Shown here: positions 1-64,000 of the stretch, piece after piece
Layout: each line of letters starts with the position of its first letter
Numbering within the stretch: the first letter of the stretch is position 1
Origin: Flavobacterium granuli
GTDB lineage: Bacteria; Bacteroidota; Bacteroidia; Flavobacteriales; Flavobacteriaceae
Direction of reading: 5' to 3'
DNA: 64,000 nt
Assembly: GCF_900129705.1 (NCBI RefSeq)
Contig: NZ_FQWO01000016.1
Span: forward strand, 1-64,000
The notes under the pieces: generated by a model
What the model was told of the DNA's origin: nothing
Databases searched by the model: none
What the model saw: the letters and a program-made list of their open reading frames with translations, nothing else
Made by a program: the position numbers and the translations under genes

Positions 1-58
1 TATGCTACTGTTACACTGCCTAATTCTAATTCAGATTTTATACAAAGTTAACGTCATT

Positions 59-478
59 TTATATTGCTTTTTTTGTAAAAAAATTAAACCTCGAAATGTC
101 ATAGGCCGATAAATCTCTCCAAGCCTGATCAATATCATCCTCGGCATTTTCTACCGCTTTTCTGATGGCCGAATCACCACCGGCTATGATGCCTATAATC
201 CAGTTGTCCGGAACGCCAAAAGTAGGAGGACATTCAGAGGCATCAAGAATACCAATTCGTCCCGAGGTGCCCGCTCCGATATAAAATAGTCTTCCGCCGA
301 GTTTCATTTTAGAAACAATACTATCGACTAATTTTTCAATATTTGGAATTTGTTTTTCAACGATATCAGCGACTTTTTTATCTTCATTATTTATATTGGA
401 GAGTAGCTCATTTGTACTCATTTTATCTAAGTTAGAGTAGAGGGATTCCTGTTCTGTATCTGGGTTGGTTTTGGCCAT
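59..478 (-). pseudogene. murQ: N-acetylmuramic acid 6-phosphate etherase, truncated
   Basis: MurQ cleaves the lactyl ether of MurNAc-6-P in the cytoplasm, giving GlcNAc-6-P and D-lactate. The 139-residue frame holds the N-terminal half of the SIS-fold enzyme: [10 protein letters not shown] near the start, [20 protein letters not shown] around residues 66-85, and [17 protein letters not shown] around 99-115. The family is usually about 270-300 residues. Similarity stops near residue 128, just before the expected IGIAASG segment. The frame then reads into an unrelated AT-rich tail and stops. The remaining 58 bases of the window do not resume MurQ in any frame. It lies 68 bases downstream of namZ in the same direction. 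It may have been broken by an insertion starting left of the window, by a deletion, or by an assembly join. The half enzyme is unlikely to be active. Confidence 0.85.
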
Positions 479-546
479 TTTGTGTAGTATTAACGGTTTA
501 GAGATGTTTTTTTTTAGACTTATTTAGCGAATGAGTAAGCATTGAT

Positions 547-1740
547 TTAATAGATTAGATATTTCACTCTCATTTTTTTGAAGGAAGTCAAATCTTTCTG
601 CCAACTTTTTCTTATTTTATTTTCAGGAGTTCCGCTTTCAATTTGCTGTTGTAATTTTTTGGTTCCGGCAAGTTTGGTAAAAAAAGGATTAAAGAATTTA
701 GTTTTGTCAGTGGTATTTTGATAGGCTTTAATGAGCCATTTTAGTTCTAGTTGGTTTAGTTTAGGATAGCTGGTCAAATCTTCGCCAAAGCATTTTTTTC
801 CATTATAGAGCGGATCTTTTGCTCCAAAATTGGGTTTAGGAGTAAAACTGAAATTGCTTTTAGTTAAAAAAGGAGAGCCATAAATTTGGAATTGTTTTTC
901 GGTTCCACGACCCACACTTACATTAGTGCCTTCAAAAAAGCATAAACTTGCATATAGATTTATAGATTGGTCGTTGGGTAAATTTGGCGAAGGTTTTACA
1001 GGCAAGCTATAGTCCATTTTTCGGTTATAGCTCGAACAAGGAATTACGGTCAACTTACATTGGGCCGCATTTTTTAGCCATTTTTCGCCATTAATCATTT
1101 GAGCATATTCCCCGATGGTCATTCCGTGAAGAAGTGGAATAGGGTGCATGCCTACAAAACTTGTAAACTCTTTTTCCAAAAGCGGTCCGTCAACAATCGC
1201 CCCGTTAGGATTGGGTCTGTCAAGAACTATAAGCGGAATTTTATTTTCGGCACAGGCCTCCATCACATAATGCAAAGAAGAAATATAGGTATAAAAACGT
1301 GCCCCTACATCCTGCAAATCAAATATCATAATGTCAATTCCGGCTAATTGTTCCGGCTTGGGTTTTTTGTTATCTCCATAAAGAGAAATGATTGAGAGTC
1401 CGGTTTGGGCATCTTTTCCATCAACAACATGTTCACCCGCATCAGCAGTACCTCTAAAACCGTGTTCAGGGGCAAAAATGGTTTGAATTGTTATTTTTTT
1501 TGCCAATAAAAAATCGACCAAATGTGTTTTGTCAGATAAAATCCCTGTTTGATTGGTAATGATTCCTACTTTCTTATCTTTTAATAAAGGCAGGTATTTT
1601 TCATAATTATCAGCACCGGTTTTGATTGTAGTATTCTCGTTTTCTTTTGTGTTGTTTTTTTCAACAGCTTGGAATGAATAGCAATTGATATTAATTATTA
1701 AGATTAAAATATAAATACTATTTTTAAAGGAATTGTACAT
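547..1740 (-). CDS. namZ: Exo-beta-N-acetylmuramidase NamZ (DUF1343)
   Basis: NamZ-type (DUF1343, GH171) enzymes remove terminal MurNAc from peptidoglycan fragments outside the cytoplasm. The 397-residue protein has an N-terminal hydrophobic stretch (about residues 9-24) that reads as an export signal. It then has family hallmarks: KVGIITNQTG (57-66), FAPEHGFRG (89-97), IMIFDLQDVGARFYTYISSL, DRPNPNG and EGTNVSVGRGTE. Length is normal for the family. It sits between the SusC/SusD/DUF4397 genes and murQ on the same strand, which fits a MurNAc harvesting route: import, hydrolysis, then ether cleavage. A hairpin separates it from the upstream DUF4397 gene, so it may have its own transcript level. 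Confidence 0.9.
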   Translation of the reverse strand: MYNSFKNSIYILILIININCYSFQAVEKNNTKENENTTIKTGADNYEKYLPLLKDKKVGIITNQTGILSDKTHLVDFLLAKKITIQTIFAPEHGFRGTADAGEHVVDGKDAQTGLSIISLYGDNKKPKPEQLAGIDIMIFDLQDVGARFYTYISSLHYVMEACAENKIPLIVLDRPNPNGAIVDGPLLEKEFTSFVGMHPIPLLHGMTIGEYAQMINGEKWLKNAAQCKLTVIPCSSYNRKMDYSLPVKPSPNLPNDQSINLYASLCFFEGTNVSVGRGTEKQFQIYGSPFLTKSNFSFTPKPNFGAKDPLYNGKKCFGEDLTSYPKLNQLELKWLIKAYQNTTDKTKFFNPFFTKLAGTKKLQQQIESGTPENKIRKSWQKDLTSFKKMRVKYLIY

Positions 1741-1880
1741 ATTTGAGTGTTTTTTAAAATGATAAATTAATCAAAAGCTTCAAGTATAAATATGCAGTTG
1801 AATCAAATTTTCAATGAAAAATCATAAAATAAAAAATATTTTTATATGGAAAAGACTAATTCTTATAATGAATTAAATCA

Positions 1881-1911
1881 AACCACTTTAGAGTTGTTGT
1901 CTAAAGTGGTT
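1881..1911 (-). terminator. Intercistronic hairpin between DUF4397 gene and namZ
   Basis: A perfect 12-bp inverted repeat (arms 1881-1892 and 1900-1911, 7-base loop) lies 13 bases past the DUF4397 stop on the minus strand. The run that follows (TTTGATTTAATT) is only partly T-rich. It is either a weak terminator or a processing hairpin that sets namZ and murQ expression below that of the import genes. Confidence 0.6.
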
Positions 1912-1923
1912 CAAATAAGATAA

Positions 1924-2853
1924 TTAGTTATTGGTGTACCATCCAATAGTGGGTATATTTACAGTAGCACTTGGTGCGCCAGCAGATAATCCTCCGAGGA
2001 ATCCTCTACAGAAAATTGTGTAAATTCTACCAGCTCTTGGAACAAAAATACCAGTTCCTGAGTTAGCCTGATTTGCTATAAGAGAAGGAGAAGCAAGAGT
2101 AGGATTATTTGTTACTGAGCCCGGAACACGTAATTGTATCTGATATCCTCTTGCATCAGATGGGTCTTGTGCTTCAATAGCGATAAATTTCTCGTCTCCA
2201 CCTTTGAAAGTTACGTTTTTGTAGGTTTGAATCTCTTTTGTCACCGTGGTAGCCGCACCAGAAATAGAAGTAGTTTTAATGATTCCTAAATCAAAACCAG
2301 TAAAGGGAGTATTACTTATTACATTGATAAAGCGTATATATGCTTTGGTCTTGTCTAAAGCTACTGAAAAGTCGTCATTAATTTGATAAGTAGAATAGGT
2401 TACAGGGGCGATGTTTGGAGGTGATCCAATTAAGAAATTACTGTAATATTTTCCTTTTTCAGTCACCAATTTTCCAGCAACACGTTCTACCGCAGGAATT
2501 TCAGGGGCTGTAGAGGTGGCTGCAATTTTAGGAGTCACAACACTGAATGGTTGATCACCCGATTGTACCAAACCATAAAGAGTTACGGGGTAAACAGAAC
2601 CAAATGTAGTTCCAATAGGGAGACCAACAGTGACTCCAACGGAAGAAATTTTATCGGCTCCCATAAAATAGTTTACTTGAAAATTAGTTCCATTAGAACC
2701 AACAGCAGAATGAATAAATTTTACATTAGCGGTGTTTTTAGGAGCGCTTGTTGCATAAGGCGTGAAATCGTGTTCGTCTCCACATGAGGCTAACATTGCC
2801 AATACTAGGAGTGGTAAAGTCACCTTTTTTATTGTGTTAAATATATTTTTCAT
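1924..2853 (-). CDS. DUF4397-domain lipoprotein
   Basis: This 309-residue protein has a lipoprotein signal with the lipobox LASC (cysteine near residue 24). The body matches the DUF4397 pattern: repeated beta-rich segments beginning NVKFIHSAVGS, and IRFINVISNTPFTGFDLGI further on. Such proteins are surface or periplasmic lipoproteins of unknown biochemical role. They often sit directly after SusC/SusD pairs. Here the start is 26 bases downstream of the SusD stop, so it is probably an accessory surface protein of the same import complex, perhaps helping bind the ligand. No catalytic motif is visible. Confidence 0.8.
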   Translation of the reverse strand: MKNIFNTIKKVTLPLLVLAMLASCGDEHDFTPYATSAPKNTANVKFIHSAVGSNGTNFQVNYFMGADKISSVGVTVGLPIGTTFGSVYPVTLYGLVQSGDQPFSVVTPKIAATSTAPEIPAVERVAGKLVTEKGKYYSNFLIGSPPNIAPVTYSTYQINDDFSVALDKTKAYIRFINVISNTPFTGFDLGIIKTTSISGAATTVTKEIQTYKNVTFKGGDEKFIAIEAQDPSDARGYQIQLRVPGSVTNNPTLASPSLIANQANSGTGIFVPRAGRIYTIFCRGFLGGLSAGAPSATVNIPTIGWYTNN

Positions 2854-2879
2854 TTAATATGTTTTAAAGTTTTGATAAA

Positions 2880-4484
2880 TTACGGTTTAGAGTACCACAT
2901 TTCCACAGTATGATAATCCACTTTGTCTGCACCAATTGCTTGTAAAGAGGTAAAATTCCATACATATTCAGAATTAAATCTAGGACGTACTCGGTACGGC
3001 AATTTCCCCCCATTGTCGGCAAATAAACCACTACCAGTAGGAATAGCCATTGTTTTGTAGATATTTACATTGTCGTAGTGGTATTTACGCATATCTGTCC
3101 AAGCTTCTAAATTTCCAAAACCAAAGAGTGAAATGTATTTCTGAAGGATGATATGACTCATCGTCAAGTTGGCTTCTGCAGGAACCACGTTTATGTTAGT
3201 TAGAAAAGCTGTTTTTTCTGCAGTTGTTATGAGAGTTGTAATTGGGTAAGTTGTACTAACAACGGTATTTAAATTTACAAAATCAATGCTCGCTTCAATT
3301 CCTTTTTTGTATGCTTCCAAAGCCATAGTTTTATCTCCTTTAATGAAAGCTGCTTCGGCTTTGATAAATTGAATTTCAGCATAGGTCATAATAGGGAAGT
3401 TTGCTTTGTCTCTAAAAATATATCTACCAGGAGTGGTCACTGTTCCTGCCACAAAAGTACCCCAAAGGTTTGGAATTCTACTAGGCCCATTTGTTGATGA
3501 AGCTGTAGTATTTAAAGGGTTTCCTATGAAAGTGTATTTCGCTGGATCTGGATTTGCTGCCGATGCTGGAGCCGTTTCAGACAATCCAATTGATGGAGCT
3601 AGAATTCTGGACATACGTGGGTCGGTAGCTCCAGTAAAAACAGTTCCATTCATGACTCTAACCATAAAATCTGTTTGACGGAAATTGGCAAAATTGTTTC
3701 TACCAGGCCCATTGAAATTAGAGTCAGCAGATACCGTTCCATTGTAATTAATCAAGGCATTGTCTGTATTAGAAGCCAAAGACTTATCACATGCTTCAAT
3801 TACTTTATCAGGATTATAAGTTGATTTATTGATTTGATTGTTCAAATTACGAGCTACAATACCCCAAGCAAATTTAGTCCATTTGGCTCTGTCTCCGTTA
3901 TACATTTTGTCACCTACACCAGTGTAAGTAGCTGAAACTTTACCATCAGTACGTGCTAGATCGGCTATTCCTTCGTTTATCAAACGCAATACTTCAGCGT
4001 AAACCTTGTCTTGAGTTACATAGTCAAACGACATACGTTGTGTAAAGGCTTGATCAAAATCAATCAATTCGGAATGATAATCTGTAGCCACTTGCCATGA
4101 CCATGCTCTAATTACTTTTGAAATACCTGTAATGTCGTGGCGTTCTTCGGCCACTGCTTTTTCTTGCATTCGGGTTATATTTAAACCGAGCGTAAAATAA
4201 GCCATTTTCCAAATATCCCCCCCTTGATCATTGTTTGCAACATATCCGTATCTGTCCCATTCGTTTCCAGTAGTTGCATTACTGAAATATTGGACATATC
4301 TCCCTAAATAGCGATTGTCAAATTGCAATCCTACAGCCATTTGTTGTTCAATTGGCGGCAACAAAGCTTGCGCAGAAACGTCAACAGGGAAACTAGGATT
4401 TACGTTTAAATCTTGTAAGTTATCACACGAAACTACAGTGGTCAATAAACCTAGTGTAGCTATATATTTTTTTATATTTTTCAT
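2880..4484 (-). CDS. SusD/RagB-family nutrient-binding lipoprotein (SusD-like 2 type)
   Basis: SusD-like proteins form the substrate-binding lid over a SusC channel on the outer membrane. The 534-residue product begins with a lipoprotein signal ending in VVSC (cysteine near residue 20), followed by NLQDLNVNPSFP, the typical start of the SusD-like 2 group. The C-terminal half has the usual tetratricopeptide-like helices, for example YAEIQFIKAEAAFIKGDK and the late LQKYISLFGFGNLEAWTDMR region. It begins 12 bases after the SusC stop and clearly forms a pair with it. The presence of namZ and murQ downstream suggests a ligand made of peptidoglycan or MurNAc-containing muropeptides. That is an inference from context. 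Confidence 0.93.
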   Translation of the reverse strand: MKNIKKYIATLGLLTTVVSCDNLQDLNVNPSFPVDVSAQALLPPIEQQMAVGLQFDNRYLGRYVQYFSNATTGNEWDRYGYVANNDQGGDIWKMAYFTLGLNITRMQEKAVAEERHDITGISKVIRAWSWQVATDYHSELIDFDQAFTQRMSFDYVTQDKVYAEVLRLINEGIADLARTDGKVSATYTGVGDKMYNGDRAKWTKFAWGIVARNLNNQINKSTYNPDKVIEACDKSLASNTDNALINYNGTVSADSNFNGPGRNNFANFRQTDFMVRVMNGTVFTGATDPRMSRILAPSIGLSETAPASAANPDPAKYTFIGNPLNTTASSTNGPSRIPNLWGTFVAGTVTTPGRYIFRDKANFPIMTYAEIQFIKAEAAFIKGDKTMALEAYKKGIEASIDFVNLNTVVSTTYPITTLITTAEKTAFLTNINVVPAEANLTMSHIILQKYISLFGFGNLEAWTDMRKYHYDNVNIYKTMAIPTGSGLFADNGGKLPYRVRPRFNSEYVWNFTSLQAIGADKVDYHTVEMWYSKP

Positions 4485-4496
4485 TTTATATATGTA

Positions 4497-7400
4497 TTAA
4501 AATCCTAATTTTACTCCAATATTCAAACCTCTAGGCGTAGAAACTGTTCCAAAGTCAAAGCCAACTCCTCCAGCGCCACCAGCAGAAGCATTTAGTCCGT
4601 TAACTGCTGGATCTGCACCTGTATAATTAGTTATCATAAAAGCATCAGTCATCGTTATATTGAAAGATAAAGATTTAATGGCTGTTTTCTGTAATGTTTC
4701 TGAAGGCATTCTATAGCTCAACGTAATATCTCTCATTCTCAACCAATTAATATCTTTTTCTATAAAATCAGCATCTACAGCACCAGATCTATAATATTCA
4801 TTTTGTAAATAAGGAGTTACTGCGATGTTATTTTGAGTAGGAGTGGCTGAGTTTTCTAATCCGTCTCTTAGTACACCTTGTACAACGCGAGGTTGTTCTC
4901 TGTCTAAAGTTCTTGTGGAGATTCCGTTTTGGTACATCCAAAATTCGGTACCGTTAAATATATCTCCACCTTTGCGAATATCTAATAATACTGATAAACT
5001 TAAGTTTTTGTATTTGAAAGTATTTTGAAAACCAATTACAAAATCAGGATTTCTGTCTCCAGCTATAATAAAGTTCGGGTCTTTAAGAGGGTAACCTGTA
5101 CTTGGATCTACTAATATTTGGCCTGAATTATTTTTCAAATAATCTACAGCTGTTATTGTAGTCAAAGGATTGCCTACTTTTACACCGCCTCTAACGTTAT
5201 TGTATAGCCAAGTGTCAGAAAGATAATATTCCGTCACAGCATCAGGAAGATTCAATAGTTCAGAGCGAGTTTTATTGAAATTGGCACTCATATCCCAAGA
5301 AAAATTAGTAGTTTTCACTGGAGTAGAATTTAAAGTAATTTCTAAACCTTCGTTTCGTAGGTCTCCAAAATTAGCTGATGTTAATACAAATCCTGTTCCA
5401 TAACTTAAACGCATGTTTTTTAAGATAGGATCAACAGTTTTGGTGCTATAAACCGTAACATCTAATCCTAAACGGTCGTTGAAAAATTTCAACTCAGTAC
5501 CAAATTCGAACGATTTACGGAATTCAGGAATTAAATTTGGATTTGCACCCGTCACTCCATAAGCATATCCGCCATTTGTTGTCAATTGTGGTTGAAAAAC
5601 AGGAACTGCCGAATAAGGTGAAGGAATATTTGCGGCTTCAGCATAGGAGGCTCTTATTTTTCCGTAAGACAATGTATTTTTGTCTTTTAGACCAGGCAAG
5701 TTAGTAAACATAAAACTGCTTGAGGCCGAAGGATAAAAAAACGGATCTGGTAATACTGAAACCCAATCTTTACGTCCTGTTAAAGATAAAAAAACAATTT
5801 TATCATAATCCAAATTCAATTCTGTAAAGAAACCAATAATACGGCTTTGGATGATTCTCTCTTGTGATCTTTGTGTTGTAGCATCTGTATTATTGATAGA
5901 ATTAAAATTAGGGTCAAAATACTTGCTTCCTGATGTAGATAAAATTCTAAAATAATTATCGTTGATTGCATTACCAACCATAATTTTAGTATTGAATTTT
6001 CCAAAAGATTTGTTGGCAGTTCCTAAGAAAGTGGAGTTCAAGTTACTTGTACTATTATAGTAGGTTTCTATGAAGCCACCTGTTGAAGTTCCTGCAGCTG
6101 ATTCAGGGTGAATTGCCCTGAATCCTTGGCCTGAATTCACATCCCAACCTACACGAGCAGTAAAATTTAACCAAGATGCTGGGTCGTAAATTAATCCAAC
6201 ATTACTAACAAAACGGTTGTTCCAGTCAGTAGACAAGTTTTTATTTACATCCCAAAAAGGGTTATCCGTTTCTGTGTCTAAGGCTCCTGAAGTGATTTTT
6301 TTTCTTGTCCCGTCTATATTTAAATAATCGCGAACATCTAAGTTTTGAGGCCAACCTAATAATGTCAGTAAATAACCATTACTTCCTGTTAATCCTCCTG
6401 AACCCCCTTTTGATGCCTTTTGATTTTCAGATTTTGTAAAACTAAAAGTACCTTCGGATTTAAATTTAGGAGAAATTTTTGCAGTAGCATTCAGGCTTGC
6501 TGTTAATCGGTCGTAAGAAGTATTTGGAGTAATTCCTTCTTGGTTTAAATTGCTCAAAGATAATCTGTAAGAAGAGGTTTCAGTGCCTGCTTCAAACGAT
6601 AAATTATGAGTGGTAGAAGTGCCTATTTTAAAAAAATCACCAATATTATCATAGAGTTTTGTTCCAGGAGTAAAAGCTTCTCCAAATTGTCTTCTGTAAT
6701 CCGTATTAGTGATTCCTCCAGACCCCCTTTGATAGACTTTTTGAGTTTCAGGAAAACGATAGATTTGATCTAATCTAGTATTGGTAGAATAGCTAACTCT
6801 TCCAACTCCTTTTCTTCCTTTTTTTGTAGTAATAACAATAGCACCATTACCAGCCTGCATACCATAAAGAGCAGCAGCTTCTGGACCTTTTAGTATCGTA
6901 ATTGACTCAATATCTTCGGGGTTAATATCCGCACCTCTATTGGTGTAATCTTGGTTTCTATTTGGAGCATTTGAAATCATTAAACCTTGGTCTAATGTTT
7001 CGTTACTCACGGGTAAACCATCTACGATATATAGAGGGGTATTGTTACCACTTAAAGAGTTTACACCTCTTAATTGAATAGCAGATGAGGCTCCAGGAGC
7101 TCCAGTACTACTTGTAACTGTTAAGCCTGCAATACGACCTTGCAGTGCGTTGGCAAAATTAGAACGTTGGGTGTCGGCAATTTCCTGTCCTTTAACCGCT
7201 TGTGCAGCATATCCTAAAGAAGATTTGTCTAAAGTTCGACCCATAGATCCGACAATTACTATTTCTTTTAGACTTTGTACACCTTCGGTTAAAATTATGT
7301 TCATTGAAGAACTTGTTATTTTTACTTCTTTAGTTTCAAAACCAATAAAACTAATGCTCAGAATATCTGAAGATATTGCTTTAATTGCGAATTTCCCATC

Positions 7401-7565
7401 AAAATCGGTCGTGGTACTAGTAGCAGTACCTTTAATAAGAACTGTAGCTCCCGGGATAGGAATACCATCGGCTTTATTTTTTACAGTTCCAGTTATTGTT
7501 TTTGTTTGCGCAAAGGTAGTTTGGACCAACAAAAACAAGAATGAAATAAGGAATGATTTCTTCAT
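4497..7565 (-). CDS. SusC/RagA-family TonB-dependent outer-membrane transporter
   Basis: This is the large outer-membrane channel of the first SusCD pair, energised by TonB. I place the start at the ATG at 7565 (MKKSFLISFLFLL), giving about 1022 residues. An upstream in-frame ATG at 7598 would place its codon over the likely -7 box. Order: signal peptide ending near TTFAQ, a carboxypeptidase-like regulatory domain (ITGTVKNKADGIPIPGATV), a plug with GRIAGLTV and the SusC hallmark PLYIVDGLPV, then the long beta-barrel ending in aromatic F (GVKLGF). There is no STN domain, so control is probably by the neighbouring DeoR regulator and not by an anti-sigma pathway. SusD follows after 12 bases. Confidence 0.95.
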   Translation of the reverse strand: MKKSFLISFLFLLVQTTFAQTKTITGTVKNKADGIPIPGATVLIKGTATSTTTDFDGKFAIKAISSDILSISFIGFETKEVKITSSSMNIILTEGVQSLKEIVIVGSMGRTLDKSSLGYAAQAVKGQEIADTQRSNFANALQGRIAGLTVTSSTGAPGASSAIQLRGVNSLSGNNTPLYIVDGLPVSNETLDQGLMISNAPNRNQDYTNRGADINPEDIESITILKGPEAAALYGMQAGNGAIVITTKKGRKGVGRVSYSTNTRLDQIYRFPETQKVYQRGSGGITNTDYRRQFGEAFTPGTKLYDNIGDFFKIGTSTTHNLSFEAGTETSSYRLSLSNLNQEGITPNTSYDRLTASLNATAKISPKFKSEGTFSFTKSENQKASKGGSGGLTGSNGYLLTLLGWPQNLDVRDYLNIDGTRKKITSGALDTETDNPFWDVNKNLSTDWNNRFVSNVGLIYDPASWLNFTARVGWDVNSGQGFRAIHPESAAGTSTGGFIETYYNSTSNLNSTFLGTANKSFGKFNTKIMVGNAINDNYFRILSTSGSKYFDPNFNSINNTDATTQRSQERIIQSRIIGFFTELNLDYDKIVFLSLTGRKDWVSVLPDPFFYPSASSSFMFTNLPGLKDKNTLSYGKIRASYAEAANIPSPYSAVPVFQPQLTTNGGYAYGVTGANPNLIPEFRKSFEFGTELKFFNDRLGLDVTVYSTKTVDPILKNMRLSYGTGFVLTSANFGDLRNEGLEITLNSTPVKTTNFSWDMSANFNKTRSELLNLPDAVTEYYLSDTWLYNNVRGGVKVGNPLTTITAVDYLKNNSGQILVDPSTGYPLKDPNFIIAGDRNPDFVIGFQNTFKYKNLSLSVLLDIRKGGDIFNGTEFWMYQNGISTRTLDREQPRVVQGVLRDGLENSATPTQNNIAVTPYLQNEYYRSGAVDADFIEKDINWLRMRDITLSYRMPSETLQKTAIKSLSFNITMTDAFMITNYTGADPAVNGLNASAGGAGGVGFDFGTVSTPRGLNIGVKLGF

Positions 7566-7595
7566 AATTATTTTGGTTTTTTTATGGTTATTTAG

Positions 7596-7631
7596 CAAAT
7601 ATATTTAAATATTGCATATAAATGCAATATT
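7596..7631 (-). promoter_or_regulatory. susC promoter overlapped by a perfect inverted repeat (candidate operator)
   Basis: On the minus strand TATATTTG (7596-7603) is a canonical Bacteroidota -7 box, and ATTG (7625-7628) lies 21 bases upstream as a -33 element. A perfect 10-bp inverted repeat with a 4-base spacer (arms 7608-7617 and 7622-7631, half site ATGCAATATT) covers the space between the two boxes and the -33 element. A protein bound there would block polymerase. The divergent DeoR-family protein is the obvious candidate. Confidence 0.7.
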
Positions 7632-7660
7632 TGATGTTTATTTTAAAAAAATAAACTGAA

Positions 7661-7680
7661 TAACGCAAAATAATGCAAAT
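7661..7680. promoter_or_regulatory. Candidate DeoR box, tandem TAAYGCAAAW half sites
   Basis: TAACGCAAAA and TAATGCAAAT stand directly next to each other, a 10-bp direct repeat, in the intergenic region between susC and the DeoR gene. The same pattern recurs at 8615-8634 before the dehydrogenase gene, matching at 15 of 20 positions. DeoR/GlpR proteins commonly bind repeated short half sites. The assignment to this regulator is inference. Confidence 0.5.
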
Positions 7681-7772
7681 TTAAACTGTTTTTGAACTAT
7701 ATATAAGGATGGAATATTGAAATATTTCCAATTGTTGCAAAGTTGTCTCTATAATTGAATTAAATTATTTGA

Positions 7773-7780
7773 TATATTTG
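7773..7780 (+). promoter_or_regulatory. -7 box of the DeoR-family gene
   Basis: TATATTTG matches the TAnnTTTG consensus and lies 23 bases before the ATG at 7804. No clear -33 TTTG is found at 19-21 bases upstream, so this promoter may be weak or activator dependent. Confidence 0.5.
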
Positions 7781-7803
7781 TGGTGAATTTAAATTTTTAA
7801 AAA

Positions 7804-8553
7804 ATGCTAAAAGCTGAAAGACATAAGTATATAATGACTAAACTGATTGAAGATGAAAAAGTTGTTACTGCAGATTTGGCTTTGGCTTTAGATTTGTCGG
7901 AAGATACGATAAGAAGAGACCTAAATGAGTTAGATCGCAAGAAGCTTCTTGAAAAAGTATATGGAGGGGCGATACAAACCGCGGAGAAAGCTGTTGATGT
8001 GTTTGATATTGTTATTTCAGCCGAGGAGGAAAAGAAAAGAATTGTTACAAAAGCGTTGTCTTTGCTGGCTGACGGACAGGTTATTATAATGAGTGGGGGG
8101 AGTACTAACTTGGTTTTTGCAAAGTTAATTCCTTCCGATTTGAAGGCGACGATTTACACCTATAGTTTGCGAATAGCGATGCAATTGTCGCAGCATCCGA
8201 ACATAGATTTGATATTTATAGGAGGTAAAATGCAGAAAAATGCAATGGTAACTATTGGTATGGATGTAATTCAGGTTTTGTCGAAGATTAAAGCTGACAT
8301 TTGTTTTATTGGCGCCAGTAGTATCAACATGAAACAAGGTTTGACAGAGATTGGTTATGAAGTGTCAATTGTTAAGAAAGCGATGATTGAGTCCTCTGAT
8401 AAAGTAGTTTCGATGTTTGCTTCCAATAAATTAAATACTAAAATGCCGCATGTAGTTTGTGAACTTAATCAGTTAGATACTATAGTTACAGAGCTGGAAC
8501 CTGAAGATGTTAGATTGGAAGAATATAGGAAAGCAGGGGTTTTTATATTGTAA
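7804..8553 (+). CDS. DeoR/GlpR-family transcriptional regulator
   Basis: The 249-residue protein has the usual family length and order. An N-terminal winged helix-turn-helix (about residues 5-58) contains the signature SEDTIRRDLNELDRKKLLEKVYGGA. A sugar-phosphate-sensing domain follows (about 75-235) with IIMSGGSTN and FIGASSINMKQGLTE. These regulators usually repress catabolic genes until a phosphorylated sugar binds. Divergent placement from susC, and ATGCAA repeats near both the susC promoter and the downstream dehydrogenase promoter, make it the likely regulator of the MurNAc locus. The effector could be MurNAc-6-P or GlcNAc-6-P (inference). Confidence 0.92.
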   Translation: MLKAERHKYIMTKLIEDEKVVTADLALALDLSEDTIRRDLNELDRKKLLEKVYGGAIQTAEKAVDVFDIVISAEEEKKRIVTKALSLLADGQVIIMSGGSTNLVFAKLIPSDLKATIYTYSLRIAMQLSQHPNIDLIFIGGKMQKNAMVTIGMDVIQVLSKIKADICFIGASSINMKQGLTEIGYEVSIVKKAMIESSDKVVSMFASNKLNTKMPHVVCELNQLDTIVTELEPEDVRLEEYRKAGVFIL

Positions 8554-8614
8554 TTTTAGTATTTAAGCATAGTTTGTGCGTTGTTTTGCATTTTGTTATT
8601 TTTTAAATGTTAAA

Positions 8615-8657
8615 TAATGCAAGATAATGTATTTGTTTCGTTTTTTGTTTATATTTG
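8615..8657 (+). promoter_or_regulatory. Candidate DeoR box and -7 box upstream of the dehydrogenase
   Basis: The 334-base gap between the DeoR gene and the dehydrogenase contains TAATGCAAGATAATGTATTT (8615-8634), a second copy of the tandem half-site pattern at 7661-7680. A -7 box TATATTTG follows at 8650-8657. The box covers the place where a -33 element would sit. The transcript would have a leader of about 220 bases before the ATG at 8888, in which I see no further feature. Confidence 0.5.
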
Positions 8658-8887
8658 TTAAACGATCTTTATCCAGTAATTCAGTTTTAAAAAATCATCA
8701 ATTAGATAAAAAAAATAATATTCCCAAGTTTCATCAATTGTTGCTTTGGAATTTGTTTTATTAATTCAATCCAAGAACAAACCGAAAATATAAAAATGTG
8801 TTTTAAAGTCGCTAATCGCTTCTTTGATTAAATAAGAAAGAACGCATACAGTTTTCATGTTTTTATAAAAAAAATAGCACCACATAA

Positions 8888-11803
8888 ATGTCTCATTCTC
8901 TTCAATTGCAACAATTATCCGATTCGCTAGAAGGAACTCTTTTCTATGACGAATTGCACACCACAATATATGCTACCGATGCTTCGGCTTATAGAATTAA
9001 GCCAATTGCTGTAGCGATTCCAAAAACAGAAGATGATATTGTAAAAATTATTCGCTTCGCTGACCAAAATAAGATTTCAATTACTCCTCGCACTGCGGGA
9101 ACTTCTCTAGCGGGACAAACGGTAGGTAATGGGATAATTGTGGATGTTTCCAAGTATTTCACAAAGATTGTGGCTTTTGATCCCATAAATAAAACTGTGA
9201 CCGTTCAGCCGGGTGTGATTCGGGACGAACTGAATTTGTTTTTAAAACCACATGGTTTGTTTTTTGGGCCTAATACTTCTACTTCTAATAGATGTATGAT
9301 TGGCGGAATGGTGGGGAATAACTCTTCCGGTACCACGTCGATTCGTTATGGTGTTACGCGGGATAAAATTGTGGAGATAAAAGCTGTTTTGAGTGATGGA
9401 AGTAAGGCGGTGTTTCAGGAAATTTCCTCAGAAGAATTTATAGAAAAGACAAAAGGCGATTTGCTCGAAAATAAGATATACAAAACAATATATGAAGAAC
9501 TTTCGAATGCCGAAAACCAGAAAGAAATTGTAAAAGAGTTTCCAAAACCCGAAATTCATAGACGAAATACGGGCTATGCAGTCGATTTATTGTTAAAATC
9601 AGAGCTTTTTTCCGGAACTGAAAAAACAATAAATTTAGGAGAATTGCTTTGCGGAAGTGAAGGAACTTTGGCGTTTACGACAGAGATCACTTTGAAAGTA
9701 GATAAGATTCCGCCAACGAACAGTGTTATGGTCGTTGCACATTTTCACAGTATTCAAGAAAGTTTAGAGGCTGTTGTGACGGCAATGAAGCATCATTTGT
9801 ATACCTGTGAAATGATGGATGACACGATTTTGAATTGTACCAAAACCAACAGAGAACAAGCTAAAAACAGGTTTTTTATCCAAGGCGATCCTAAGGCAGT
9901 TATTATGCTCGAAGTAGCCTCGCATTATAGTATGGAAGATGCCGAAGAGCAGGCCAATGAATTGATAGCAGATCTTCAAAAAAATAATTTTGGTTATGCC
10001 TTGCCTAAAATTTACGGCGCCGATATCGATAAGATAAACGAGTTGCGAAAAGCAGGTTTAGGACTCTTGGGAAGCATTGTAGGAGATGATAAAGCCGCAG
10101 ATTCTATAGAAGATACGGCTGTAGAATTGAGTGATTTGCCAAATTATATAGCCGAATTTTCGGCCATGATGCAGCGTCATGGGCAGAGTGCCATATATTA
10201 TGCACATGCCGGAGCCGGAGAATTGCATTTGCGCCCCGTTTTGAATTTAAAGACAAAAGAAGGTTTACACCAATTTAGGAATATTGCTACCGAAGTCGCC
10301 ATTCTGGTTAAAAAATACCGAGGTTCGCTTAGTGGGGAACACGGGGACGGAATTGTACGTGGTGAATTTTTGCCTTTTATGATTGGTGATAAAAATTACG
10401 AATTATTGAAACGCATTAAAAATGCCTTTGATCCAAATGCGATTTTAAACATTGGAAAAATTGTAAACGCTTCCAAAATGGATGAAAATCTTCGAGTAGA
10501 AGCAGGTAGGGCAGAACCAGATATTAAAACAATACAGGATTTCTCAGATAGTATGGGGATTTTGCGTGCAGCAGAGAAGTGTAATGGTTCTGGTGATTGC
10601 AGAAAATTACCTTCGGCAGGAGGTACGCTTTGTCCAAGTTACCGTGCCACGCGTAATGAAAAAGATACCACTCGGGCTCGAGCCAATGCACTGAGGGAAT
10701 ATTTGACCCATTCGGAGAAGGACAATAAATTCGATCATGAAGAATTATATAAAGTATTTGAATTGTGTGTAAGCTGTAAAGCCTGTGCGAGCGAATGTCC
10801 AAGTAATGTTGATGTGGCTACTTTGAAATCGGAGTTTTTATACCAATACCAAAAAGCAAACGGCTTTTCTATTCGAAATAAAATATTTGCTTTTAATGCC
10901 AAACTCAATAAAATGGGAAGCATGATGCCTTCGATTACTAATTTTGTAGCCAATTTGTCGTTGGTTAAGAGAAGTATGGGAATTGCACCCAAAAGACAAG
11001 TTCCTCTTTTGGCTCCAACGACTTTTAGAAAATGGCACGAAAGAAATAAAAAACCAGCAGCAACCCATTCTTTTGCAAACGGAAAAGTCTATTTGTTTTG
11101 TGATGAGTTTACTAATTATTATGATGTAGCAATCGGAATCGATACTTATGAATTACTAACTGGATTAGGTTACGAAGTAGTTGTTGTAGATCACGAAGAA
11201 AGCGGAAGAGCCTTTATATCCAAAGGTTTTCTGGAAGAAGCACAAGTTGTCGCTAATAAAAATGTAGCTGTTTTTAAGGATTTGATTTCAGAAGACACTC
11301 CATTGATTGGAATTGAACCTTCGGCGATTTTGACTTTTAGAGATGAATACATTCGATTAGCCAAAGATAAAGACAGTGCTGAAAAATTAGCCAAAAACGT
11401 ATTTACCGTCGAAGAGTTTTTCAAAAGAGAAATAACAACAGGGAAAATTCATTCTGAACAATTTTCGGATGCAGAGAAAACGATAAAAATTCACGGGCAT
11501 TGCCATCAAAAGTCAATGAGTAGCATTGAAGCCACATTTGCCATGCTGAATGTGCCAAAAAATAATTCGGTTACCATTTATAATTCGGGTTGTTGTGGGA
11601 TGGCAGGTTCATTTGGTTACGAAAAAGAGCATTATGAAATCAGTATGCAAATGGGAGAAGATACTTTGTTTCCGAAAATTCGTGCAACCGAATCCTCAAC
11701 AGCAATTTCGGCTGCAGGAACGAGTTGTCGTCACCAGATTTTTGACGGGACCCATAGAAAAGCACTGCATCCAGTGACCATTTTGAGGGATTGTTTGAGA
11801 TAG
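8888..11803 (+). CDS. FAD and 4Fe-4S D-2-hydroxyacid (D-lactate type) dehydrogenase, YdiJ-like
   Basis: This 971-residue fusion oxidises D-2-hydroxyacids and passes electrons through Fe-S clusters, probably to quinones at the membrane. The N-terminal FAD-binding domain (about 20-270) shows the flavin-loop segments TPRTAGTSLAGQTVG and GGMVGNNSSGTTS. An FAD-oxidase C-terminal domain follows (about 300-540) with YYAHAGAGELHLRP and SGEHGDGIVRGEF. Then come two Cys clusters (C565, C571, C582; then C627, C630, C633, C637 in CVSCKACASECP), and a CCG-type domain with HGHCHQKS and SGCCGMAGSFG. YdiJ-like proteins include D-2-hydroxyglutarate and D-lactate dehydrogenases. The MurQ reaction nearby yields D-lactate, which favours that substrate. 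The exact substrate cannot be read from sequence alone. Confidence 0.88.
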   Translation: MSHSLQLQQLSDSLEGTLFYDELHTTIYATDASAYRIKPIAVAIPKTEDDIVKIIRFADQNKISITPRTAGTSLAGQTVGNGIIVDVSKYFTKIVAFDPINKTVTVQPGVIRDELNLFLKPHGLFFGPNTSTSNRCMIGGMVGNNSSGTTSIRYGVTRDKIVEIKAVLSDGSKAVFQEISSEEFIEKTKGDLLENKIYKTIYEELSNAENQKEIVKEFPKPEIHRRNTGYAVDLLLKSELFSGTEKTINLGELLCGSEGTLAFTTEITLKVDKIPPTNSVMVVAHFHSIQESLEAVVTAMKHHLYTCEMMDDTILNCTKTNREQAKNRFFIQGDPKAVIMLEVASHYSMEDAEEQANELIADLQKNNFGYALPKIYGADIDKINELRKAGLGLLGSIVGDDKAADSIEDTAVELSDLPNYIAEFSAMMQRHGQSAIYYAHAGAGELHLRPVLNLKTKEGLHQFRNIATEVAILVKKYRGSLSGEHGDGIVRGEFLPFMIGDKNYELLKRIKNAFDPNAILNIGKIVNASKMDENLRVEAGRAEPDIKTIQDFSDSMGILRAAEKCNGSGDCRKLPSAGGTLCPSYRATRNEKDTTRARANALREYLTHSEKDNKFDHEELYKVFELCVSCKACASECPSNVDVATLKSEFLYQYQKANGFSIRNKIFAFNAKLNKMGSMMPSITNFVANLSLVKRSMGIAPKRQVPLLAPTTFRKWHERNKKPAATHSFANGKVYLFCDEFTNYYDVAIGIDTYELLTGLGYEVVVVDHEESGRAFISKGFLEEAQVVANKNVAVFKDLISEDTPLIGIEPSAILTFRDEYIRLAKDKDSAEKLAKNVFTVEEFFKREITTGKIHSEQFSDAEKTIKIHGHCHQKSMSSIEATFAMLNVPKNNSVTIYNSGCCGMAGSFGYEKEHYEISMQMGEDTLFPKIRATESSTAISAAGTSCRHQIFDGTHRKALHPVTILRDCLR

Positions 11804-11917
11804 ATTTCTCGAATTTTAATTTGTATTTTTTATATTCAGAATGCACTGTGAATTTTAGTTTCAGGTATTTTGAACAAAGTTTATTGCCTTTTTAAAACCC
11901 AAAGACAGCATAATTTT

Positions 11918-12745
11918 ATGAAAAAAATAATCTATGTAACACTCCTCGTATTTGTATTTTTTTCTGCCAAAGCAGCTAAAGTAGATACTTTAGACGTTTT
12001 TAGTCCTTCGATGAAAAAGTATATAAAAACCTGTGTGATAACTCCTGATAGTTATAAAAAAGGCAAGAAAAAATTCCCAGTTGTTTATCTGCTGCATGGG
12101 TATGGCGGAAATTATGCCACTTGGGTAAAAAGCTTTAAAGAGGTTGCTCAGCAAGCTGATAAATATGGTTTTATAGTAATTGGTGTTGATGGAAATTATT
12201 CAAGCTGGTATTTTAATAGTCCGATTGATCCTGATTTTAAATATGAAACCTATATAATTGATGAATTAGTTCCTTTTATAGATAAAAAATACAAAACAAT
12301 TGCAAGTCGGGAGGGAAGAGCCATATCAGGTCTTAGTATGGGCGGGCACGGAGCCTTGTATTTATCGTTCAAGCATCAGGATGTATTTGGAGCGGCAGGA
12401 AGTATGAGCGGTGGTGTTGATTTTCGCCCCTTTCCAGAAAATTGGGATATAAAGAAACGGCTTGGTTCCATAACCGATTTTCCTGAAAATTGGGAAAAAA
12501 ATACAGTTGTCAACATGCTCGGATTGGCAGAAGCGAACAATCTAAAGCTTATTATTGATTGCGGAGTGGATGATTTTTTTATTGATGTAAACAGACAACT
12601 TCATGAGAAGATGCTGGCTTCAAAAATAAACCACGATTATATAGAGCGTCCAGGAAAGCATAATATAGACTATTGGGAAAATGCTCTAAAGTTCCAATTG
12701 TTGTTTTTTCATGATTTTTTTAATGACACTGTAAAAACAAACTAA
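11918..12745 (+). CDS. Exported putative esterase (esterase D / Ac-esterase family alpha/beta hydrolase)
   Basis: I use the ATG at 11918 (MKKIIYVTLLVFVFFSAKAA) because it begins a clear Sec signal peptide; an in-frame ATG at 11870 adds a polar tail without family similarity. The 275-residue protein has the PF00756-type core: FPVVYLLHGYGG, the nucleophile elbow GLSMGGHGAL with Ser140, an acidic residue in DCGVDDFF, and a late His in KHNIDYWENAL. Relatives include acetyl-xylan or feruloyl esterases and S-formylglutathione hydrolases. The export signal argues for a polymer- or ester-cleaving role in the periplasm or outside. The next gene, starting 10 bases later, is a broken phosphoesterase. 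Confidence 0.85.
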   Translation: MKKIIYVTLLVFVFFSAKAAKVDTLDVFSPSMKKYIKTCVITPDSYKKGKKKFPVVYLLHGYGGNYATWVKSFKEVAQQADKYGFIVIGVDGNYSSWYFNSPIDPDFKYETYIIDELVPFIDKKYKTIASREGRAISGLSMGGHGALYLSFKHQDVFGAAGSMSGGVDFRPFPENWDIKKRLGSITDFPENWEKNTVVNMLGLAEANNLKLIIDCGVDDFFIDVNRQLHEKMLASKINHDYIERPGKHNIDYWENALKFQLLFFHDFFNDTVKTN

Positions 12746-12755
12746 ACGACAGTTT

Positions 12756-12881
12756 ATGAAATATCTATATGCTAAAATTTTGTTCTTTTTTATAATTGCG
12801 ACAGCCTTGTCTCAAGAAACAGGGAAAACAGCTAAAATAAAATTTGTACATCTTACTGATTTACATGTTTCTGTAGTATAG
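12756..12881 (+). pseudogene. 5' stub of an exported calcineurin-like metallophosphoesterase
   Basis: A 41-codon frame starts at an ATG 10 bases after the esterase stop. It encodes a signal peptide (MKYLYAKILFFFIIATALSQ) and then IKFVHLTDLH, the first metal-binding D-x-H motif (D35, H37) that opens metallophosphoesterase domains. The frame ends at a TAG four codons later, and nothing downstream continues the domain. It is the front end of a lost gene that was once probably co-transcribed with the esterase. Confidence 0.65.
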
Positions 12882-13202
12882 TTATCACTTATAGAATGAG
12901 GAATTTATTTACTAGACGAGATATAATTTGAATTATAGTGCAAGTTATTTTTTTTAAGGAAAAGTTTTAGGTGTTTCTGTTTTCTGATGTTTTGTTGCTG
13001 TATTTTATTTTTCATTGACTTTTAAAATTATAGTAAATACCAATATTGACTTTTTTGTTATGTAGTTTTAAAAAATCCTGAATCAAATCTTTCAGAATTG
13101 AATTTGTTTTATACATTTGGTTTTTGAATAATATTAACGTTATTTTTAAAATAATGGAGTATTATTTGAAGGATATTAATTTTTAATGAGAAATTTTACA
13201 AT
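12882..13202. other. Intergenic region with the permease promoter
   Basis: These 321 bases contain no convincing reading frame. TACATTTG at 13112-13119 fits the -7 consensus for the permease gene on the plus strand, though no good -33 element stands in front of it. The rest is AT-rich sequence with no further structure that I can see. Confidence 0.4.
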
Positions 13203-15134
13203 ATGGCATTTTCAAGTTTATTTAGAAAAAAGACAGTAGAAGATATTTTAAGGCAGGTTGAAAAAAATGAAACGGATGGTCATAATACATTGGGAAGGTA
13301 TTTGACAGCCAGGGATTTGACTGCTTTTGGTATTGCTGCGATTGTTGGTGCCGGTATTTTTAGTACAATTGGGAAAGCCAGTTCAGATGGTGGACCAGCA
13401 GTAATTTTCTTGTTTATATTTACCGCTTTAGCCTGTAGTTTTGCTGCTTTTGCCTATGCTGAATTTGCTTCTATGGTTCCTGTTTCAGGGAGTGCTTATA
13501 CCTATTCTTATGTCGCTTTTGGGGAATTAATTGCTTGGATTATTGGTTGGGCACTGATTATGGAATATGCAATTGGTAATGTCACAGTTGCTATTTCTTG
13601 GAGTGATTATTTTACGGGTTTGCTCGAAAGCGGGGGAATCCATCTCCCCCAATGGGTTCAAATGGATTATTTATCTGCCTCCAATGGATTTAATGATGCG
13701 ACCGCTTTAATGGAAGGAGGAAAGTCCTTTGAGAATTTGAGTTCTAGTATGCAAGCTGCTTATGTCGCTTGGACTACTTCGCCATCCATTGGCTCTTTTC
13801 ATTTCGTAGCCGATTTGCCAGCTCTATTTATCATTATTTTGATTACGACCTTAGTGTATCGAGGCATGAAAGAGTCCAGAAATGCCAGTAATATGATGGT
13901 GGTGGTAAAATTAAGTATCATTCTTTTAGTTATCGCAGTGGGCGTGTTTTATGTGGATACCGAAAATTGGACTCCTTTTGCTCCTAATGGAGTTAGTGGG
14001 GTTTTAAAAGGTGTATCGGCTGTTTTCTTTGCTTATATTGGTTTTGATGCTATTTCTACTACTGCTGAAGAATGTAAGAATCCGCAACGTGATTTACCTC
14101 GTGGAATGATGTGGGCTATTATAATCTGTACGATTTTATATGTCATTATCGCTTTGGTATTAACCGGAATGGTGAACTACAGCGAATTGAATGTAGGTGA
14201 TCCTTTGGCATTTGTTTTTCATAAATTGAATTTAAAATGGATGTCGGGCATTATAGCGGTAAGTGCTGTTGTTGCTATGGCAAGTGTTTTATTGGTTTTT
14301 CAAATGGGACAACCTCGTATTTGGATGAGTATGAGCCGCGACGGTTTATTGCCAAAACGTTTTTCTAAGGTACATCCAAAATTCAAAACGCCTTCTTATG
14401 CAACGATAGTGACTGGTTTTGTTGTGGCTATTCCTGCCTTATTTTTGAATTTGACTATAGTTACTGATTTGTGTAGTATTGGGACATTGTTTGCCTTTGT
14501 ATTGGTTTGTGCCGGTGTATTGGTTTTACAAGACAAACCCAATATTCCCAGAGGGAAATTCAAGACGCCTTATGTGAATGCAAAATATGTTGTTCCTTTT
14601 ATGCTAATTGTCGGTTTGTATTATGCATTTGCTTATAATAATAAGGCGACTATGGATTTTATTACCAATGAAACCCAAATTTATAAAGCAACTGATATTA
14701 TTACCTCATTGAATAAAGAGGAGACAAAAAAAGTGTATGATTATTTAGTAGGGATTGAGGCCAAAAACAATACAAATGAAGTTTTGGATTTAGAAAATTT
14801 ATTAAGTCAATACCAGCAGGATGACGCAAAATACGCTTCTGTCGTGGCGGGTTTACCGATAGATAATAAATTAAAATATGAAAGTGGTTTCAGCTTGTTT
14901 AAGCATAAGATACCTATGTGGATTTTCTTGCTTGCTTTAGTGGCACTTACGTTTTGGTCTTTCCGTAAAAATTTATCTTTAATTCCTTTATTAGGCTTGG
15001 TCAGCTGCTTGTATATGATGGCTGAATTGAGTGTATGGAACTGGATTTATTTCACGATTTGGTTGCTAATAGGACTTATAATTTACTTTGGCTTTAGTCG
15101 TAAAAACAGTAAATTGAATTTGATGAAGTCTTAG
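13203..15134 (+). CDS. APC-superfamily cationic amino-acid permease
   Basis: The protein is an inner-membrane amino-acid transporter of 643 residues, longer than the roughly 460-500 of simple bacterial APC permeases. The N-terminus has the family start LTARDLTAFGIAAIVGAGIF, with the unwound first helix GAGIF, followed by AFAYAEFASMVPVSGSAYTYSYV. The FFAYIGFDAISTTAEE motif in the middle is typical of CAT-like (SLC7-type) transporters. About 12 hydrophobic segments can be counted. A roughly 90-residue polar insertion follows (around 485-565), then extra C-terminal helices. It stands alone, between its own promoter region and a strong terminator. The substrate is unknown, with basic or broad neutral amino acids likely. 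Confidence 0.88.
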   Translation: MAFSSLFRKKTVEDILRQVEKNETDGHNTLGRYLTARDLTAFGIAAIVGAGIFSTIGKASSDGGPAVIFLFIFTALACSFAAFAYAEFASMVPVSGSAYTYSYVAFGELIAWIIGWALIMEYAIGNVTVAISWSDYFTGLLESGGIHLPQWVQMDYLSASNGFNDATALMEGGKSFENLSSSMQAAYVAWTTSPSIGSFHFVADLPALFIIILITTLVYRGMKESRNASNMMVVVKLSIILLVIAVGVFYVDTENWTPFAPNGVSGVLKGVSAVFFAYIGFDAISTTAEECKNPQRDLPRGMMWAIIICTILYVIIALVLTGMVNYSELNVGDPLAFVFHKLNLKWMSGIIAVSAVVAMASVLLVFQMGQPRIWMSMSRDGLLPKRFSKVHPKFKTPSYATIVTGFVVAIPALFLNLTIVTDLCSIGTLFAFVLVCAGVLVLQDKPNIPRGKFKTPYVNAKYVVPFMLIVGLYYAFAYNNKATMDFITNETQIYKATDIITSLNKEETKKVYDYLVGIEAKNNTNEVLDLENLLSQYQQDDAKYASVVAGLPIDNKLKYESGFSLFKHKIPMWIFLLALVALTFWSFRKNLSLIPLLGLVSCLYMMAELSVWNWIYFTIWLLIGLIIYFGFSRKNSKLNLMKS

Positions 15135-15163
15135 ATAGAGAACTTTTGAATTAATTAAAAACG

Positions 15164-15204
15164 AGGCTGTTTCTAAATTTATTTTAGAAACAGCCTTCTT
15201 TTTT
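15164..15204 (+). terminator. Rho-independent terminator of the permease gene
   Basis: A perfect 14-bp stem (arms 15164-15177 and 15183-15196, 5-base loop) is followed by TCTTTTTT, 30 bases after the permease stop. Confidence 0.88.
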
Positions 15205-15260
15205 AGATGTCTTATCAGTTGGAATCGATTATTTAGTCACTGATGGTTTGATAAGTACCA

Positions 15261-15293
15261 AAAAAAAGCTGCCTTTTTGGGGCAGCTTTTTTT
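15261..15293. terminator. Bidirectional terminator
   Basis: Arms 15261-15273 and 15281-15293 form an A-tract/GCTGCC stem flanked by A and T runs. It can stop minus-strand transcription from the outer-membrane protein gene and residual plus-strand read-through from the permease. Confidence 0.85.
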
Positions 15294-15313
15294 TTTGGTA
15301 TTTCGATTAAGTT

Positions 15314-15820
15314 TTAGAATTGGTATCTAACTCCTAATGCGATATCAGAACCATAATTGTTTTTGTAATAACCATTTCCTCCAAATTCAGGTCTGAAATC
15401 TAAAGAAATCAACAATGGAATGTCAAAGTTGTATTCAATTCCAATATCTCCAGCTGCAAAAACGAAGGTGTCATTATAGGAATTACCATTTTTGTCATCA
15501 TAACCGTAATTACCTAAACCTCCACCAACACCAGCATACCAGTTGAAACCACCATCAATGTTCCATACCCATTGATACAATGCGGCTAATTTGACAGCAT
15601 GAGAATCATATCCGTCATTGTTGAAGTTATTTCTGTTTCTCCATCCCAAATCCAATTCCAGTCTGTTGTTGTCAGACAATCCTCTTTGGTAAGAAAGTTC
15701 TCCTCCAAAACCACTGTTGTCTCCTAAACGTAAACCTAATGCATTTTTTGAAATGTCTTGTGCTTGTGCGCTAAATGCTAATCCAAAAAGCATAATAGCC
15801 GATAAAATAATTTTTCTCAT
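15314..15820 (-). CDS. Small outer-membrane beta-barrel protein
   Basis: The start is taken at the ATG at 15820 (MRKIILSAIMLFGLAFSAQAQ), which opens a textbook signal peptide. An upstream ATG would add a hydrophobic but atypical 27 residues. The 168-residue protein has alternating polar/hydrophobic strands rich in Gly, Asn and Tyr (LGLRLGDNSGFGGELSYQRGL, WYAGVGGGLGNYGY). It ends with ALGVRYQF, a terminal Phe typical of barrels inserted by BAM. This pattern fits an 8-stranded outer-membrane barrel of unknown function. Confidence 0.8.
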   Translation of the reverse strand: MRKIILSAIMLFGLAFSAQAQDISKNALGLRLGDNSGFGGELSYQRGLSDNNRLELDLGWRNRNNFNNDGYDSHAVKLAALYQWVWNIDGGFNWYAGVGGGLGNYGYDDKNGNSYNDTFVFAAGDIGIEYNFDIPLLISLDFRPEFGGNGYYKNNYGSDIALGVRYQF

Positions 15821-15989
15821 AAGTAAATATTTGTTGTACAAAGTTACAATGAAAATTAACGAATGAAATATACTATTATTATAAAATATTATATAATTCA
15901 CATATATTTTACTTGTTTTTAGGTCAATTATTTGTTTTTCAATTAGTTAATGATTTATTTTGTGTTTTTAATTTAAAAACATAAAAGAC

Positions 15990-16817
15990 TTATTTTGAGC
16001 TAATTATAGAATGAATCAATTTATTATTTAGAATATCTTCCATTTCAAACAGGTTTTCTTCTTCCTCTATATAATTTGATTCCTGATAGCTGTATAACTT
16101 CCAGCGTTTTTTATTGTATTCCAAAGCGGTTAGATTTTCGACCCAATCTCCCGAGTTTAAATAGAGCGTTGAACCATTTTTATTTTCCTTTCTAATTATT
16201 TTTGGCTCATGAATGTGCCCGCAAATGACATAATCGTATTTTTTTTCAATCGCTAATTCGGTAGCGGTTTCTTCAAAATCTGAAATGTGTTTTACCGCTT
16301 TTTTTACGCTCGCTTTTATTTTCTTAGAAAAAGAGTAGGGCTCTTTGCCCATTTTTTTTAAACACCAATTCACAAAGCGGTTGAGTAAAATCAAATAATC
16401 ATATCCCAATCCACCTAGTTTCGCAATCCATTTGGCATGGTTCACCGAAGCATCAAATACATCACCATGAAAAATCCAGGCTTTTTTGTCATCGAGCTCC
16501 AAGACCAATTTGTCAACCAGGGCAAAATTTCCCATGCTTATGTCACTGAATTTTCTAAGCATTTCATCGTGATTCCCGGTGATGTAATAGACTTTGGTGC
16601 CTTTGGATGCAAATCCTATTATTTTTTGTATGACTTTGAGATGTGTTTTTGGGAAATAGGATTTTCTAAATTGCCAGATGTCAATGATGTCTCCATTTAG
16701 GACTAAAATCTTGGGTTTAATAGTCGATAAATACTTGTTTAGTTCTAAAGCGTGACTTCCGAAAGTGCCTAGATGGGTATCGGAAAGCACTACTAATTCA
16801 ACTTTTCTCTTTTTCAA
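15990..16817 (-). CDS. Metallophosphoesterase, UDP-2,3-diacylglucosamine diphosphatase-like
   Basis: The 275-residue protein has all calcineurin-type metal motifs in order: LSDTHLG (D-x-H), LNGDIID (GD), ITGNHDE (GNH[DE]), and late VICGHIHEPK (GHxH). No signal peptide is seen. This subgroup, including the FRKSYFPKTHLKV and HGDVFD segments, resembles the LpxH/LpxG-like pyrophosphatases that make lipid X in lipid A synthesis. Bacteroidota carry several such paralogues, so a direct lipid A role is likely but not certain. It is transcribed away from aroC, with about 190 bases between the two. Confidence 0.82.
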   Translation of the reverse strand: MKKRKVELVVLSDTHLGTFGSHALELNKYLSTIKPKILVLNGDIIDIWQFRKSYFPKTHLKVIQKIIGFASKGTKVYYITGNHDEMLRKFSDISMGNFALVDKLVLELDDKKAWIFHGDVFDASVNHAKWIAKLGGLGYDYLILLNRFVNWCLKKMGKEPYSFSKKIKASVKKAVKHISDFEETATELAIEKKYDYVICGHIHEPKIIRKENKNGSTLYLNSGDWVENLTALEYNKKRWKLYSYQESNYIEEEENLFEMEDILNNKLIHSIISSK

Positions 16818-16980
16818 TTGATTCTAATTAGTTTTTTACAAATTTAAGGGTACTATCTTTTACGAATATTTAAAAAAAGGTTATCGTTTTGTAAGAATCT
16901 TTAACGTAATGTAAAGTTTTCGTCAATTGATTTTATAAAACAATCGTAATTTTTAATTTTTTACTTTAAATCAGAAAACA

Positions 16981-16988
16981 TATATTTG
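16981..16988 (+). promoter_or_regulatory. -7 box of aroC
   Basis: TATATTTG fits TAnnTTTG and lies 15 bases before the ATG at 17004. It overlaps the alternative in-frame ATG at 16986, so that upstream codon cannot be within the transcript made from this promoter. This decides the start. Confidence 0.6.
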
Positions 16989-17003
16989 TTCAAAATAATT
17001 ATA

Positions 17004-18074
17004 ATGGCAGGAAATAACTACGGAACACTATATAGAATAACCACTTTTGGAGAATCACATGGAGAAGCATTAGGCGGAATTATTGATGGTTGTCCTCCAG
17101 GGATAACAATAGATTTAGAAGCAATTCAAAAAGAAATGTCCAGAAGAAAACCAGGACAATCTGCAATAGTTACCCAACGAAAAGAACCCGATGATGTTCA
17201 GTTTTTATCTGGAATATTTGAAGGAAAAACTACAGGAACACCAATAGGGTTTATCATTCCCAATACGAATCAAAAATCAGACGATTACTCTCATATAAAA
17301 GACAATTACAGACCGAGTCATGCCGACTATGTGTATGAAAAAAAATACGGCGTTCGTGATTATCGTGGAGGCGGCAGAAGTTCTGCCCGTGAAACAGCCA
17401 GTAGAGTGGTTGCCGGTGCCATTGCAAAACAAATGTTGCCAGAAATTAAGATAAATGCTTACGTCTCAGCTGTAGGCCCTATTACGCTTGATAAGCCGTA
17501 TCAAGATTTGGATTTTTCTAAAATCGAGAGTAATCCTGTTCGTTGTCCTGATGAAGAATCAGCTGTAATTATGGAGGATTATATTCGTGAGATTAGAAAA
17601 CAAGGAGATACCGTAGGAGGTATTGTAACTTGTGTAATTCAAAATGTGCCAATAGGTTTGGGTGAGCCGGTTTTTGATAAACTTCATGCCGAACTGGGTA
17701 AAGCCATGCTTTCTATAAATGCCGTGAAGGGATTTGAATATGGAAGCGGTTTTGATGGGGCGCAAATGAAAGGAAGCGAACACAATGATTTGTATAATGC
17801 TGATGGAACCACAAGAACAAATCTTTCGGGAGGAATTCAAGGAGGAATCAGTAATGGAATGGATATTTATTTTCGAGTAGCATTCAAACCTGTAGCAACC
17901 ATTATGCAAAAACAGGAATCATTGGACAATCAGGGAAATATTACTGAAATGACGGGTAAAGGTCGTCATGATCCTTGTGTAGTGCCACGTGCAGTTCCTA
18001 TTGTAGAAGCTATGGCAGCAATTGTCCTTGCCGACTTTTATTTGATCAACAAAACGTACAGTTCTACTATTTAA
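17004..18074 (+). CDS. aroC: Chorismate synthase
   Basis: AroC makes chorismate from 5-enolpyruvylshikimate-3-phosphate using reduced FMN, the last step of the shikimate pathway. From the ATG at 17004 the protein has 356 residues, normal for the family. It begins [20 protein letters not shown], with the catalytic His19 in GESHG. Other signatures are [36 protein letters not shown] and the C-terminal [18 protein letters not shown]. Nothing in the neighbourhood belongs to the pathway, so it is a stand-alone gene followed by a symporter. Confidence 0.97.
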
Positions 18075-18170
18075 AGGAGATTTGTTTTTACAATGCTTTT
18101 AAAAATAGGACTATAAATAGCTGTATTTTGGGATGAACCCCAATTTCTAATAATAATTAATATTAAATCG

Positions 18171-19451
18171 ATGCATTCAACAACAGTTAAAAAAAAATCT
18201 ATTTTCGCTAATCTGACCACGCAAATACTTATTGCAATGGTCTTGGGGGGGATTTTGGGAATTATTATTCATAATTCGGTTTCAGTAGAAACAGCTACAT
18301 CATTTAGTAATAAAATTAAAATACTAGCTACAGTATTCATAAGATTAGTTCAAATGATAATTTCTCCTTTGGTATTTACAACACTGGTTGTGGGGATAGC
18401 TAAGCTGGGAAATGTTAGTGCTGTAGGGAGAATTGGGGGGAAAGCATTAGCTTGGTTTTTTACCGCTTCTTTGATTTCTTTGTTGTTGGGGATGTTTTTT
18501 GTAAATGTTCTTGAGCCTGGAGTTGGACTGAACTTATTAAATGTTGATTTAACTTCGGCAACGGAAGTAGCTGCAAAAACACAAAGTATTTCCTTCGAAA
18601 ACTTTATAGAGCATATTGTACCTAAAAGTATTTTTGAAGCAATGGCCACCAATGAGATTCTTCAAATTGTTGTTTTTTCAATTTTCTTCGGTTTAGCTGC
18701 CGCTTCTATTGGAGATCATGCTAAACCGGTTGTCAATGCGCTAGATAAGACTTCGCATATTGTTCTTAAAATGGTCAATTATGTGATGAATTTTGCTCCT
18801 ATTGGTGTTTTTGGTGCTATTGCAGGTGTTTTTGCTGTCAGAGATTTTCAAGAATTAGCAATCACCTATTTCAAGTTTTTTGGCTCTTTTTTGATTGGAA
18901 TCTCTTCATTATGGGTGATATTAATAGTAGTAGGTTATATCTTTCTTAAAAGCAGAATGACTTTGTTGCTAAAAAGGATTGTGAGTCCTTTAATAATAGC
19001 TTTCGGAACCACTAGTAGTGAGGCTGTTTTTCCAAAATTGACCGAAGAGTTGGAAAGATTTGGAGTAAAAGATAAAATAGTTTCTTTCATGTTGCCGCTA
19101 GGTTATTCTTTTAATCTAGATGGAAGTATGATGTATATGACTTTTGCCAGTATTTTCATAGCTCAGGCTTATGGTGTTCATTTAGATATGGGTACACAGA
19201 TGACGATGCTTTTGGTTTTGATGTTAACCAGTAAAGGAATTGCGGGAGTTCCCAGAGCCAGTTTAGTGGTTGTTGCCGCTACTTGTGGGATGTTTGATAT
19301 TCCAATTGAAGGTATTGCTTTGATATTGCCAATTGACCATTTTTGTGATATGTTTAGAAGCGCTACAAATGTTTTAGGTAATGCTTTGGCAACATCAGTG
19401 GTTGGTAAATGGGAAGGGGATAATGAAATGCTAAGCGAAATTTCGGAATAG
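18171..19451 (+). CDS. Dicarboxylate/amino acid:cation symporter (DAACS, GltP/DctA type)
   Basis: This inner-membrane symporter has 426 residues. It shows the family pattern: FIRLVQMIISPLVFTTLVVGI in the early helices, the serine-rich re-entrant loop FGTTSSEAVFPKL, NLDGSMMYMTFASIFIAQ, and SKGIAGVPRASLVVVAA followed by LPIDHFCDMFRSATNVLGN near the end. These loops bind the substrate and cations in GltPh-like proteins. Substrate could be aspartate, glutamate or C4-dicarboxylates. It is followed by its own terminator. Confidence 0.95.
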   Translation: MHSTTVKKKSIFANLTTQILIAMVLGGILGIIIHNSVSVETATSFSNKIKILATVFIRLVQMIISPLVFTTLVVGIAKLGNVSAVGRIGGKALAWFFTASLISLLLGMFFVNVLEPGVGLNLLNVDLTSATEVAAKTQSISFENFIEHIVPKSIFEAMATNEILQIVVFSIFFGLAAASIGDHAKPVVNALDKTSHIVLKMVNYVMNFAPIGVFGAIAGVFAVRDFQELAITYFKFFGSFLIGISSLWVILIVVGYIFLKSRMTLLLKRIVSPLIIAFGTTSSEAVFPKLTEELERFGVKDKIVSFMLPLGYSFNLDGSMMYMTFASIFIAQAYGVHLDMGTQMTMLLVLMLTSKGIAGVPRASLVVVAATCGMFDIPIEGIALILPIDHFCDMFRSATNVLGNALATSVVGKWEGDNEMLSEISE

Positions 19452-19502
19452 TAAGCAGATTTCCTCTTAAACGGGATAAACTTATAACATGTTTTTTAAT
19501 TT

Positions 19503-19541
19503 AAAGCCTGCCTGAATGTATTTCAAGCAGGCTTTTTTCTT
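19503..19541 (+). terminator. Terminator of the symporter gene
   Basis: A 14-bp stem with one mismatch, containing AAAGCCTGC and GCAGGCTTT, is followed by a T run, about 50 bases after the symporter stop. Confidence 0.87.
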
Positions 19542-19609
19542 GTGAAATAAATTTGAAATTGTGGCAGTGAAATGTTTTAAAGTTTTAAAATTTAATGGAG
19601 TAATATGGA

Positions 19610-19638
19610 TTGTTTTTTAAAATATAGCTGTATATTTG
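19610..19638 (+). promoter_or_regulatory. Promoter of the TPR hybrid kinase gene
   Basis: TTG (19610-19612) and TATATTTG (19631-19638) are 18 bases apart, close to the Bacteroidota consensus of 19-21. The ATG at 19657 follows 18 bases after the -7 box. Confidence 0.65.
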
Positions 19639-19656
19639 AATAATTAGTAGTAGTTT

Positions 19657-21873
19657 ATGTACAACGGGATTCAAATTATTCTTTTGATTTTATTTTCCTT
19701 AAATACTTTAAGTAGCCAATCCAATACTACTGAGGATATGCTTAGCAATAAGGAAATTTTGGGATTAATAAAGCAGTCATCCAGTTTCTTGCATGAGTAT
19801 AAATTTGAAAATTCTTTCGAAATTTCAAGAAAAGCTTTACATCACGCTATCATTAATAAAGACAATTATCTTATTGCAAGATCCTATAACAATATTGCTG
19901 CAAATTATCAAGGTTTAGCCGAGTATGATAAGGCTATTTTCTATTTTGTTAAAGGTTTGCTGTATGCTAATAGGACTAATAATGATACTATCAAGAGTTG
20001 GTTAAATAATAATTTAGGAAACTTGTATGGTTTTGATAAGAACCAATTCAGTACAGGATTAAAATATTATAAGAAAGCTTTATGGCATAGCGAAAAAACA
20101 AATGATAGTGCTCAAATTTATGTAACCAAGTTAAACTTAGCTTGGGCTTATTTTTATATAGGTAATTTTGAAAAAGGAGAACCTTATTTAAACTTCATTA
20201 ATGTTCAGCAAAAAAAGTTTGGCAGTGAGAAAACAGCGGTGGCATTAAACATGCTCAATGGGGTGTTTTATAGCCATAAAAATGAATATAATAAAGCACG
20301 TTCTTATTTTGTGAAAGCCATTGCATTAGGGAATCAAGGTAAAGAAAAGCAAGATTTGTCCTATGCTTATGACGAATATTCAAAGTTATTATTCAAGATT
20401 GGAGATTATAAAAAGGCCTATGAAAATATGGCTGCTTTTAATAAATTAAATAATGAGCTTACTGATTTTAAAAAACTAAGGAAAGCTAATTTAGAAGGTA
20501 TCAATCTGGAGCTAGATGAGTATAAAAGAAAAGTCAATACTATTGAAACTGAAAAAGAACTTCAATACCAAAGCTTAAAGAAATCAAGAATCATTGTAGT
20601 ATTGTTTATAGCTGCTTTGATTGTTTTGTTATTATTATTATATACCCTATATAAAAGCTATCGTTTTAAACAAAAGAAAAACAAGGAACTTACCATTACC
20701 AATAAAGAGTTATCCGTTGCAAAGGAAAATGCAGAAGTAGCTTCACTGCAAAAATCCCAGTTTGTATCCACGATTAGTCATGAATTAAGGACTCCTTTAT
20801 ACGGTGTTGTAGGGATTACAAATATGCTTTTGGATGAACATAAAGAACTGGCAAACAGTCCGCATTTGAGTTCACTTAAATTTTCGGCCAGGTATTTATT
20901 ATCATTGGTTAATGATGTGCTTCAAATTAATAAAATTGAAGAAAATAGAATTGTTTTAGAAAACATGACTTTTAATATTAGTGATGAAATCAATATGATA
21001 AAGAACTCTTTGTCTTTTCTTGCTAAGAATCATGATAATAAAATTAATGTTTATATTGATCCTGCAATTCCGGAATATTTAATTGGCGATAAATTAAGGC
21101 TTTCTCAAATTTTGATTAATCTGGTCAGTAACGCTTTGAAATTCACTCAAAGTGGTGAAGTCAAGATAAAAGTTGATTTGGTTAAATTGGAAGATAAGGA
21201 ATGTAGTGTTAAATTCAATATTGAAGACAACGGGATTGGCATCGCCAAAGAAGACCAAGATAAAATTTTTGATACATTCGTGCAAATTGGTAGAAAGGAA
21301 ATTGATTATCAAGGTACGGGTTTAGGTTTGGCAATTGTTAAGCGATTACTAAACTTGTTTGATAGTTCTATTAGTCTGGAAAGCGAGGCCGGAAAAGGCA
21401 CTAAATTTACTTTTGTCATAAAATTTGAACATGACTCTACTAAATCGGTTGAAATGATCAATAACATAGAGGTAGATTTAGGAACAAACCAAGTTTTTAA
21501 AATTTTAGTGGTCGAAGACAACAAAATTAATCAAGTTATTATTAAGAAAATTATTGAAAAGCAAAACAGCAATTGCATTATCGTCAATGATGGATTTGCG
21601 GCTCTTGAAATTTTAGATAAGGATAAATTTGACGTAATATTAATGGATATTAATATGCCTATAATTAACGGTTTTGAAACCACAAGAAGAATTCGTGAGA
21701 AAGGTATTAATACGCCTGTTATTGCTTTAACGGCCTTCAACAAAGAGGAAATTAGCGAAGAGGCGATTTCTGCTGGATTCGATGATATCATCAATAAACC
21801 TTTCGAATCCGAAGCCTTATTTAAGAGTATTAATTATTTATTGTTGAGACAGGAAACGCTTTCTTTAAACTAA
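19657..21873 (+). CDS. TPR-containing hybrid sensor histidine kinase / response regulator
   Basis: The 738-residue protein has a signal peptide, a periplasmic array of about five or six TPR-like helical pairs (roughly 30-280, e.g. YNNIAANYQGLAEYDKAIFY) and a coiled-coil stretch. A single membrane helix follows (about 311-333, VVLFIAALIVLLLLLY). Next come a HisKA domain with phospho-acceptor His375 in SHELRTP, an ATPase domain with ILINLVSNALKF, EDNGIGIA and GTGLGLAIVKRL, and a C-terminal receiver domain with phospho-acceptor Asp664 in LMDINMP and Lys in NKPFES. No DNA-binding output is attached, so the phosphate probably moves to another protein. The signal is unknown, and no regulated neighbour is evident. 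Confidence 0.93.
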   Translation: MYNGIQIILLILFSLNTLSSQSNTTEDMLSNKEILGLIKQSSSFLHEYKFENSFEISRKALHHAIINKDNYLIARSYNNIAANYQGLAEYDKAIFYFVKGLLYANRTNNDTIKSWLNNNLGNLYGFDKNQFSTGLKYYKKALWHSEKTNDSAQIYVTKLNLAWAYFYIGNFEKGEPYLNFINVQQKKFGSEKTAVALNMLNGVFYSHKNEYNKARSYFVKAIALGNQGKEKQDLSYAYDEYSKLLFKIGDYKKAYENMAAFNKLNNELTDFKKLRKANLEGINLELDEYKRKVNTIETEKELQYQSLKKSRIIVVLFIAALIVLLLLLYTLYKSYRFKQKKNKELTITNKELSVAKENAEVASLQKSQFVSTISHELRTPLYGVVGITNMLLDEHKELANSPHLSSLKFSARYLLSLVNDVLQINKIEENRIVLENMTFNISDEINMIKNSLSFLAKNHDNKINVYIDPAIPEYLIGDKLRLSQILINLVSNALKFTQSGEVKIKVDLVKLEDKECSVKFNIEDNGIGIAKEDQDKIFDTFVQIGRKEIDYQGTGLGLAIVKRLLNLFDSSISLESEAGKGTKFTFVIKFEHDSTKSVEMINNIEVDLGTNQVFKILVVEDNKINQVIIKKIIEKQNSNCIIVNDGFAALEILDKDKFDVILMDINMPIINGFETTRRIREKGINTPVIALTAFNKEEISEEAISAGFDDIINKPFESEALFKSINYLLLRQETLSLN

Positions 21874-21910
21874 AAGAGATTAGAACATCTTTTTGTTTCT
21901 AATCTCTTTT
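21872..21910. terminator. Bidirectional terminator between converging genes
   Basis: Arms 21872-21885 and 21897-21910 (AAAAGAGATTAGAA and its complement) with flanking A and T runs separate the kinase gene from hsp20. Confidence 0.88.
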
Positions 21911-21929
21911 TTAATTTCTTTAAGTGTAT

Positions 21930-22382
21930 CTATTTAACAGCGATAGTTTTAGCACTTTTGTTAGTTGCGCCTTCTTTTTTTGCAATTTCCAAATGTAAAA
22001 TACCGTCTTTATAATTGGCATTAACATTATTTTCATCGGCGTAATCAGGGAGACTAAAAGCTCTACTGAATGATTGATAGTTGAACTCCTTTCTGTAGTA
22101 ATTGTCTTTTTTGCTGTTTTCTTCTTTTTCCTCTTTTTTTTCAGAAGAAATGCAGAGCATATTGTTGTCGATTTCAATTTTAAAGTCTTCCTTTTTTAGA
22201 CCGGGAGCAGCTAATTCTACTTCAATTTTTTTGTCTGTTTCTTTCAAATTGACAGAAGGTAAATTACCGCCTAAAGATGAAAAATTCTTACCGTTCCAAT
22301 CCATAAGATCTCTAGATAAAAAATCATCAAAAAGAGTATTGACAATTGGAACAAAACCATTTCTTTTTACTATAGCTTCCAT
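21930..22382 (-). CDS. Small heat-shock protein, Hsp20/alpha-crystallin family
   Basis: The product is an ATP-independent holdase of 150 residues, the typical length. The alpha-crystallin domain spans about residues 40-145, with LPSVNLKETDKKIEVELAAPGLKKEDFKI (written here only as a region), SFSLPDYA-like AFSLPDYADENNVNANYKDG, and the conserved GILHLEIAKK motif at the C-terminal side. It stands alone between two strong terminators, as usual for flavobacterial hsp20 genes. Confidence 0.95.
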   Translation of the reverse strand: MEAIVKRNGFVPIVNTLFDDFLSRDLMDWNGKNFSSLGGNLPSVNLKETDKKIEVELAAPGLKKEDFKIEIDNNMLCISSEKKEEKEENSKKDNYYRKEFNYQSFSRAFSLPDYADENNVNANYKDGILHLEIAKKEGATNKSAKTIAVK

Positions 22383-22492
22383 AATTTTTTAAGATTGAGA
22401 TTAATATTATTTTTTATTAAAATTAATAAAAAACAGTTGAAATAGTTAATTTAAAAAGTTAATTAACTCGTTATTAGTATTTTACATATAAA

Positions 22493-22529
22493 AAAAACAC
22501 CTTTTACGATAATGGTAAAAGGTGTTTTT
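22493..22529. terminator. Terminator downstream of the helicase gene
   Basis: A perfect 15-bp stem (22493-22507 and 22515-22529) with an A run on one side and a T run on the other lies 25 bases past the DEAD-box helicase stop. It can act in both directions. Confidence 0.9.
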
Positions 22530-22553
22530 GAGGCTAACTAATTAAAATTTTAA

Positions 22554-23813
22554 TTAATACCAGCGTTTTTTATTTTGTTTCGAAGCGTTAGATTTTCTTG
22601 ATTTATGAGCACCACCACTGCGATTTGAGTTTTTAGGTTTTGTTGATCCCCCAGGAGCTGTTTCAGGACTTCCTGAATGCCATGGATAAGGATGGTCATT
22701 TATGGTTTTGACGTCTACTTTTATTAATTTTTGGATGTCTTTCCAATAACCATGTTCGTCTTTACTACAAAAAGAAATCGCAATTCCGCCGTTTCCGGCA
22801 CGTCCTGTTCTACCAATGCGGTGGACGTAAGTTTCAGGGATATTTGGCAGGTCAAAGTTGATAACAAAAGGCAATTGGTCAATATCAATTCCTCTGGCGG
22901 CAATGTCTGTGGCTACAAGTACGCCAATTTCTTTGTTTTTAAAGGATTCCAGAACACGTTGTCTTGCATTTTGTGATTTATCGCCATGAATGGCTTCGGC
23001 AGCGATGTTGTTTTTTCGTAATGCTTTTACAACATTGTCCGCACCGTGTTTCGTTCTCGAAAAAACCAATACATTCGATAAGTCTTGATTTTTTATTAAA
23101 TGATATAAAAGGTTTCTTTTTTCTGTTTTTTCAACAAAATAAACGTGTTGTTCTACATTTTCAGCTGTAGAGGAAACAGGGGAAACAGTTACGGTTTCAG
23201 GATCAGTCAAAAACATTTCGGCAAGTTCTCTTATTGCAATTGGCATGGTTGCCGAGAAAAAAAGAGTTTGTCTGTTTTTAGGGGTCAGCTTCACAATTTT
23301 TTTGACATCATTCACAAAGCCCATGTCAAGCATTTGATCAGCCTCATCCAATACAAGAGTATGCAAATGATCTAAGTCAATGAAACCTTGTTTGTGTAAA
23401 TCAAGTAATCTTCCCGGTGTTGCAATCAAAATGTCAACCCCGTTTTTTAAGGCATCAACCTGTGGGTTTTGAGAAACTCCTCCAAAAATGGTGAGTTGGG
23501 TTAAATTGGTATATTTTCCATAGTCATCAAAATTTTGACCAATTTGTACTGCTAATTCACGAGTTGGGGTAACTACTAGAGCACGAATTTGTTTGGCTTT
23601 TTTTGATGAACCTACAATGCGGTGTAATTGATGGATGATAGGAATGGCAAATGCTGCCGTTTTTCCCGTTCCTGTTTGTGCACAACCCACTAAGTCTCTT
23701 CCTGCTAAAACTAAAGGAATTGCTTGTTCTTGAATGGGAGTGGGAACGGTGTAGCCTTGTTCAAATACGGCTTTTTGTATACTTTTTGAAAGCGATAAAT
23801 CTTCGAATAACAT
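22554..23813 (-). CDS. rhlE: DEAD-box ATP-dependent RNA helicase, RhlE type
   Basis: The enzyme remodels RNA, usually in ribosome assembly, mRNA decay or cold response. The 419-residue protein has the Q motif region (FEQGYTVPTPIQEQAIP), Walker A AQTGTGKT (45-52), PTRELA, DEAD (156-159), SAT, and the C-terminal helicase core with HRIGRTGRAG. A basic, low-complexity tail (KSRKSNASKQNKKRWY) probably adds RNA affinity. Domain order and tail fit RhlE-like proteins, although several DEAD-box paralogues occur in these bacteria and the symbol is therefore approximate. Confidence 0.92.
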   Translation of the reverse strand: MLFEDLSLSKSIQKAVFEQGYTVPTPIQEQAIPLVLAGRDLVGCAQTGTGKTAAFAIPIIHQLHRIVGSSKKAKQIRALVVTPTRELAVQIGQNFDDYGKYTNLTQLTIFGGVSQNPQVDALKNGVDILIATPGRLLDLHKQGFIDLDHLHTLVLDEADQMLDMGFVNDVKKIVKLTPKNRQTLFFSATMPIAIRELAEMFLTDPETVTVSPVSSTAENVEQHVYFVEKTEKRNLLYHLIKNQDLSNVLVFSRTKHGADNVVKALRKNNIAAEAIHGDKSQNARQRVLESFKNKEIGVLVATDIAARGIDIDQLPFVINFDLPNIPETYVHRIGRTGRAGNGGIAISFCSKDEHGYWKDIQKLIKVDVKTINDHPYPWHSGSPETAPGGSTKPKNSNRSGGAHKSRKSNASKQNKKRWY

Positions 23814-23858
23814 ATTTTGGATATTAAATACCTTGTATTAAGTACAGAGATAGTTGTG

Positions 23859-23866
23859 CAAAGATA
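23859..23866 (-). promoter_or_regulatory. -7 box of the DEAD-box helicase gene
   Basis: On the minus strand this reads TATCTTTG, a fit to TAnnTTTG, 45 bases before the ATG at 23813. A -33 element is not clear. Confidence 0.45.
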
Positions 23867-23941
23867 CTATTATTATTTTTGGCATCTTTTTTTAATATTT
23901 AGCTGGCTAAATTGATTTTGACAACCAAATGCATGTGTTAA

Positions 23942-24979
23942 TTAGTCAATACTGCCGTTGGATTTTATAAAATCAGTAACAAGATAGCCAATCAACTTTC
24001 CAATTAAATGATTGTTTTTTTCTTCAGCCAAATCCGGTGCGCCTTCGCAAATGTGCAAATAAGCAGCATTTTTATTTTTACCAAAGAAAGAGATGAATTG
24101 TCTTAATTCTTCTACTGAGAAGCCGCTCATGGTCATCGCGCTACTGGCTATATTTGGGATGGCATCCAAATCGATTTCAATTCCATAGGAATCTGATTTT
24201 ATGAATTCCAGTGCGCTAATCATTTCTTTGCCGAATTCTTTTTCTTTTCGAATGTTTAGGCTGTCGTAAGTATTGTAACGTACTCGATCTTCTTTCTTCT
24301 TGATGATATCCAAGACACTTTTGGAAGTATAGTTTTCATGCAAACCGAAAATAAAATATTTTTTCAAGAAACCTTCCTCGTATGCATAAGAGAATCCGTT
24401 TCCACTATGACGTCCCTCTAGAATTCTAAAATCCGAATGGGCATCAAAATTTATGGCATTGACAGCTTTTCCTTTGGCCAAGGCGGTCCCTTTTATGTTT
24501 CCGTAAGAATTGTTGTGTCCGCCACCTATAATTATAGGGGTCTTTCCAGATTTTATAATGTTAAAAATAACATGAGAGACATCTTTGTCGATTTTCTCTA
24601 CCAGTTGACTTAATTTTGTGCGATCGCTGGTGTTATTAAAGTTTAAAAGTTCAACATCCTTCATTTCATCACAAACATCTATTTGTCCAAGAACGATGAT
24701 TTGACTGCCTTTGCAAAAACGATTATGCTGAATATTAGCGATATTTTTTATGGCGATATCCCAAGCTGATGCTGCGCCAGGTCTTCCAAAATTAGCTCTT
24801 ATACCAATGTCTTCCGGAATTCCTAACAGCACATATTTGGCTTCACAAGTCTTTAAAAATGAAATTAAATCGGTGTCTTTGGGTACCGTAATCATTTTTT
24901 CTCCAAACTTTATTTCACCACTTCTATGGTTAGTAATTTTCGCTAGATCATTAGCAGTAAAACGCAGTAGCTTTTCCAT
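23942..24979 (-). CDS. Arginase-superfamily hydrolase, probable formimidoylglutamase (HutG-like)
   Basis: The ureohydrolase-fold enzyme would split N-formimidoyl-L-glutamate into glutamate and formamide, the last step of one histidine degradation route. I use the ATG at 24979 (345 residues); a TTG seven codons earlier is possible. Metal-site motifs are present in family-variant form: IIGGGHNNSYG, NFDAHSDFR and EIDLDAIPNIA. The GGGHNNSYG form is typical of the flavobacterial hut-associated clade and unlike GGDHS of true arginases. The imidazolonepropionase gene 1 kb away supports a histidine role. hutH and hutU are not in the window. Confidence 0.8.
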   Translation of the reverse strand: MEKLLRFTANDLAKITNHRSGEIKFGEKMITVPKDTDLISFLKTCEAKYVLLGIPEDIGIRANFGRPGAASAWDIAIKNIANIQHNRFCKGSQIIVLGQIDVCDEMKDVELLNFNNTSDRTKLSQLVEKIDKDVSHVIFNIIKSGKTPIIIGGGHNNSYGNIKGTALAKGKAVNAINFDAHSDFRILEGRHSGNGFSYAYEEGFLKKYFIFGLHENYTSKSVLDIIKKKEDRVRYNTYDSLNIRKEKEFGKEMISALEFIKSDSYGIEIDLDAIPNIASSAMTMSGFSVEELRQFISFFGKNKNAAYLHICEGAPDLAEEKNNHLIGKLIGYLVTDFIKSNGSID

Positions 24980-25073
24980 AAAGGATAAAAATTTTTCCAA
25001 AAATAATATAATTGTCTTAACTTACGTTATAACTCAAATATATATTGTTAAATTTGGAAAAAAATAATTAAAA

Positions 25074-25958
25074 ATGGAAAATCAAAAAAGTAGTTCAAGT
25101 TTAAAAGCTGTTATAGCTGTTTTAGCGGTATTGCTAGTGGGAAGTTTAGTGTATATTTTTAAAATTACCTCAGATGCTGATACCGTACAAACTGAATTAA
25201 AATCCACAATGACTGAAAAAGAATCAGTTATGAAAGACTTGCAAGAGTTGAAAGCAACTTATGATGCTGCAATTGCAGAAAATACTTCTATGTCTGAAGA
25301 GTTAATTCAAGAAAGAGATAAGGTGGTAAGCTTAATGGCTGACTTGAATAAATCTAAAGGGGATGTAGCTTCATTGGCAAAATACAAAAGTCAATTTGTT
25401 GCTTTGCAAAACAACATGAAAGTTTTGATGGCGGAAAATGAAGGTTTGAAAAAAGAAAATACAAATCTTACCACACAACGTGATAGTACTATTGTAGTGT
25501 TAGGTGAGTCTAAAAAGTACAATGAAGTATTAGTAGGACAAAACGAAGAGTTATCAAAAGCGGTTGAAAAAGGGTCTAAATTGTCCGTTTTAAACATGAA
25601 AACTTCGGCTTATAAACTAAGAAGCTCAGGTAAACAGATTGAAACAGATAAAGCCAGTAGAGCTGATGTACTTAAAATTAGTTTTACGATTGCTGAAAAC
25701 CAAATTGCAAAATCAGGAGATAAAACATATTATGTACAGGTAATCGATAGTAAAAACAACGTTTTAGGTGATAAGAAAACGGAAAGTTTTGGGGATAAAT
25801 CTTTAACTTATAGTTTTGTGACAAATGTAAAATATGAAAACAAAACCGTTAATGTTTCGGAAGATTTGCCGGGTAAGGATTTTGCCAAAGGGACTTACTT
25901 TGTAAATGTTTTCGATAAAGATGAATTGGTTTCAAAAACAAGTTTTACTTTGCGATAG
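25074..25958 (+). CDS. Membrane-anchored coiled-coil protein of unknown function
   Basis: I do not recognise a named family. The 294-residue protein has one N-terminal membrane helix (about 10-29, LKAVIAVLAVLLVGSLVYIF). A long heptad-rich coiled coil follows (about 35-170, Glu/Lys/Leu-rich), then a C-terminal beta-rich domain (about 180-294, e.g. TYYVQVIDSKNNVLGDKK and FAKGTYFVNVFDKDELV). The topology suggests a periplasmic protein held in the inner membrane by its N-terminus. It lies between the two hut genes but on the opposite strand, so it is probably unrelated to histidine use. TAAATTTG at 25049-25056 is a likely -7 box, 17 bases before the ATG. Confidence 0.8.
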   Translation: MENQKSSSSLKAVIAVLAVLLVGSLVYIFKITSDADTVQTELKSTMTEKESVMKDLQELKATYDAAIAENTSMSEELIQERDKVVSLMADLNKSKGDVASLAKYKSQFVALQNNMKVLMAENEGLKKENTNLTTQRDSTIVVLGESKKYNEVLVGQNEELSKAVEKGSKLSVLNMKTSAYKLRSSGKQIETDKASRADVLKISFTIAENQIAKSGDKTYYVQVIDSKNNVLGDKKTESFGDKSLTYSFVTNVKYENKTVNVSEDLPGKDFAKGTYFVNVFDKDELVSKTSFTLR

Positions 25959-25980
25959 TAGCTTGCTAATTGAAAAATTA

Positions 25981-26010
25981 AAAAAAGAGGAACATTAGTT
26001 CCTCTTTTTT
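25981..26010. terminator. Bidirectional terminator between converging genes
   Basis: Arms AAAAAAGAGGAAC (25981-25993) and its complement (25998-26010) end exactly at the hutI stop codon. They serve both the coiled-coil gene and hutI. Confidence 0.88.
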
Positions 26011-27248
26011 TATGCAATAATTTTGCCTTCTATAATTACTGTTTCTATTAAATTACTGCCAAAAGCATAGGGCAATTGATAATAAGAAGGAATAGTTTTT
26101 GTAACAATCAGATTTGCTTTTTTGCCCACTGTAATACTTCCAAGGGTTTCGGAAACACCCATGGCATAAGCTCCGTTTATCGTGGCTGCATTGATTGCTT
26201 CTTCGGGAGTCATTTTCATTTTTATACAGGCTGTGGCTACAACAAAATTCATGTTTCCGGATGGAGTAGAGCCAGGGTTATAATCTGTGGCCAGTGCCAG
26301 AGGAAGTCCGGCAGCAATCATTTCACGTGCCGGCGTATAAGGAATACTTAAAAAATAAGAGCAAGACGGTAAAGCTACCGGCATGGTTTCGGTATTTTTT
26401 AAAGCCATAATGTCTTCTGTATTCATAACTTCAAGATGATCCACTGAGAGCGCATGGTGTTTTATACCCGATTGAATGCCTCCAATGGAGTTGAATTGAT
26501 TGACATGGATTTTTGGCTTTAAGCCAAAACTAATTCCCGCTGCCATAATTTCTTCCATTTCGGCTACCGTAAAATAGCCCGTTTCGCAAAAAACATCAAT
26601 ATAATCGGCTAATTTATTTTTGGCAATTTCAGGAAGCATTTCGTTTAATATTTCGTCAATATAGCCTTTTCGATCTTCTTTGTATTTTAATGGAAAAGCA
26701 TGAGCTCCTAGAAAGGTGGCTTTTATTGTTATTGGATAGTTTTCAGAAAGCTTTTTAATAACACGAAGCATTTTAAGTTCTCCATCGACTGTAAGGCCAT
26801 AACCTGATTTTATTTCGACAGCTCCGGTTCCCAATCGCATGACTTCTTCCAGTCTGGATTTTGATTGCTCGTAAATTTCTTCTTCGGTAGATTCGTTGAG
26901 TTTTTTGGCAGAGTTTAAGATGCCGCCACCGCGGTTAGCAATTTCTTCATACGTCATACCATTGATACGATCTACAAACTCCTGTTCTCGATTCCCCGCA
27001 TAAACAATATGGGTATGACTGTCGCACCAAGTGGGTAATACTATTTTTCCGGTGGCATCAATAACTTCATCGGCTTTGATTTGGGCTAAATTATCCATAG
27101 AACCAAAACCGGCGATTAAATCATCCTGAATCAATAAATAGGCATTTTTGATTGTAGGGAGAATTGCCATTTCGGCACCGGAAACTTTTGAAACAGAAGT
27201 TTCCCGCACCTGAAGCAATTCCTTGATATTTATGATCAGTGTTGTCAT
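26010..27248 (-). CDS. hutI: Imidazolonepropionase
   Basis: HutI hydrolyses 4-imidazolone-5-propanoate to N-formimidoyl-L-glutamate in histidine degradation; the neighbouring HutG-like enzyme uses that product. The start is the ATG at 27248 (MTTLIINIKELLQVRE), since the upstream alternative would overlap the preceding gene. The 412-residue amidohydrolase has the metal-binding CDSHTHIVYAGNREQEF, VEIKSGYGLT, FLGAHAFPLKY, HVNQFNSIGG, ALATDYNPGS and a late GKKANLIV. Length and motifs are normal for the family. Confidence 0.96.
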   Translation of the reverse strand: MTTLIINIKELLQVRETSVSKVSGAEMAILPTIKNAYLLIQDDLIAGFGSMDNLAQIKADEVIDATGKIVLPTWCDSHTHIVYAGNREQEFVDRINGMTYEEIANRGGGILNSAKKLNESTEEEIYEQSKSRLEEVMRLGTGAVEIKSGYGLTVDGELKMLRVIKKLSENYPITIKATFLGAHAFPLKYKEDRKGYIDEILNEMLPEIAKNKLADYIDVFCETGYFTVAEMEEIMAAGISFGLKPKIHVNQFNSIGGIQSGIKHHALSVDHLEVMNTEDIMALKNTETMPVALPSCSYFLSIPYTPAREMIAAGLPLALATDYNPGSTPSGNMNFVVATACIKMKMTPEEAINAATINGAYAMGVSETLGSITVGKKANLIVTKTIPSYYQLPYAFGSNLIETVIIEGKIIA

Positions 27249-27252
27249 GTTG

Positions 27253-28326
27253 TTATTCTGTAATTTTGATTTCAAACATTTTGTCCCAGTTTTTCCCGGT
27301 TACAAAAATAGTCTTCGTTTTCGGGTTGTAAGCAATACCGTTTAAAACGTCAGTATCGGGTAATTTTGTAATTTTATTATTTAGATCTGCTAGGTTGATA
27401 ATCCCTTCAACGGCACCATTTTTTGGATTGATAACCGCAATAGCGTCTTTTTGATATACATTTCCATAGATTTTACCGTCAATCCATTCTAATTCATTTA
27501 CAGATTTTATTTTTGTTTCATAGGAGTACACATTGATGAAATCAATTTCTTTTAGCGTCTCAGGATCGATAACCCAAATTTTTTCGGTTCCATCAGATTG
27601 GTATAAATTTTTACCGTCATTGGTTAATCCCCATCCTTCTATGTTTTTAAAATAAGAGAAAGTTTTTTCTTTTTTAAAGGTATCAGCATTATAAACATAG
27701 CCTTCATTGCTTTGCCAAGTCAGTTGGTATACTTTATTGTTGAGAATGGTAATGCCTTCGCCAAAATATTGATCGGCCAATTCTACTTTTTTATATACTT
27801 CGCCAGTTTTATAATTTGTTTTTCTCAGGCTGGAAATCCCTCTTTTTCCTGATGGTCCTTCGCCATTTCCGGTTCCTTCATAAAGGGTGTCACGATAAAA
27901 CTCTAATCCCTGAGTGTAGGCCTGAATATCGTGCGGATAGGTATTTACAATGGTGTATTTTAATAATTTTGGATGAATGTTTGAAACCAGTTCCACTCTT
28001 GCGGTAGCCTCTGAGTTTCCGCCATCATAATAAACCAAAGCTTTTAGGTTTTGATAACCTAGTTTTTGGTCTTTTAATTCGAAAGTCAATTTTTCAAGAC
28101 CTTTCTTAGAAGCGATTTTTTTGTCATTCGCAAAATAAACAATACTGTCAATTGCCTTCTCTTTTGGGTTCAGAATTTCCAAACTTAGTGCTTCTTGTGG
28201 CTGATATTGTTCCTTAAATTTGGAAGTATCGAAATTAAATATAGAATTTTCACCTTTTTTTGTATCACCACAATTAGAAAGGGTGATTCCTAATAAAATG
28301 ATAGATAGTAAGTTATATTTTTTCAT
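27253..28326 (-). CDS. Glutaminyl-peptide cyclotransferase (glutamine cyclotransferase) lipoprotein
   Basis: The enzyme turns N-terminal glutamine of peptides into pyroglutamate. The start at 28326 (MKKYNLLSIILLGITLSNCG) opens a lipoprotein signal with cysteine near residue 19. After a roughly 100-residue extra domain comes the plant/bacterial-type beta-propeller cyclase: AYTQGLEFYRDTLYEGTG, FGEGITILNNKVYQLTW, EGWGLTNDGKNLYQSDGT and VLNGIAYNPKTKTIFVTGK. The stop is 4 bases before the hutI start, so the two genes are probably co-transcribed, with hutI downstream. A functional link to histidine use is not obvious. Confidence 0.9.
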   Translation of the reverse strand: MKKYNLLSIILLGITLSNCGDTKKGENSIFNFDTSKFKEQYQPQEALSLEILNPKEKAIDSIVYFANDKKIASKKGLEKLTFELKDQKLGYQNLKALVYYDGGNSEATARVELVSNIHPKLLKYTIVNTYPHDIQAYTQGLEFYRDTLYEGTGNGEGPSGKRGISSLRKTNYKTGEVYKKVELADQYFGEGITILNNKVYQLTWQSNEGYVYNADTFKKEKTFSYFKNIEGWGLTNDGKNLYQSDGTEKIWVIDPETLKEIDFINVYSYETKIKSVNELEWIDGKIYGNVYQKDAIAVINPKNGAVEGIINLADLNNKITKLPDTDVLNGIAYNPKTKTIFVTGKNWDKMFEIKITE

Positions 28327-28380
28327 GATCGTTTTTTTTATTATCCCAATATACAATGTTATTTTAAGGGAGCAAAGCGC

Positions 28381-28410
28381 TTGCAAAAATATAAAAAGAT
28401 TGTATATTTG
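28381..28410 (+). promoter_or_regulatory. Promoter of the SRP RNA gene
   Basis: TTG (28381-28383), a 19-base spacer, and TATATTTG (28403-28410) give an almost ideal Bacteroidota promoter. The RNA begins a few bases after the -7 box. Confidence 0.8.
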
Positions 28411-28413
28411 CAC

Positions 28414-28508
28414 CGGCAAGTCCTACACGACCAGCTCCTGCAGACTCCCCCAGGATGGGAACATAGCAAGGGTACGTGGTTGAGCGGTGCGATGTAGGTC
28501 GCTTGCCA
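28414..28508 (+). ncRNA. ffs: Signal recognition particle RNA, small bacterial (4.5S) type
   Basis: The RNA pairs with Ffh to target membrane proteins to the translocon. The ends pair: GGCAAG with CTTGCC and CCTACA with TGTAGG. The apical domain shows the conserved core, CCCCCAGGA, a GGAA tetraloop and TAGCAAGGGTA. The length of about 95 bases is typical for Flavobacteriia. A T run begins directly after the closing stem, and a second hairpin (arms 28517-28523 and 28531-28537) follows. No protein frame across this segment is credible. Confidence 0.93.
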
Positions 28509-28562
28509 TTTTTTTTAATCTGATGATGTTTCAGATTCTTTTCAAAGTTTATACAAAAGTAG

Positions 28563-28585
28563 TCTTCCTTCGGGAGGATTTTTTT
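28563..28585 (+). terminator. Terminator with UUCG loop downstream of the SRP RNA
   Basis: TCTTCC, a TTCG tetraloop and GGAGGA are followed by seven T. It lies about 55 bases past the SRP RNA and before the SDR gene. Confidence 0.75.
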
Positions 28586-28677
28586 ATTTTTGGACCTTTC
28601 AAAAAGAGTTGGGTTTAGGTATTTGTAGTTTTACAAGATGTCAAAAACTTTAAACTTTAAACCTTAAACTAAAAATA

Positions 28678-29481
28678 ATGAATAAAGTAGTTCTAATTAC
28701 AGGAGGTTCTTCAGGAATAGGGAAATCGATTGGGGAATTTTTGCATCAAAAAGGTTTTGTTGTTTATGGCACAAGTCGCAATCCGGAACGGGTTTCTAAT
28801 TCGGTTTTTCCTCTCGTTGCTTTAGATGTTAGAAATCCAGAATCGATTCAGGCTGCAGTTGCAAAGATAATTGCAGCTTCAGGGAGATTGGATATTGTGA
28901 TTAATAATGCCGGTGTTGGGATTACCGGTCCTTTGGAAGAAATTCCCACTGCGGAAATCAAGAATAATTTTGAGACTAATTTCTTCGGTCCTATCGAAGT
29001 GATGAAAGCAGTGTTGCCGCAAATGCGTTCTCAAAAATCAGGTTTGATTATCAATGTGACTTCTATTGCGGCTTATATGGGCTTGCCTTATCGCTCTGTT
29101 TATTCGGCTTCCAAAGGCGCTTTGGAGTTGATAACCGAAGCTTTGCGTATGGAAGTGAAGCCTTTTGGAATTCATATTGCTAATGTAGCGCCGGGAGATT
29201 TTGCCACTAATATTGCTTCAGGACGTTTTCATGCGCCTTTAGTTAAGGGATCGGCTTATGAGATTCCTTATGGAAATACTTTAAAAATGATGGATGAGCA
29301 TGTGGATAGCGGCAGTAATCCTAATGAAATGGCCGAGGCTGTGTATCGAATAATACAAACTAAGGAGCCAAAAATTCATTACAAAGTGGGTGTTTTTATG
29401 CAGAAATTTTCAATTGTTTTAAAACGCATTCTTCCTGATAAAGTATATGAAAAAATGCTAATGAATCATTATAAGTTGTAA
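28678..29481 (+). CDS. Short-chain dehydrogenase/reductase
   Basis: This is an NAD(P)-dependent oxidoreductase of 267 residues with a classical Rossmann start: TGGSSGIGKS (T8-S17), NNAG (76-79), and catalytic Ser129, Tyr142 and Lys146 in VYSASKGALE. The Thr-Ser-Arg after the second strand (GTSRNPERV) favours NADP(H). The C-terminal basic tail (FSIVLKRILPDKVYEKML) resembles SDRs annotated as 17-beta-hydroxysteroid- or retinol-dehydrogenase-like. The real substrate cannot be inferred from context. Confidence 0.92.
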   Translation: MNKVVLITGGSSGIGKSIGEFLHQKGFVVYGTSRNPERVSNSVFPLVALDVRNPESIQAAVAKIIAASGRLDIVINNAGVGITGPLEEIPTAEIKNNFETNFFGPIEVMKAVLPQMRSQKSGLIINVTSIAAYMGLPYRSVYSASKGALELITEALRMEVKPFGIHIANVAPGDFATNIASGRFHAPLVKGSAYEIPYGNTLKMMDEHVDSGSNPNEMAEAVYRIIQTKEPKIHYKVGVFMQKFSIVLKRILPDKVYEKMLMNHYKL

Positions 29482-29534
29482 TTTTGCAGCAAATTTTATT
29501 GATTTTGCAATGGCGTGAAGGATCGCAGTGAAAA

Positions 29535-29600
29535 TCCTCCCTTTTTTTGGGAGATTGTAACGTAGAGCCTGATTCGCCGCGGCGAACACGCCCAAAAAAA
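29535..29600. repeat. GC-rich inverted-repeat element in an AT-rich spacer
   Basis: Between the SDR and aldolase genes lies a hairpin of ATCCTCCC and GGGAGATT around seven T (about 29534-29556). A perfect 14-bp palindrome TTCGCCGCGGCGAA follows at 29573-29586, in a stretch far richer in GC than its surroundings. It looks like a dispersed intergenic repeat of the genome, but only one copy is in this window. Confidence 0.45.
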
Positions 29601-29626
29601 GAACACACAATTAAATTATATATATT

Positions 29627-30283
29627 ATGAAATTTTTTATTGACACGGCTAATTTAGCTCAAATTAAAGAAGCACAAGCATTAGGCGTTTTGGACGGAGT
29701 TACTACTAATCCGTCATTGATGGCTAAGGAAGGAATTACCGGAAAAAACAACATTTTGAAACATTACGTAGATATTTGTAATCTTGTTGATGGTGATGTA
29801 AGTGCCGAAGTAAACGCGCTTGATTATGACGGAATGATTAAAGAAGGTGAGGAATTAGCTGATTTACACGAGCAAATTGTGGTGAAATTGCCTATGACTA
29901 AGGAAGGTGTAATGGCTGCTAAATATTTTTCGGATAGAGGGATTAAGACTAATGTTACTTTAGTATTCTCTGCCGGACAGGCTTTATTGGCTGCTAAAGC
30001 GGGAGCGACTTACGTTTCTCCATTTATTGGTCGTTTGGATGATGTGTCTACAGATGGTTTGGCTTTGATTGAAGAAATTAGAGATATTTATGATAACTAC
30101 GGTTATGAAACTCAAATTCTTGCGGCTTCGGTACGTCATACAATGCATATTGTAAACTGCGCGAAAATTGGTGCCGATGTTATGACAGGTCCACTTTCTG
30201 CTATTTATGGTTTGTTGAAACACCCATTGACAGATATCGGATTGGCTCAGTTTGTGGCTGATTTCGAAAAAGGAAATAAGTAA
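29627..30283 (+). CDS. fsa: Fructose-6-phosphate aldolase / transaldolase-like protein
   Basis: This small transaldolase-family protein has 218 residues. It acts on fructose-6-phosphate or as a transaldolase in the pentose phosphate pathway. It begins [20 protein letters not shown] and has [14 protein letters not shown]. The Schiff-base lysine is Lys87 in [10 protein letters not shown], and [21 protein letters not shown] carries the conserved late segment. Length and sequence fit the TalC/FSA subgroup, whose members often show transaldolase activity in vivo, so the symbol is provisional. Confidence 0.92.
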
Positions 30284-30327
30284 AAAATATAATCAGTGAT
30301 TGGTTTTTAGTGGTCATTGAAATAAAC

Positions 30328-30361
30328 AAAAAGTCCCGTTTCAAATGAAACGGGACTTTTT
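30328..30361. terminator. Bidirectional terminator between aldolase and fumarylacetoacetase
   Basis: A perfect 15-bp stem with AAAAAGTCCCGTTTC (30328-30342) and its complement (30347-30361) has A and T runs. It lies between converging genes. Confidence 0.92.
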
Positions 30362-30379
30362 TTATAATGCTATCGAAAA

Positions 30380-31663
30380 TTATTTTTTTACAAATGGAGG
30401 TAATAGTTTAGAAGAAACTTCTCCAAAACCAATTCTTACTTCGTCATTTTGGCAAAAACCTTTCATAATTACCGTGTCATTATCGTTGATGAACTTTCGT
30501 TCTGTGCCATCGCTTAGTTTTACTGGATTTTTTCCGCCCCAAGTCAATTCGAGCATCGATCCATAACTGTCAGGAGTAGGTCCGGAAATAGTTCCAGAAC
30601 CCATCATGTCTCCAGAATTCACACGACAACCATTAGAGGTATGATGTGCAAGTTGCTGGCTCATAGTCCAATACATGTATTTGAAATTGGATTTACTCAC
30701 TATAGTTGGTTCTGCTTTTTCAGGCTGAATGGCAACTTCTAAATTGATGTCAAAAGAATGTTTTCCTTTTTGTTGTAAATACGGAAGCGGTGTTGGCTCT
30801 TGCGTTGGGCCGGCTGTTCTAAACGGTTCCAATGCATCCATGGTTACAATCCAAGGCGATATAGAAGTGGCGAAGTTTTTGGCCAAAAAAGGACCAAGGG
30901 GAACGTATTCCCATTTTTGAATATCGCGAGCACTCCAGTCATTCAATAAAACCATTCCAAAAATATATTGTTCCGTTTCATCTACAGGAATACTTTCTCC
31001 CATTATGTTGACATCGGTGGTGATAAAAGCCGTTTCCAATTCAAAATCGATTGATTTTGAAGGGCCAAAAACAGGATTTGTTTCACCGGCAGCTAAAGTC
31101 TGACCCAGAGGTCTGTGAACGGGAATTCCCGAAGGAATGATCGTAGAACTTCTGCCGTGATATCCTACCGGGATATGAAGCCAGTTAGGTAATAAGGCGT
31201 TTTCCGGATCGCGGAACATTTTTCCTACATTGGTCGCGTGTTCTTTGCTGGAATAAAAATCAGTATAATCGCCAATTAAAACGGGCAGTTGCATTTCTAC
31301 GTCTTCCATTTTAAAGATTACTACATCTTTGTGTTTAGTATTATCTCTTAAGACAGGATTTTCAGCATCAAAAATTTCTGCAATGCGATTTCTTACTAAT
31401 CTCCATGTTTTTTGACCGTCTGAAATGAAATCATTCAGCGTGTCCTGCATGAACATATCATCTGTCAGTTCAATACCTTCAAAATAGTTTAATTGCTGTA
31501 AAGCTCCCAAATCGATTGCAAAGTCACCGATTCGAGTTCCCACTGTCACCACATTTTCTTTAGTAAGGAAAACGCCAAAAGGAATATTTTGAATTGGGAA
31601 ATCACTATTTTTGGGTACTTCTAACCATGATTTTCTATTAATATCGTTAGCTGTTATTGGCAT
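30380..31663 (-). CDS. fahA: Fumarylacetoacetase
   Basis: The enzyme hydrolyses fumarylacetoacetate to fumarate and acetoacetate, the last step of tyrosine degradation through homogentisate. The 427-residue protein has the N-terminal SH3-like domain (PFGVFLTKENVVTVGTRIG), then the FAH catalytic domain with DYTDFYSSKEHATNVGKMFR, PVGYHGRSSTI, the metal-site region SIDFELETAFI, NDWSARDIQKWEYVPLGPF and GDMMGSGTISGP. Length is normal. It stands apart from other tyrosine-pathway genes here and diverges from glyA. Confidence 0.96.
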   Translation of the reverse strand: MPITANDINRKSWLEVPKNSDFPIQNIPFGVFLTKENVVTVGTRIGDFAIDLGALQQLNYFEGIELTDDMFMQDTLNDFISDGQKTWRLVRNRIAEIFDAENPVLRDNTKHKDVVIFKMEDVEMQLPVLIGDYTDFYSSKEHATNVGKMFRDPENALLPNWLHIPVGYHGRSSTIIPSGIPVHRPLGQTLAAGETNPVFGPSKSIDFELETAFITTDVNIMGESIPVDETEQYIFGMVLLNDWSARDIQKWEYVPLGPFLAKNFATSISPWIVTMDALEPFRTAGPTQEPTPLPYLQQKGKHSFDINLEVAIQPEKAEPTIVSKSNFKYMYWTMSQQLAHHTSNGCRVNSGDMMGSGTISGPTPDSYGSMLELTWGGKNPVKLSDGTERKFINDNDTVIMKGFCQNDEVRIGFGEVSSKLLPPFVKK

Positions 31664-31770
31664 ATTATGTTAATTATTTTGTTGAAAATTATACATCAAA
31701 TATATCATAATCTAACTGTTTAGCAAGCGTTTTTTTGTATTTTTGCTCCAAATTAACTAAATTCAAAGAA

Positions 31771-33045
31771 ATGCAACGCGACGAACAAATTTTTGACCTT
31801 ATTCTGGAAGAACAAGAAAGACAAATACACGGATTAGAACTTATTGCCTCAGAGAACTTTGTAAGTGACGAGGTGATGGAAGCTGCCGGTTCTGTATTAA
31901 CCAATAAATATGCCGAGGGTTATCCTGGTAAAAGATATTATGGAGGTTGCGAAGTAGTGGATGTTATTGAACAAATCGCTATTGACAGAGCCAAAGAATT
32001 GTTTGGTGCCGAATATGCAAACGTACAGCCGCATTCGGGTTCACAAGCCAATACAGCCGTTTTCTTTGCTTGTTTGAAACCAGGTGATAAAATATTAGGT
32101 TTTGACTTGTCTCACGGTGGACATTTAACTCACGGTTCGCCGGTAAATTTCTCAGGACGTTTATATAATCCTGTTTTTTATGGTGTAGATGCTGAGACAG
32201 GACTTTTAGATTATGATAAAATTCAAGAAATTGCGACTAAAGAACAACCAAAATTAATCATAGCAGGAGCTTCGGCTTATTCCCGTGATATGGATTTTGA
32301 GCGTTTTAGAGTAATTGCGGATAGCGTTGGTGCGATTTTATTTGCCGATATTTCTCATCCTGCAGGACTTATTGCTAAAGGATTGATGAATGATCCAATT
32401 CCTCATTGTCATATTGTATCGACTACTACACATAAAACGTTGCGTGGACCGCGTGGAGGTTTGATCATGATGGGGAAAGATTTCCCAAATCCATTTGGTC
32501 TAACTACGCCAAAAGGAGAAATCAGAATGATGTCTTCTCTATTGGATCTAGCCGTTTTTCCTGGAAATCAAGGAGGGCCGTTAATGCATATTATCGCTGC
32601 AAAAGCAGTCGCTTTTGGTGAAGCCTTGAAAGATGAATTTTTTACCTATGCTTTGCAATTGCAAAAAAATGCCAAGGCTATGGCGGAAGCTTTCGTAAAA
32701 AGAGGATACAATATCATTTCAGGTGGAACTGACAATCACATGATGTTAATTGACTTGAGAAACAAAAATATTTCAGGAAAAGAAGCTGAAAACGCATTGG
32801 TAAAAGCAGAGATTACCGTGAATAAAAACATGGTACCTTTTGACGATAAATCACCATTTGTAACTTCAGGAATTCGTGTTGGAACAGCGGCAATCACTAC
32901 TCGTGGATTAGTTGAAGAAGACATGGAAACCATTGTTGACATGATTGACAGAGTTTTGATGAACCACACCAATGAAGAAATCATCGAAGAAGTAGCCAAT
33001 GAAGTAAACGAAATGATGAGCGAAAGAGCGATTTTCGTTTTCTAA
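31771..33045 (+). CDS. glyA: Serine hydroxymethyltransferase
   Basis: GlyA interconverts serine and glycine with tetrahydrofolate, feeding one-carbon units. The ATG at 31771 gives 424 residues. An upstream in-frame codon lies inside a -7-like box TATTTTTG (31738-31745) and is therefore not used. Signatures: [35 protein letters not shown], and the PLP lysine Lys222 in [14 protein letters not shown]. The C-terminal [15 protein letters not shown] is also conserved. Confidence 0.97.
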
Positions 33046-33065
33046 TTTTATAGTTTCAGGTTTAA

Positions 33066-33155
33066 AGTTTAAAGTTTTAAATTTTGTGTTTACCAAAAGT
33101 AATATCAAAGTCTAGAACTTTAAACTTTTTCCGTTTTTATTAGAACTTTAAACTT
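33066..33155. repeat. AACTTTAAAC-type low-complexity repeats
   Basis: The glyA-miaE spacer has two direct copies of TAGAACTTTAAACTT (33113-33127 and 33141-33155, 28 bases apart), and an inverted relative (GTTTAAAGTTTAAAG) near 33066. The same core recurs in front of the SDR gene near 28646. These AT-rich motifs can form weak hairpins. No function is known to me. Confidence 0.5.
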
Positions 33156-33179
33156 GAAACAATTTTAAACAAAATATAA

Positions 33180-33773
33180 ATGTCTGTACTAAGATTAAAA
33201 TTACCAACTGACCCAAGATGGGTCAACATTGTCGAGAAAAATATCGAGGAAATCTTGACAGATCACGCTTGGTGTGAACAAAAAGCGGCAACCAATGCCA
33301 TTACGATTATCACTAATAATTCAGAGCATCAGGATTTAGTTCAGGATCTTTTGGCTTTGGCCAAAGAAGAAATCGACCATTTTGAACAAGTTCATAATAT
33401 TATCATCAAACGCGGTTTAAAATTAGGTCGTGAACGCAAAGACGATTATGTCAACGAATTGTACCAATACATGAAAAAAAGCAGCAACGGCAGCCGTGTT
33501 TCCAGTCTGGTGGAGCGATTGCTTTTCTCGGCGATGATTGAGGCCAGAAGTTGCGAGCGTTTCAAAGTGCTTTCGGAAAATATTCAAGACGAAGAATTAT
33601 CGCAGTTCTATAGAGATTTGATGGAAAGTGAAGCGGGACATTATACCACTTTTATTACTTATGCCCGTAAATACGGAACCGGAATTGACGTAGAAAAAAG
33701 ATGGCGCGAATGGATTGAATTTGAAGCTTCGATTATCGAAAATTATGGCAAAAGCGAAACAATACACGGATAG
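33180..33773 (+). CDS. miaE: tRNA-(ms2io6A)-hydroxylase MiaE
   Basis: MiaE is a diiron monooxygenase that hydroxylates the isopentenyl group of ms2i6A37 in tRNA. The 197-residue ferritin-like four-helix protein has ligands in the expected pattern: EQKAATNA, KEEIDHFEQVH, SAMIEARSCERF and LMESEAGHYTTF. The start MSVLRLKLPTDPRWVNIVEKN is family-typical. It follows glyA with 134 bases of repeat-rich spacer and is probably separately transcribed. Confidence 0.93.
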   Translation: MSVLRLKLPTDPRWVNIVEKNIEEILTDHAWCEQKAATNAITIITNNSEHQDLVQDLLALAKEEIDHFEQVHNIIIKRGLKLGRERKDDYVNELYQYMKKSSNGSRVSSLVERLLFSAMIEARSCERFKVLSENIQDEELSQFYRDLMESEAGHYTTFITYARKYGTGIDVEKRWREWIEFEASIIENYGKSETIHG

Positions 33774-33875
33774 TTTATAGTATTCAGATTGTTGTAAGAG
33801 TAAGCTAATCGTAAAATTTTAAAGATCTTATTCTTTACTCTTTGTTATGTTTTTTAATCTAACTCCTAACTACAG

Positions 33876-34373
33876 ATGATTACAATAAGAGAAGCCCAAG
33901 CGCAAGATTTTAAAGCCATTCAAGAAATTGCCTATAAAACTTGGCCGGACGTATACGGAGAAATTCTTTCGGCAGCCCAATTGGATTATATGTTAAAAGC
34001 ATTTTATGCTGAGGAGGTATTGAAGGATAATGTAGTTCATAAAGGACATCATTTTATTTTAGCTTTTGAGGACGATTTCTGTTTGGGTTTCGCCTCCTTC
34101 CAGCATGATTATTTGGGCGAAAAAGTGACTCGTTTGCATAAAATATATTTGCTTCCGGAGGCACAAGGAAAAGGTGCTGGCAAACAGCTAGTCGGCGCTG
34201 TCATCGATTATGCAAAACATAACGGTTCAACTGTTATTTCCTTAAACGTAAACCGATTCAACAAAGCCTTGACTTTTTACCAAAAATTAGGTTTTGAAGT
34301 CGTCGCAGAAGAAGATATAGAACTGGAACACGGTTATTTGATGGAAGACTATAAGATGGAAAAGCAGCTGTAG
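33876..34373 (+). CDS. GNAT-family N-acetyltransferase
   Basis: The 165-residue protein has the acetyl-CoA site HKIYLLPEAQGKGAGKQLVGAV (region about 89-110, with the Q-x-x-G-x-G/A loop QGKGAG). The C-terminal ALTFYQKLGFEVVAEEDIE is also typical of GNAT enzymes. The acceptor is unknown. Its position after miaE is probably incidental. Confidence 0.9.
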   Translation: MITIREAQAQDFKAIQEIAYKTWPDVYGEILSAAQLDYMLKAFYAEEVLKDNVVHKGHHFILAFEDDFCLGFASFQHDYLGEKVTRLHKIYLLPEAQGKGAGKQLVGAVIDYAKHNGSTVISLNVNRFNKALTFYQKLGFEVVAEEDIELEHGYLMEDYKMEKQL

Positions 34374-34491
34374 TTTATTTTGAGTAAAAAGCGTTTTTTA
34401 TTTATTTAAAAGAAATTTCTTCTATTATTCGTTTTACAGAAAAAAGCAGTAAATTTAATGTTTATTGAAACTGTTTTTTTAAGATGCCAAA

Positions 34492-35583
34492 ATGAAATAT
34501 GAAAAATTTTTCCCCCTTATTGCGCTGTTTTTGCTCTTTTCTTGTTCAAAAAGTAGAGAGGGAATAAAGCCCGATAACGGCAGTGTTACCGAAAGTGTCT
34601 ATGCATCGGGTATTATCAAAGCCAATGATCAATACACTGTTTTTTCTACGGTTAACGGAATTTTACAAAAGATAAAAGTAGTTGCGGGACAGCCAGTTTA
34701 TCAAGGAGAATTATTATTTGAAATAGAAAGTGAAAAAGCGGCTTTAAATACCGAAAACTCCCGACTGGCTTATCAACTTAGTCTGCAGAGTAGCCAGTTT
34801 ATCCAAGACAAAATTGCCGAAATGGAACTAAAAGTACAATCGGCTAAAGACAAACTTACTCTTGACGAATCTATTTATAGCCGAAATAAAAAAATCAGGT
34901 CTCTCGAAGGAATCTCGGAAGTTGATTTTGAAGGAATCGAATTGGCCTATAAAAGTTCTAAACTCAATTATGAGGCCACTCAAAGACAACTGGCTCAACT
35001 TAGGGCACAGTTAAAAAATGATCAAAACAGGAACAATATCAACCTTAAAATCAATGAGAAATCACAAAGTGATTTCAATATCAAAAGTGCTTTTTCGGGT
35101 AAATTGTTTGATGTTTTAGTCAAAGAAGGCGCATTGGTGACAACCCAAACTCCTTTGGCCATTATAGGGAAATCCAATTCCTTTTTGCTGGAACTAGAAG
35201 TAGATGAAAATGACATGGTTCGGGTACAATTAGGGCAAAAAGCACTCGTGACTATGGACAGCTATAAAGGAAAGGTTTTTGAGGCTATGGTCGATAAAAT
35301 TTACCCTATTATGGATGAGCGTTCCCGTACATTTAAAATTGAAGCCCACTTTGTAAATCCGCCCAAAAAACTCTATCCTAATCTTACGGCTGAGGCTAAT
35401 ATCGTTATTCGAACAAAAGGAAATGCCCTTACCATTCCCAAAGCCTATTTAATGGATAATGAATACGTTTTAGTGAATGATAATGAAAAACGAAAAGTAA
35501 AGACCGGTTTGAGTGATTATCAAAAAGTAGAGATTTTAGAAGGATTGAAAGCTGATGAAATGATTTACAAGCCCAAACAATGA
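34492..35583 (+). CDS. HlyD-family membrane fusion (periplasmic adaptor) lipoprotein
   Basis: The 363-residue adaptor starts with a lipoprotein signal (ALFLLFSC, cysteine near residue 18). It shows the split biotinyl-lipoyl domain (VFSTVNGILQKIKVVAGQPVYQGE in the front half, FNIKSAFSGKLFDVLVKEGALV behind), an alpha-helical hairpin between (about 80-180), and a beta-barrel region after 200. It overlaps the permease gene by 4 bases (ATGA). With the two genes behind, it forms a MacAB-like exporter operon. No TolC-type outer-membrane gene is present, so an outside partner would be shared. Confidence 0.9.
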   Translation: MKYEKFFPLIALFLLFSCSKSREGIKPDNGSVTESVYASGIIKANDQYTVFSTVNGILQKIKVVAGQPVYQGELLFEIESEKAALNTENSRLAYQLSLQSSQFIQDKIAEMELKVQSAKDKLTLDESIYSRNKKIRSLEGISEVDFEGIELAYKSSKLNYEATQRQLAQLRAQLKNDQNRNNINLKINEKSQSDFNIKSAFSGKLFDVLVKEGALVTTQTPLAIIGKSNSFLLELEVDENDMVRVQLGQKALVTMDSYKGKVFEAMVDKIYPIMDERSRTFKIEAHFVNPPKKLYPNLTAEANIVIRTKGNALTIPKAYLMDNEYVLVNDNEKRKVKTGLSDYQKVEILEGLKADEMIYKPKQ

Positions 35584-36836
35584 ATTTTAAACTGATTTTA
35601 AATATTGCTTTTCATTTACTTAAAGCCCGACTCAAACAAACTATAGTTGCCGCTGTGGGGGTTACCTTTGGGATTGCTATGTTTATTACTTTGATTAGTT
35701 TTATGGGAGGCTTAAATGAAATGTTAGATGGATTAATGCTCAACAGGACACCTCACATTCTTTTGTACAATGAAGTAAAACCATCAGAGAACCAGCCCTT
35801 GTCTTTATCAGAAGAGTATAAAAATCACACGAAATTTATTCATTCCATAAAACCAAAAGACAGAGGCAAATCAGTTTACAACAGTCAATCGATTATTAAA
35901 GTTTTAAAACAGGACAAACGCATCATAGATGTAGCACCCAAAGTGACTGCTTCTGTTTTGTTTAATTCAGGAACAATTGAGATTTCGGGTTTTGTAAACG
36001 GAATTGATATGCTGGCCGAGGACAAACTTTTTAAGATAAGTGATTATATAACTGAAGGAAAAATTGCTGATTTGGCTCAGAATAACAGCGTTATTATTGG
36101 GATAGGATTAGCTAATAAAATGTTGCTTTCAAAAGGAGATATTATTAAAATAACTACTTCTAACGGAGATTTGACTCCTTTGAAAATTGTAGGGATTTCT
36201 GAAATTGGAATTGCCGAAATTGACAATGTAATGAGCTATACTTCTTTGGCTACAGCTCAAAAAATATTAGGCCAGCCCAAGAGTTATATTACGGATATCC
36301 AGGTTAATTTGTATGATAAAGAAAGCGCAGTTGAACTTGCAAAAGAATTTCGTAAGGAATTCAATATTGATACGATAGATTATCAAACCGCCAATGCGCA
36401 ATTTGAAACCGGGAGTACAGTGCGAAGTATCATTTCTTATTCAGTGGGAATTGTGTTGCTTATCGTGGCCGGATTTGGTATTTACAATATATTGAATATG
36501 ATGATTTATGAAAAAATGGACAGTATTGCCATTCTTAAAGCTACGGGTTTCTCCGGCAGTGACGTAAAATGGATTTTCATATCACTCTCAATAATTATTG
36601 GACTTACAGGAGGGATTTTTGGACTCTTATTTGGATTTATTTTCTCTAATATAATTGATGTAATTCCTTTTGAAACCACATCTTTACCAACCGTAAAAAC
36701 CTATCCAATTGTTTATAATATCATTTATTACATCATAGGAATTGTTTTTGCTTTTTGCACTACAATTATCGCAGGACTTTTTCCTGCTCTAAAAGCAAGT
36801 AAAGTAGATCCTGTAGAAATCATTAGAGGCAAATAA
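35580..36836 (+). CDS. FtsX/MacB-type ABC transporter permease
   Basis: This inner-membrane protein of 418 residues has one N-terminal membrane helix, a large periplasmic domain (about 45-275) and three C-terminal helices containing the FtsX-like signature IYNILNMMIYEKMDSIAILKATGFSG and TTIIAGLFPALKASKVDPVEIIRGK. This topology belongs to mechanotransmission transporters (MacB, LolCE), which drive periplasmic partners and do not move substrate across the inner membrane. It is translationally coupled to the adaptor gene and 2 bases from the ATPase gene. Confidence 0.93.
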   Translation: MNFKLILNIAFHLLKARLKQTIVAAVGVTFGIAMFITLISFMGGLNEMLDGLMLNRTPHILLYNEVKPSENQPLSLSEEYKNHTKFIHSIKPKDRGKSVYNSQSIIKVLKQDKRIIDVAPKVTASVLFNSGTIEISGFVNGIDMLAEDKLFKISDYITEGKIADLAQNNSVIIGIGLANKMLLSKGDIIKITTSNGDLTPLKIVGISEIGIAEIDNVMSYTSLATAQKILGQPKSYITDIQVNLYDKESAVELAKEFRKEFNIDTIDYQTANAQFETGSTVRSIISYSVGIVLLIVAGFGIYNILNMMIYEKMDSIAILKATGFSGSDVKWIFISLSIIIGLTGGIFGLLFGFIFSNIIDVIPFETTSLPTVKTYPIVYNIIYYIIGIVFAFCTTIIAGLFPALKASKVDPVEIIRGK

Positions 36837-36838
36837 CT

Positions 36839-37522
36839 ATGGAAGAGAATAATAAAGTGATAGAAACTATAGGTCTAAGTAAATACTTTTATGATCCCAT
36901 AAAATTTCAGGTAATCAAAGAAGTTGATTTGAGTATTAATCATGGTGAGTTTGTTGCTATTGAAGGGAAATCAGGCTCGGGAAAATCGACCTTGTTGTAT
37001 TTACTCTCAACGATGGATACGGATTATGAAGGGCAATTGTTTATTCATAATGAACTTGTAACTGGACAAGGAGATGCACAATTAGCAAAGATTAGAAATG
37101 AAAAAATTGGTTTTGTTTTTCAATTTCACTATTTATTATTAGAATACAATGTTTTAAAAAATGTGATGCTTCCGGGCTTAAAATTTGGAAAATATTCCGA
37201 AAAGGAATTAGAACAGCGCGCTATGGACCATTTAAAGACACTTGGGATGGATACTCATGCCTTGAAAATGCCAAACCAGTTGAGTGGAGGCGAAAAACAA
37301 CGTGTAGCTATAGCTCGGGCATTAATAAATGATCCTTTAATCATTATGGGGGATGAACCTACGGGAAATTTAGACAAGAAAAATGGCGATTTGGTTTTTG
37401 ATATTTTCAAAAAACTCGCAAAAGAATTCAATCAGACGATATTAGTTGTCACTCATGATATTGATTTTGCCAAAAGAACCGATAGAATAATCACGATGGA
37501 AGATGGCCGAATTATTTCCTGA
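36839..37522 (+). CDS. ABC transporter ATP-binding protein (LolD/MacB-type)
   Basis: The 227-residue ATPase has Walker A GKSGSGKST (43-51), the signature LSGGEKQRVAIARAL, Walker B LIIMGDEPTGNLD and the switch His in VVTHDID. It closes the three-gene operon adaptor-permease-ATPase. Its stop is 3 bases from the stop of the converging pentapeptide gene, with no terminator hairpin between. Confidence 0.95.
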   Translation: MEENNKVIETIGLSKYFYDPIKFQVIKEVDLSINHGEFVAIEGKSGSGKSTLLYLLSTMDTDYEGQLFIHNELVTGQGDAQLAKIRNEKIGFVFQFHYLLLEYNVLKNVMLPGLKFGKYSEKELEQRAMDHLKTLGMDTHALKMPNQLSGGEKQRVAIARALINDPLIIMGDEPTGNLDKKNGDLVFDIFKKLAKEFNQTILVVTHDIDFAKRTDRIITMEDGRIIS

Positions 37523-37525
37523 TTC

Positions 37526-38095
37526 TTATTGAACCACAATTTCATATTTTGTCAATAAACCTTTAACAGCTTCCAATGAAAATTGCGCTTTTTTGAGTTT
37601 TGTTCTCATCGGATCAATAGTATAATTGCGGCTGGTTCTAAAATCAGCTTTGTTTGCGATGGCTTTATCAAATTCAGCCCGATACAAATCACAAGTATCA
37701 AAAAGAGCCTCGGTCAAATCAGTATTCATAAAATCAACAGCTATAAGACTACTATTGATGAATGTAGTTCCTTTCATTTTTAAAGCGTAAAATTTAGAGA
37801 AATCCAAAATACAATTGGTAAAATGGATTTCAAAAATGAGTTTATCGCACATGGCAAAATTGACATCTTTTATTTTGCAATGATTAAAAAACACAGTTCT
37901 TAAAGCGACGTGATTTATTTTGGAGTTGTTAAAATTACAATTATTGAAGGTGCAATCCAGGAAGCTGACATCTATAAAATTGCATTGGGAGAAATCACAA
38001 TGATTAAAAACACAGGATTCAAACTCCTTGAAATTGACATCGTCTATACCATAAGTAATATTGTTGTATTGCAGGTCAAGATGGTATGCAGGCAT
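37526..38095 (-). CDS. Pentapeptide-repeat protein
   Basis: The 189-residue protein is built of A/C-(D/N)-(F/L)-x-x-type repeats, e.g. CDFSQCNFIDVSFLDCTFNN, FMNTDLTEALFDTCDLYRAE and KADFRTSRNYTIDP. It should fold as a right-handed quadrilateral beta-helix. It has no signal peptide. Some relatives (Qnr, MfpA) mimic DNA and protect gyrase, but most chromosomal copies have no known role. The closing KAQFSLEAVKGLLTKYEI is the usual C-terminal helix cap of this type. Function remains unassigned. Confidence 0.88.
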   Translation of the reverse strand: MPAYHLDLQYNNITYGIDDVNFKEFESCVFNHCDFSQCNFIDVSFLDCTFNNCNFNNSKINHVALRTVFFNHCKIKDVNFAMCDKLIFEIHFTNCILDFSKFYALKMKGTTFINSSLIAVDFMNTDLTEALFDTCDLYRAEFDKAIANKADFRTSRNYTIDPMRTKLKKAQFSLEAVKGLLTKYEIVVQ

Positions 38096-38162
38096 TTTTT
38101 GTAGATGAAGTTTATTAAATATTGGCTAAACTAGAAATAAAATATCGAATAATACACTATTA

Positions 38163-38291
38163 TCAAGGCTTAAGTTTTTTGGCTAAGACAAACGGGCAAT
38201 TCTCATTTAGGTAGTAATAGAAATTGTCGAAACTATTATGCTGGGAATTAGTACTGAAATCAGCTCCTTTTTGTAATATTGTTTTTTTATT
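38163..38291 (-). pseudogene. C-terminal remnant of an ankyrin-like protein
   Basis: A 42-codon open frame without any start codon ends at TGA (38163-38165). It reads ILQKGADFSTNS then FDNFYYYLNENCPFVLAKKL. The first part resembles the end of an ankyrin repeat. It follows a stop codon and lies in the 300-base gap between the pentapeptide gene and the next gene. It is probably the tail of a decayed gene; the family is uncertain. Confidence 0.4.
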
Positions 38292-38396
38292 TTAGAGAGT
38301 TTTTTTTCTGATAAAAGTTTGGTTTCAAGCTTGATTCAGCATCATTTTTTCTCTTTTTAACTTAAATGGATTCGTTTTATTACTAATTTATTTCGC

Positions 38397-38963
38397 ATGT
38401 ACAACAACTCTGATCGTTTTAAACTTTTTTGCTTGGAAGGTGTAAAAGAGATTTCGGATCTCAATGCTAGCTTTATTTTACCTTTTTTAGAAAATTTGGC
38501 CCTGCATCAAGGCATTGTTAACACTTATAAAAGCTGTGACAGTATCGAAAGTCTGGAAGAAAGTTTGAGTGCCTTGCTCTATGCTGACCGTAGTTTTAAG
38601 GATTATGAAATTTTATATTTAGTGTTTGAAGGAGAAGGAAATGCCATTGTTTTGGATGATTACTATTATACACTTGGCGAAATAGCCGAATTTTTTGAAG
38701 GAAAATTAAGCGGCAAGATTTTACATTTTGCCAATACCAAACTTTTGGATTTGGACGAAGAAGAAGCCCAGTATTTCCTGGACGTCACTGGAGCAAGAGC
38801 AGTTTCGGGTTACAACAAGAAAGTACCTGTTTATAGCGCTGCGATTGATAATGAATTCTTTGGACTCTGCCAGCAATACGATGATGTGGTTGAAATAGTA
38901 GAAGAATTGTATGCACATCATGCTGCTATATGCACTACAATGGGGTTTGTACTCTATTATTAA
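38397..38963 (+). CDS. Conserved protein of unknown function (188 aa)
   Basis: I cannot assign a function. The acidic 188-residue protein has no signal peptide or membrane helix. It looks like a compact alpha/beta fold with segments RFKLFCLEGVKEISDLNAS, YEILYLVFEGEGNAIVLDD, YTLGEIAEFFEGKLSGKILHF and a C-terminal HHAAICTTMGFVLYY. The pattern suggests a CHAT-like or receiver-like cytoplasmic domain seen as a stand-alone uncharacterised family in Bacteroidota. Codon use is like the neighbours. It lies between two decayed gene remnants, so this stretch may be a small accessory site. Confidence 0.7.
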   Translation: MYNNSDRFKLFCLEGVKEISDLNASFILPFLENLALHQGIVNTYKSCDSIESLEESLSALLYADRSFKDYEILYLVFEGEGNAIVLDDYYYTLGEIAEFFEGKLSGKILHFANTKLLDLDEEEAQYFLDVTGARAVSGYNKKVPVYSAAIDNEFFGLCQQYDDVVEIVEELYAHHAAICTTMGFVLYY

Positions 38964-39006
38964 AAAAGTTTTCAGATAGAAAACAAAGCGGTAATGAAGC
39001 TTTGAT

Positions 39007-39180
39007 TTAGCTTGTTTTAGTATTTATATATTCAACTAATAACTCAGATTTAGCACCGAGTTTTTTCTTGAGGCTTTGTTTTTATTTTTTAATGGCATCT
39101 GTTGTGATTCCTAAAAGTTCAGCGATTCTATTTGAAAATAATAGATTTGCTAAATTTTCATAACTTACAATTGTAAGGAA
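39007..39180 (-). pseudogene. Remnant of a LuxR-type HTH regulator with an in-frame stop
   Basis: On the minus strand the frame reads NRIAELLGITTDAIKK, then TAA (39082-39084), then KQSLKKKLGAKSELLVEYI and a final stop at 39007-39009. This is the C-terminal LuxR/GerE helix-turn-helix: the recognition helix TTDAIKK and the KKLGAKSELLVE end. It is interrupted by one nonsense codon, and the rest of the gene is gone. Confidence 0.6.
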
Positions 39181-39232
39181 TTAGAGTAAAAGAAGTATAA
39201 AAGCTTATATTAACAATCTAAAAAATAAAAGT

Positions 39233-39670
39233 ATGGCACTTATCAATCCCTATTTAAATTACAACGGAAATGCAGAAGAAGCATTCAATTTTTATCGATC
39301 AGTATTTGGCGGAGAGTTCGCAAAAGTTATGCGTTTCAAAGACTTGGAAAATGATGAATTTCCAGTAGCAGAAAATGAAGCCAATAAAATAATGCATATT
39401 GCTTTACCCATTGGTAAAAATGTTTTAATGGCTAATGACGTTCCTGAAAGTATGGGAAGCGTAAATGAAAACGAAAATAGAAGTAAAATTTCAGTTAGTG
39501 CAGAAAGCAAAGAAGAAGCCGACAGATTATTTAACGGACTTTCAGCAGGCGGACAAATTGAAATGCCTATAATGGATAGCCCTTGGGGGTCTTATTTTGG
39601 AATGTTTAGAGATAAATATGGAATTGAATGGATGGTGGATTTTGACCCTAATTATCAAGGAGAAATTTAA
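39233..39670 (+). CDS. VOC-family (PhnB-like glyoxalase fold) protein
   Basis: The 145-residue protein begins with the PhnB/3-demethylubiquinone methyltransferase-like signature INPYLNYNGNAEEAFNFYRSVFGGEF and ends SYFGMFRDKYGIEWMVDFDP. It is a single betaalphabetabetabeta-type module pair that forms a metal- or ligand-binding pocket. Such proteins in Bacteroidota are usually stand-alone and uncharacterised. The motif suggests a small-molecule-binding or resistance-type role that cannot be specified. Confidence 0.9.
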   Translation: MALINPYLNYNGNAEEAFNFYRSVFGGEFAKVMRFKDLENDEFPVAENEANKIMHIALPIGKNVLMANDVPESMGSVNENENRSKISVSAESKEEADRLFNGLSAGGQIEMPIMDSPWGSYFGMFRDKYGIEWMVDFDPNYQGEI

Positions 39671-39680
39671 TCTGCTCTTG

Positions 39681-39696
39681 GAGGTCTCCTGACCTC
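39681..39696. repeat. Copy of the GAGGTC near-palindrome repeat
   Basis: GAGGTCTCCTGACCTC, 10 bases after the VOC stop codon, is the reverse complement of the two copies at 56111-56126 and 56204-56219. It can form a 6-bp stem with a 4-base loop. Confidence 0.75.
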
Positions 39697-39810
39697 AAAT
39701 CTGTTAACGGGAAATTCTGATGAGCTGTTGCCAATTTCATGAATTTGGATTAATCTTCTGGTTAATGAAAATCACGACTCGCTATTCACGACTTTTATCC
39801 CAATGGATAG

Positions 39811-39984
39811 ATTCGGACCATTGCTGCCAAATACTTCAAACAATGGAGGATATGGACTGAATTTAATGTGTCCTATCAAAAAGTTTACGATAGGAAAAAG
39901 ACAATAAATGAAGGTTTAGCTGCCATTTGGAACTTTGCAGAGAAATTGATTAATGAAAGTGTGAAAAAGGGAATTGCTAGCTAG
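39811..39984 (+). pseudogene. Remnant of a coding frame, family unknown
   Basis: The 420-base gap between the VOC and PAS-kinase genes contains a 57-codon frame without a start codon. It follows a TAG and ends at 39982-39984. Its composition is protein-like (KYFKQWRIWTEF, then TINEGLAAIWNFAEKLINES). I do not recognise it. The rest of the gap holds the GAGGTC repeat and nothing else I can name. Confidence 0.3.
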
Positions 39985-40089
39985 CTGAGTTTTTTGGATA
40001 CAAATAAGTTGCACTTTTACAATGAATTCCATACGAAATAATTAGTGTCAGCGGGAATTTAATCGGCTTTTTTTGAAGTTGTTTTGTTT

Positions 40090-41178
40090 TTAGTCCTTAA
40101 AAGTTATTGTGAATTCTGCACCTTCGTTTATTTGACTTTTTACTTCAATACGACCACCTAAATTAGTGATGTGATTGTAAATCAAGTAAAGTCCTATTCC
40201 ATTACTATCAATATGATTGTGAAATTTTTGGTGCAAACCAAATATTTTATCTCGTACATTATCCATGTCAAAACCCAGTCCGTTATCAGAATAGATTAAT
40301 TGATTTTTTCCATTTGTTTTTTTAGAAATAATGGAAACTGAAGGGTAAATTCCGGGTTTTGAATATTTAATTGAATTTGTGATTAAATTTAAGAATATGC
40401 TTTTCAGGTATTCTTTATTGAAATTAATAGTAGGAACTGTTTCAAAATCAACAGTGATTTTAATTTTTGAATTTATTATTAAAGAGTTTATAGAAAGTAC
40501 TACTTCATTTAAATTCTCGTTTAAACTTAATGGTTCAATAGAAGCATTTAACTCGTCTTTATGAATTAATTCGTCTACTGAATTTTTTAAAGTTTGACTT
40601 AATTGCTCTGTTGTTGTTTTTAGGATAGCTAAAAATTCAAGTGTTTCTTCATCATTAATTTTAGTAATATCAATAAGATTAAATATGGATAGCAAATTAT
40701 TTACAGGAGATTTTAAGTCATGCGAAGTCGTATAGGATAAATGCTTGAGGTCTTTATTTATTTTGGTTAGATTTGTTAGGAGTATATTTCGCTCATCTTC
40801 AATTTTTTTTTTATGGGTAATATTTTTAGCAATAGCATATACTAATTTTTCATCTTCAACAGGCATCGATGTCCAAGATAACCATACAATCTCCCCCGTT
40901 TTAGTTAAGTATCTGTTTTCAAAATTTAACAGCGGTTTATTTTTATATACTTGTTCTCTAGTTTCGATTGTAATTTTAAGATCTGGAGTATAAACGAATG
41001 TACTTATGGGGCTAGCATACAATTCTTCATCTGTATACCCTAATAATTGCGATACAGCCGCATTTATTCTCTTAAAATAACCATCAAATCCGGCAATACA
41101 AATCAGATCAGCTGAGATGTTAAAAAAATTGTCAAAATGATATTCTGTATCTGAATTAGGATTTTCTTTTATTGTCAT
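40090..41178 (-). CDS. PAS-domain sensor histidine kinase
   Basis: The 362-residue cytoplasmic kinase has a PAS domain (about 15-125: FDNFFNISADLICIAGFDGYF ... GYTDEELYASPI) and its PAC end ITHKKKIEDERN. The HisKA region carries the phospho-acceptor His153 in SHDLKSPVNN, and the ATPase domain has ILNLITNSIKYS-type LNLITNSIKYSKPG, SDNGLGFDM and SNGIGLYLIYN. No membrane helix is seen. SHDLKSP is common in flavobacterial PAS kinases. There is no cognate response regulator beside it. Confidence 0.92.
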   Translation of the reverse strand: MTIKENPNSDTEYHFDNFFNISADLICIAGFDGYFKRINAAVSQLLGYTDEELYASPISTFVYTPDLKITIETREQVYKNKPLLNFENRYLTKTGEIVWLSWTSMPVEDEKLVYAIAKNITHKKKIEDERNILLTNLTKINKDLKHLSYTTSHDLKSPVNNLLSIFNLIDITKINDEETLEFLAILKTTTEQLSQTLKNSVDELIHKDELNASIEPLSLNENLNEVVLSINSLIINSKIKITVDFETVPTINFNKEYLKSIFLNLITNSIKYSKPGIYPSVSIISKKTNGKNQLIYSDNGLGFDMDNVRDKIFGLHQKFHNHIDSNGIGLYLIYNHITNLGGRIEVKSQINEGAEFTITFKD

Positions 41179-42141
41179 TGAACTTGAAAATTAGTACTAA
41201 TTTGGTTTTTAGAATTCTAGAGTAAATAATTTTTTTCAAATTTAGTAAATAATTATTTGCGATATAAGTGATAGTATAATTTAAATTAACAAAATGAGAT
41301 GGCTGTTATAAGGTTTGTTCTTTGTTATTTCCGTCGAAAACGCTACTACTTATTTTCCAATTTAGACAGGTACTCGACGCAGACAAGCGCCAGAATTGTA
41401 CAACAGGCAATTTACACACCGAATAGCTGTTTTTGACCAGCGTGGCCCGTCAGTTTGGTATTTGGGCGCTGGCCAAAAGATAATTACCGCTACAAGTTAA
41501 TCTTGTGGATTGGGGCGCTTATTGTACGATTTTGTCGCAATTTTATGTTATTTGAATTATTTCTTAATTATCACAGTTATTGTTACTGTATCGGAATATG
41601 ATGGATAGTTGAAGTCCATTCCGCACGTAATAATTGATCAAAATAATATCATGAAGAATATCCAAAAATCTACAAGTTAGATGTTTTAACAATATGGTGT
41701 ACTGAGGAGTGTACCAAAGAGTGTATTACAAACATATGGGGATTTTGATGTTTTTTTGCTATGTTAGCTTTAACTTCTTGATTTTCTTAGTGTTTTTGAC
41801 TTCAAAGCATAAAAAAACCCTAGTAAAAACTAGGGTTTTGTGATCCTTACTGAACAATTTACAAACCATTTTATGAATGATTTAAAGAAATTGGCTTATT
41901 TTTCTATTGATTTGTAAGATAATTATTTTTAATTTTTGTTCAGAAGCGGTTTGTATGTATTGTAGGGGTAAATATTAAAAATGATTAATTAAACTTTTAA
42001 TCGCATAATTTTAAAATAATTCTTGACAATTTTTTTAGTTAAGTTTTTTATGATCTAACATGCGGTATAATTTAACATAAAGTTAAATTAACTTTTTAGG
42101 TGTTTTTTATCTTCTGCTTTTCATTTGCTCTTTAATTTATT
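41179..42141. other. Gene-poor spacer of 963 bases
   Basis: No convincing full gene is present. About 41330-41525 is distinctly GC-richer than its surroundings, with GGGCGCTGGCC and several GCGC words, and reads like decayed foreign sequence. A 27-codon frame on the minus strand (41557-41637, ending SDTVTITVIIKK) and repeated GAGTGTA words near 41699-41725 look like gene-end debris. Of the structured elements, the hairpin at 41814-41839 is clear. Confidence 0.5.
41814..41839. terminator. Hairpin/terminator within the gene-poor spacer
   Basis: AAAACCCTAG (41814-41823) and CTAGGGTTTT (41830-41839) form a perfect 10-bp stem with A and T runs. It may have terminated a gene that is now lost, or it may insulate the sigma-factor operon. 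Confidence 0.7.
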
Positions 42142-42729
42142 ATGGAAAAAGATCTTTTGAAAATGACAGACGATGAACTTCAGAAATTAATTTTTGAGGG
42201 GAAAGATGCTGCGTTTTCAATTATTTTTAATCGTTACTGGAAAAAGCTTTATTCTTATGCTTTCAAGATTTATAAAGACGAAGCAGTCTGTGAAGACATT
42301 GTTCAGGAAATCTTTATTAGTCTGTGGAAAAATGCATCAAATACCGTAATCTTAAACCTTGAAGCTTATCTTTTTAGAGCGGTTAAATATAAAATTGCGA
42401 ATCAAATTAGAAACCTGAAATTTGAACAACAGCACATTGAAGTTTTAGAAACAATTCCAGATCCAAGTTTATCTTTAAATGACTTGGAATATATTGATTT
42501 TGAGAAAAATATAACCGATCAAATCGATAAACTCACTCCAAAATGCCGTGAGGTTTTTTTACTCAGCAGAATGGATCATTTTACAAATGCTGAAATTGCA
42601 GCAAAACTCAATTTATCCATTCATACCGTAGAGAAACATATCAGCAATGCATTGAAGCAGCTCCGTTTAAATTCTGCATCCTATAATTATCTTCTTTTTT
42701 ATTGGGCAGCGTTCTTTTATGTTAACTAA
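42142..42729 (+). CDS. ECF RNA polymerase sigma factor (FecI-like, Bacteroidota group)
   Basis: The 195-residue sigma factor has region 2 (AFSIIFNRYWKKLYSYAFKI, EDIVQEIFISLWKNA) and region 4 (LTPKCREVFLLSRMDHFTNA and LNLSIHTVEKHISNALKQLR). The pair with FecR, SusC and SusD downstream is the standard trans-envelope switch: the loaded transporter signals through FecR to free the sigma factor. It probably drives the genes from here to 51.2 kb. Confidence 0.95.
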   Translation: MEKDLLKMTDDELQKLIFEGKDAAFSIIFNRYWKKLYSYAFKIYKDEAVCEDIVQEIFISLWKNASNTVILNLEAYLFRAVKYKIANQIRNLKFEQQHIEVLETIPDPSLSLNDLEYIDFEKNITDQIDKLTPKCREVFLLSRMDHFTNAEIAAKLNLSIHTVEKHISNALKQLRLNSASYNYLLFYWAAFFYVN

Positions 42730-42797
42730 AAAACACGCGTTTTAAGAAAACGTTAAGCCTGCTTTTTTGACTACTTGTTCTACTCAAAAAATGTGAC

Positions 42798-43748
42798 TTG
42801 TCTATAAAAGCACCTATTTTGAAAAAAGAAAACTTTTTGCTTCTGGCAAAAAAATACGAACAAGGTACAAGCACACCTGAAGAAAAAATGACCGTTGAAA
42901 CATTTTTTGATAAGATGCAGGAACAATCATCAGATATAGAAACTCAGCTTTCTGATGAAAAAGGCAATGTAATGCTAAACAAGATACTTTTAGAGTTACA
43001 GGTTAAACCAAGAAAATATACAATCAGAAAAGCATTAAAAGTCGCTGCGGTTTTAGTTACTGGACTTACAATTGCTTTTACTGCCGCTAAGTTTGCTTTC
43101 AAACCTGCAACAATTACTCAAATTACTGCCAAAGGAGAAAAGAAGGAAATTTTTCTTGAAGACGGCAGTGTCATTGTATTAAACTCCAACAGCAGCGTTA
43201 CCTATCCTGAAGAATTTGAAAACACAAGAAATATTGAACTTGTAGGACAAGCTTATTTTAAAGTATTCAGAGATGTAAAACGACCTTTTATTGTACAAAC
43301 CCACGACGTAAAAGTGAGAGTTTTAGGAACTTCATTCGACATCAATTCTTATAATCATCATGATACAAAAGTGAGTGTGATCACCGGAAAAGTTGAAGTT
43401 ACTTCACCAACTGGGAAAAAAGTTCAGATTACTAAAAACCAGCAAGCCGATTTAATAAAGAATTCCGATTTACAGATTTCTGTAGAAAACAACAATGATA
43501 AAATTGCATGGATCAGCAATACCATTATTCTTAAAAATACAAAACTTTCTGAAACAGTCAAAATCATAGAAAACTGGTATAATGTGGATATTGTGATTGA
43601 AAATCAAGAACTTAATAATCTTACTATTTCAGGAAAGTTTAAAGACGAAAAACTGGAAAACGTATTAGAAAGTATTGCCTATTTGAAACAGCTGAAAATA
43701 AATTACACAACTAAAAACCAAATCACTATAAGAAAAAAGACACCTTAA
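42798..43748 (+). CDS. FecR-family anti-sigma factor
   Basis: The 316-residue inner-membrane protein has an N-terminal cytoplasmic part, a single membrane helix (about 75-95, ALKVAAVLVTGLTIAFTAA), and a periplasmic FecR domain (EKKEIFLEDGSVIVLNSNSS, NIELVGQAYFKVFRD, PFIVQTHDVKVRVLGTSFDI). A DUF4974-type C-terminus (TLSETVKIIENWYNVDI-like, LENVLESIAYLKQLKI) follows. The likely start is TTG at 42798, because the nearest ATG upstream is followed at once by a stop. TTG codon 8 is an alternative. It holds the sigma factor inactive until the STN domain of the SusC protein signals. Confidence 0.93.
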   Translation: MSIKAPILKKENFLLLAKKYEQGTSTPEEKMTVETFFDKMQEQSSDIETQLSDEKGNVMLNKILLELQVKPRKYTIRKALKVAAVLVTGLTIAFTAAKFAFKPATITQITAKGEKKEIFLEDGSVIVLNSNSSVTYPEEFENTRNIELVGQAYFKVFRDVKRPFIVQTHDVKVRVLGTSFDINSYNHHDTKVSVITGKVEVTSPTGKKVQITKNQQADLIKNSDLQISVENNNDKIAWISNTIILKNTKLSETVKIIENWYNVDIVIENQELNNLTISGKFKDEKLENVLESIAYLKQLKINYTTKNQITIRKKTP

Positions 43749-43769
43749 AAAGAACTAAAAAAACAAAAA

Positions 43770-43795
43770 CCCGCCTCCGGTGCAACGGAAACGGG
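43770..43795 (+). promoter_or_regulatory. GC-rich hairpin between fecR and susC
   Basis: CCCG/CGGG and TCCG/CGGA pair across an internal CC/AA bulge with a 6-base loop, 22 bases past the FecR stop. No T run follows (GCGATTTAAAAC), so it is more likely a processing or stabilising hairpin at the 5' side of the susC message than a terminator. Confidence 0.5.
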
Positions 43796-43838
43796 CGATT
43801 TAAAACAGACTAAAAATAAAATTTATAGCCTAATAGTA

Positions 43839-46800
43839 ATGAACACGAAACTACAATTTTTTTTCAATAAGTATATAAAGATGAAAAATCTTTACTTAAT
43901 GATTTTATTAATTTTTTCCTTTAACGGATTTGCCTTAGGTCAATCTGCTAAAGACGTACAGATAAGCCTTAATTTAAAAGATGCGACCATAACTGAATTT
44001 TTTAAAGCAGTAGAACAGAAAACGACTTTTACTTTTGTTTTTGATGAAAAGATCTCAGGAACTTCACAACGCATTTCGATCTACGCAGACAAAGAAAGCC
44101 TTGACGGCTTATTGACTAAAATCGCTGTCAAAACAGGATTATCATTCAAAAAACTCAACAATACAATTGCTGTTACACACAATGCTCGTGCGCAAATAAA
44201 TGTGCGCGGAAAAGTACTTGACGAAAGTGGTATGCCAATGCCAGGCGTTACCATCCTTGAGAAAGGAACCAGAACCAGTACAATGACTGACATGGAAGGT
44301 AATTTCAATTTTGCTGTAAATTCTTCGGCTGTTCTTGTGGTTTCTTATATGGGATATGTTTCTCAGGAAGTTGCAGCAAGCGCTGGTTTAATTACTATAA
44401 CCATGAAATTAAGTACAAGCGAATTGAATGAAGTAGTGGTAACGGCCTTAGGAATTAAAAGAGAAGAAAAACGACTAGGATTCTCTCAGCAAACCATTAA
44501 ATCTGAAAACTTGTCGCAGGGAAGATCAAACAACTGGTCGTCTGGATTGAAAGGTAAAGTGGCAGGATTAAGTATAACTTCTACAGGTTCAGGACCTTTA
44601 AATTCGCAGCAGATTACCCTTCGTGGAAACAGATCATTAAGTCCGAAAGGAAATTATGCGCTGATTGTGGTTGACGGAGTTCCGGTAAATGCAGAAATGA
44701 CAACATCTGGTTCTACAAGTGCTTATATGGGAGAAGATTCGCCAATTGATTATGGAAACGGAATTTCTGACTTAAATCTGGATGATATTGATGCGGTAAC
44801 AGTTCTTAAAGGTGCAGGTGCAACTGCGCTTTACGGAAGCCGTGCAGCAAACGGTGCTTTAATCATCACAACCAAATCAGGAAAGAAAAACAAAGGTTTA
44901 GGGATTTCTTTGAATACCGGAGCGACTTTCGATGTCATCCAAAGATGGCCGGATTACCAATACAAATACGGACAAGGAACCGGAAATTCGCCAGATGCAT
45001 TCGGGAATCAATATTATTCGTACGGAAATTCTGCTGAAGGAACTTCAACCAGCGGAACCAGCAGTGCGTGGGGACCTGCATTTATAGGACAAAACTTCTA
45101 CCAATATGATCCTGCGTTGCAAGGACAATCGGCAGAAAGACTTCCTTGGCAGTCATATAGAGATAATCGTAAAGATTTCTGGAGAACGGGTGTCACTTTA
45201 AATAATAATATTTCGATTCAGGGCGGTGACAATAAAGGATCAATGCGACTTTCTTTAGGAAACCAAAAAAACGAATGGATTATGCCTAATACCGGTTTCG
45301 ACAGAGTTACCGCTGCTGTGAACGCCAATTATCAGGTTTCGGATAAAATTAAACTGGGAACAACAATAAATTACAACACTAGAAACAGTGACAATTTGCC
45401 ATCTACAGGATATAATAACGGTTCGATTGCTTATTTTATGATTTTTCAGCAGCCAAATATCGATCTAAATTGGTACCGTCCAATTTGGGAGAAAGGCAAA
45501 GAGCAGATTGCGCAGCTACATCCTTTTAGTTCTTTCATCGACAATCCGTATTTAATTGCTTATGAAGCGATAAATAGCTTAGACAGTGATCAGATTGTTG
45601 GGAATATTTTTGCCAATATTACGTTGTCTCCAAATTTAGATTTGATGCTGCGCTCTTCTATGAATACGTACAATCAGACCAGAGAACAAAAAAGACCGTA
45701 TAGTATCAACAGATATGCAAAAGGATTTTATGAAAGACAGGATGTTTTCAAACAAGAAATCAATTCAGACTTTTTACTTTCTTATAAAAAAGGTTTTGGT
45801 GATAAATTCTCGCTTTCTGCTTCAGCAGGAGGAAATGCTATGAGTTATAAATACCGAAGAACCGAAGCAGAAGTTACAGGTTTAGTTGTTCCAGGTGTTT
45901 ATAAATTGTCAAATGGTTCAAGTGCGCCAATTTTAACTTTGGGCGATGCCAATAAAAAAATGAACAGTTTGTATGGTTTGATATCGATGTCTTATGCCGA
46001 TATGCTTTTTGTGGACGTAACAGGAAGAAACGACTGGACAAGTACGCTTCCGGTAGAAAACAATTCATTCTTTTATCCATCGATCAATACCAGTGCGGTT
46101 ATTTCTGAAATGTTCAGTCTTCCAAAATCAATTGATTATTTAAAATACAGACTTTCTTTTGCTCAGGTAGGAAATGATACAGAACCTTATAAAACACAGA
46201 AATATTATGGACAAAGTGCTTTTCCAAGTTCTGCGCAGACTTTGACGGTTTTATATAATGATCATTTTAAACCCGAAATCACAACGAGTTTTGAAACCGG
46301 TTTTGAAATTAGAATGCTGAATAACAGACTTAATGCAGATGCAACTGTTTATGAAAGTGTGACTAAAAACCAGATTATTGATATTCCGATGGATTTCTCA
46401 ACGGGTTACAGCGGTGCCGTTTTAAACGGAGGTAAAGTTAAAAACCGCGGTATCGAATTGGTTCTTGGCGGAAAAATTATTGATAATACAAACTTTAAAT
46501 GGAATTCAACTTTAAACTGGTCACGAAACTGGAATAAAGTAATGGAATTACCAGAAGGAATCGACGGACAGCAGATAATTGGTACAGGAGGGACAGCCTC
46601 AATTATTGCAAAAGTCGGAGGAACTACAAGTGCAATTTACGGTTTTGGATTTGTGAGATCTCCAGAAGGTAAAATTGTATACGATAAAGCGGGGCTTCCG
46701 GCATATCCTGAGGAAATACAATACATCGGGGATGCGAGTCCAAAATGGAAAGCAGGTTTTACCAATAGTTTTTCAATCGGAAACTTTACTATGAATGTGA

Positions 46801-47276
46801 CTTTAGACGGTCAGTACGGAGGTATTATTTATTCGCAGACACACCACAAACTTTCTGAACAAGGAAAATTAAATTCAAATAATATGGGTAGGGAAACCGG
46901 CTTCATCATCGGTGAAGGCGTAGTTCAAAATACGGATGGAACCTATTCTCCAAATACGAAACAAGTGAAAACGGCAGATTGGTATGGTCGTTACTACAGA
47001 AGAGCGAATATTGAATCAAACTCTTTTGATGCTTCTTTTGGAAAACTTCGCGAAATCAGTCTTCAATACAATATGCCAAAAAGATGGCTGAAAAATTCAG
47101 GAATACAATCGCTTCAATTTTCAGTTTTCGGAAGAGATTTAGCTACAGTTTCAGATTTCCCAATTTACGATCCAGAAACGGCAGCATTAAACGGTGATAC
47201 AATTTTACCGGGTATAGAAATGGGGCAGATGCCTTCTCCAGCTACCTATGGTTTCAATTTAAGTTTGACTTTATAA
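43839..47276 (+). CDS. SusC/RagA TonB-dependent transporter with STN signalling domain
   Basis: The protein has 1145 residues from ATG 43839; an alternative start at 43881 (MKNLYLMILLIFSF) also opens the signal peptide. Order: signal peptide ending FALGQ; STN domain (about 45-110, NLKDATITEFFKAVEQKTTFTF region); carboxypeptidase-like domain (INVRGKVLDESGMPMPGVTI); the SusC hallmark ALIVVDGVPVNAEM within the plug; and the beta-barrel ending in NLSLTL. The STN domain meets FecR in the periplasm and couples ligand binding to the upstream sigma factor. SusD follows after 7 bases. Confidence 0.95.
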   Translation: MNTKLQFFFNKYIKMKNLYLMILLIFSFNGFALGQSAKDVQISLNLKDATITEFFKAVEQKTTFTFVFDEKISGTSQRISIYADKESLDGLLTKIAVKTGLSFKKLNNTIAVTHNARAQINVRGKVLDESGMPMPGVTILEKGTRTSTMTDMEGNFNFAVNSSAVLVVSYMGYVSQEVAASAGLITITMKLSTSELNEVVVTALGIKREEKRLGFSQQTIKSENLSQGRSNNWSSGLKGKVAGLSITSTGSGPLNSQQITLRGNRSLSPKGNYALIVVDGVPVNAEMTTSGSTSAYMGEDSPIDYGNGISDLNLDDIDAVTVLKGAGATALYGSRAANGALIITTKSGKKNKGLGISLNTGATFDVIQRWPDYQYKYGQGTGNSPDAFGNQYYSYGNSAEGTSTSGTSSAWGPAFIGQNFYQYDPALQGQSAERLPWQSYRDNRKDFWRTGVTLNNNISIQGGDNKGSMRLSLGNQKNEWIMPNTGFDRVTAAVNANYQVSDKIKLGTTINYNTRNSDNLPSTGYNNGSIAYFMIFQQPNIDLNWYRPIWEKGKEQIAQLHPFSSFIDNPYLIAYEAINSLDSDQIVGNIFANITLSPNLDLMLRSSMNTYNQTREQKRPYSINRYAKGFYERQDVFKQEINSDFLLSYKKGFGDKFSLSASAGGNAMSYKYRRTEAEVTGLVVPGVYKLSNGSSAPILTLGDANKKMNSLYGLISMSYADMLFVDVTGRNDWTSTLPVENNSFFYPSINTSAVISEMFSLPKSIDYLKYRLSFAQVGNDTEPYKTQKYYGQSAFPSSAQTLTVLYNDHFKPEITTSFETGFEIRMLNNRLNADATVYESVTKNQIIDIPMDFSTGYSGAVLNGGKVKNRGIELVLGGKIIDNTNFKWNSTLNWSRNWNKVMELPEGIDGQQIIGTGGTASIIAKVGGTTSAIYGFGFVRSPEGKIVYDKAGLPAYPEEIQYIGDASPKWKAGFTNSFSIGNFTMNVTLDGQYGGIIYSQTHHKLSEQGKLNSNNMGRETGFIIGEGVVQNTDGTYSPNTKQVKTADWYGRYYRRANIESNSFDASFGKLREISLQYNMPKRWLKNSGIQSLQFSVFGRDLATVSDFPIYDPETAALNGDTILPGIEMGQMPSPATYGFNLSLTL

Positions 47277-47283
47277 TAAGAAA

Positions 47284-48717
47284 ATGAAAAAGATAAAAAT
47301 TACAGCAATAATTCTATTTCTTACAGGATTGACAATTTCTTGTTCGAATGGTTTTGAAGAACTTAACGAAAATCCTAATCTTATCACAGAAATAAGTCCT
47401 GGAACATTATTGAATCCAATTATCTACGGAATTGCTTCCCAGAATGCAACTCAAAGTGTAGATGTTACTTTCAATTTAATGCAGGTTTCACTGCCATTTC
47501 CAAGTATTACTGGAGGCTTGCATCGTTATGATGTGAGTAATAATATCGGTAATTCGGCTTGGAATAACTATTACAAATGGCTTTCAAATATTAGAGAAAT
47601 GCGTATGGCTTCAGTAAAAGCTGGAGACAAGAATTACGAAGCTGTAGCATTAACGCTTAATGCTTTGGTTTATGCGAATCTTACGGATCTTTTTGGTCCA
47701 ATTCCGATGACGGAAGCCGTTCGCGGAGAAGACGGTATTTTGTATCCGAAATACGATACACAAGAGTTTATTTACGAAACGCTTTTAGCCGATTTAGAAA
47801 AAGCCAATACGCTTTACGATACTAGTAAAGCCATGATTTATTCAGAAGATATTTTGTTTCAGAACAATGTTTTGAAATGGAAAAAATTCACCAATTCTCT
47901 TAAAATGAGATTGCTTCTGAGAGTTTCAAACAGAACAGAAACAGGCGCTTTTCAGAAACTAGCTTATATGGCGAATCATCCTGAAATTTATCCGGTTTTT
48001 AACAATACAGCCGAAAGTGCTATTTTGAAAGTAACGGGAGTTGCTCCAAATGTTTCTCCATGGGGAAGACCGCAGGATTTTAATTTGAATATCAAAATGG
48101 CCTCTTTCTTTATTGATAATTTAAATACACTTGAAGATCCGAGAAGAACGATAATCGCAACCGGTGCGACAGCTTTGGTTACCAATGCGCCAATTGGATT
48201 TAAAGGAATTGACAGCGGATATGCAGGTGCAGATTCTCAGTTTAAGTACAATGCCTCAACGCTTTACAATGTACAGGTCCAAAATCCGATGCAGATTTTA
48301 ATTCTAACCTATGCTGAGGTTGAATTTATCAAAGCAGAATTAGCACAAAGAGGTCTTATCGCAGATGCAGCCGGACATTACGAAAAAGGCGTTAGAGCTG
48401 GAATCGAACAATTAAAAGCAACAACTCCCGCAACATATTTTGATAAACCAGAAGCAAAGTATGATGGAACGTTGGAAAGAATCATGTTGCAAAAATACTA
48501 CGCTTTGTATTTTACAGATTATCAGCAATGGTTTGAATACCGTAGAACAGGACTTCCTGTGTTACCAACCACAACCGCAATGTTGAATAACGGAATTATG
48601 CCGTCAAGATTCACTTATCCGGACAATCAGCAGATTAAAAACAATGCAAACTATCTGGAAGCTGTTGAGATGGTTGGAGGTGACAATATCAATACTAAAG
48701 TTTGGTGGGATAAATAA
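47284..48717 (+). CDS. SusD/RagB-family nutrient-binding lipoprotein
   Basis: The 477-residue partner of the second SusC starts with a lipoprotein signal (LTISC, cysteine near residue 20), followed by NGFEELNENPNLITEISPGTL. It has the SusD-like 2 pattern through MQILILTYAEVEFIKAELAQRG to ERIMLQKYYALYFTDYQQWFEYRR. It is followed 9 bases later by the phosphoesterase, so the four genes susC-susD-phosphoesterase-GDPD form one transcription unit. Confidence 0.95.
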   Translation: MKKIKITAIILFLTGLTISCSNGFEELNENPNLITEISPGTLLNPIIYGIASQNATQSVDVTFNLMQVSLPFPSITGGLHRYDVSNNIGNSAWNNYYKWLSNIREMRMASVKAGDKNYEAVALTLNALVYANLTDLFGPIPMTEAVRGEDGILYPKYDTQEFIYETLLADLEKANTLYDTSKAMIYSEDILFQNNVLKWKKFTNSLKMRLLLRVSNRTETGAFQKLAYMANHPEIYPVFNNTAESAILKVTGVAPNVSPWGRPQDFNLNIKMASFFIDNLNTLEDPRRTIIATGATALVTNAPIGFKGIDSGYAGADSQFKYNASTLYNVQVQNPMQILILTYAEVEFIKAELAQRGLIADAAGHYEKGVRAGIEQLKATTPATYFDKPEAKYDGTLERIMLQKYYALYFTDYQQWFEYRRTGLPVLPTTTAMLNNGIMPSRFTYPDNQQIKNNANYLEAVEMVGGDNINTKVWWDK

Positions 48718-48726
48718 TTTTTAAAA

Positions 48727-50301
48727 ATGAAAAAGACATTTATATTTAGTGCAGTATTGTTTTGTTGTGTTTTGACAGCACAAACAACTGTAAAAGGAAT
48801 CGTTTTTGAAGATGTAAATCAAAACGGTAAAAAAGAAAAAAAGGAAAAAGGAATTGCCAATGTTGCCGTTACAAATGGTCGCGAAGTGGTTTTAACAGAT
48901 AAAAAAGGAAACTATGAACTTCCGTTAAAAGACGACGCTATTATTGCGGTAATCAAACCGTCAGCTTATAAAATTCAGGTTAATAAAGACAATCTGCCTC
49001 AGTTTTTCTATAATCACAAACCGGCAGGTTCTCCTAAAGGAAAATTCGAAGGCGTTGTTCCAACAGGAAAGCTTCCAGAATCTGTCGATTTTGGATTAAT
49101 TCCGCAAAAAGAAACGGCTGATTTTACAGCGCTAGTTTTTGGAGATCCGCAGCCTTATACGCTTGAAGAAGTTGATTTTTTTACAAGAGGAATTGTTTCT
49201 GAAGTCGAAGGAATTAAAAACATTCCGTTTGGATTAAGTATGGGAGATTTGGTTGGAAATGATCTTAGTTTATTCAATCCATATATTCAATCCGTTAAAA
49301 AAATCGGAATTCCTTGGTACAATCTTTTAGGAAATCACGATTTAAATTTTGATGCCAAAGCAGATAATCTGGCCGATGAAACTTACGAAGCACATTTTGG
49401 TCCAGCTAATTATGCTTTCAATTACGGAAAAGTCCATTTCATTGTCCTTGATGATGTTTTATATCCGGATCCGAGAGATCATGAAGGTTATTGGGGAGGT
49501 TTTACAGAAGATCAATTAAAATTTATAGAAAATGATTTGAAATTAGTTCCAAAAGATAATTTAATTGTAATGGCTTTTCATATTCCGATTAGCGAGCCGG
49601 ATAGTAAAGACGATTCTTTTAGAGATTCAGACCGTCAAAAGTTATTTGAATTGTTGAAGGATTTCCCAAACACACTTTCTCTTTCAGCACATACGCATTT
49701 GCAAAGACAGGATTTTTTCGAAAAGAAAGATGGCTGGTTACAAGAAACGCCGCATCATCATTACAATATCGGAACAACTTCAGGCGATTGGTATTCAGGA
49801 AAACTGGATGAAAAAGGAATCCCAATTTCTGTTATGAGAGACGGAACTCCAAAAGGATATGCTTTCATTCATTTTAATGGAAATAAATATACAATAGATT
49901 ACAAAGTGGCTGGAAAACCAGAAAATTACCAAATGAAAGTTTTCGCTCCAAAAGTAGTTGCAAAAGGAAAACGCACAAAATCTGGAGTATTTGCCAATTT
50001 TTTTATGGGAAGCAAAAAAGACAAAGTTGTTTACCGCGTAGATCAAGGAGAATGGAAAGAAATGGAATACGTTGAGGTTCAAGATCCATCATACGTAGAA
50101 TTGGTTTATGAATGGGAATTATCAGAAGTGCTTATGCCGGGAAAACGTTCATCTGATCCTGAAAAAAGTACGCACGTTTGGAGAGGAAATATTCCTTCGG
50201 ATCTTGCGATTGGAGAACATGCAATTGAGATCAAAGCGACAGATATGTTTGGTAAAACGCATACTGCAAATACAACTTACAGAATAGATAAAGTAAAATA
50301 A
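48727..50301 (+). CDS. Exported calcineurin-like phosphoesterase with N- and C-terminal accessory domains
   Basis: The 524-residue protein has a signal peptide (MKKTFIFSAVLFCCVLTAQ) and an N-terminal Ig/SdrD-B-like domain (VKGIVFEDVNQNGKKEK, LTDKKGNYELPL). The metallophosphoesterase core (about 135-345) follows with FGDPQPY, MGDLVGND, LLGNHDLNFD and SAHTH, then a C-terminal beta domain (VVYRVDQGEWKEM). This is the MetallophosN-Metallophos-MetallophosC order. It should cleave phosphate mono- or diesters outside the cytoplasm. Its place behind SusCD and before a glycerophosphodiesterase points to phosphorylated ligands. Confidence 0.92.
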   Translation: MKKTFIFSAVLFCCVLTAQTTVKGIVFEDVNQNGKKEKKEKGIANVAVTNGREVVLTDKKGNYELPLKDDAIIAVIKPSAYKIQVNKDNLPQFFYNHKPAGSPKGKFEGVVPTGKLPESVDFGLIPQKETADFTALVFGDPQPYTLEEVDFFTRGIVSEVEGIKNIPFGLSMGDLVGNDLSLFNPYIQSVKKIGIPWYNLLGNHDLNFDAKADNLADETYEAHFGPANYAFNYGKVHFIVLDDVLYPDPRDHEGYWGGFTEDQLKFIENDLKLVPKDNLIVMAFHIPISEPDSKDDSFRDSDRQKLFELLKDFPNTLSLSAHTHLQRQDFFEKKDGWLQETPHHHYNIGTTSGDWYSGKLDEKGIPISVMRDGTPKGYAFIHFNGNKYTIDYKVAGKPENYQMKVFAPKVVAKGKRTKSGVFANFFMGSKKDKVVYRVDQGEWKEMEYVEVQDPSYVELVYEWELSEVLMPGKRSSDPEKSTHVWRGNIPSDLAIGEHAIEIKATDMFGKTHTANTTYRIDKVK

Positions 50302-50314
50302 TTGATTTTAGAAA

Positions 50315-51211
50315 ATGATAAAAATCAAAAAGATAAGCTGTGTTTTAGTAGCAGTTTTAGTGGTATATTCTTGTGGAAGTCAAAAAGGAATTACTTCAAA
50401 AATTGAAGTGCAAGGTCATCGTGGCGATCGCGGAAATTTTCCAGAGAATTCGATTTCTGCTTTTATCAGCGCTGTAAATAAAGGTGTTGATGTTCTGGAA
50501 TTAGATGTTGTAATTTCTAAAGATCAAAAAGTTGTCGTTTCTCACGAGCCTTTTATGTCTTCGCAGTACATGTCGGATTTTGCAGGAAATCCAATTGCAA
50601 AGGATAAAGAAAAGAGTTATAATCTTTATGAAATGACTTATGACAGCATCAGTAAGTTTGACAGCGGTTCGAGAGGAAATGCTGCTTTTCCGCAGCAGCA
50701 AAACCAAAAAACGTATAAACCGCTATTGTCGGATATGATTGATAGTGTCGAGCAGTATATTTCCAGAAATAATCTAAAACCCGTTAGATACAATATCGAA
50801 ATCAAATCTGAAAAATCGGAATATGGTAAAAGTCAGCCCGAGCCGGAAGTTTTTACAGAAATACTAATGAAAATCATTAAAGAAAAAGGAATTGAGCGAA
50901 AAATCAATATTCAGTCTTTTGATCCGACGGTTTTAAATGTGATGCATAAAAAATATCCAAAAGTAAAATTGGCATATTTGGTTGGAGAAGGTGCTGTAGC
51001 TAAAAACCTTTTACTGCTTGATTTTAAACCAGAAATTTATAGTCCAAATTATAAATTACTCAACAAAGAAGCAGTAGATTCTATTCGATCATTACAAATA
51101 AAAGTTATTCCGTGGACTGTTAATGAGGAGCAGGATATCGATAATATGATTAAGCTTCAAGTGGATGGAATTATTACGGATTATCCCGAGAGAGTTTTGG
51201 AAAAACGTTAA
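50315..51211 (+). CDS. Glycerophosphodiester phosphodiesterase family lipoprotein
   Basis: GDPD enzymes release glycerol-3-phosphate from glycerophosphodiesters. The 298-residue protein has a lipoprotein signal (VVYSC, cysteine near 20). The GDPD TIM barrel has QGHRGDRGNFPENSISAF with catalytic His and Arg, LELDVVISKDQKVVVSHEP with metal ligands, YNIEIKSE, INIQSFDP and the C-terminal VDGIITDYPE. It ends the operon. Together with the phosphoesterase, this indicates a system that imports and cleaves phospholipid headgroups, teichoic-acid-like polymers or similar esters. Confidence 0.93.
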   Translation: MIKIKKISCVLVAVLVVYSCGSQKGITSKIEVQGHRGDRGNFPENSISAFISAVNKGVDVLELDVVISKDQKVVVSHEPFMSSQYMSDFAGNPIAKDKEKSYNLYEMTYDSISKFDSGSRGNAAFPQQQNQKTYKPLLSDMIDSVEQYISRNNLKPVRYNIEIKSEKSEYGKSQPEPEVFTEILMKIIKEKGIERKINIQSFDPTVLNVMHKKYPKVKLAYLVGEGAVAKNLLLLDFKPEIYSPNYKLLNKEAVDSIRSLQIKVIPWTVNEEQDIDNMIKLQVDGIITDYPERVLEKR

Positions 51212-51238
51212 AAGTTTTTCAAGTTTAGTGTTTGTTTT

Positions 51239-51268
51239 AGCCTTCAATTTATTGAAGGCTTTTTTTTT
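51239..51268 (+). terminator. Terminator of the second SusCD operon
   Basis: AGCCTTCAAT (51239-51248) and ATTGAAGGCT (51251-51260) form a tight stem followed by eight or more T. Confidence 0.9.
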
Positions 51269-51320
51269 AAGAATGGTTCTAATGAAATAACAGCGCCTTT
51301 GTAGCTTTATAGATGCAAAT

Positions 51321-51629
51321 TTAATTTGTTCTTATGTTAAGGTGTTGATATACGCGTTCTGGAATCAAGCCGTAATGAGATAATGAGGTTTCCATTGATA
51401 AATAACTTGGGCCATAAATATGATTGGCAATCAAGCCACTTTCAGGCACTCGCATATTTGCGTTTTTTCCTGGAATGTAGATCCCTCTTTTTACAGATTT
51501 GATTATGCCTTTGTCTTTCAATGCTTTGATTTTGTCATTAGGTCGCTTGTATTGACTTAGTATGCTGGTCAGCATTTGATGCGTTATTGGCTGTCCTTCA
51601 AAAGTAGATAATAATCTGCTGAAATCCAT
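51321..51629 (-). pseudogene. AbiEi-like type IV antitoxin / viral-defence regulator, truncated
   Basis: The 102-residue frame covers the N-terminal winged-helix and the start of the next domain of AbiEi-like antitoxins: SQYKRPNDKIKALKDKGIIKSVKRGIYIPG and LIANHIYGPSYLSMETSLSHYGLIPERVY (cited as regions). Full proteins of this group run to about 200 residues and continue into a C-terminal antitoxin domain. Here the frame stops just after PERVYQHL. No AbiEii-type nucleotidyltransferase toxin gene follows. The winged helix and its operator at 51663-51691 remain, so it could still bind DNA. Confidence 0.7.
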
Positions 51630-51662
51630 AATCTGTTTTGTTTTTACTTGTAAAAAAATAAG

Positions 51663-51691
51663 TATATAATCGATATTTTATCGATTATATA
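51663..51691. promoter_or_regulatory. Perfect 13-bp inverted repeat upstream of the AbiEi-like gene
   Basis: Arms TATATAATCGATA (51663-51675) and its complement (51679-51691) flank three T, 34 to 62 bases before the antitoxin start codon. AbiEi proteins are known to autorepress by binding inverted repeats in their own promoter, so this is the likely operator. The remainder of the gap to 51926 holds nothing recognisable. Confidence 0.65.
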
Positions 51692-51926
51692 TTCTTTTAA
51701 CTACATTGTAAATTCCAATGGCATTGACCACCTGATTCCAATTTGAAATGACTACTGAATTCTAGTAGGTGCTGTTCGTGAAAATAAATGATAATTTGTT
51801 GATTTTTAACAAACTGATTTGTGTTTGAGATGGATTTTTTTAATGTTTTTTATTGGTCAATTTACATTGGAATAGAGTGGTCAGTTTAATCGTTTTTTCA
51901 ATTCTAGAACACGTACACCTACGTTC

Positions 51927-52217
51927 TTATTCAAAAGGGTAGAGGCTTACCATGCTCCCTTTATAAGGATTGAATGAAGGTTCATATTTAAGATACCCCT
52001 TTTCATTTAATTCCCTCATGCATTTATGGTAGGTTGCCTTAGAGCAAATTTTACTCACCCGCATTACCTCATCCCGACTTATGCTTATAGGGTTTTGAAA
52101 GCGGTTGATATTCCAGAATTGGAATAAGGCAATATACAAGCTAATATGGGTAGGGTTGAGGCTACCATCTAGGAGGATACGGTCAAAAAATACGCTGAGA
52201 TGTCTTTGGTAATTCAT
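51927..52217 (-). CDS. Small winged-helix-like protein of Bacteroidota accessory regions
   Basis: From ATG 52217 (MNYQRHLSVFFDRI) the product has 96 residues; an ATG at 52250 is also possible. It looks helical with a wing: THISLYIALFQFWNINRF, ISISRDEVMRVSKICSKATY, ECMRELNEKGYLKYEP-like MRELNEKGYLKYEPSFNPYK. The S-K-A-T-Y-H-K helix followed by KGYLKYEP is a typical winged HTH. I know similar small proteins from mobile regions and replication or excision modules in Bacteroidota, but the function is unknown. The next 290 bases to 52509 show no feature. Confidence 0.65.
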   Translation of the reverse strand: MNYQRHLSVFFDRILLDGSLNPTHISLYIALFQFWNINRFQNPISISRDEVMRVSKICSKATYHKCMRELNEKGYLKYEPSFNPYKGSMVSLYPFE

Positions 52218-52509
52218 TTTGTTAGTGAATAAGTTGAGGTGAATGCGCAATAGTGTTTTTTGTCAGCAAAGGCAAAGTTCGATTTTTACCATTTTTTGAA
52301 TGTCCGGCTTATCCCTCAATATTTCTCTGAATGGAAATAAAAGAGAGTTGGACAATTCAAGAAGCTAGTTTTTGAGGAGGATTATAATTGCCACAACTCT
52401 TGTTTTATGTTGTTATGGAGCAAAATTGTAATTATTTCAGGGCTTTATAGCACAAGTAGTTCACAAGTTGTGAGAGAAAAAAAGAAAGATCTGTTGGGAC
52501 GGGATGCGG

Positions 52510-54141
52510 TTATTGACTTCTTAATCTACTAATGAAGTACGTGGGTGAAAGGCCGGTTCTGTTATTGAATGCCCTGGTGAAGTTTTGGGTAGAACCGAAG
52601 CCGCATTCATCGCTTAAAGCCTTGTTGGTATATTTACGGTATTTGTTTTCGTTTTTGAGTAATGCTATAATATGATCAATCTTTAAATTATTGATATAGT
52701 CAACGGTTCTCTTGTTGCGATAGTGCAAAATAATTTTTGAGGCGTATTTCATATTGGTGTTCAGTAAAATAGCCAATTTAGCTAAAGTCATGTCTTTTTC
52801 AAGGTATTTTTTAGTATACTCAAATTTTTCAATATTTTTTAGAATAGTGGCAATGAGTTCGGGATTGATATCCAGTTCATTTTCCCTAGCGCTATGGTAT
52901 GAAACTAACGAAGGCACTTTTTCGGGTATGCGATGCATCAACTCTTGAAATAATCTTTTATTTTTAAAATGCCTGCGCCCCAGTAGTCCTATGATTAGTG
53001 TCATTAGACTTACTACCCCTATCCAGTACTGCTCGCTGTTCTTTTGATTTTGAAGGAGTTTTTTGGTGTCGTATTCTTTGAGTATTTTTCCCGAAAGCTG
53101 TTTAAAATCTTTATGCAGCTGCTGATCTACTTTTATAAGGCTGCTGCTGTAGTATAGTTCTAACTCTTTGTTATTTTGTTGCTGATAATATTCAATTAAT
53201 AGTTCGTAGGCTTCCCGTAAATCCGGTCGGATGTACTTTTGTTTCTGAAAAGCTTCATCTATCTTTTTAAGATAGGCTAAGGCCTTTTGATGTGATTTTT
53301 TAGCCCAGTAGCTTTTTCCGATGTAAAAATAGGCGGTCGTTTCGTTGGCAAAATCGTGATTCTTCTTCATTTCAGCTACTACCGCTGTCAGTTTCTCTAT
53401 GGCATCGGGGTAATTGTGTTTAAAGTACTGGTTTATCCCTTCGGAATGGAGAAAATAGGCCTGCATTTCAGTGTTTTTAACACGAAGACCTTCGTTGAGG
53501 CCTTGTTGGTTAACTTGACTGCAAGCTTCATAATTGCCCAAGCGGTTGTAACATAGTCCTAAAGAGTGCAGTGAATTCAGATAGGCGCGTTCATTATTTT
53601 TCCTGAAGTATTTGACGCATTCCTGAAATAATAGGCTTGCATCATCATAGAATTCAAGGGTATATTTGATTTGGGCAATCGTGTATTTTATTTTATGAAT
53701 AAGGTAGTGGTTAGTGGTCTTTGAAATGTATTCGTCGGCAATCATGTAGTTTTCGAGGGCTTCCAACTTCTCTTTGGCATCATAGTGCTGAATTCCTTTT
53801 GTCATATAGGCCGATCCTATTAGTTCCAGATCGGCTGTGCGTTTGGCCGCTGTCAGCATGCTATCGGCATAGCTGAGCTGTAGTTTTTTATTAGTAGTAT
53901 AAATTAAGGCTTTATACGCCAGTGCCTTTTGAGCGAAGTTTTTCTCCCTTTTTGCCTTCGTTAACCAGGAGTAGGCATAAAGCCGCTCTTTGATACTGTC
54001 TTTTTCCTCATATTGGATGTTTTTGCTAAAATAGTTGTAGTCTCTAGTCGAAAGACTGTCCGGAATGATGAAATTATGGTGTTGTGCATGGGCATAATGA
54101 TACAGGCATAGCCATAGTATAACTAAGTATTTCTTTGTCAT
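52510..54141 (-). CDS. TPR-containing AraC-type transcriptional regulator (membrane anchored)
   Basis: The 543-residue protein has a signal peptide (LVILWLCLYHYAHA) and a periplasmic TPR array (about 60-340, e.g. LNSLHSLGLCYNRLGNYEAC). One membrane helix follows (about 372-392, WIGVVSLMTLIIGLLG), then a cytoplasmic AraC-type DNA-binding domain at the C-terminus (about 440-543, LAILLNTNMKYASKIIL, ALSDECGFGSTQNFTRAFNNRTGLSPTYF). It resembles a one-component trans-envelope regulator. It is divergent from the small lipoprotein gene. Two matching palindrome arrays, one in this divergent gap and one before the RteC gene, are candidate binding sites. Confidence 0.9.
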   Translation of the reverse strand: MTKKYLVILWLCLYHYAHAQHHNFIIPDSLSTRDYNYFSKNIQYEEKDSIKERLYAYSWLTKAKREKNFAQKALAYKALIYTTNKKLQLSYADSMLTAAKRTADLELIGSAYMTKGIQHYDAKEKLEALENYMIADEYISKTTNHYLIHKIKYTIAQIKYTLEFYDDASLLFQECVKYFRKNNERAYLNSLHSLGLCYNRLGNYEACSQVNQQGLNEGLRVKNTEMQAYFLHSEGINQYFKHNYPDAIEKLTAVVAEMKKNHDFANETTAYFYIGKSYWAKKSHQKALAYLKKIDEAFQKQKYIRPDLREAYELLIEYYQQQNNKELELYYSSSLIKVDQQLHKDFKQLSGKILKEYDTKKLLQNQKNSEQYWIGVVSLMTLIIGLLGRRHFKNKRLFQELMHRIPEKVPSLVSYHSARENELDINPELIATILKNIEKFEYTKKYLEKDMTLAKLAILLNTNMKYASKIILHYRNKRTVDYINNLKIDHIIALLKNENKYRKYTNKALSDECGFGSTQNFTRAFNNRTGLSPTYFISRLRSQ

Positions 54142-54314
54142 GTTTCTAAGAAATTTTGGGGATACTAATTAGAAAATGTATTAAAAACGCTATTCTTTGT
54201 AAAATAAATGTAGGAAAATAATTTGAAAGAAAGAAGTAATCCTCTCGTAAAAAAAAACAGTGTCTTTTTGTGTGGAACTGATTGATTTTGTATTTGTTGG
54301 TGTTGAATTTAGTG

Positions 54315-54358
54315 TATGTAATTCGCGAATTACATATAGGCGATTCGGGAATTGAATA
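54315..54358. promoter_or_regulatory. Tandem palindromic site between the AraC-type regulator and the lipoprotein gene
   Basis: The first unit (54315-54336) is a perfect 22-bp palindrome with core AATTCGCGAATT. The second (54337-54358) is an imperfect copy with core GATTCGGGAATT, centred 22 bp away. The same arrangement is found at 55822-55864. The rest of this 373-base gap (54142-54514) shows no convincing gene. Confidence 0.7.
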
Positions 54359-54514
54359 CTACTTGGTTTGCCGGAGTACAAGTGTCCCAGTAGCTTTGTG
54401 CTGAATTCAAACGGTTTTGTTATGAGTAAAACCAACAGCCACATTGTTCAGATTATCCCGGGAGAAATGAACTGATGAAAAAAGTAATCAGTAACATTTA
54501 AAACAGTAACAAAG

Positions 54515-54820
54515 ATGAAAAAAGTTTATTCAGGTTTCAGTATTTTTATTTGCCTTAGTTTTTTGGCGACCGTTAGTTCCTGTACTGCCGATGCTCCTTT
54601 TGAATCGAATGAGGGTTCAGTTATAACAACCGCCAAAAAAGCACTACTTCATTATAATGCTGAAGAAGCAGAGCAAATAACGTTAAACAGCGAGGATGCT
54701 GATGGGGCAGCGAACAGCCTTTCTAGTTATTCTACTCAAACAGAAGGAGAACAAATAATCGATCCAGACTGGAAGAAGCTTATCACCGGTTTTATTGATA
54801 GCGAGAGGGTTACCGACTAG
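54515..54820 (+). CDS. Small lipoprotein of unknown function
   Basis: The 101-residue protein has a clear lipoprotein signal (FLATVSSC, cysteine near residue 23). A short acidic, serine-rich mature part follows, with no Cys, no barrel pattern and no known domain; it ends DPDWKKLITGFIDSERV. A -7 box is not obvious. The tandem palindrome about 160 bases upstream suggests control by the divergent TPR/AraC regulator. I do not recognise the family. Confidence 0.75.
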   Translation: MKKVYSGFSIFICLSFLATVSSCTADAPFESNEGSVITTAKKALLHYNAEEAEQITLNSEDADGAANSLSSYSTQTEGEQIIDPDWKKLITGFIDSERVTD

Positions 54821-54853
54821 GGGTCTAAGATAGAAAGTTTATACGTTTAATTA

Positions 54854-54884
54854 AAAAAGACTATTCATTTTGAGTAGTCTTTTT
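54854..54884. terminator. Bidirectional terminator between lipoprotein and RteC genes
   Basis: AAAAAGACTA (54854-54863) and TAGTCTTTTT (54875-54884) form a stem between converging genes. Its last base is the first base of the RteC stop codon complement. Confidence 0.85.
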
Positions 54885-55735
54885 CAATTTTCATCCGCAT
54901 CGTCCATACGGATGATGAGTTTGTTTTTGAGTATATTCAGGAATTTTGTTCTGTCGGATTTTCGGTTTCTGATTTCGAGAAAAACCCGGTTGAATTGCCC
55001 TAAATCAGTATGAAATACGGTCTCAAAAAAGCCAATGACATCTTTAAGACTTAGGGCTCCGTTATTAAAAAGACCCTGCGTATGGAGGGCATATATCAAT
55101 TCTATCAGATCCACTTTGGATCCTGTCCATTTCAGGCCTGTAGCAGGCGGAGCAGGAGTGGAGGTCTTAAGACTCTTTTTTTCCAAGGATGCGATTTGCT
55201 CTTCCAGAAAGGTTTTTAGCGCGTCGTTGGCCAGTATTCTGGCCACCTTATAGTCATGAGAGGTCGAGAAGCGGTGGTCTATATGGAAGTATAAGCTGTC
55301 ATGCATTAGTTTAAGGTCGTATTTGGCCCTGATAAAGTATATATTATCCAGGCAGTTGTTAGCCGTGCGGTAGTAGCGGTAGAAGTCCTTATTTTGTTTG
55401 AAGTAGCTTTTTAATTTAAGGAGTTCTGCTTTATAATATTTATCTATTGTTTTTAGGGAACCCAATGGCTTGTTGGTTTCCAAAGCGTAGATTTCGTTAT
55501 AATAAATGAGTTTGGCCGCAAACTTTGGTTTGATGTTCCGGAAGAATTCGATTTCTTCTTTTTTGTTTAGTCGTTTGTATTTGATGAAAAAGGTTTTCAG
55601 TTGCTCCAGATAAAGAATGTTGCACTTTATCGCCTGCTCAGCATAGTCTATTGGATTTTGAGTTTGCAGATGAATTTGTTTTAACTGCTGCTCCAGTTCA
55701 GACATCAGGGATTCAGAGAATAATTTCATAGCCAT
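54884..55735 (-). CDS. RteC-domain protein
   Basis: RteC was defined as the activator of excision genes in the Bacteroides conjugative transposon CTnDOT. Flavobacteriia carry many chromosomal homologues of unknown role. The 283-residue protein has the family's helical N-terminus and the conserved C-terminal part: LKWTGSKVDLIELIYALHTQ, FNNGALSLKDVIGFFETVF, and FLEIRNRKSDRTKFLNILK. It has no signal peptide. Upstream lies the second tandem-palindrome site, so it may belong to the regulon of the TPR/AraC protein. No transfer genes are present in the window. Confidence 0.88.
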   Translation of the reverse strand: MAMKLFSESLMSELEQQLKQIHLQTQNPIDYAEQAIKCNILYLEQLKTFFIKYKRLNKKEEIEFFRNIKPKFAAKLIYYNEIYALETNKPLGSLKTIDKYYKAELLKLKSYFKQNKDFYRYYRTANNCLDNIYFIRAKYDLKLMHDSLYFHIDHRFSTSHDYKVARILANDALKTFLEEQIASLEKKSLKTSTPAPPATGLKWTGSKVDLIELIYALHTQGLFNNGALSLKDVIGFFETVFHTDLGQFNRVFLEIRNRKSDRTKFLNILKNKLIIRMDDADEN

Positions 55736-55821
55736 GGTTTAGGATTTACAAATTGACTTATTTGGGAATTGAATTGGTTGGTAAATCTATCTGATGGTTT
55801 TCAGGATTGCAAATAGTATGC

Positions 55822-55864
55822 TGTGCAATTCCGGAATTGCATAGTTCAATTCCGGAATTGCATA
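55822..55864. promoter_or_regulatory. Second tandem palindromic site, upstream of the RteC gene
   Basis: Two units with core AATTCCGGAATTGCATA are centred 21 bp apart. The first contains a perfect 18-bp palindrome (55824-55841). Sequence and spacing match the site at 54315-54358. It lies about 90 to 130 bases before the RteC start. Confidence 0.7.
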
Positions 55865-55974
55865 CCTTGTTTTTTGTACTAATGCGGTGAATAAGCTTTA
55901 TGTTTACCGCATAATTGCGGTGATCATTCAGTAGTTTTGCTGCTGGTAATTCCTTAGATTATTGAGCATAAAAA

Positions 55975-55994
55975 AAGAGGCGCAATGGCCTCTT
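55975..55994 (-). terminator. Minus-strand terminator for the TlpA/peptide region
   Basis: AAGAGGC and GCCTCTT form a 7-bp stem, followed on the minus strand by seven T. It lies about 360 bases past the last gene of the TlpA cluster. Confidence 0.7.
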
Positions 55995-56110
55995 GAAATT
56001 CTTCTTACTCATTTATCGTAAAACCCATAAGGGATGGATGTAGAGCGGCGATCTCAAAGGTGAATGCAATTCGACGTACATTAGCTTTAAGACAAGTGCC
56101 AGTATAATTC

Positions 56111-56219
56111 GAGGTCAGGAGACCTCGAATAGCGGGGGTTTCTTATTGCCAGTCAAGAAATTAAATCACACGTAATCAGCTTTCAGATAACTGGCAATAG
56201 TTCGAGGTCAGGAGACCTC
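56111..56219. repeat. Intergenic element with two copies of a GAGGTC near-palindrome
   Basis: Two identical copies of GAGGTCAGGAGACCTC (56111-56126 and 56204-56219), each followed by GAATAGC, enclose an inner inverted repeat TATTGCCAGT (56144-56153) / ACTGGCAATA (56190-56199). A third inverted copy of the 16-mer is at 39681-39696. The arrangement suggests a small non-coding mobile or REP-like element. The remainder of the 618-base gap (55736-56353) has the operator, the terminator and a GC-rich patch near 56265-56285, and no gene. Confidence 0.65.
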
Positions 56220-56353
56220 GAATAGCAGGATTATTTACTTAATTGATTTTGTTTGTGGGCACAAGCGAGACGCTAGCGCCAGCCTGGGAATTAGAAATAA
56301 ATTCAGGAACCGTTTTAATGAATAAATGGTTAGCGATTCAAATTGAAGTTAAA

Positions 56354-57304
56354 TTAAAATTCAATATCCATCCAGTAATGACATTCTTCTAATGTCCAAA
56401 TATTACTTTTCTGGAGAGGCAAATATAAATAATTATGAAAGTAATATGATTTACGAATGTAATCTTTTTGATATCTATAGGCTCTTAATGCTGGGACTGC
56501 CGCAATCGCTCCTATTTTTGAACTAATAAATTCATCATTCTTATACTTGTATTCTTCTTTTTTTAATAAAATAAAAACAACAAAAACACCGTCATTAGGC
56601 ATCTTTAAATTATAGCTGGAAACATCTACTTTAGTCCAAATTTTGTTATCTTTTTTGGCTATCAAGATGTCTTTTTCCAGTAGTGGTTTATCAGGGTAAC
56701 CTACACTATCTTTGGTATACAAATTAAATTTGAAGGGCAAATATTTTAAATTTTTTACCCCGCCAAAATCGCTGACGCCAAATAGCACTTTTTTTATTTG
56801 AGAATCCCCATTGACTTTTGGAATAAAAACGGCGGCTTTGCCTTCCCAACTAAAATTTATTGGGACACTGTTTAATTTTTCGAAAGAAGACAGTTCTAGC
56901 TTTGCGTTACTTTTTTTCGAAATAACTATTTCGTTTAAATCTTCTACATTATCATTTAAAAAATAGCTTTGCAATAAAAATTTAGTTACAATTTTTTTAT
57001 ACCCTAAAGAAGAGATTTCAATACTTTTAATTTCATTATTTCTGTATTTAAATGGAGGTATTTTAAAAATGCCTTGTTTATCAGAAATAACAAATTCATA
57101 TGAATCATTGATAAATATGAGTTTCGCACTTGCACCTTCAATAGGTAAATTTGAACTTTTTGAATAAACAGTTATTCGCGAAATTTGATTTATTTTAGAT
57201 TGTAATTCTTGGGAAAAAGAATTTTGTGCAAAAACAAACAGAATCAAATACAAATTCTTAAGGAAGAAATAACTATTTCTATTTCTATTTCTAAATTTTA
57301 TCAT
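56354..57304 (-). CDS. Exported protein with carboxypeptidase-like regulatory domain
   Basis: The 316-residue protein has a signal peptide (LYLILFVFAQNSFSQ). A CarboxypepD_reg-like beta domain (about 42-130) follows with ITVYSKSSNLPIEGASAKL, SDKQGIFKIPPF and SLGYKKIVTK. A longer C-terminal region (about 140-316) has no family I recognise and reads as beta-rich (FVVFILLKKEEYKYKNDEF). There is no TonB-type barrel. It is the last gene of the TlpA/peptide cluster, 70 bases after TlpA1, and may be a surface or periplasmic accessory protein of that system. Confidence 0.72.
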   Translation of the reverse strand: MIKFRNRNRNSYFFLKNLYLILFVFAQNSFSQELQSKINQISRITVYSKSSNLPIEGASAKLIFINDSYEFVISDKQGIFKIPPFKYRNNEIKSIEISSLGYKKIVTKFLLQSYFLNDNVEDLNEIVISKKSNAKLELSSFEKLNSVPINFSWEGKAAVFIPKVNGDSQIKKVLFGVSDFGGVKNLKYLPFKFNLYTKDSVGYPDKPLLEKDILIAKKDNKIWTKVDVSSYNLKMPNDGVFVVFILLKKEEYKYKNDEFISSKIGAIAAVPALRAYRYQKDYIRKSYYFHNYLYLPLQKSNIWTLEECHYWMDIEF

Positions 57305-57374
57305 ACTCTACATGGTATTTAAATAGAGGTTTTGGATATGCAAATAAAAACTACATAGTGATTATAAATTAGCA

Positions 57375-58814
57375 CTATCTTAATGAGTTAACCTGATTAA
57401 TTATGTTGTTAAATTGCAAATTATCTATAGGAGAAGGAGCGTTACTTAGAAACATTTTATTTGTACGGTCTAAAATGGCATATCGTGGGATGGTACTTAT
57501 GTTTAAAAAGCTTCCTAAATTAGAATATGTGGTTACATCAATCAGATATTGGTTTTTATCCATTCCTGATTTTTCTAATTCCGCTACTTTCTTTTTCCAC
57601 TTTTCAGGATCTTTGTCAATTGAAAAATAGAGAAATTCCACCTTGTTTTCCTGAATTAATTTATCTCTATACTTACTGCTCTTTTTTATTTCTTCAATAC
57701 AAGGCGAACACCAGCTAGCCCAAAAGTCAATTACTTTAATTTTATCGCCTTGCTGTTTTAAAACCTCACCCAAGGTTATACTATTCCCTTTTATATCCAT
57801 TAGTTTTGAATTTAAAACCTCTTCCGGCAATTGTGAATTAAACTTAATTAATCTGTCTCTTATTTGTACAAGAACTTCATTATATTTTTTTTCCTTTATT
57901 TGAGGTAAATAATTATTAATTGTCTTTTGTAAAAGATTTATATTTTCAGATTTCAAATGATTATCATATTCAAATAATGTTTTTGTAATAGCATACTCTC
58001 TAATATCCCCAGATAAATTTTTATCAATCAAATTCAACTGGTAATTCAGCTTTTCTTTTGAATATGCTTCTGACTTATCTTTTATTTTAGAAGCAAAATG
58101 CAGGTATTTCATTAAGGCCAGATGAAAAGATCCATTATCCTGCTGATCATTTCGATTAAACAGTTTAAGGTCTATTCCATTCAAGTACTTTGCATCATTA
58201 ATTGTGGCCTCTTCGGGAATACAAGACAATTGTGATTTTATATATTGAAATTTCAATACCATTCTCATCTTTCGAGAGAACATATCGGAAACTTTTTCGT
58301 TTTTAATATACTTTTCTAAAAAGGACATTTTTTTTTTGTAATTCTGTTCCAAACTTTGCTTATACTTCTCAACGCCTTCTTTTTCAGAGTAGCTTAATTT
58401 AGGTAAATGTAATTCGTCAAGTTTAGTAAAAAAATTATAGTGTGCAGCGTTAGGACCTTCAAAAACAAGAATATTCTTATCATTTAATTTATACGTGATG
58501 CTATCTCCAGGTGTAATATATACTAATCTCGGGGCAGTCATTGGCTTTAGCCCATAGAAACGAAATATTTTGGGGGCTGATAAACCAAATACAAAGTCTA
58601 AGTTTTCATTCTCATTTTTAGATTTCGTTAAAGAGGATTCTTTAAAATCATCGTTTTGATCTTCAGCCAGAATTACCCATTTCAATATTGTATCACTTTT
58701 TTCAATGTTTAAGTGAACGGTTTTAGGAGGTTCGTGTTTAATTTTGGTTCTCTGAAATCCAAAACCAATTAAAGCTATTGATAAAAGAATAATAATACTT
58801 AATATGTTTTTCAT
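57375..58814 (-). CDS. TlpA-like thiol-disulfide oxidoreductase (1)
   Basis: The exported 479-residue protein has an N-terminal hydrophobic signal (ILSIIILLSIALIGFGF), a long helical middle domain of unknown fold (about 100-330), and a C-terminal thioredoxin-like domain. The active site is C369-S-P-C372 in FWASWCSPC and the cis-Pro loop is in STIPRYAILD. Such proteins reduce or exchange disulfides in the periplasm. A Cys-rich leader peptide gene lies directly upstream, 88 bases away, so disulfide handling of that peptide is a plausible job. It is one of four non-identical TlpA proteins in the cluster. Confidence 0.9.
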   Translation of the reverse strand: MKNILSIIILLSIALIGFGFQRTKIKHEPPKTVHLNIEKSDTILKWVILAEDQNDDFKESSLTKSKNENENLDFVFGLSAPKIFRFYGLKPMTAPRLVYITPGDSITYKLNDKNILVFEGPNAAHYNFFTKLDELHLPKLSYSEKEGVEKYKQSLEQNYKKKMSFLEKYIKNEKVSDMFSRKMRMVLKFQYIKSQLSCIPEEATINDAKYLNGIDLKLFNRNDQQDNGSFHLALMKYLHFASKIKDKSEAYSKEKLNYQLNLIDKNLSGDIREYAITKTLFEYDNHLKSENINLLQKTINNYLPQIKEKKYNEVLVQIRDRLIKFNSQLPEEVLNSKLMDIKGNSITLGEVLKQQGDKIKVIDFWASWCSPCIEEIKKSSKYRDKLIQENKVEFLYFSIDKDPEKWKKKVAELEKSGMDKNQYLIDVTTYSNLGSFLNISTIPRYAILDRTNKMFLSNAPSPIDNLQFNNIINQVNSLR

Positions 58815-58902
58815 AATGCTATTTCTTACAGTTCAGACGAATATAGAACAAAATCTTAAGAAAAACTACCTTCTTTTTGAGACGGCTAATATTCTTTATT
58901 TA

Positions 58903-59055
58903 TTATTTAGGAGGATCTAAAGGACTTGAATAGTCGCATTTACAGGTATCTGCTCCGTCATTATCTGTACAAGCTAGAGTTTGATCACTACAACCAGAAA
59001 CAATAACTAGAGTATCGTCATTACATGTAGTACCTCCAGTCATAACATATCTCAT
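58903..59055 (-). CDS. Cys-rich double-glycine leader peptide B (leader partly broken)
   Basis: A 50-residue frame from ATG 59055 reads MRYVMTGG and then a core with five Cys (C11, C22, C29, C38, C40) and many Asp. It matches peptide A in the MRYVM-x-G-G/S part of its leader. The nucleotides further upstream still spell the rest of a leader (SLSNVISKLTR), but in another frame: relative to peptide A, five bases are missing between ACAAGA and TATGTTATG. The gene therefore has lost its full leader and either uses the internal ATG or is a recent pseudogene. It precedes TlpA1 in the same direction. Confidence 0.6.
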   Translation of the reverse strand: MRYVMTGGTTCNDDTLVIVSGCSDQTLACTDNDGADTCKCDYSSPLDPPK

Positions 59056-59212
59056 TTCTTGTAAGCTTGCTAATCACATTAGAAAGACTATTATTGATAA
59101 CAAAAGGGGGGGAATCTGGATGTGATTGTATCTGAAATAAAAACTCCTCGTTATCAACTATTATATCTTATTTTTTCAAATATTGAAAAAGGCAATTGAA
59201 ATTTTCGGTTAT
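59056..59212 (-). pseudogene. Decayed C39-like N-terminal fragment running into peptide B leader
   Basis: On the minus strand the frame reads TENFNCLFQYLKK, then TAA (59168-59170), then EEFLFQIQSHPD, and then passes straight into the leader remnant SLSNVISKL. It is a copy of the fragment at 61086-61217, with the start ATG changed to ATA, an internal stop, and its end fused to the peptide gene. The HPDY-type stretch resembles the N-terminal C39-like segment of Bacteroidota C39 or C39/VKOR fusion proteins. The gap from here to 59422 has no other feature. Confidence 0.5.
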
Positions 59213-59422
59213 AAATTATTTGTAAAATGAAAAAATAAAGACTTGTTTAGTTAGTTTAATATAGCAAACAGAAGTCTACATTTTTCCCGTTATTAAAAAT
59301 GTATTTGTTGTGTTTTTATACTGTTGGTTTATTTTTTGAACTGTAACTATTTGTATAAAAAATAAATAGTTTGGTTTGAGATTTGTTTATTCTTTTAGGT
59401 ACTTGGAGGTAGATATTGTGGA

Positions 59423-60610
59423 TTAGTTGTCAAATATTTCAGTAATCATGTTTTCGATTGCTTCGATGTTTTCTGCACTACTACCTATCCATCTGCCGAT
59501 GATATTGCCATCTTTATCGATTAAGATTTTTGTTGGAATTGCTGTTACAACATAGGTATCTTCAATTGTGCTTTTGTTTTCTTTGATTGAAAAATGTTTC
59601 CATTTTTCAATATTTTCTTTTTGTATTGTAGCTCTCCATAAATCTAGTTTTTCATCCTTCGTAACACTTATAATTTCAAAGCCTTTGTCTTTATATTTAG
59701 AGTACATTTCTTTTAGAAAAGGAAAATCTTCTCTGCAAGGACCACACCAACTTGCCCAAAAATCAAGAAGCACATATTTGTTGTTTCTAAATGAACTAAG
59801 TTGTAAAAAGTCAGCATTTACATCACTCCCTTTAAAATCACTAGCTAGGCTTCCAATTCTACTATTTTTAAAATAATTTAATTTTTCAGCCAATTGTTTT
59901 CCACCGTAAGATTTTTTCACTTCTGACCCTAATTTATTGTATAAATTTTCAATTGTCTCATATGGAATTTGATTATTCTCTTCTTCCAATATATAATCTA
60001 ACAAGTCAGGTGCTACAAATGAATTTGGATTTTTTTTTATAAATTCAAAATCCAATTGCTTATTTTTTTTTATACTTTGATCAACCAATTGATCCAACTG
60101 ATGATCAAGCGAATCTAAACTCTCTTGAAATTTAATTTTTAAAGATTTATCATTTGTTTCAATCATTTTAGCAGAATAAAGTCTACTCAATTCTCTGATA
60201 GAATCATTTTTTTTGCGATTTTTTTTCTTTTCCGTTGTATTTTGTAATACATTAAACTCATCGTTCGTTTTAGAACCATTTATAACTATAGTACTCAAAT
60301 CATCAAAATCGAGTTTAGCATTCATTATACACGGTTCCAAATAAAATACTTTTGAATTTAAATTTGTCATATAAAACCTAGCGTCAGTACAAATAATCGC
60401 TTTAACAGGAAAATCAATTTCTCCTTTAAATACAAATTTATTATTATGAATCTGTGAAGATTTGGTAATGCTCTTGCCATTGACGTTATATGTCAAATAA
60501 ATATTTTTTGAAACAGTATTTTTTGAGCAGACACCATTTAGCACAAAGTTGTGCTGCGCTACCAATTTAAATGAAAGAAATAAAAAGAAAATTGAAAGTT
60601 TTAACTTCAT
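59423..60610 (-). CDS. TlpA-like thiol-disulfide oxidoreductase (2), DUF4369-like N-terminus
   Basis: From ATG 60610 (MKLKLSIFFLFLSFKLVAQ) the protein has 395 residues with a signal peptide. The N-terminal beta domain (about 20-115, NFVLNGVCSKNTVSKNIYL) resembles DUF4369, which often precedes TlpA domains in Bacteroidota. A helical linker follows. The C-terminal redoxin domain has C289-G-P-C292 in FWASWCGPCRED and the cis-Pro in VTAIPTKILID, close to classical TlpA/ResA. It lies 90 bases after the peptide A gene in the same direction. Confidence 0.92.
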   Translation of the reverse strand: MKLKLSIFFLFLSFKLVAQHNFVLNGVCSKNTVSKNIYLTYNVNGKSITKSSQIHNNKFVFKGEIDFPVKAIICTDARFYMTNLNSKVFYLEPCIMNAKLDFDDLSTIVINGSKTNDEFNVLQNTTEKKKNRKKNDSIRELSRLYSAKMIETNDKSLKIKFQESLDSLDHQLDQLVDQSIKKNKQLDFEFIKKNPNSFVAPDLLDYILEEENNQIPYETIENLYNKLGSEVKKSYGGKQLAEKLNYFKNSRIGSLASDFKGSDVNADFLQLSSFRNNKYVLLDFWASWCGPCREDFPFLKEMYSKYKDKGFEIISVTKDEKLDLWRATIQKENIEKWKHFSIKENKSTIEDTYVVTAIPTKILIDKDGNIIGRWIGSSAENIEAIENMITEIFDN

Positions 60611-60700
60611 ATATACTAAAGATTTAATAATAAACAATAAACTTGATTCAATAAGATTTCTTGTTTATAAGACTAATTTATAGAATAAGAATACTAAAAA

Positions 60701-60898
60701 TTATTTACCGCAATCACCTTTACCACTACCATCCATTCTACCAGTGTACATATTACATGTTGATCCACAATCATATGCACTATAACAGGTGCCACATTTT
60801 TTTGCACTATCTCCACTACCAGCCATAACATAACGCATTTTGTTTCTTGTCAATTTGCCAATCAAATTAGAAAGACTCAGTTTTTTAATTTGTTTCAT
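60701..60898 (-). CDS. Cys-rich double-glycine-type leader peptide A (RiPP/bacteriocin-like precursor)
   Basis: The 65-residue precursor has a leader KKLSLSNLIGKLTRNKMRYV (4-24 region) ending in Met-Ala-Gly (25-27). This is the amphipathic pattern with a small-residue cleavage site known from Bacteroidota GG-leader peptides. The core (about 28-65) is Gly/Ser-rich with five Cys: C35, C38, C44, C48 and C63. It has no hydrophobic helix. Peptide B shares the leader but not the core. Neighbouring TlpA proteins suggest that the Cys form disulfides or are kept reduced for another modification. No modification enzyme is visible inside the window. Confidence 0.75.
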   Translation of the reverse strand: MKQIKKLSLSNLIGKLTRNKMRYVMAGSGDSAKKCGTCYSAYDCGSTCNMYTGRMDGSGKGDCGK

Positions 60899-61011
60899 AA
60901 TTTTTTAAAATTTAAATTTAATATTCATTTTTAAAATTACTCCACAATCACTTTAATCCATCTACCACGTGCACTTGGTTTCTTAATATACGAATGTAAG
61001 ATAAATTTTAT

Positions 61012-61068
61012 CAAAAATAAAGAGTAAGCAGAATAATCCTCATGCGATTTTATGCGAAGTTTATGCGA
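61012..61068 (-). promoter_or_regulatory. Promoter region of peptide A with three phased ATGCGA repeats
   Basis: On the minus strand TATTTTTG (61012-61019) fits the -7 consensus, about 115 bases before the peptide A start. No proper -33 box is present. Instead, three TCGCAT words (plus-strand ATGCGA at 61042-61047, 61052-61057 and 61063-61068) repeat every 10-11 bp, one per helical turn, exactly where an activator would contact polymerase. The gap 60899-61085 holds nothing else. Confidence 0.5.
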
Positions 61069-61085
61069 ATTCATCTAAAAAAACA

Positions 61086-61217
61086 TTAAGACATGGCTGT
61101 TGCTAATATAGAAGCATAATCTGGATGCGATTTAATCTGAAACAAGAATTCAGTTTTATCAACATCTATAGCTTCTTTTTTCAAATATTGAAAAAGATAA
61201 TTGAAATTTTCTGTCAT
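61086..61217 (-). pseudogene. C39-like N-terminal fragment (43 aa)
   Basis: A short frame from ATG 61217, 9 bases after the TlpA3 stop, reads MTENFNYLFQYLKK, then TEFLFQIKSHPDYASILA, and ends at TAA 61086-61088. The LFQ-x-x-SHPDYxSxL pattern matches, from memory, the first 40 residues of C39-like proteins in Bacteroidota, including C39/VKOR fusions that make disulfides. The remaining domain is missing. It could be a stub left by recombination or a short expressed peptide. A decayed copy lies at 59056-59212. Confidence 0.5.
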
Positions 61218-61226
61218 CTTTATTGC

Positions 61227-62675
61227 TTATTTAATGGCTGTTATTATTTGATCATACAATTTTTGTCCTTGGGAAGGTCTTTTAGCGTCCTCTAAAATTA
61301 GTTCACCTCTGTCATTAAAAAGTAAATATCTAGGAATCATTATGTCATTTTTAATATTTAGGAGCATCATTAACTCTTTTTTTAATTTCGTCGTTGTAAA
61401 ATAATGATTCCCATATAATTTATTTTCAACAATAAAATCACTCCATTTACCCACGGCTTTGGCATTGTCAATAGTTAAATACAATAGTTCAATATTTTGC
61501 GATTTTAAAAATTCGGTTAACTTATCTGAATATTTAAATTCGTCTTTGCAAGGTGAGCACCAAGTGGCCCATATATCTACAAATACCGCTTTCGACTTAA
61601 ATGTAGATTTTAAAAGATCAGTTATAGTAGGGAATTCTTCATTAGATATTAATTTTAATTTTTTTTGATCACCGTTAAATGTAGTAAAAGAGCCCGGGAC
61701 TAAGGTAGTTCTCTTAGCCGTTTCCGATTGTTTACGCAGTACTTTTATATAAATTCCATTTGGAAAAATTCTTTTATAACGATTATACAAGCTGAAATCA
61801 AAATCATTTTTTGTTATTTGATAGTAGATCAAAAATTCCTGTAATTCTTTCGGGCAAAAATTATAGTTTTTTAATTCGGCATCCCATAACTTATAATCTT
61901 CTTCTTTACCTACTAAAATATTTTGACTAATAAATTTACATTTATTGATAATATTATGATACTGATTATTCGTTTTTATACTACTGTATTTTTCGTCAAA
62001 AACATTATACATGCTGTCTAATTTTTGGATGGTTCTTTTTGTTTCTTCTTGGGATATTTTTGCACTTTCGTCACCAGATAGAAATCCATCCAGATATAAA
62101 TAGGACATCATGACAATCTCTGTTTCCTGATAAAGCTTAACAAATTCAAAAAAATCTTTTGAAATTTTGTTGTTTGTTAATAGCCCTTTTAATTCCTCAA
62201 TATTTCTGTTTTTCAACCCTTCTATTTTCTCGATAATTTCCGATGAAGACTGGCCATCGATAAAAATGTAGGCTAGTTCCCTGTTTAATTTAAGAAAATA
62301 AGGCGAATTATTTAAAAACTCCAATCCTTCTGCGTTCGAACCAACAAAACTCGTTTCTATTTTATCATTGTTTTTTTTGAAAAAAACATCAATAACATCA
62401 CCATTTTTACAGGGGAGTACTACAGCATACGGCATCTCATTAGTGCGCCATGTTACCAATCGTCCAATATTTTTTTGTGAGAAAGAGATATGGGCAACGT
62501 TGTTTATTATTACAGTTTCTTCTTTAAAATTAACAAAATGAGAAGGGTTTCCATCAAAAGATTTACTGTAATAAAGTTTTGTAGAATCTTTAATCCCTTC
62601 GAAATGAAGGCTAATGGACACATTCTGTGAATACGATAAAGTACACAGAAAAAATAATAAGACGATTTTTTTCAT
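61227..62675 (-). CDS. TlpA-like thiol-disulfide oxidoreductase (3)
   Basis: The exported 482-residue protein has a signal peptide (MKKIVLLFFLCTLSYSQ). Its N-terminal beta domain begins VSISLHFEGIKDSTKLYYSK, a helical middle follows (about 120-340), and the C-terminal redoxin domain has C373-S-P-C376 in IWATWCSPCKDE with MIPRYLLFNDRGELI as cis-Pro region. It is built like TlpA1 but only distantly similar. The gap before it (62676-62815) contains nested hairpins: GGTTCC (62722-62727) with GGAACC (62759-62764), and inside them GATAG/CTATC. Confidence 0.9.
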   Translation of the reverse strand: MKKIVLLFFLCTLSYSQNVSISLHFEGIKDSTKLYYSKSFDGNPSHFVNFKEETVIINNVAHISFSQKNIGRLVTWRTNEMPYAVVLPCKNGDVIDVFFKKNNDKIETSFVGSNAEGLEFLNNSPYFLKLNRELAYIFIDGQSSSEIIEKIEGLKNRNIEELKGLLTNNKISKDFFEFVKLYQETEIVMMSYLYLDGFLSGDESAKISQEETKRTIQKLDSMYNVFDEKYSSIKTNNQYHNIINKCKFISQNILVGKEEDYKLWDAELKNYNFCPKELQEFLIYYQITKNDFDFSLYNRYKRIFPNGIYIKVLRKQSETAKRTTLVPGSFTTFNGDQKKLKLISNEEFPTITDLLKSTFKSKAVFVDIWATWCSPCKDEFKYSDKLTEFLKSQNIELLYLTIDNAKAVGKWSDFIVENKLYGNHYFTTTKLKKELMMLLNIKNDIMIPRYLLFNDRGELILEDAKRPSQGQKLYDQIITAIK

Positions 62676-62815
62676 TTAAATTTAATATAAATTATGACTT
62701 TTTGATACCGTATTGTAACTTGGTTCCACAGGATAGGAATCTATCAGTATTCTATTTGGGAACCTTTAATATATTAATGGAATCTATTAAAGTATTTACT
62801 CATGATCTTTTATTG

Positions 62816-62926
62816 CTATCTTGATTTGCCTATTTTTTTCTTGTTTTCGAGATAGAGGATAAAACTATCCTGAATTGGTTTCTTATTTAAGACGAAAAGA
62901 AATGTGGATGCGATTGCAAATATCAT
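62816..62926 (-). CDS. Small hydrophobic-basic ORF coupled to TlpA4
   Basis: A 36-codon frame starts at an ATG that overlaps the TlpA4 stop (ATGA at 62923-62926). It reads MIFAIASTFLFVLNKKPIQD, then a basic tail ending KKKIGKSR. The first 13 residues are hydrophobic, so a short membrane peptide is possible. The 4-base overlap is the usual sign of translational coupling. It may also be the stub of a longer membrane protein. I recognise no family. Confidence 0.4.
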   Translation of the reverse strand: MIFAIASTFLFVLNKKPIQDSFILYLENKKKIGKSR

Positions 62927-64000
62927 TGTGTAGAAACGTATTCATAATAGGGTATATTAGCTTTAGATTTTTCTAAGGTCAACCCATAAAGTTCTAAATC
63001 TTTTATAGTGTTTTCTATCGAATCGTTTCTCAAAATAAAATCGTAATTACCCAGTAGTCCTGTTTCATCCTTAATTACAATATTATAAAATCTACTCACA
63101 GTATTTAACATTCGTCCAATTTTAATGTTAGCAATCATGAAATGAGTTTTATTGTACCCGTCTTCGCCACCTTTTTCGTTAAATATTTCTTGCAGCTTAT
63201 TTTTATTAATTATTTTTAAAACATAAATTGACTCTTCTTTGTATGTTAAATTTTCTTCTAACGACAACGAATTTAAGAGTAAGTTTTTAATTTTATTTCG
63301 TTCTTCCTTTTCATTCTTAAATAAACTGTTTTTATAAAAGACACTATACAATTTGTTTTTTTGATCGTCGGGAATAACAATATTATTTTCAAAAGCATCT
63401 GTTAAATTGGAAAAAATTGAGATTAGTTTTTGATTCCAATTTTGATAATTCCCTTCATTATTAAAATCAAAAAGGTATGCATCTCCTTGATTTTTATTTC
63501 CTTTAAAGAGGGAAAACGAATAAATCGTTTCATCAATTGTAGTTGTTTTATAGCCTAAATCTATTGCGTTTAATTCTTCTATTTTAGTAGGATTTCTACT
63601 TGTTGGCGATGGCGGTATATCCGAATATGAATTTTGACTTGTGGAAATTTCTTTATCATTCAGAAAGTTATTCAGAATCACATCGTTTAAAGTTTCTGGA
63701 TGTCCAATCCATTTCAGAATTCCTTTATCGTCAATAAGAATAGTGGTTGGAAAGGCTTTAATGCCAAAGTTTTTAATAGTTTGTCCGGTCTGATCACTAA
63801 CAACTGCTGATTTAAAAGGAATGCGTTTTAATGTCCGCAAAACTTTATCTGTTTTTTCATCGGTAATTGAGATCAAAACAAAATCTTTTTTGGATTTATA
63901 TTTCTCTTGCAATTTATTCAAATTAGGCACTTGATCCAAACAGGGACCACACCAGGTTGCCCAAAACTCCAATAAAACAAATTTGTTTTTTAAATTGGTG
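62923..64000 (-). CDS. TlpA-like oxidoreductase (4) fused to a TIGR03435-like domain, 5' end outside window
   Basis: The frame is open to the right edge (NLKNKFVLLEFWATWCGPC), so the N-terminus is missing. The redoxin domain comes first here: WATWCGPCLDQVPNL, then KAFPTTILIDDKGIL with the cis-Pro. A Ser/Pro-rich linker follows (SYSDIPPSPTSRNPT). The C-terminal region ends DETGLLGNYDFILRND and ITLELYG-like LELYGLTLEKS. That DxTGLxGxYDF pattern is the hallmark of the TIGR03435 family, which is known fused to TlpA in other phyla. It appears to be the first gene of the cluster inside the window, and more genes of the system may lie to the right. Confidence 0.85.
   Translation of the reverse strand, partial: TNLKNKFVLLEFWATWCGPCLDQVPNLNKLQEKYKSKKDFVLISITDEKTDKVLRTLKRIPFKSAVVSDQTGQTIKNFGIKAFPTTILIDDKGILKWIGHPETLNDVILNNFLNDKEISTSQNSYSDIPPSPTSRNPTKIEELNAIDLGYKTTTIDETIYSFSLFKGNKNQGDAYLFDFNNEGNYQNWNQKLISIFSNLTDAFENNIVIPDDQKNKLYSVFYKNSLFKNEKEERNKIKNLLLNSLSLEENLTYKEESIYVLKIINKNKLQEIFNEKGGEDGYNKTHFMIANIKIGRMLNTVSRFYNIVIKDETGLLGNYDFILRNDSIENTIKDLELYGLTLEKSKANIPYYEYVSTQ

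Follow-up and report, generated by a model that had tools for sequence, protein, structure and literature searches.

A probable, partly decayed tandem array of cysteine-rich peptide and thiol-oxidoreductase modules in Flavobacterium granuli

Four TlpA-like genes lie in the window, the 64,000-nt stretch of Flavobacterium granuli DNA analysed here. ORF calls placed all four on the minus strand, as originally predicted, and each scored above the cut-off of at least one thioredoxin or redoxin Pfam model. TlpA 1 (402 aa) occupies positions 62923..64000 and runs on to contig position 64131. TlpA 2 (482 aa) is found at 61227..62675, TlpA 3, with DUF4369 and thioredoxin domains, at 59423..60637, and TlpA 4 (479 aa) at 57375..58814; homology of TlpA 3 to other proteins starts at the ATG at 60610. 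The array is flanked at 56354..57304, on the same strand, by a gene whose 316-aa product matches the carboxypeptidase-regulatory-like model PF13715 weakly and under its cut-off (E 0.003). Two minus-strand peptide loci, P2 (60701..60898) and P1 (58903..59098), are each preceded by a short C39-like stretch (61077..61217 and 59099..59212, respectively, both also on the minus strand), and the predicted order of fragment, peptide and TlpA was indeed seen twice. An inverted repeat, ACCAAGTGCACGTGGT (60964..60979, minus strand), was recovered 66 bp upstream of P2 as a shared cis element and is perhaps an operator. No Rfam match at gathering score was obtained within 50000-64000, and no tRNA was found across the window.

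Of the two Cys-rich peptide genes proposed from the sequence, one proved intact. P2 encodes a 65-aa precursor, called from its ORF and by leader comparison. Alignment with relatives gave a 27-residue leader ending in Ala-Gly (AG). The core contains five cysteines, an odd number, compared with seven in the nearest relatives, and dN/dS was near 0.5. A plasmid search with P2 gave no match. P1, in contrast to P2, is a pseudogene. Its leader remnant, SLSNVISKLTRN, lies in a different frame from the core and is joined to the upstream C39-like stretch, and the start of the listed P1 ORF (58903-59055) falls within the leader. The best match to P1 other than itself had an E value of 0.23. A six-frame leader search of the array at E 0.01 returned P2 and the leader piece of P1 and nothing else; a second piece of P1 scored E 0.46.

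The two C39-like fragments were placed correctly by the original prediction, but their identity was revised. Both are relics of the N-terminus of a larger protein, here termed CV (~520 residues), which has C39-like, VKOR and DsbA-like domains. In tblastn, the CV of F. restrictum matched relic 1 over residues 1-47 (E 5e-15) and relic 2 over residues 1-35 (E 4e-10), relic 2 as placed in the window reaching to about residue 38. Relic 1 begins 9 bp past the TlpA 2 stop and is interrupted by a stop after residue 43; relic 2 has lost its ATG and contains an internal stop. A CV profile run on the whole genome at E 0.01 found exactly these two sites and no third, and the resemblance is therefore above chance. 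Since CV follows TlpA in intact relatives, each relic belongs 3′ of the preceding TlpA and not with the following peptide. The short pieces might instead be functional stand-alone leader-binding proteins, for which the open 43-aa frame with an ATG at 61086-61217 would speak. That frame, however, covers only residues 1-43 of a ~123-residue fold and the other piece has neither a start nor an uninterrupted frame, making the idea scarcely credible; it was rejected. Sequencing or assembly errors in an intact locus would also produce frame breaks, and the assembly is a 34-contig draft that was judged without reads. This explanation is very improbable, as the lesions are multiple and distinct: at both relics CV lacks more than 470 residues, in addition to the lost start, the internal stops and the fusion of CV to the P1 leader. 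The remainder of CV occurs nowhere else in a genome rated 99.99% complete, and another genome, G091, carries the same kind of relic.

Homologous leaders beside TlpA genes, on which the original prediction depended, were present in other Flavobacterium, in operons with a C39 exporter (PCAT), HlyD and the VKOR protein. We examined 57 CV loci in Bacteroidota. These are not independent, since L039 and L040 are near-identical and one group is from Chryseobacterium, and at least four (L028, L031, L032 and L075) come from genomes whose peptides were used to build the leader model. A leader peptide was near CV (from 6 kb before to 6.5 kb after, same strand) in 34/57 loci. TlpA was near on the same strand in 19, peptide and TlpA together in 18, and TlpA directly after peptide in 16; the joint absence in the other 39 includes contigs that end early. 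PCAT was near CV in 32 loci, HlyD in 28, DUF6625 in 21 and DUF6734 in 10. Leader matches were concentrated around CV, with 57 near it on the same strand and one on the opposite strand (728 kb), and two in the other 355 kb. As 23/57 loci gave no peptide with the leader model used, CV may have further substrates or leaders. Peptide, TlpA, CV, PCAT and HlyD were all on one strand in 10/57 loci. The order typical of intact relatives, namely peptide(s), TlpA, CV, DUF6625 or DUF6734, PCAT and HlyD, was followed exactly in six of these ten (L027, L029, L032, L042, L049 and L077). In these six complete operons no gap between the listed genes exceeds 275 bp, which leaves no room for a radical-SAM or ATP-grasp enzyme, and on this basis a RiPP of either type was rejected. 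Exactly six cysteines were counted in 35/60 peptides.

The window TlpAs were compared with TlpAs drawn from the peptide- and CV-type loci themselves. Within this set, TlpA 1 best matched an F. tagetis protein with five peptide genes on one side and CV on the other (48%, full length), and TlpA 2 an F. shii protein set between peptides and CV (32%, full length). The best match of TlpA 4 adjoins a peptide gene in locus L047 (32%). TlpA 3 reached 71% and 69% with the partners of P2-type peptides in F. restrictum and G091, respectively, with a dN/dS of 0.25-0.26. The pair of peptide and TlpA 3 recurs in both genomes, within an intact operon in F. restrictum and with a decayed CV stretch in G091. 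Peptide-core divergence, computed for short cores and TlpAs of >250 aa directly after the peptide, tracked TlpA divergence (r 0.735, 0/5000 permutations) over a small set of 19 pairs that contains the close trio of the window, L032 and L017. Over 16 pairs omitting the window, L017 and L019, core divergence showed r 0.37 with TlpA and r 0.16 with CV divergence. L040 was dropped from the pairs as near-identical to L039, two rows are from Epilithonimonas, and TlpA distance was weakly correlated with leader distance as well. The proposal that each peptide is served by its own oxidoreductase fits this tracking, which does not prove it.

The phylum commonly carries TlpA-like proteins. The four genes could accordingly encode general periplasmic reductases that have multiplied, as is frequent in Flavobacteria, and lie near peptides by accident, and the 23 CV loci without a peptide match and 38 without a TlpA nearby are in line with such a view. 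We consider it improbable. TlpA directly follows the peptide in 16 loci, core divergence follows TlpA more than CV, and the window TlpAs have four different best matches, each adjoining a peptide gene, in a set drawn from such loci. The F. granuli stretch instead likely holds a partly decayed tandem array of peptide and thiol-oxidoreductase modules, from a family of disulfide-rich peptides exported by Flavobacteriaceae. The prediction that TlpA is paired with secreted peptides rich in disulfides is supported for the family, in the operons of relatives, and not for the window, with its P1 pseudogene, relics of the VKOR protein and a contig lacking the exporter.

The original prediction proposed looking for a C39 ABC transporter or VKOR near the array; the window's contig gave no match to a C39 exporter, and the F. 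granuli genome none to VKOR. A genome-wide profile search turned up no intact CV. DUF6625 also gave no match there, in a search equally silent in every control genome. Against the family pattern, P2 combines the shared leader with a core rich in Cys and is directly followed by a TlpA, P1 persists only as a pseudogene, CV only as relics, and the exporter is on another contig. This exporter, the sole C39 match of the genome, is intact and located on contig C30 in a bacteroidetocin-like cluster. P2 and TlpA 3 could therefore form a working minimal system, with processing and export in trans by the C30 exporter and oxidation by TlpA or oxygen. The retained leader, start, core cysteines and upstream inverted repeat of P2 favour this, as do the dN/dS of TlpA 3 and the example of G091, which also keeps peptide and TlpA with no CV match and two C39 matches. 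Arguing against it are the odd cysteine number, the lack of a genomic match to CV or to DUF6625 (the latter with silent controls), and the two small frames that accompany the C30 exporter, whose 15-residue leaders are unlike that of P2. On balance we judge a working system rather unlikely. P2 and TlpA 3 are apparently the only constrained pair left in the genome; having lost CV and a linked exporter, the pair is probably either non-functional or dependent on the unlinked C30 exporter.

Folds of the intact proteins were compared using AlphaFold models. CV residues 1-123 adopt a C39 fold (PCAT1 8vp5, Z 13.9, 2.8 Å, 123 residues), residues 154-297 a VKOR fold (6wv8, Z 14.7, 2.5 Å, 132 residues) and residues 355-521 a DsbA-like fold (6mhh, Z 15.5, 2.8 Å, 156 residues). 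The catalytic motif D/E-C-G/A was found at the N-terminus in 0/54 CV frames, two of which (L063 and L066) are truncated by a contig edge at their start, versus 30/35 PCATs (whole frames). Another cysteine ahead of the HPDYP motif was present in 5/54 CV frames. DUF6625, the one modelled of the two DUF families, showed a GT-A glycosyltransferase fold (4ayl, Z 12.3, 3.6 Å, 188 residues). In the scheme that we propose, the C39-like domain of CV, with its catalytic-cysteine motif missing, would hold the leader, and PCAT would cleave after GG or AG and export the core. Disulfide formation would fall to the VKOR and DsbA domains of CV, the dedicated TlpA would reduce or isomerise wrong bonds, and the GT-A-fold protein may add sugars. 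Leader docking, each catalytic step and a bacteriocin-like role in competition are inferences that go beyond the computed gene order, folds, motif absence, small-set correlation and decay.

To our knowledge, how disulfide-rich antimicrobial or signal peptides gain their bonds in Bacteroidota is largely open. The intact operons offer a testable and apparently undescribed arrangement, in which a leader-binding-type fold without a protease motif is joined to a disulfide oxidase and accompanied by a matched reductase. Sixty peptide sequences, not all independent, are available for testing. The window copy is a natural example of losing the oxidase while keeping peptide and TlpA. We tentatively suggest, as a possibility that we hold at somewhat less than even, that the intact relatives form a ribosomal-peptide class of their own. 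Here a C39 fold that lacks its catalytic cysteine and is joined to VKOR and DsbA domains would dock the leader and install three disulfides in the core at export, the peptide-matched TlpA would proofread, and the GT-A protein would add sugars in many operons. Exchange would move peptide and TlpA together, whatever the oxidase.

No description of the peptide, TlpA, CV and DUF6625 gene set was recognised in the open-licence literature among the matches listed (titles and abstract openings), which is not proof of absence. In Synechococcus VKOR, VKOR is joined to a thioredoxin-fold domain. The VKOR domain of CV matches this protein (4nv2, Z 13.3, 135 residues); CV differs from such fusions in that a C39 fold missing the catalytic-Cys motif is added at its N-terminus and its C-terminal domain is DsbA-like. 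Similar Bacteroidetes leader words occur in NF047798 (leader_Chryseo, 'bacteriocin-like protein') and TIGR04149 (GG leader, rSAM-modified RiPP). P2 matched neither at E 1, and four of the seven relatives scanned matched NF047798 and one TIGR04149, all under the curated cut-offs. The glycocins thermoglycocin and orniglycocin have three disulfides, the number proposed for the family, and resemble it in clustering a Cys-rich precursor with thioredoxin-like proteins, a C39 exporter and a glycosyltransferase, to which a GT-fold protein would correspond in the family (PMC12457901, accessible text). They come from Thermoanaerobacterium and Ornithinibacillus, and that text names no VKOR fusion or HlyD. 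The GT-fold protein of our relatives is DUF6625, with activity only predicted, and the window has no DUF6625 or DUF6734 beside P2. Parallels are also seen with the bacteroidetocins (class IIf), described in the accessible text of PMC6671954 as a four-gene set of TM protein, peptide, C39 exporter and a thiol oxidoreductase required for full activity. Both systems comprise a small Cys-containing peptide of Bacteroidetes, a leader cut by a C39 exporter and an operon-encoded thiol oxidoreductase. The 27-residue P2 leader ending in AG nevertheless differs from the 15-16-residue bacteroidetocin leaders ending in GG, and the same text names no VKOR fusion, HlyD or glycosyltransferase-like gene for the set (PMC6671954). 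The window's contig, without a C39 match, does not carry the four genes. In the C30 cluster, a 210-aa protein has four membrane-like segments by simple hydropathy count, compared with five stated for the bacteroidetocin protein. Overall, the family looks like a variant of the exported peptides, rich in disulfides and cleaved from a leader, that are already known.

The array occupies the minus strand from contig coordinate 64131 to 56354 and opens with two TlpA-like genes, TlpA 1 (402 aa) and TlpA 2 (482 aa). Next on that strand come a first C39-like piece, the Cys-rich leader peptide P2 (65 aa) and TlpA 3, listed at 404 aa with homology from an internal ATG nine codons downstream. The remnants of peptide P1 are joined to a second C39-like piece, and after them stand TlpA 4 (479 aa) and a 316-aa protein whose carboxypeptidase-regulatory-like match is weak. 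A 185-aa MORN-repeat protein lies upstream of TlpA 1 (contig position 64297–64854; L002:4298–4855), shortly before the contig ends at 65122. At the other side, ~600 bp from the array, an RteC-family protein (PF09357, E 3e-80) is encoded at 54884–55735 on the minus strand; RteC regulates conjugative-transposon excision in Bacteroides. Two copies of the palindromic element TTCGAGGTCAGGAGACCTCGAA were seen at ~56109–56226, just downstream of the array.

The original prediction placed a C39-like fragment ahead of each of two short Cys-rich peptide genes with a shared leader. C39-like stretches are indeed present, but they are relics of a larger protein, a ~520-residue gene product of other genomes with C39-like, VKOR and DsbA-like domains (CV). 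Residues 1–47 of F. restrictum CV align with 61217–61077 (E 5e-15) and residues 1–35 with 59212–59108 (E 4e-10). Both pieces were matched by five of six CV proteins compared, the exception being the 28% identical L024 protein. The first piece meets a stop after 43 residues, and the second has no start and contains a stop. A CV profile search of the whole genome found no place besides these two, and no VKOR domain was found in the genome. In intact loci the CV gene comes after TlpA; since the first piece starts 9 bp past the TlpA 2 stop, it belongs to the upstream module and not to P2. The peptide claim held for P2, which has five cysteines and a leader common to relatives, with an Ala-Gly end at residue 27. 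It failed for P1: its leader words SLSN and KLTR read on from the C39-like relic in a single frame, and a different frame holds MRYVM and the core. The P1 reading frame first proposed therefore begins within the leader, and P1 is a pseudogene. The array is a decayed remnant in which both fragments and P1 are relics.

A P2 search of 199 genomes of the genus gave matches at E ≤0.01 in 10, own genome counted, and the surroundings of the nine non-self matches were fetched and compared. CV was present in six (L018–L021, L024 and L025) and a decayed CV stretch in L017 (E 7e-5); the other two (L022 and L023) had a different cluster, in which a C39 exporter accompanies a thiol oxidoreductase of 173 aa. 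TlpA followed the peptide in five of the nine (L017–L020 and L025). CV itself was matched at E 1e-10 in 61/199 genomes, own relic included.

One scan of Flavobacteriaceae and other Bacteroidota yielded 57 CV loci, which are counts and not independent events, several being near-duplicates, cut by contig ends or sources of model peptides (L028, L031, L032 and L075 are from genomes that supplied the latter). Ten peptides served to build a leader profile, which was run against small ORFs. It gave 57 same-strand hits and one opposite-strand hit in the 728 kb near CV, and two in the other 355 kb. A peptide was present at 34/57 loci, TlpA at 19 and both at 18, with TlpA directly after the peptide at 16; 23/57 had no peptide by this leader model. 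Also found were the C39 peptidase exporter PCAT (32/57), HlyD (28/57), DUF6625 (21/57), DUF6734 (10/57) and an XRE-type regulator (9/57). Peptide, TlpA, CV, PCAT and HlyD all shared one strand at 10/57 loci. Exactly six cysteines were counted in 35/60 peptides, and by a simple pattern leaders ended in AG (28/60) or GG (32/60). The F. daejeonense locus (L034:1127–9842) has five spaced leader-peptide genes ahead of CV. Plasmid records from Aureibacter, Spirosoma and Parabacteroides (L097, L098 and L099) also carry CV-like genes, and the Spirosoma one adjoins annotated glycosyltransferase, exporter and HlyD genes.

A structure model of CV (34 sequences, mean pLDDT 83.5) showed C39 (1–123), VKOR (154–297) and DsbA-like (355–521) folds, with the predicted relative arrangement of the domains uncertain at a pTM of 0.54. 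The catalytic motif D/E-C-G/A was found at the N-terminus of 0/54 CV frames, upstream stop-free codons included and two frames (L063 and L066) being cut at the contig start; 30/35 PCATs have it. The intact family comprises mostly six-cysteine, presumably exported peptides, a paired TlpA, and an oxidase with a C39 fold lacking the catalytic-Cys motif. Among the literature matches listed, no published description of this gene set was recognized. The DUF6625 model (pLDDT 91.5) matched glycosyltransferases of the GT-A fold, with 4ayl the best hit (Z 12.3, 188 residues), and D-x-D was invariant in 21 sequences; the shared fold does not prove glycosyltransferase activity.

The association of TlpA with these peptides is real and is borne out by the relatives. 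Among TlpAs of CV loci, the best matches of TlpA 1–4 were those of F. tagetis (48%), F. shii (32%), F. restrictum (71%) and L047 (32%), each beside a peptide gene; because the comparison set was drawn from peptide/CV loci, this indicates type and not exclusivity. Peptide-core and TlpA distances correlated over 19 pairs (r 0.735, reached by 0/5000 permutations), over 16 more strictly selected pairs with CV (r 0.37, 12/5000) and in those 16 with CV distance held constant (r 0.378, 18/5000). Across the same 16, TlpA and CV distances were uncorrelated (r −0.02, 2662/5000), and the values were r 0.16 (553/5000) for core against CV and r 0.26 (122/5000) for leader against TlpA. Docking of the leader on CV predicts a leader–CV correlation, which at r only 0.22 (250/5000) lends the docking idea little weight. 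These distances favour joint movement of each peptide with its TlpA. dN/dS was 0.47–0.54 for P2 and 0.25–0.26 for TlpA 3 against its two orthologues; the TlpA 3 window branch (~0.26, three-point formula) spans time before and after CV loss together.

An inverted repeat, ACCAAGTGCACGTGGT, lies at 60964–60979, 66 bp upstream of P2. Allowing ≤3 mismatches, 12 copies lay no more than 300 bp ahead of a peptide gene, at 11 loci (L018/L032 being the same genome and L039/L040 near-identical), and two elsewhere in 1.27 Mb. Two hits turned up in 373 kb of shuffled sequence; isolated matches are thus to be expected, such clustering before peptide genes is not. In its own genome the repeat has one exact copy, ahead of P2, and one more site with two mismatches; the reversed pattern gave 1–2 hits. 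In the L036 copy the two arms carry matching changes (ATCA and TGAT). Our guess is that ACCAAGTGCACGTGGT could be an operator for the XRE regulator found at some loci.

The C39 ABC transporter sought to the right of the window was not on the contig; the genome's sole C39 match is a 723-aa ABC exporter on another contig, C30. It is preceded, in a cluster at L004 ~1400–5392, by two small frames with 15-residue leaders that end in GG, a 210-aa membrane protein and a 172-aa thiol oxidoreductase. This exporter might or might not serve P2. The C30 cluster is bacteroidetocin-like, a system separate from the array. It fits the four-gene plan of the bacteroidetocin report (PMC6671954), although the membrane protein is stated there to have five segments, against four by hydropathy count in the C30 protein.
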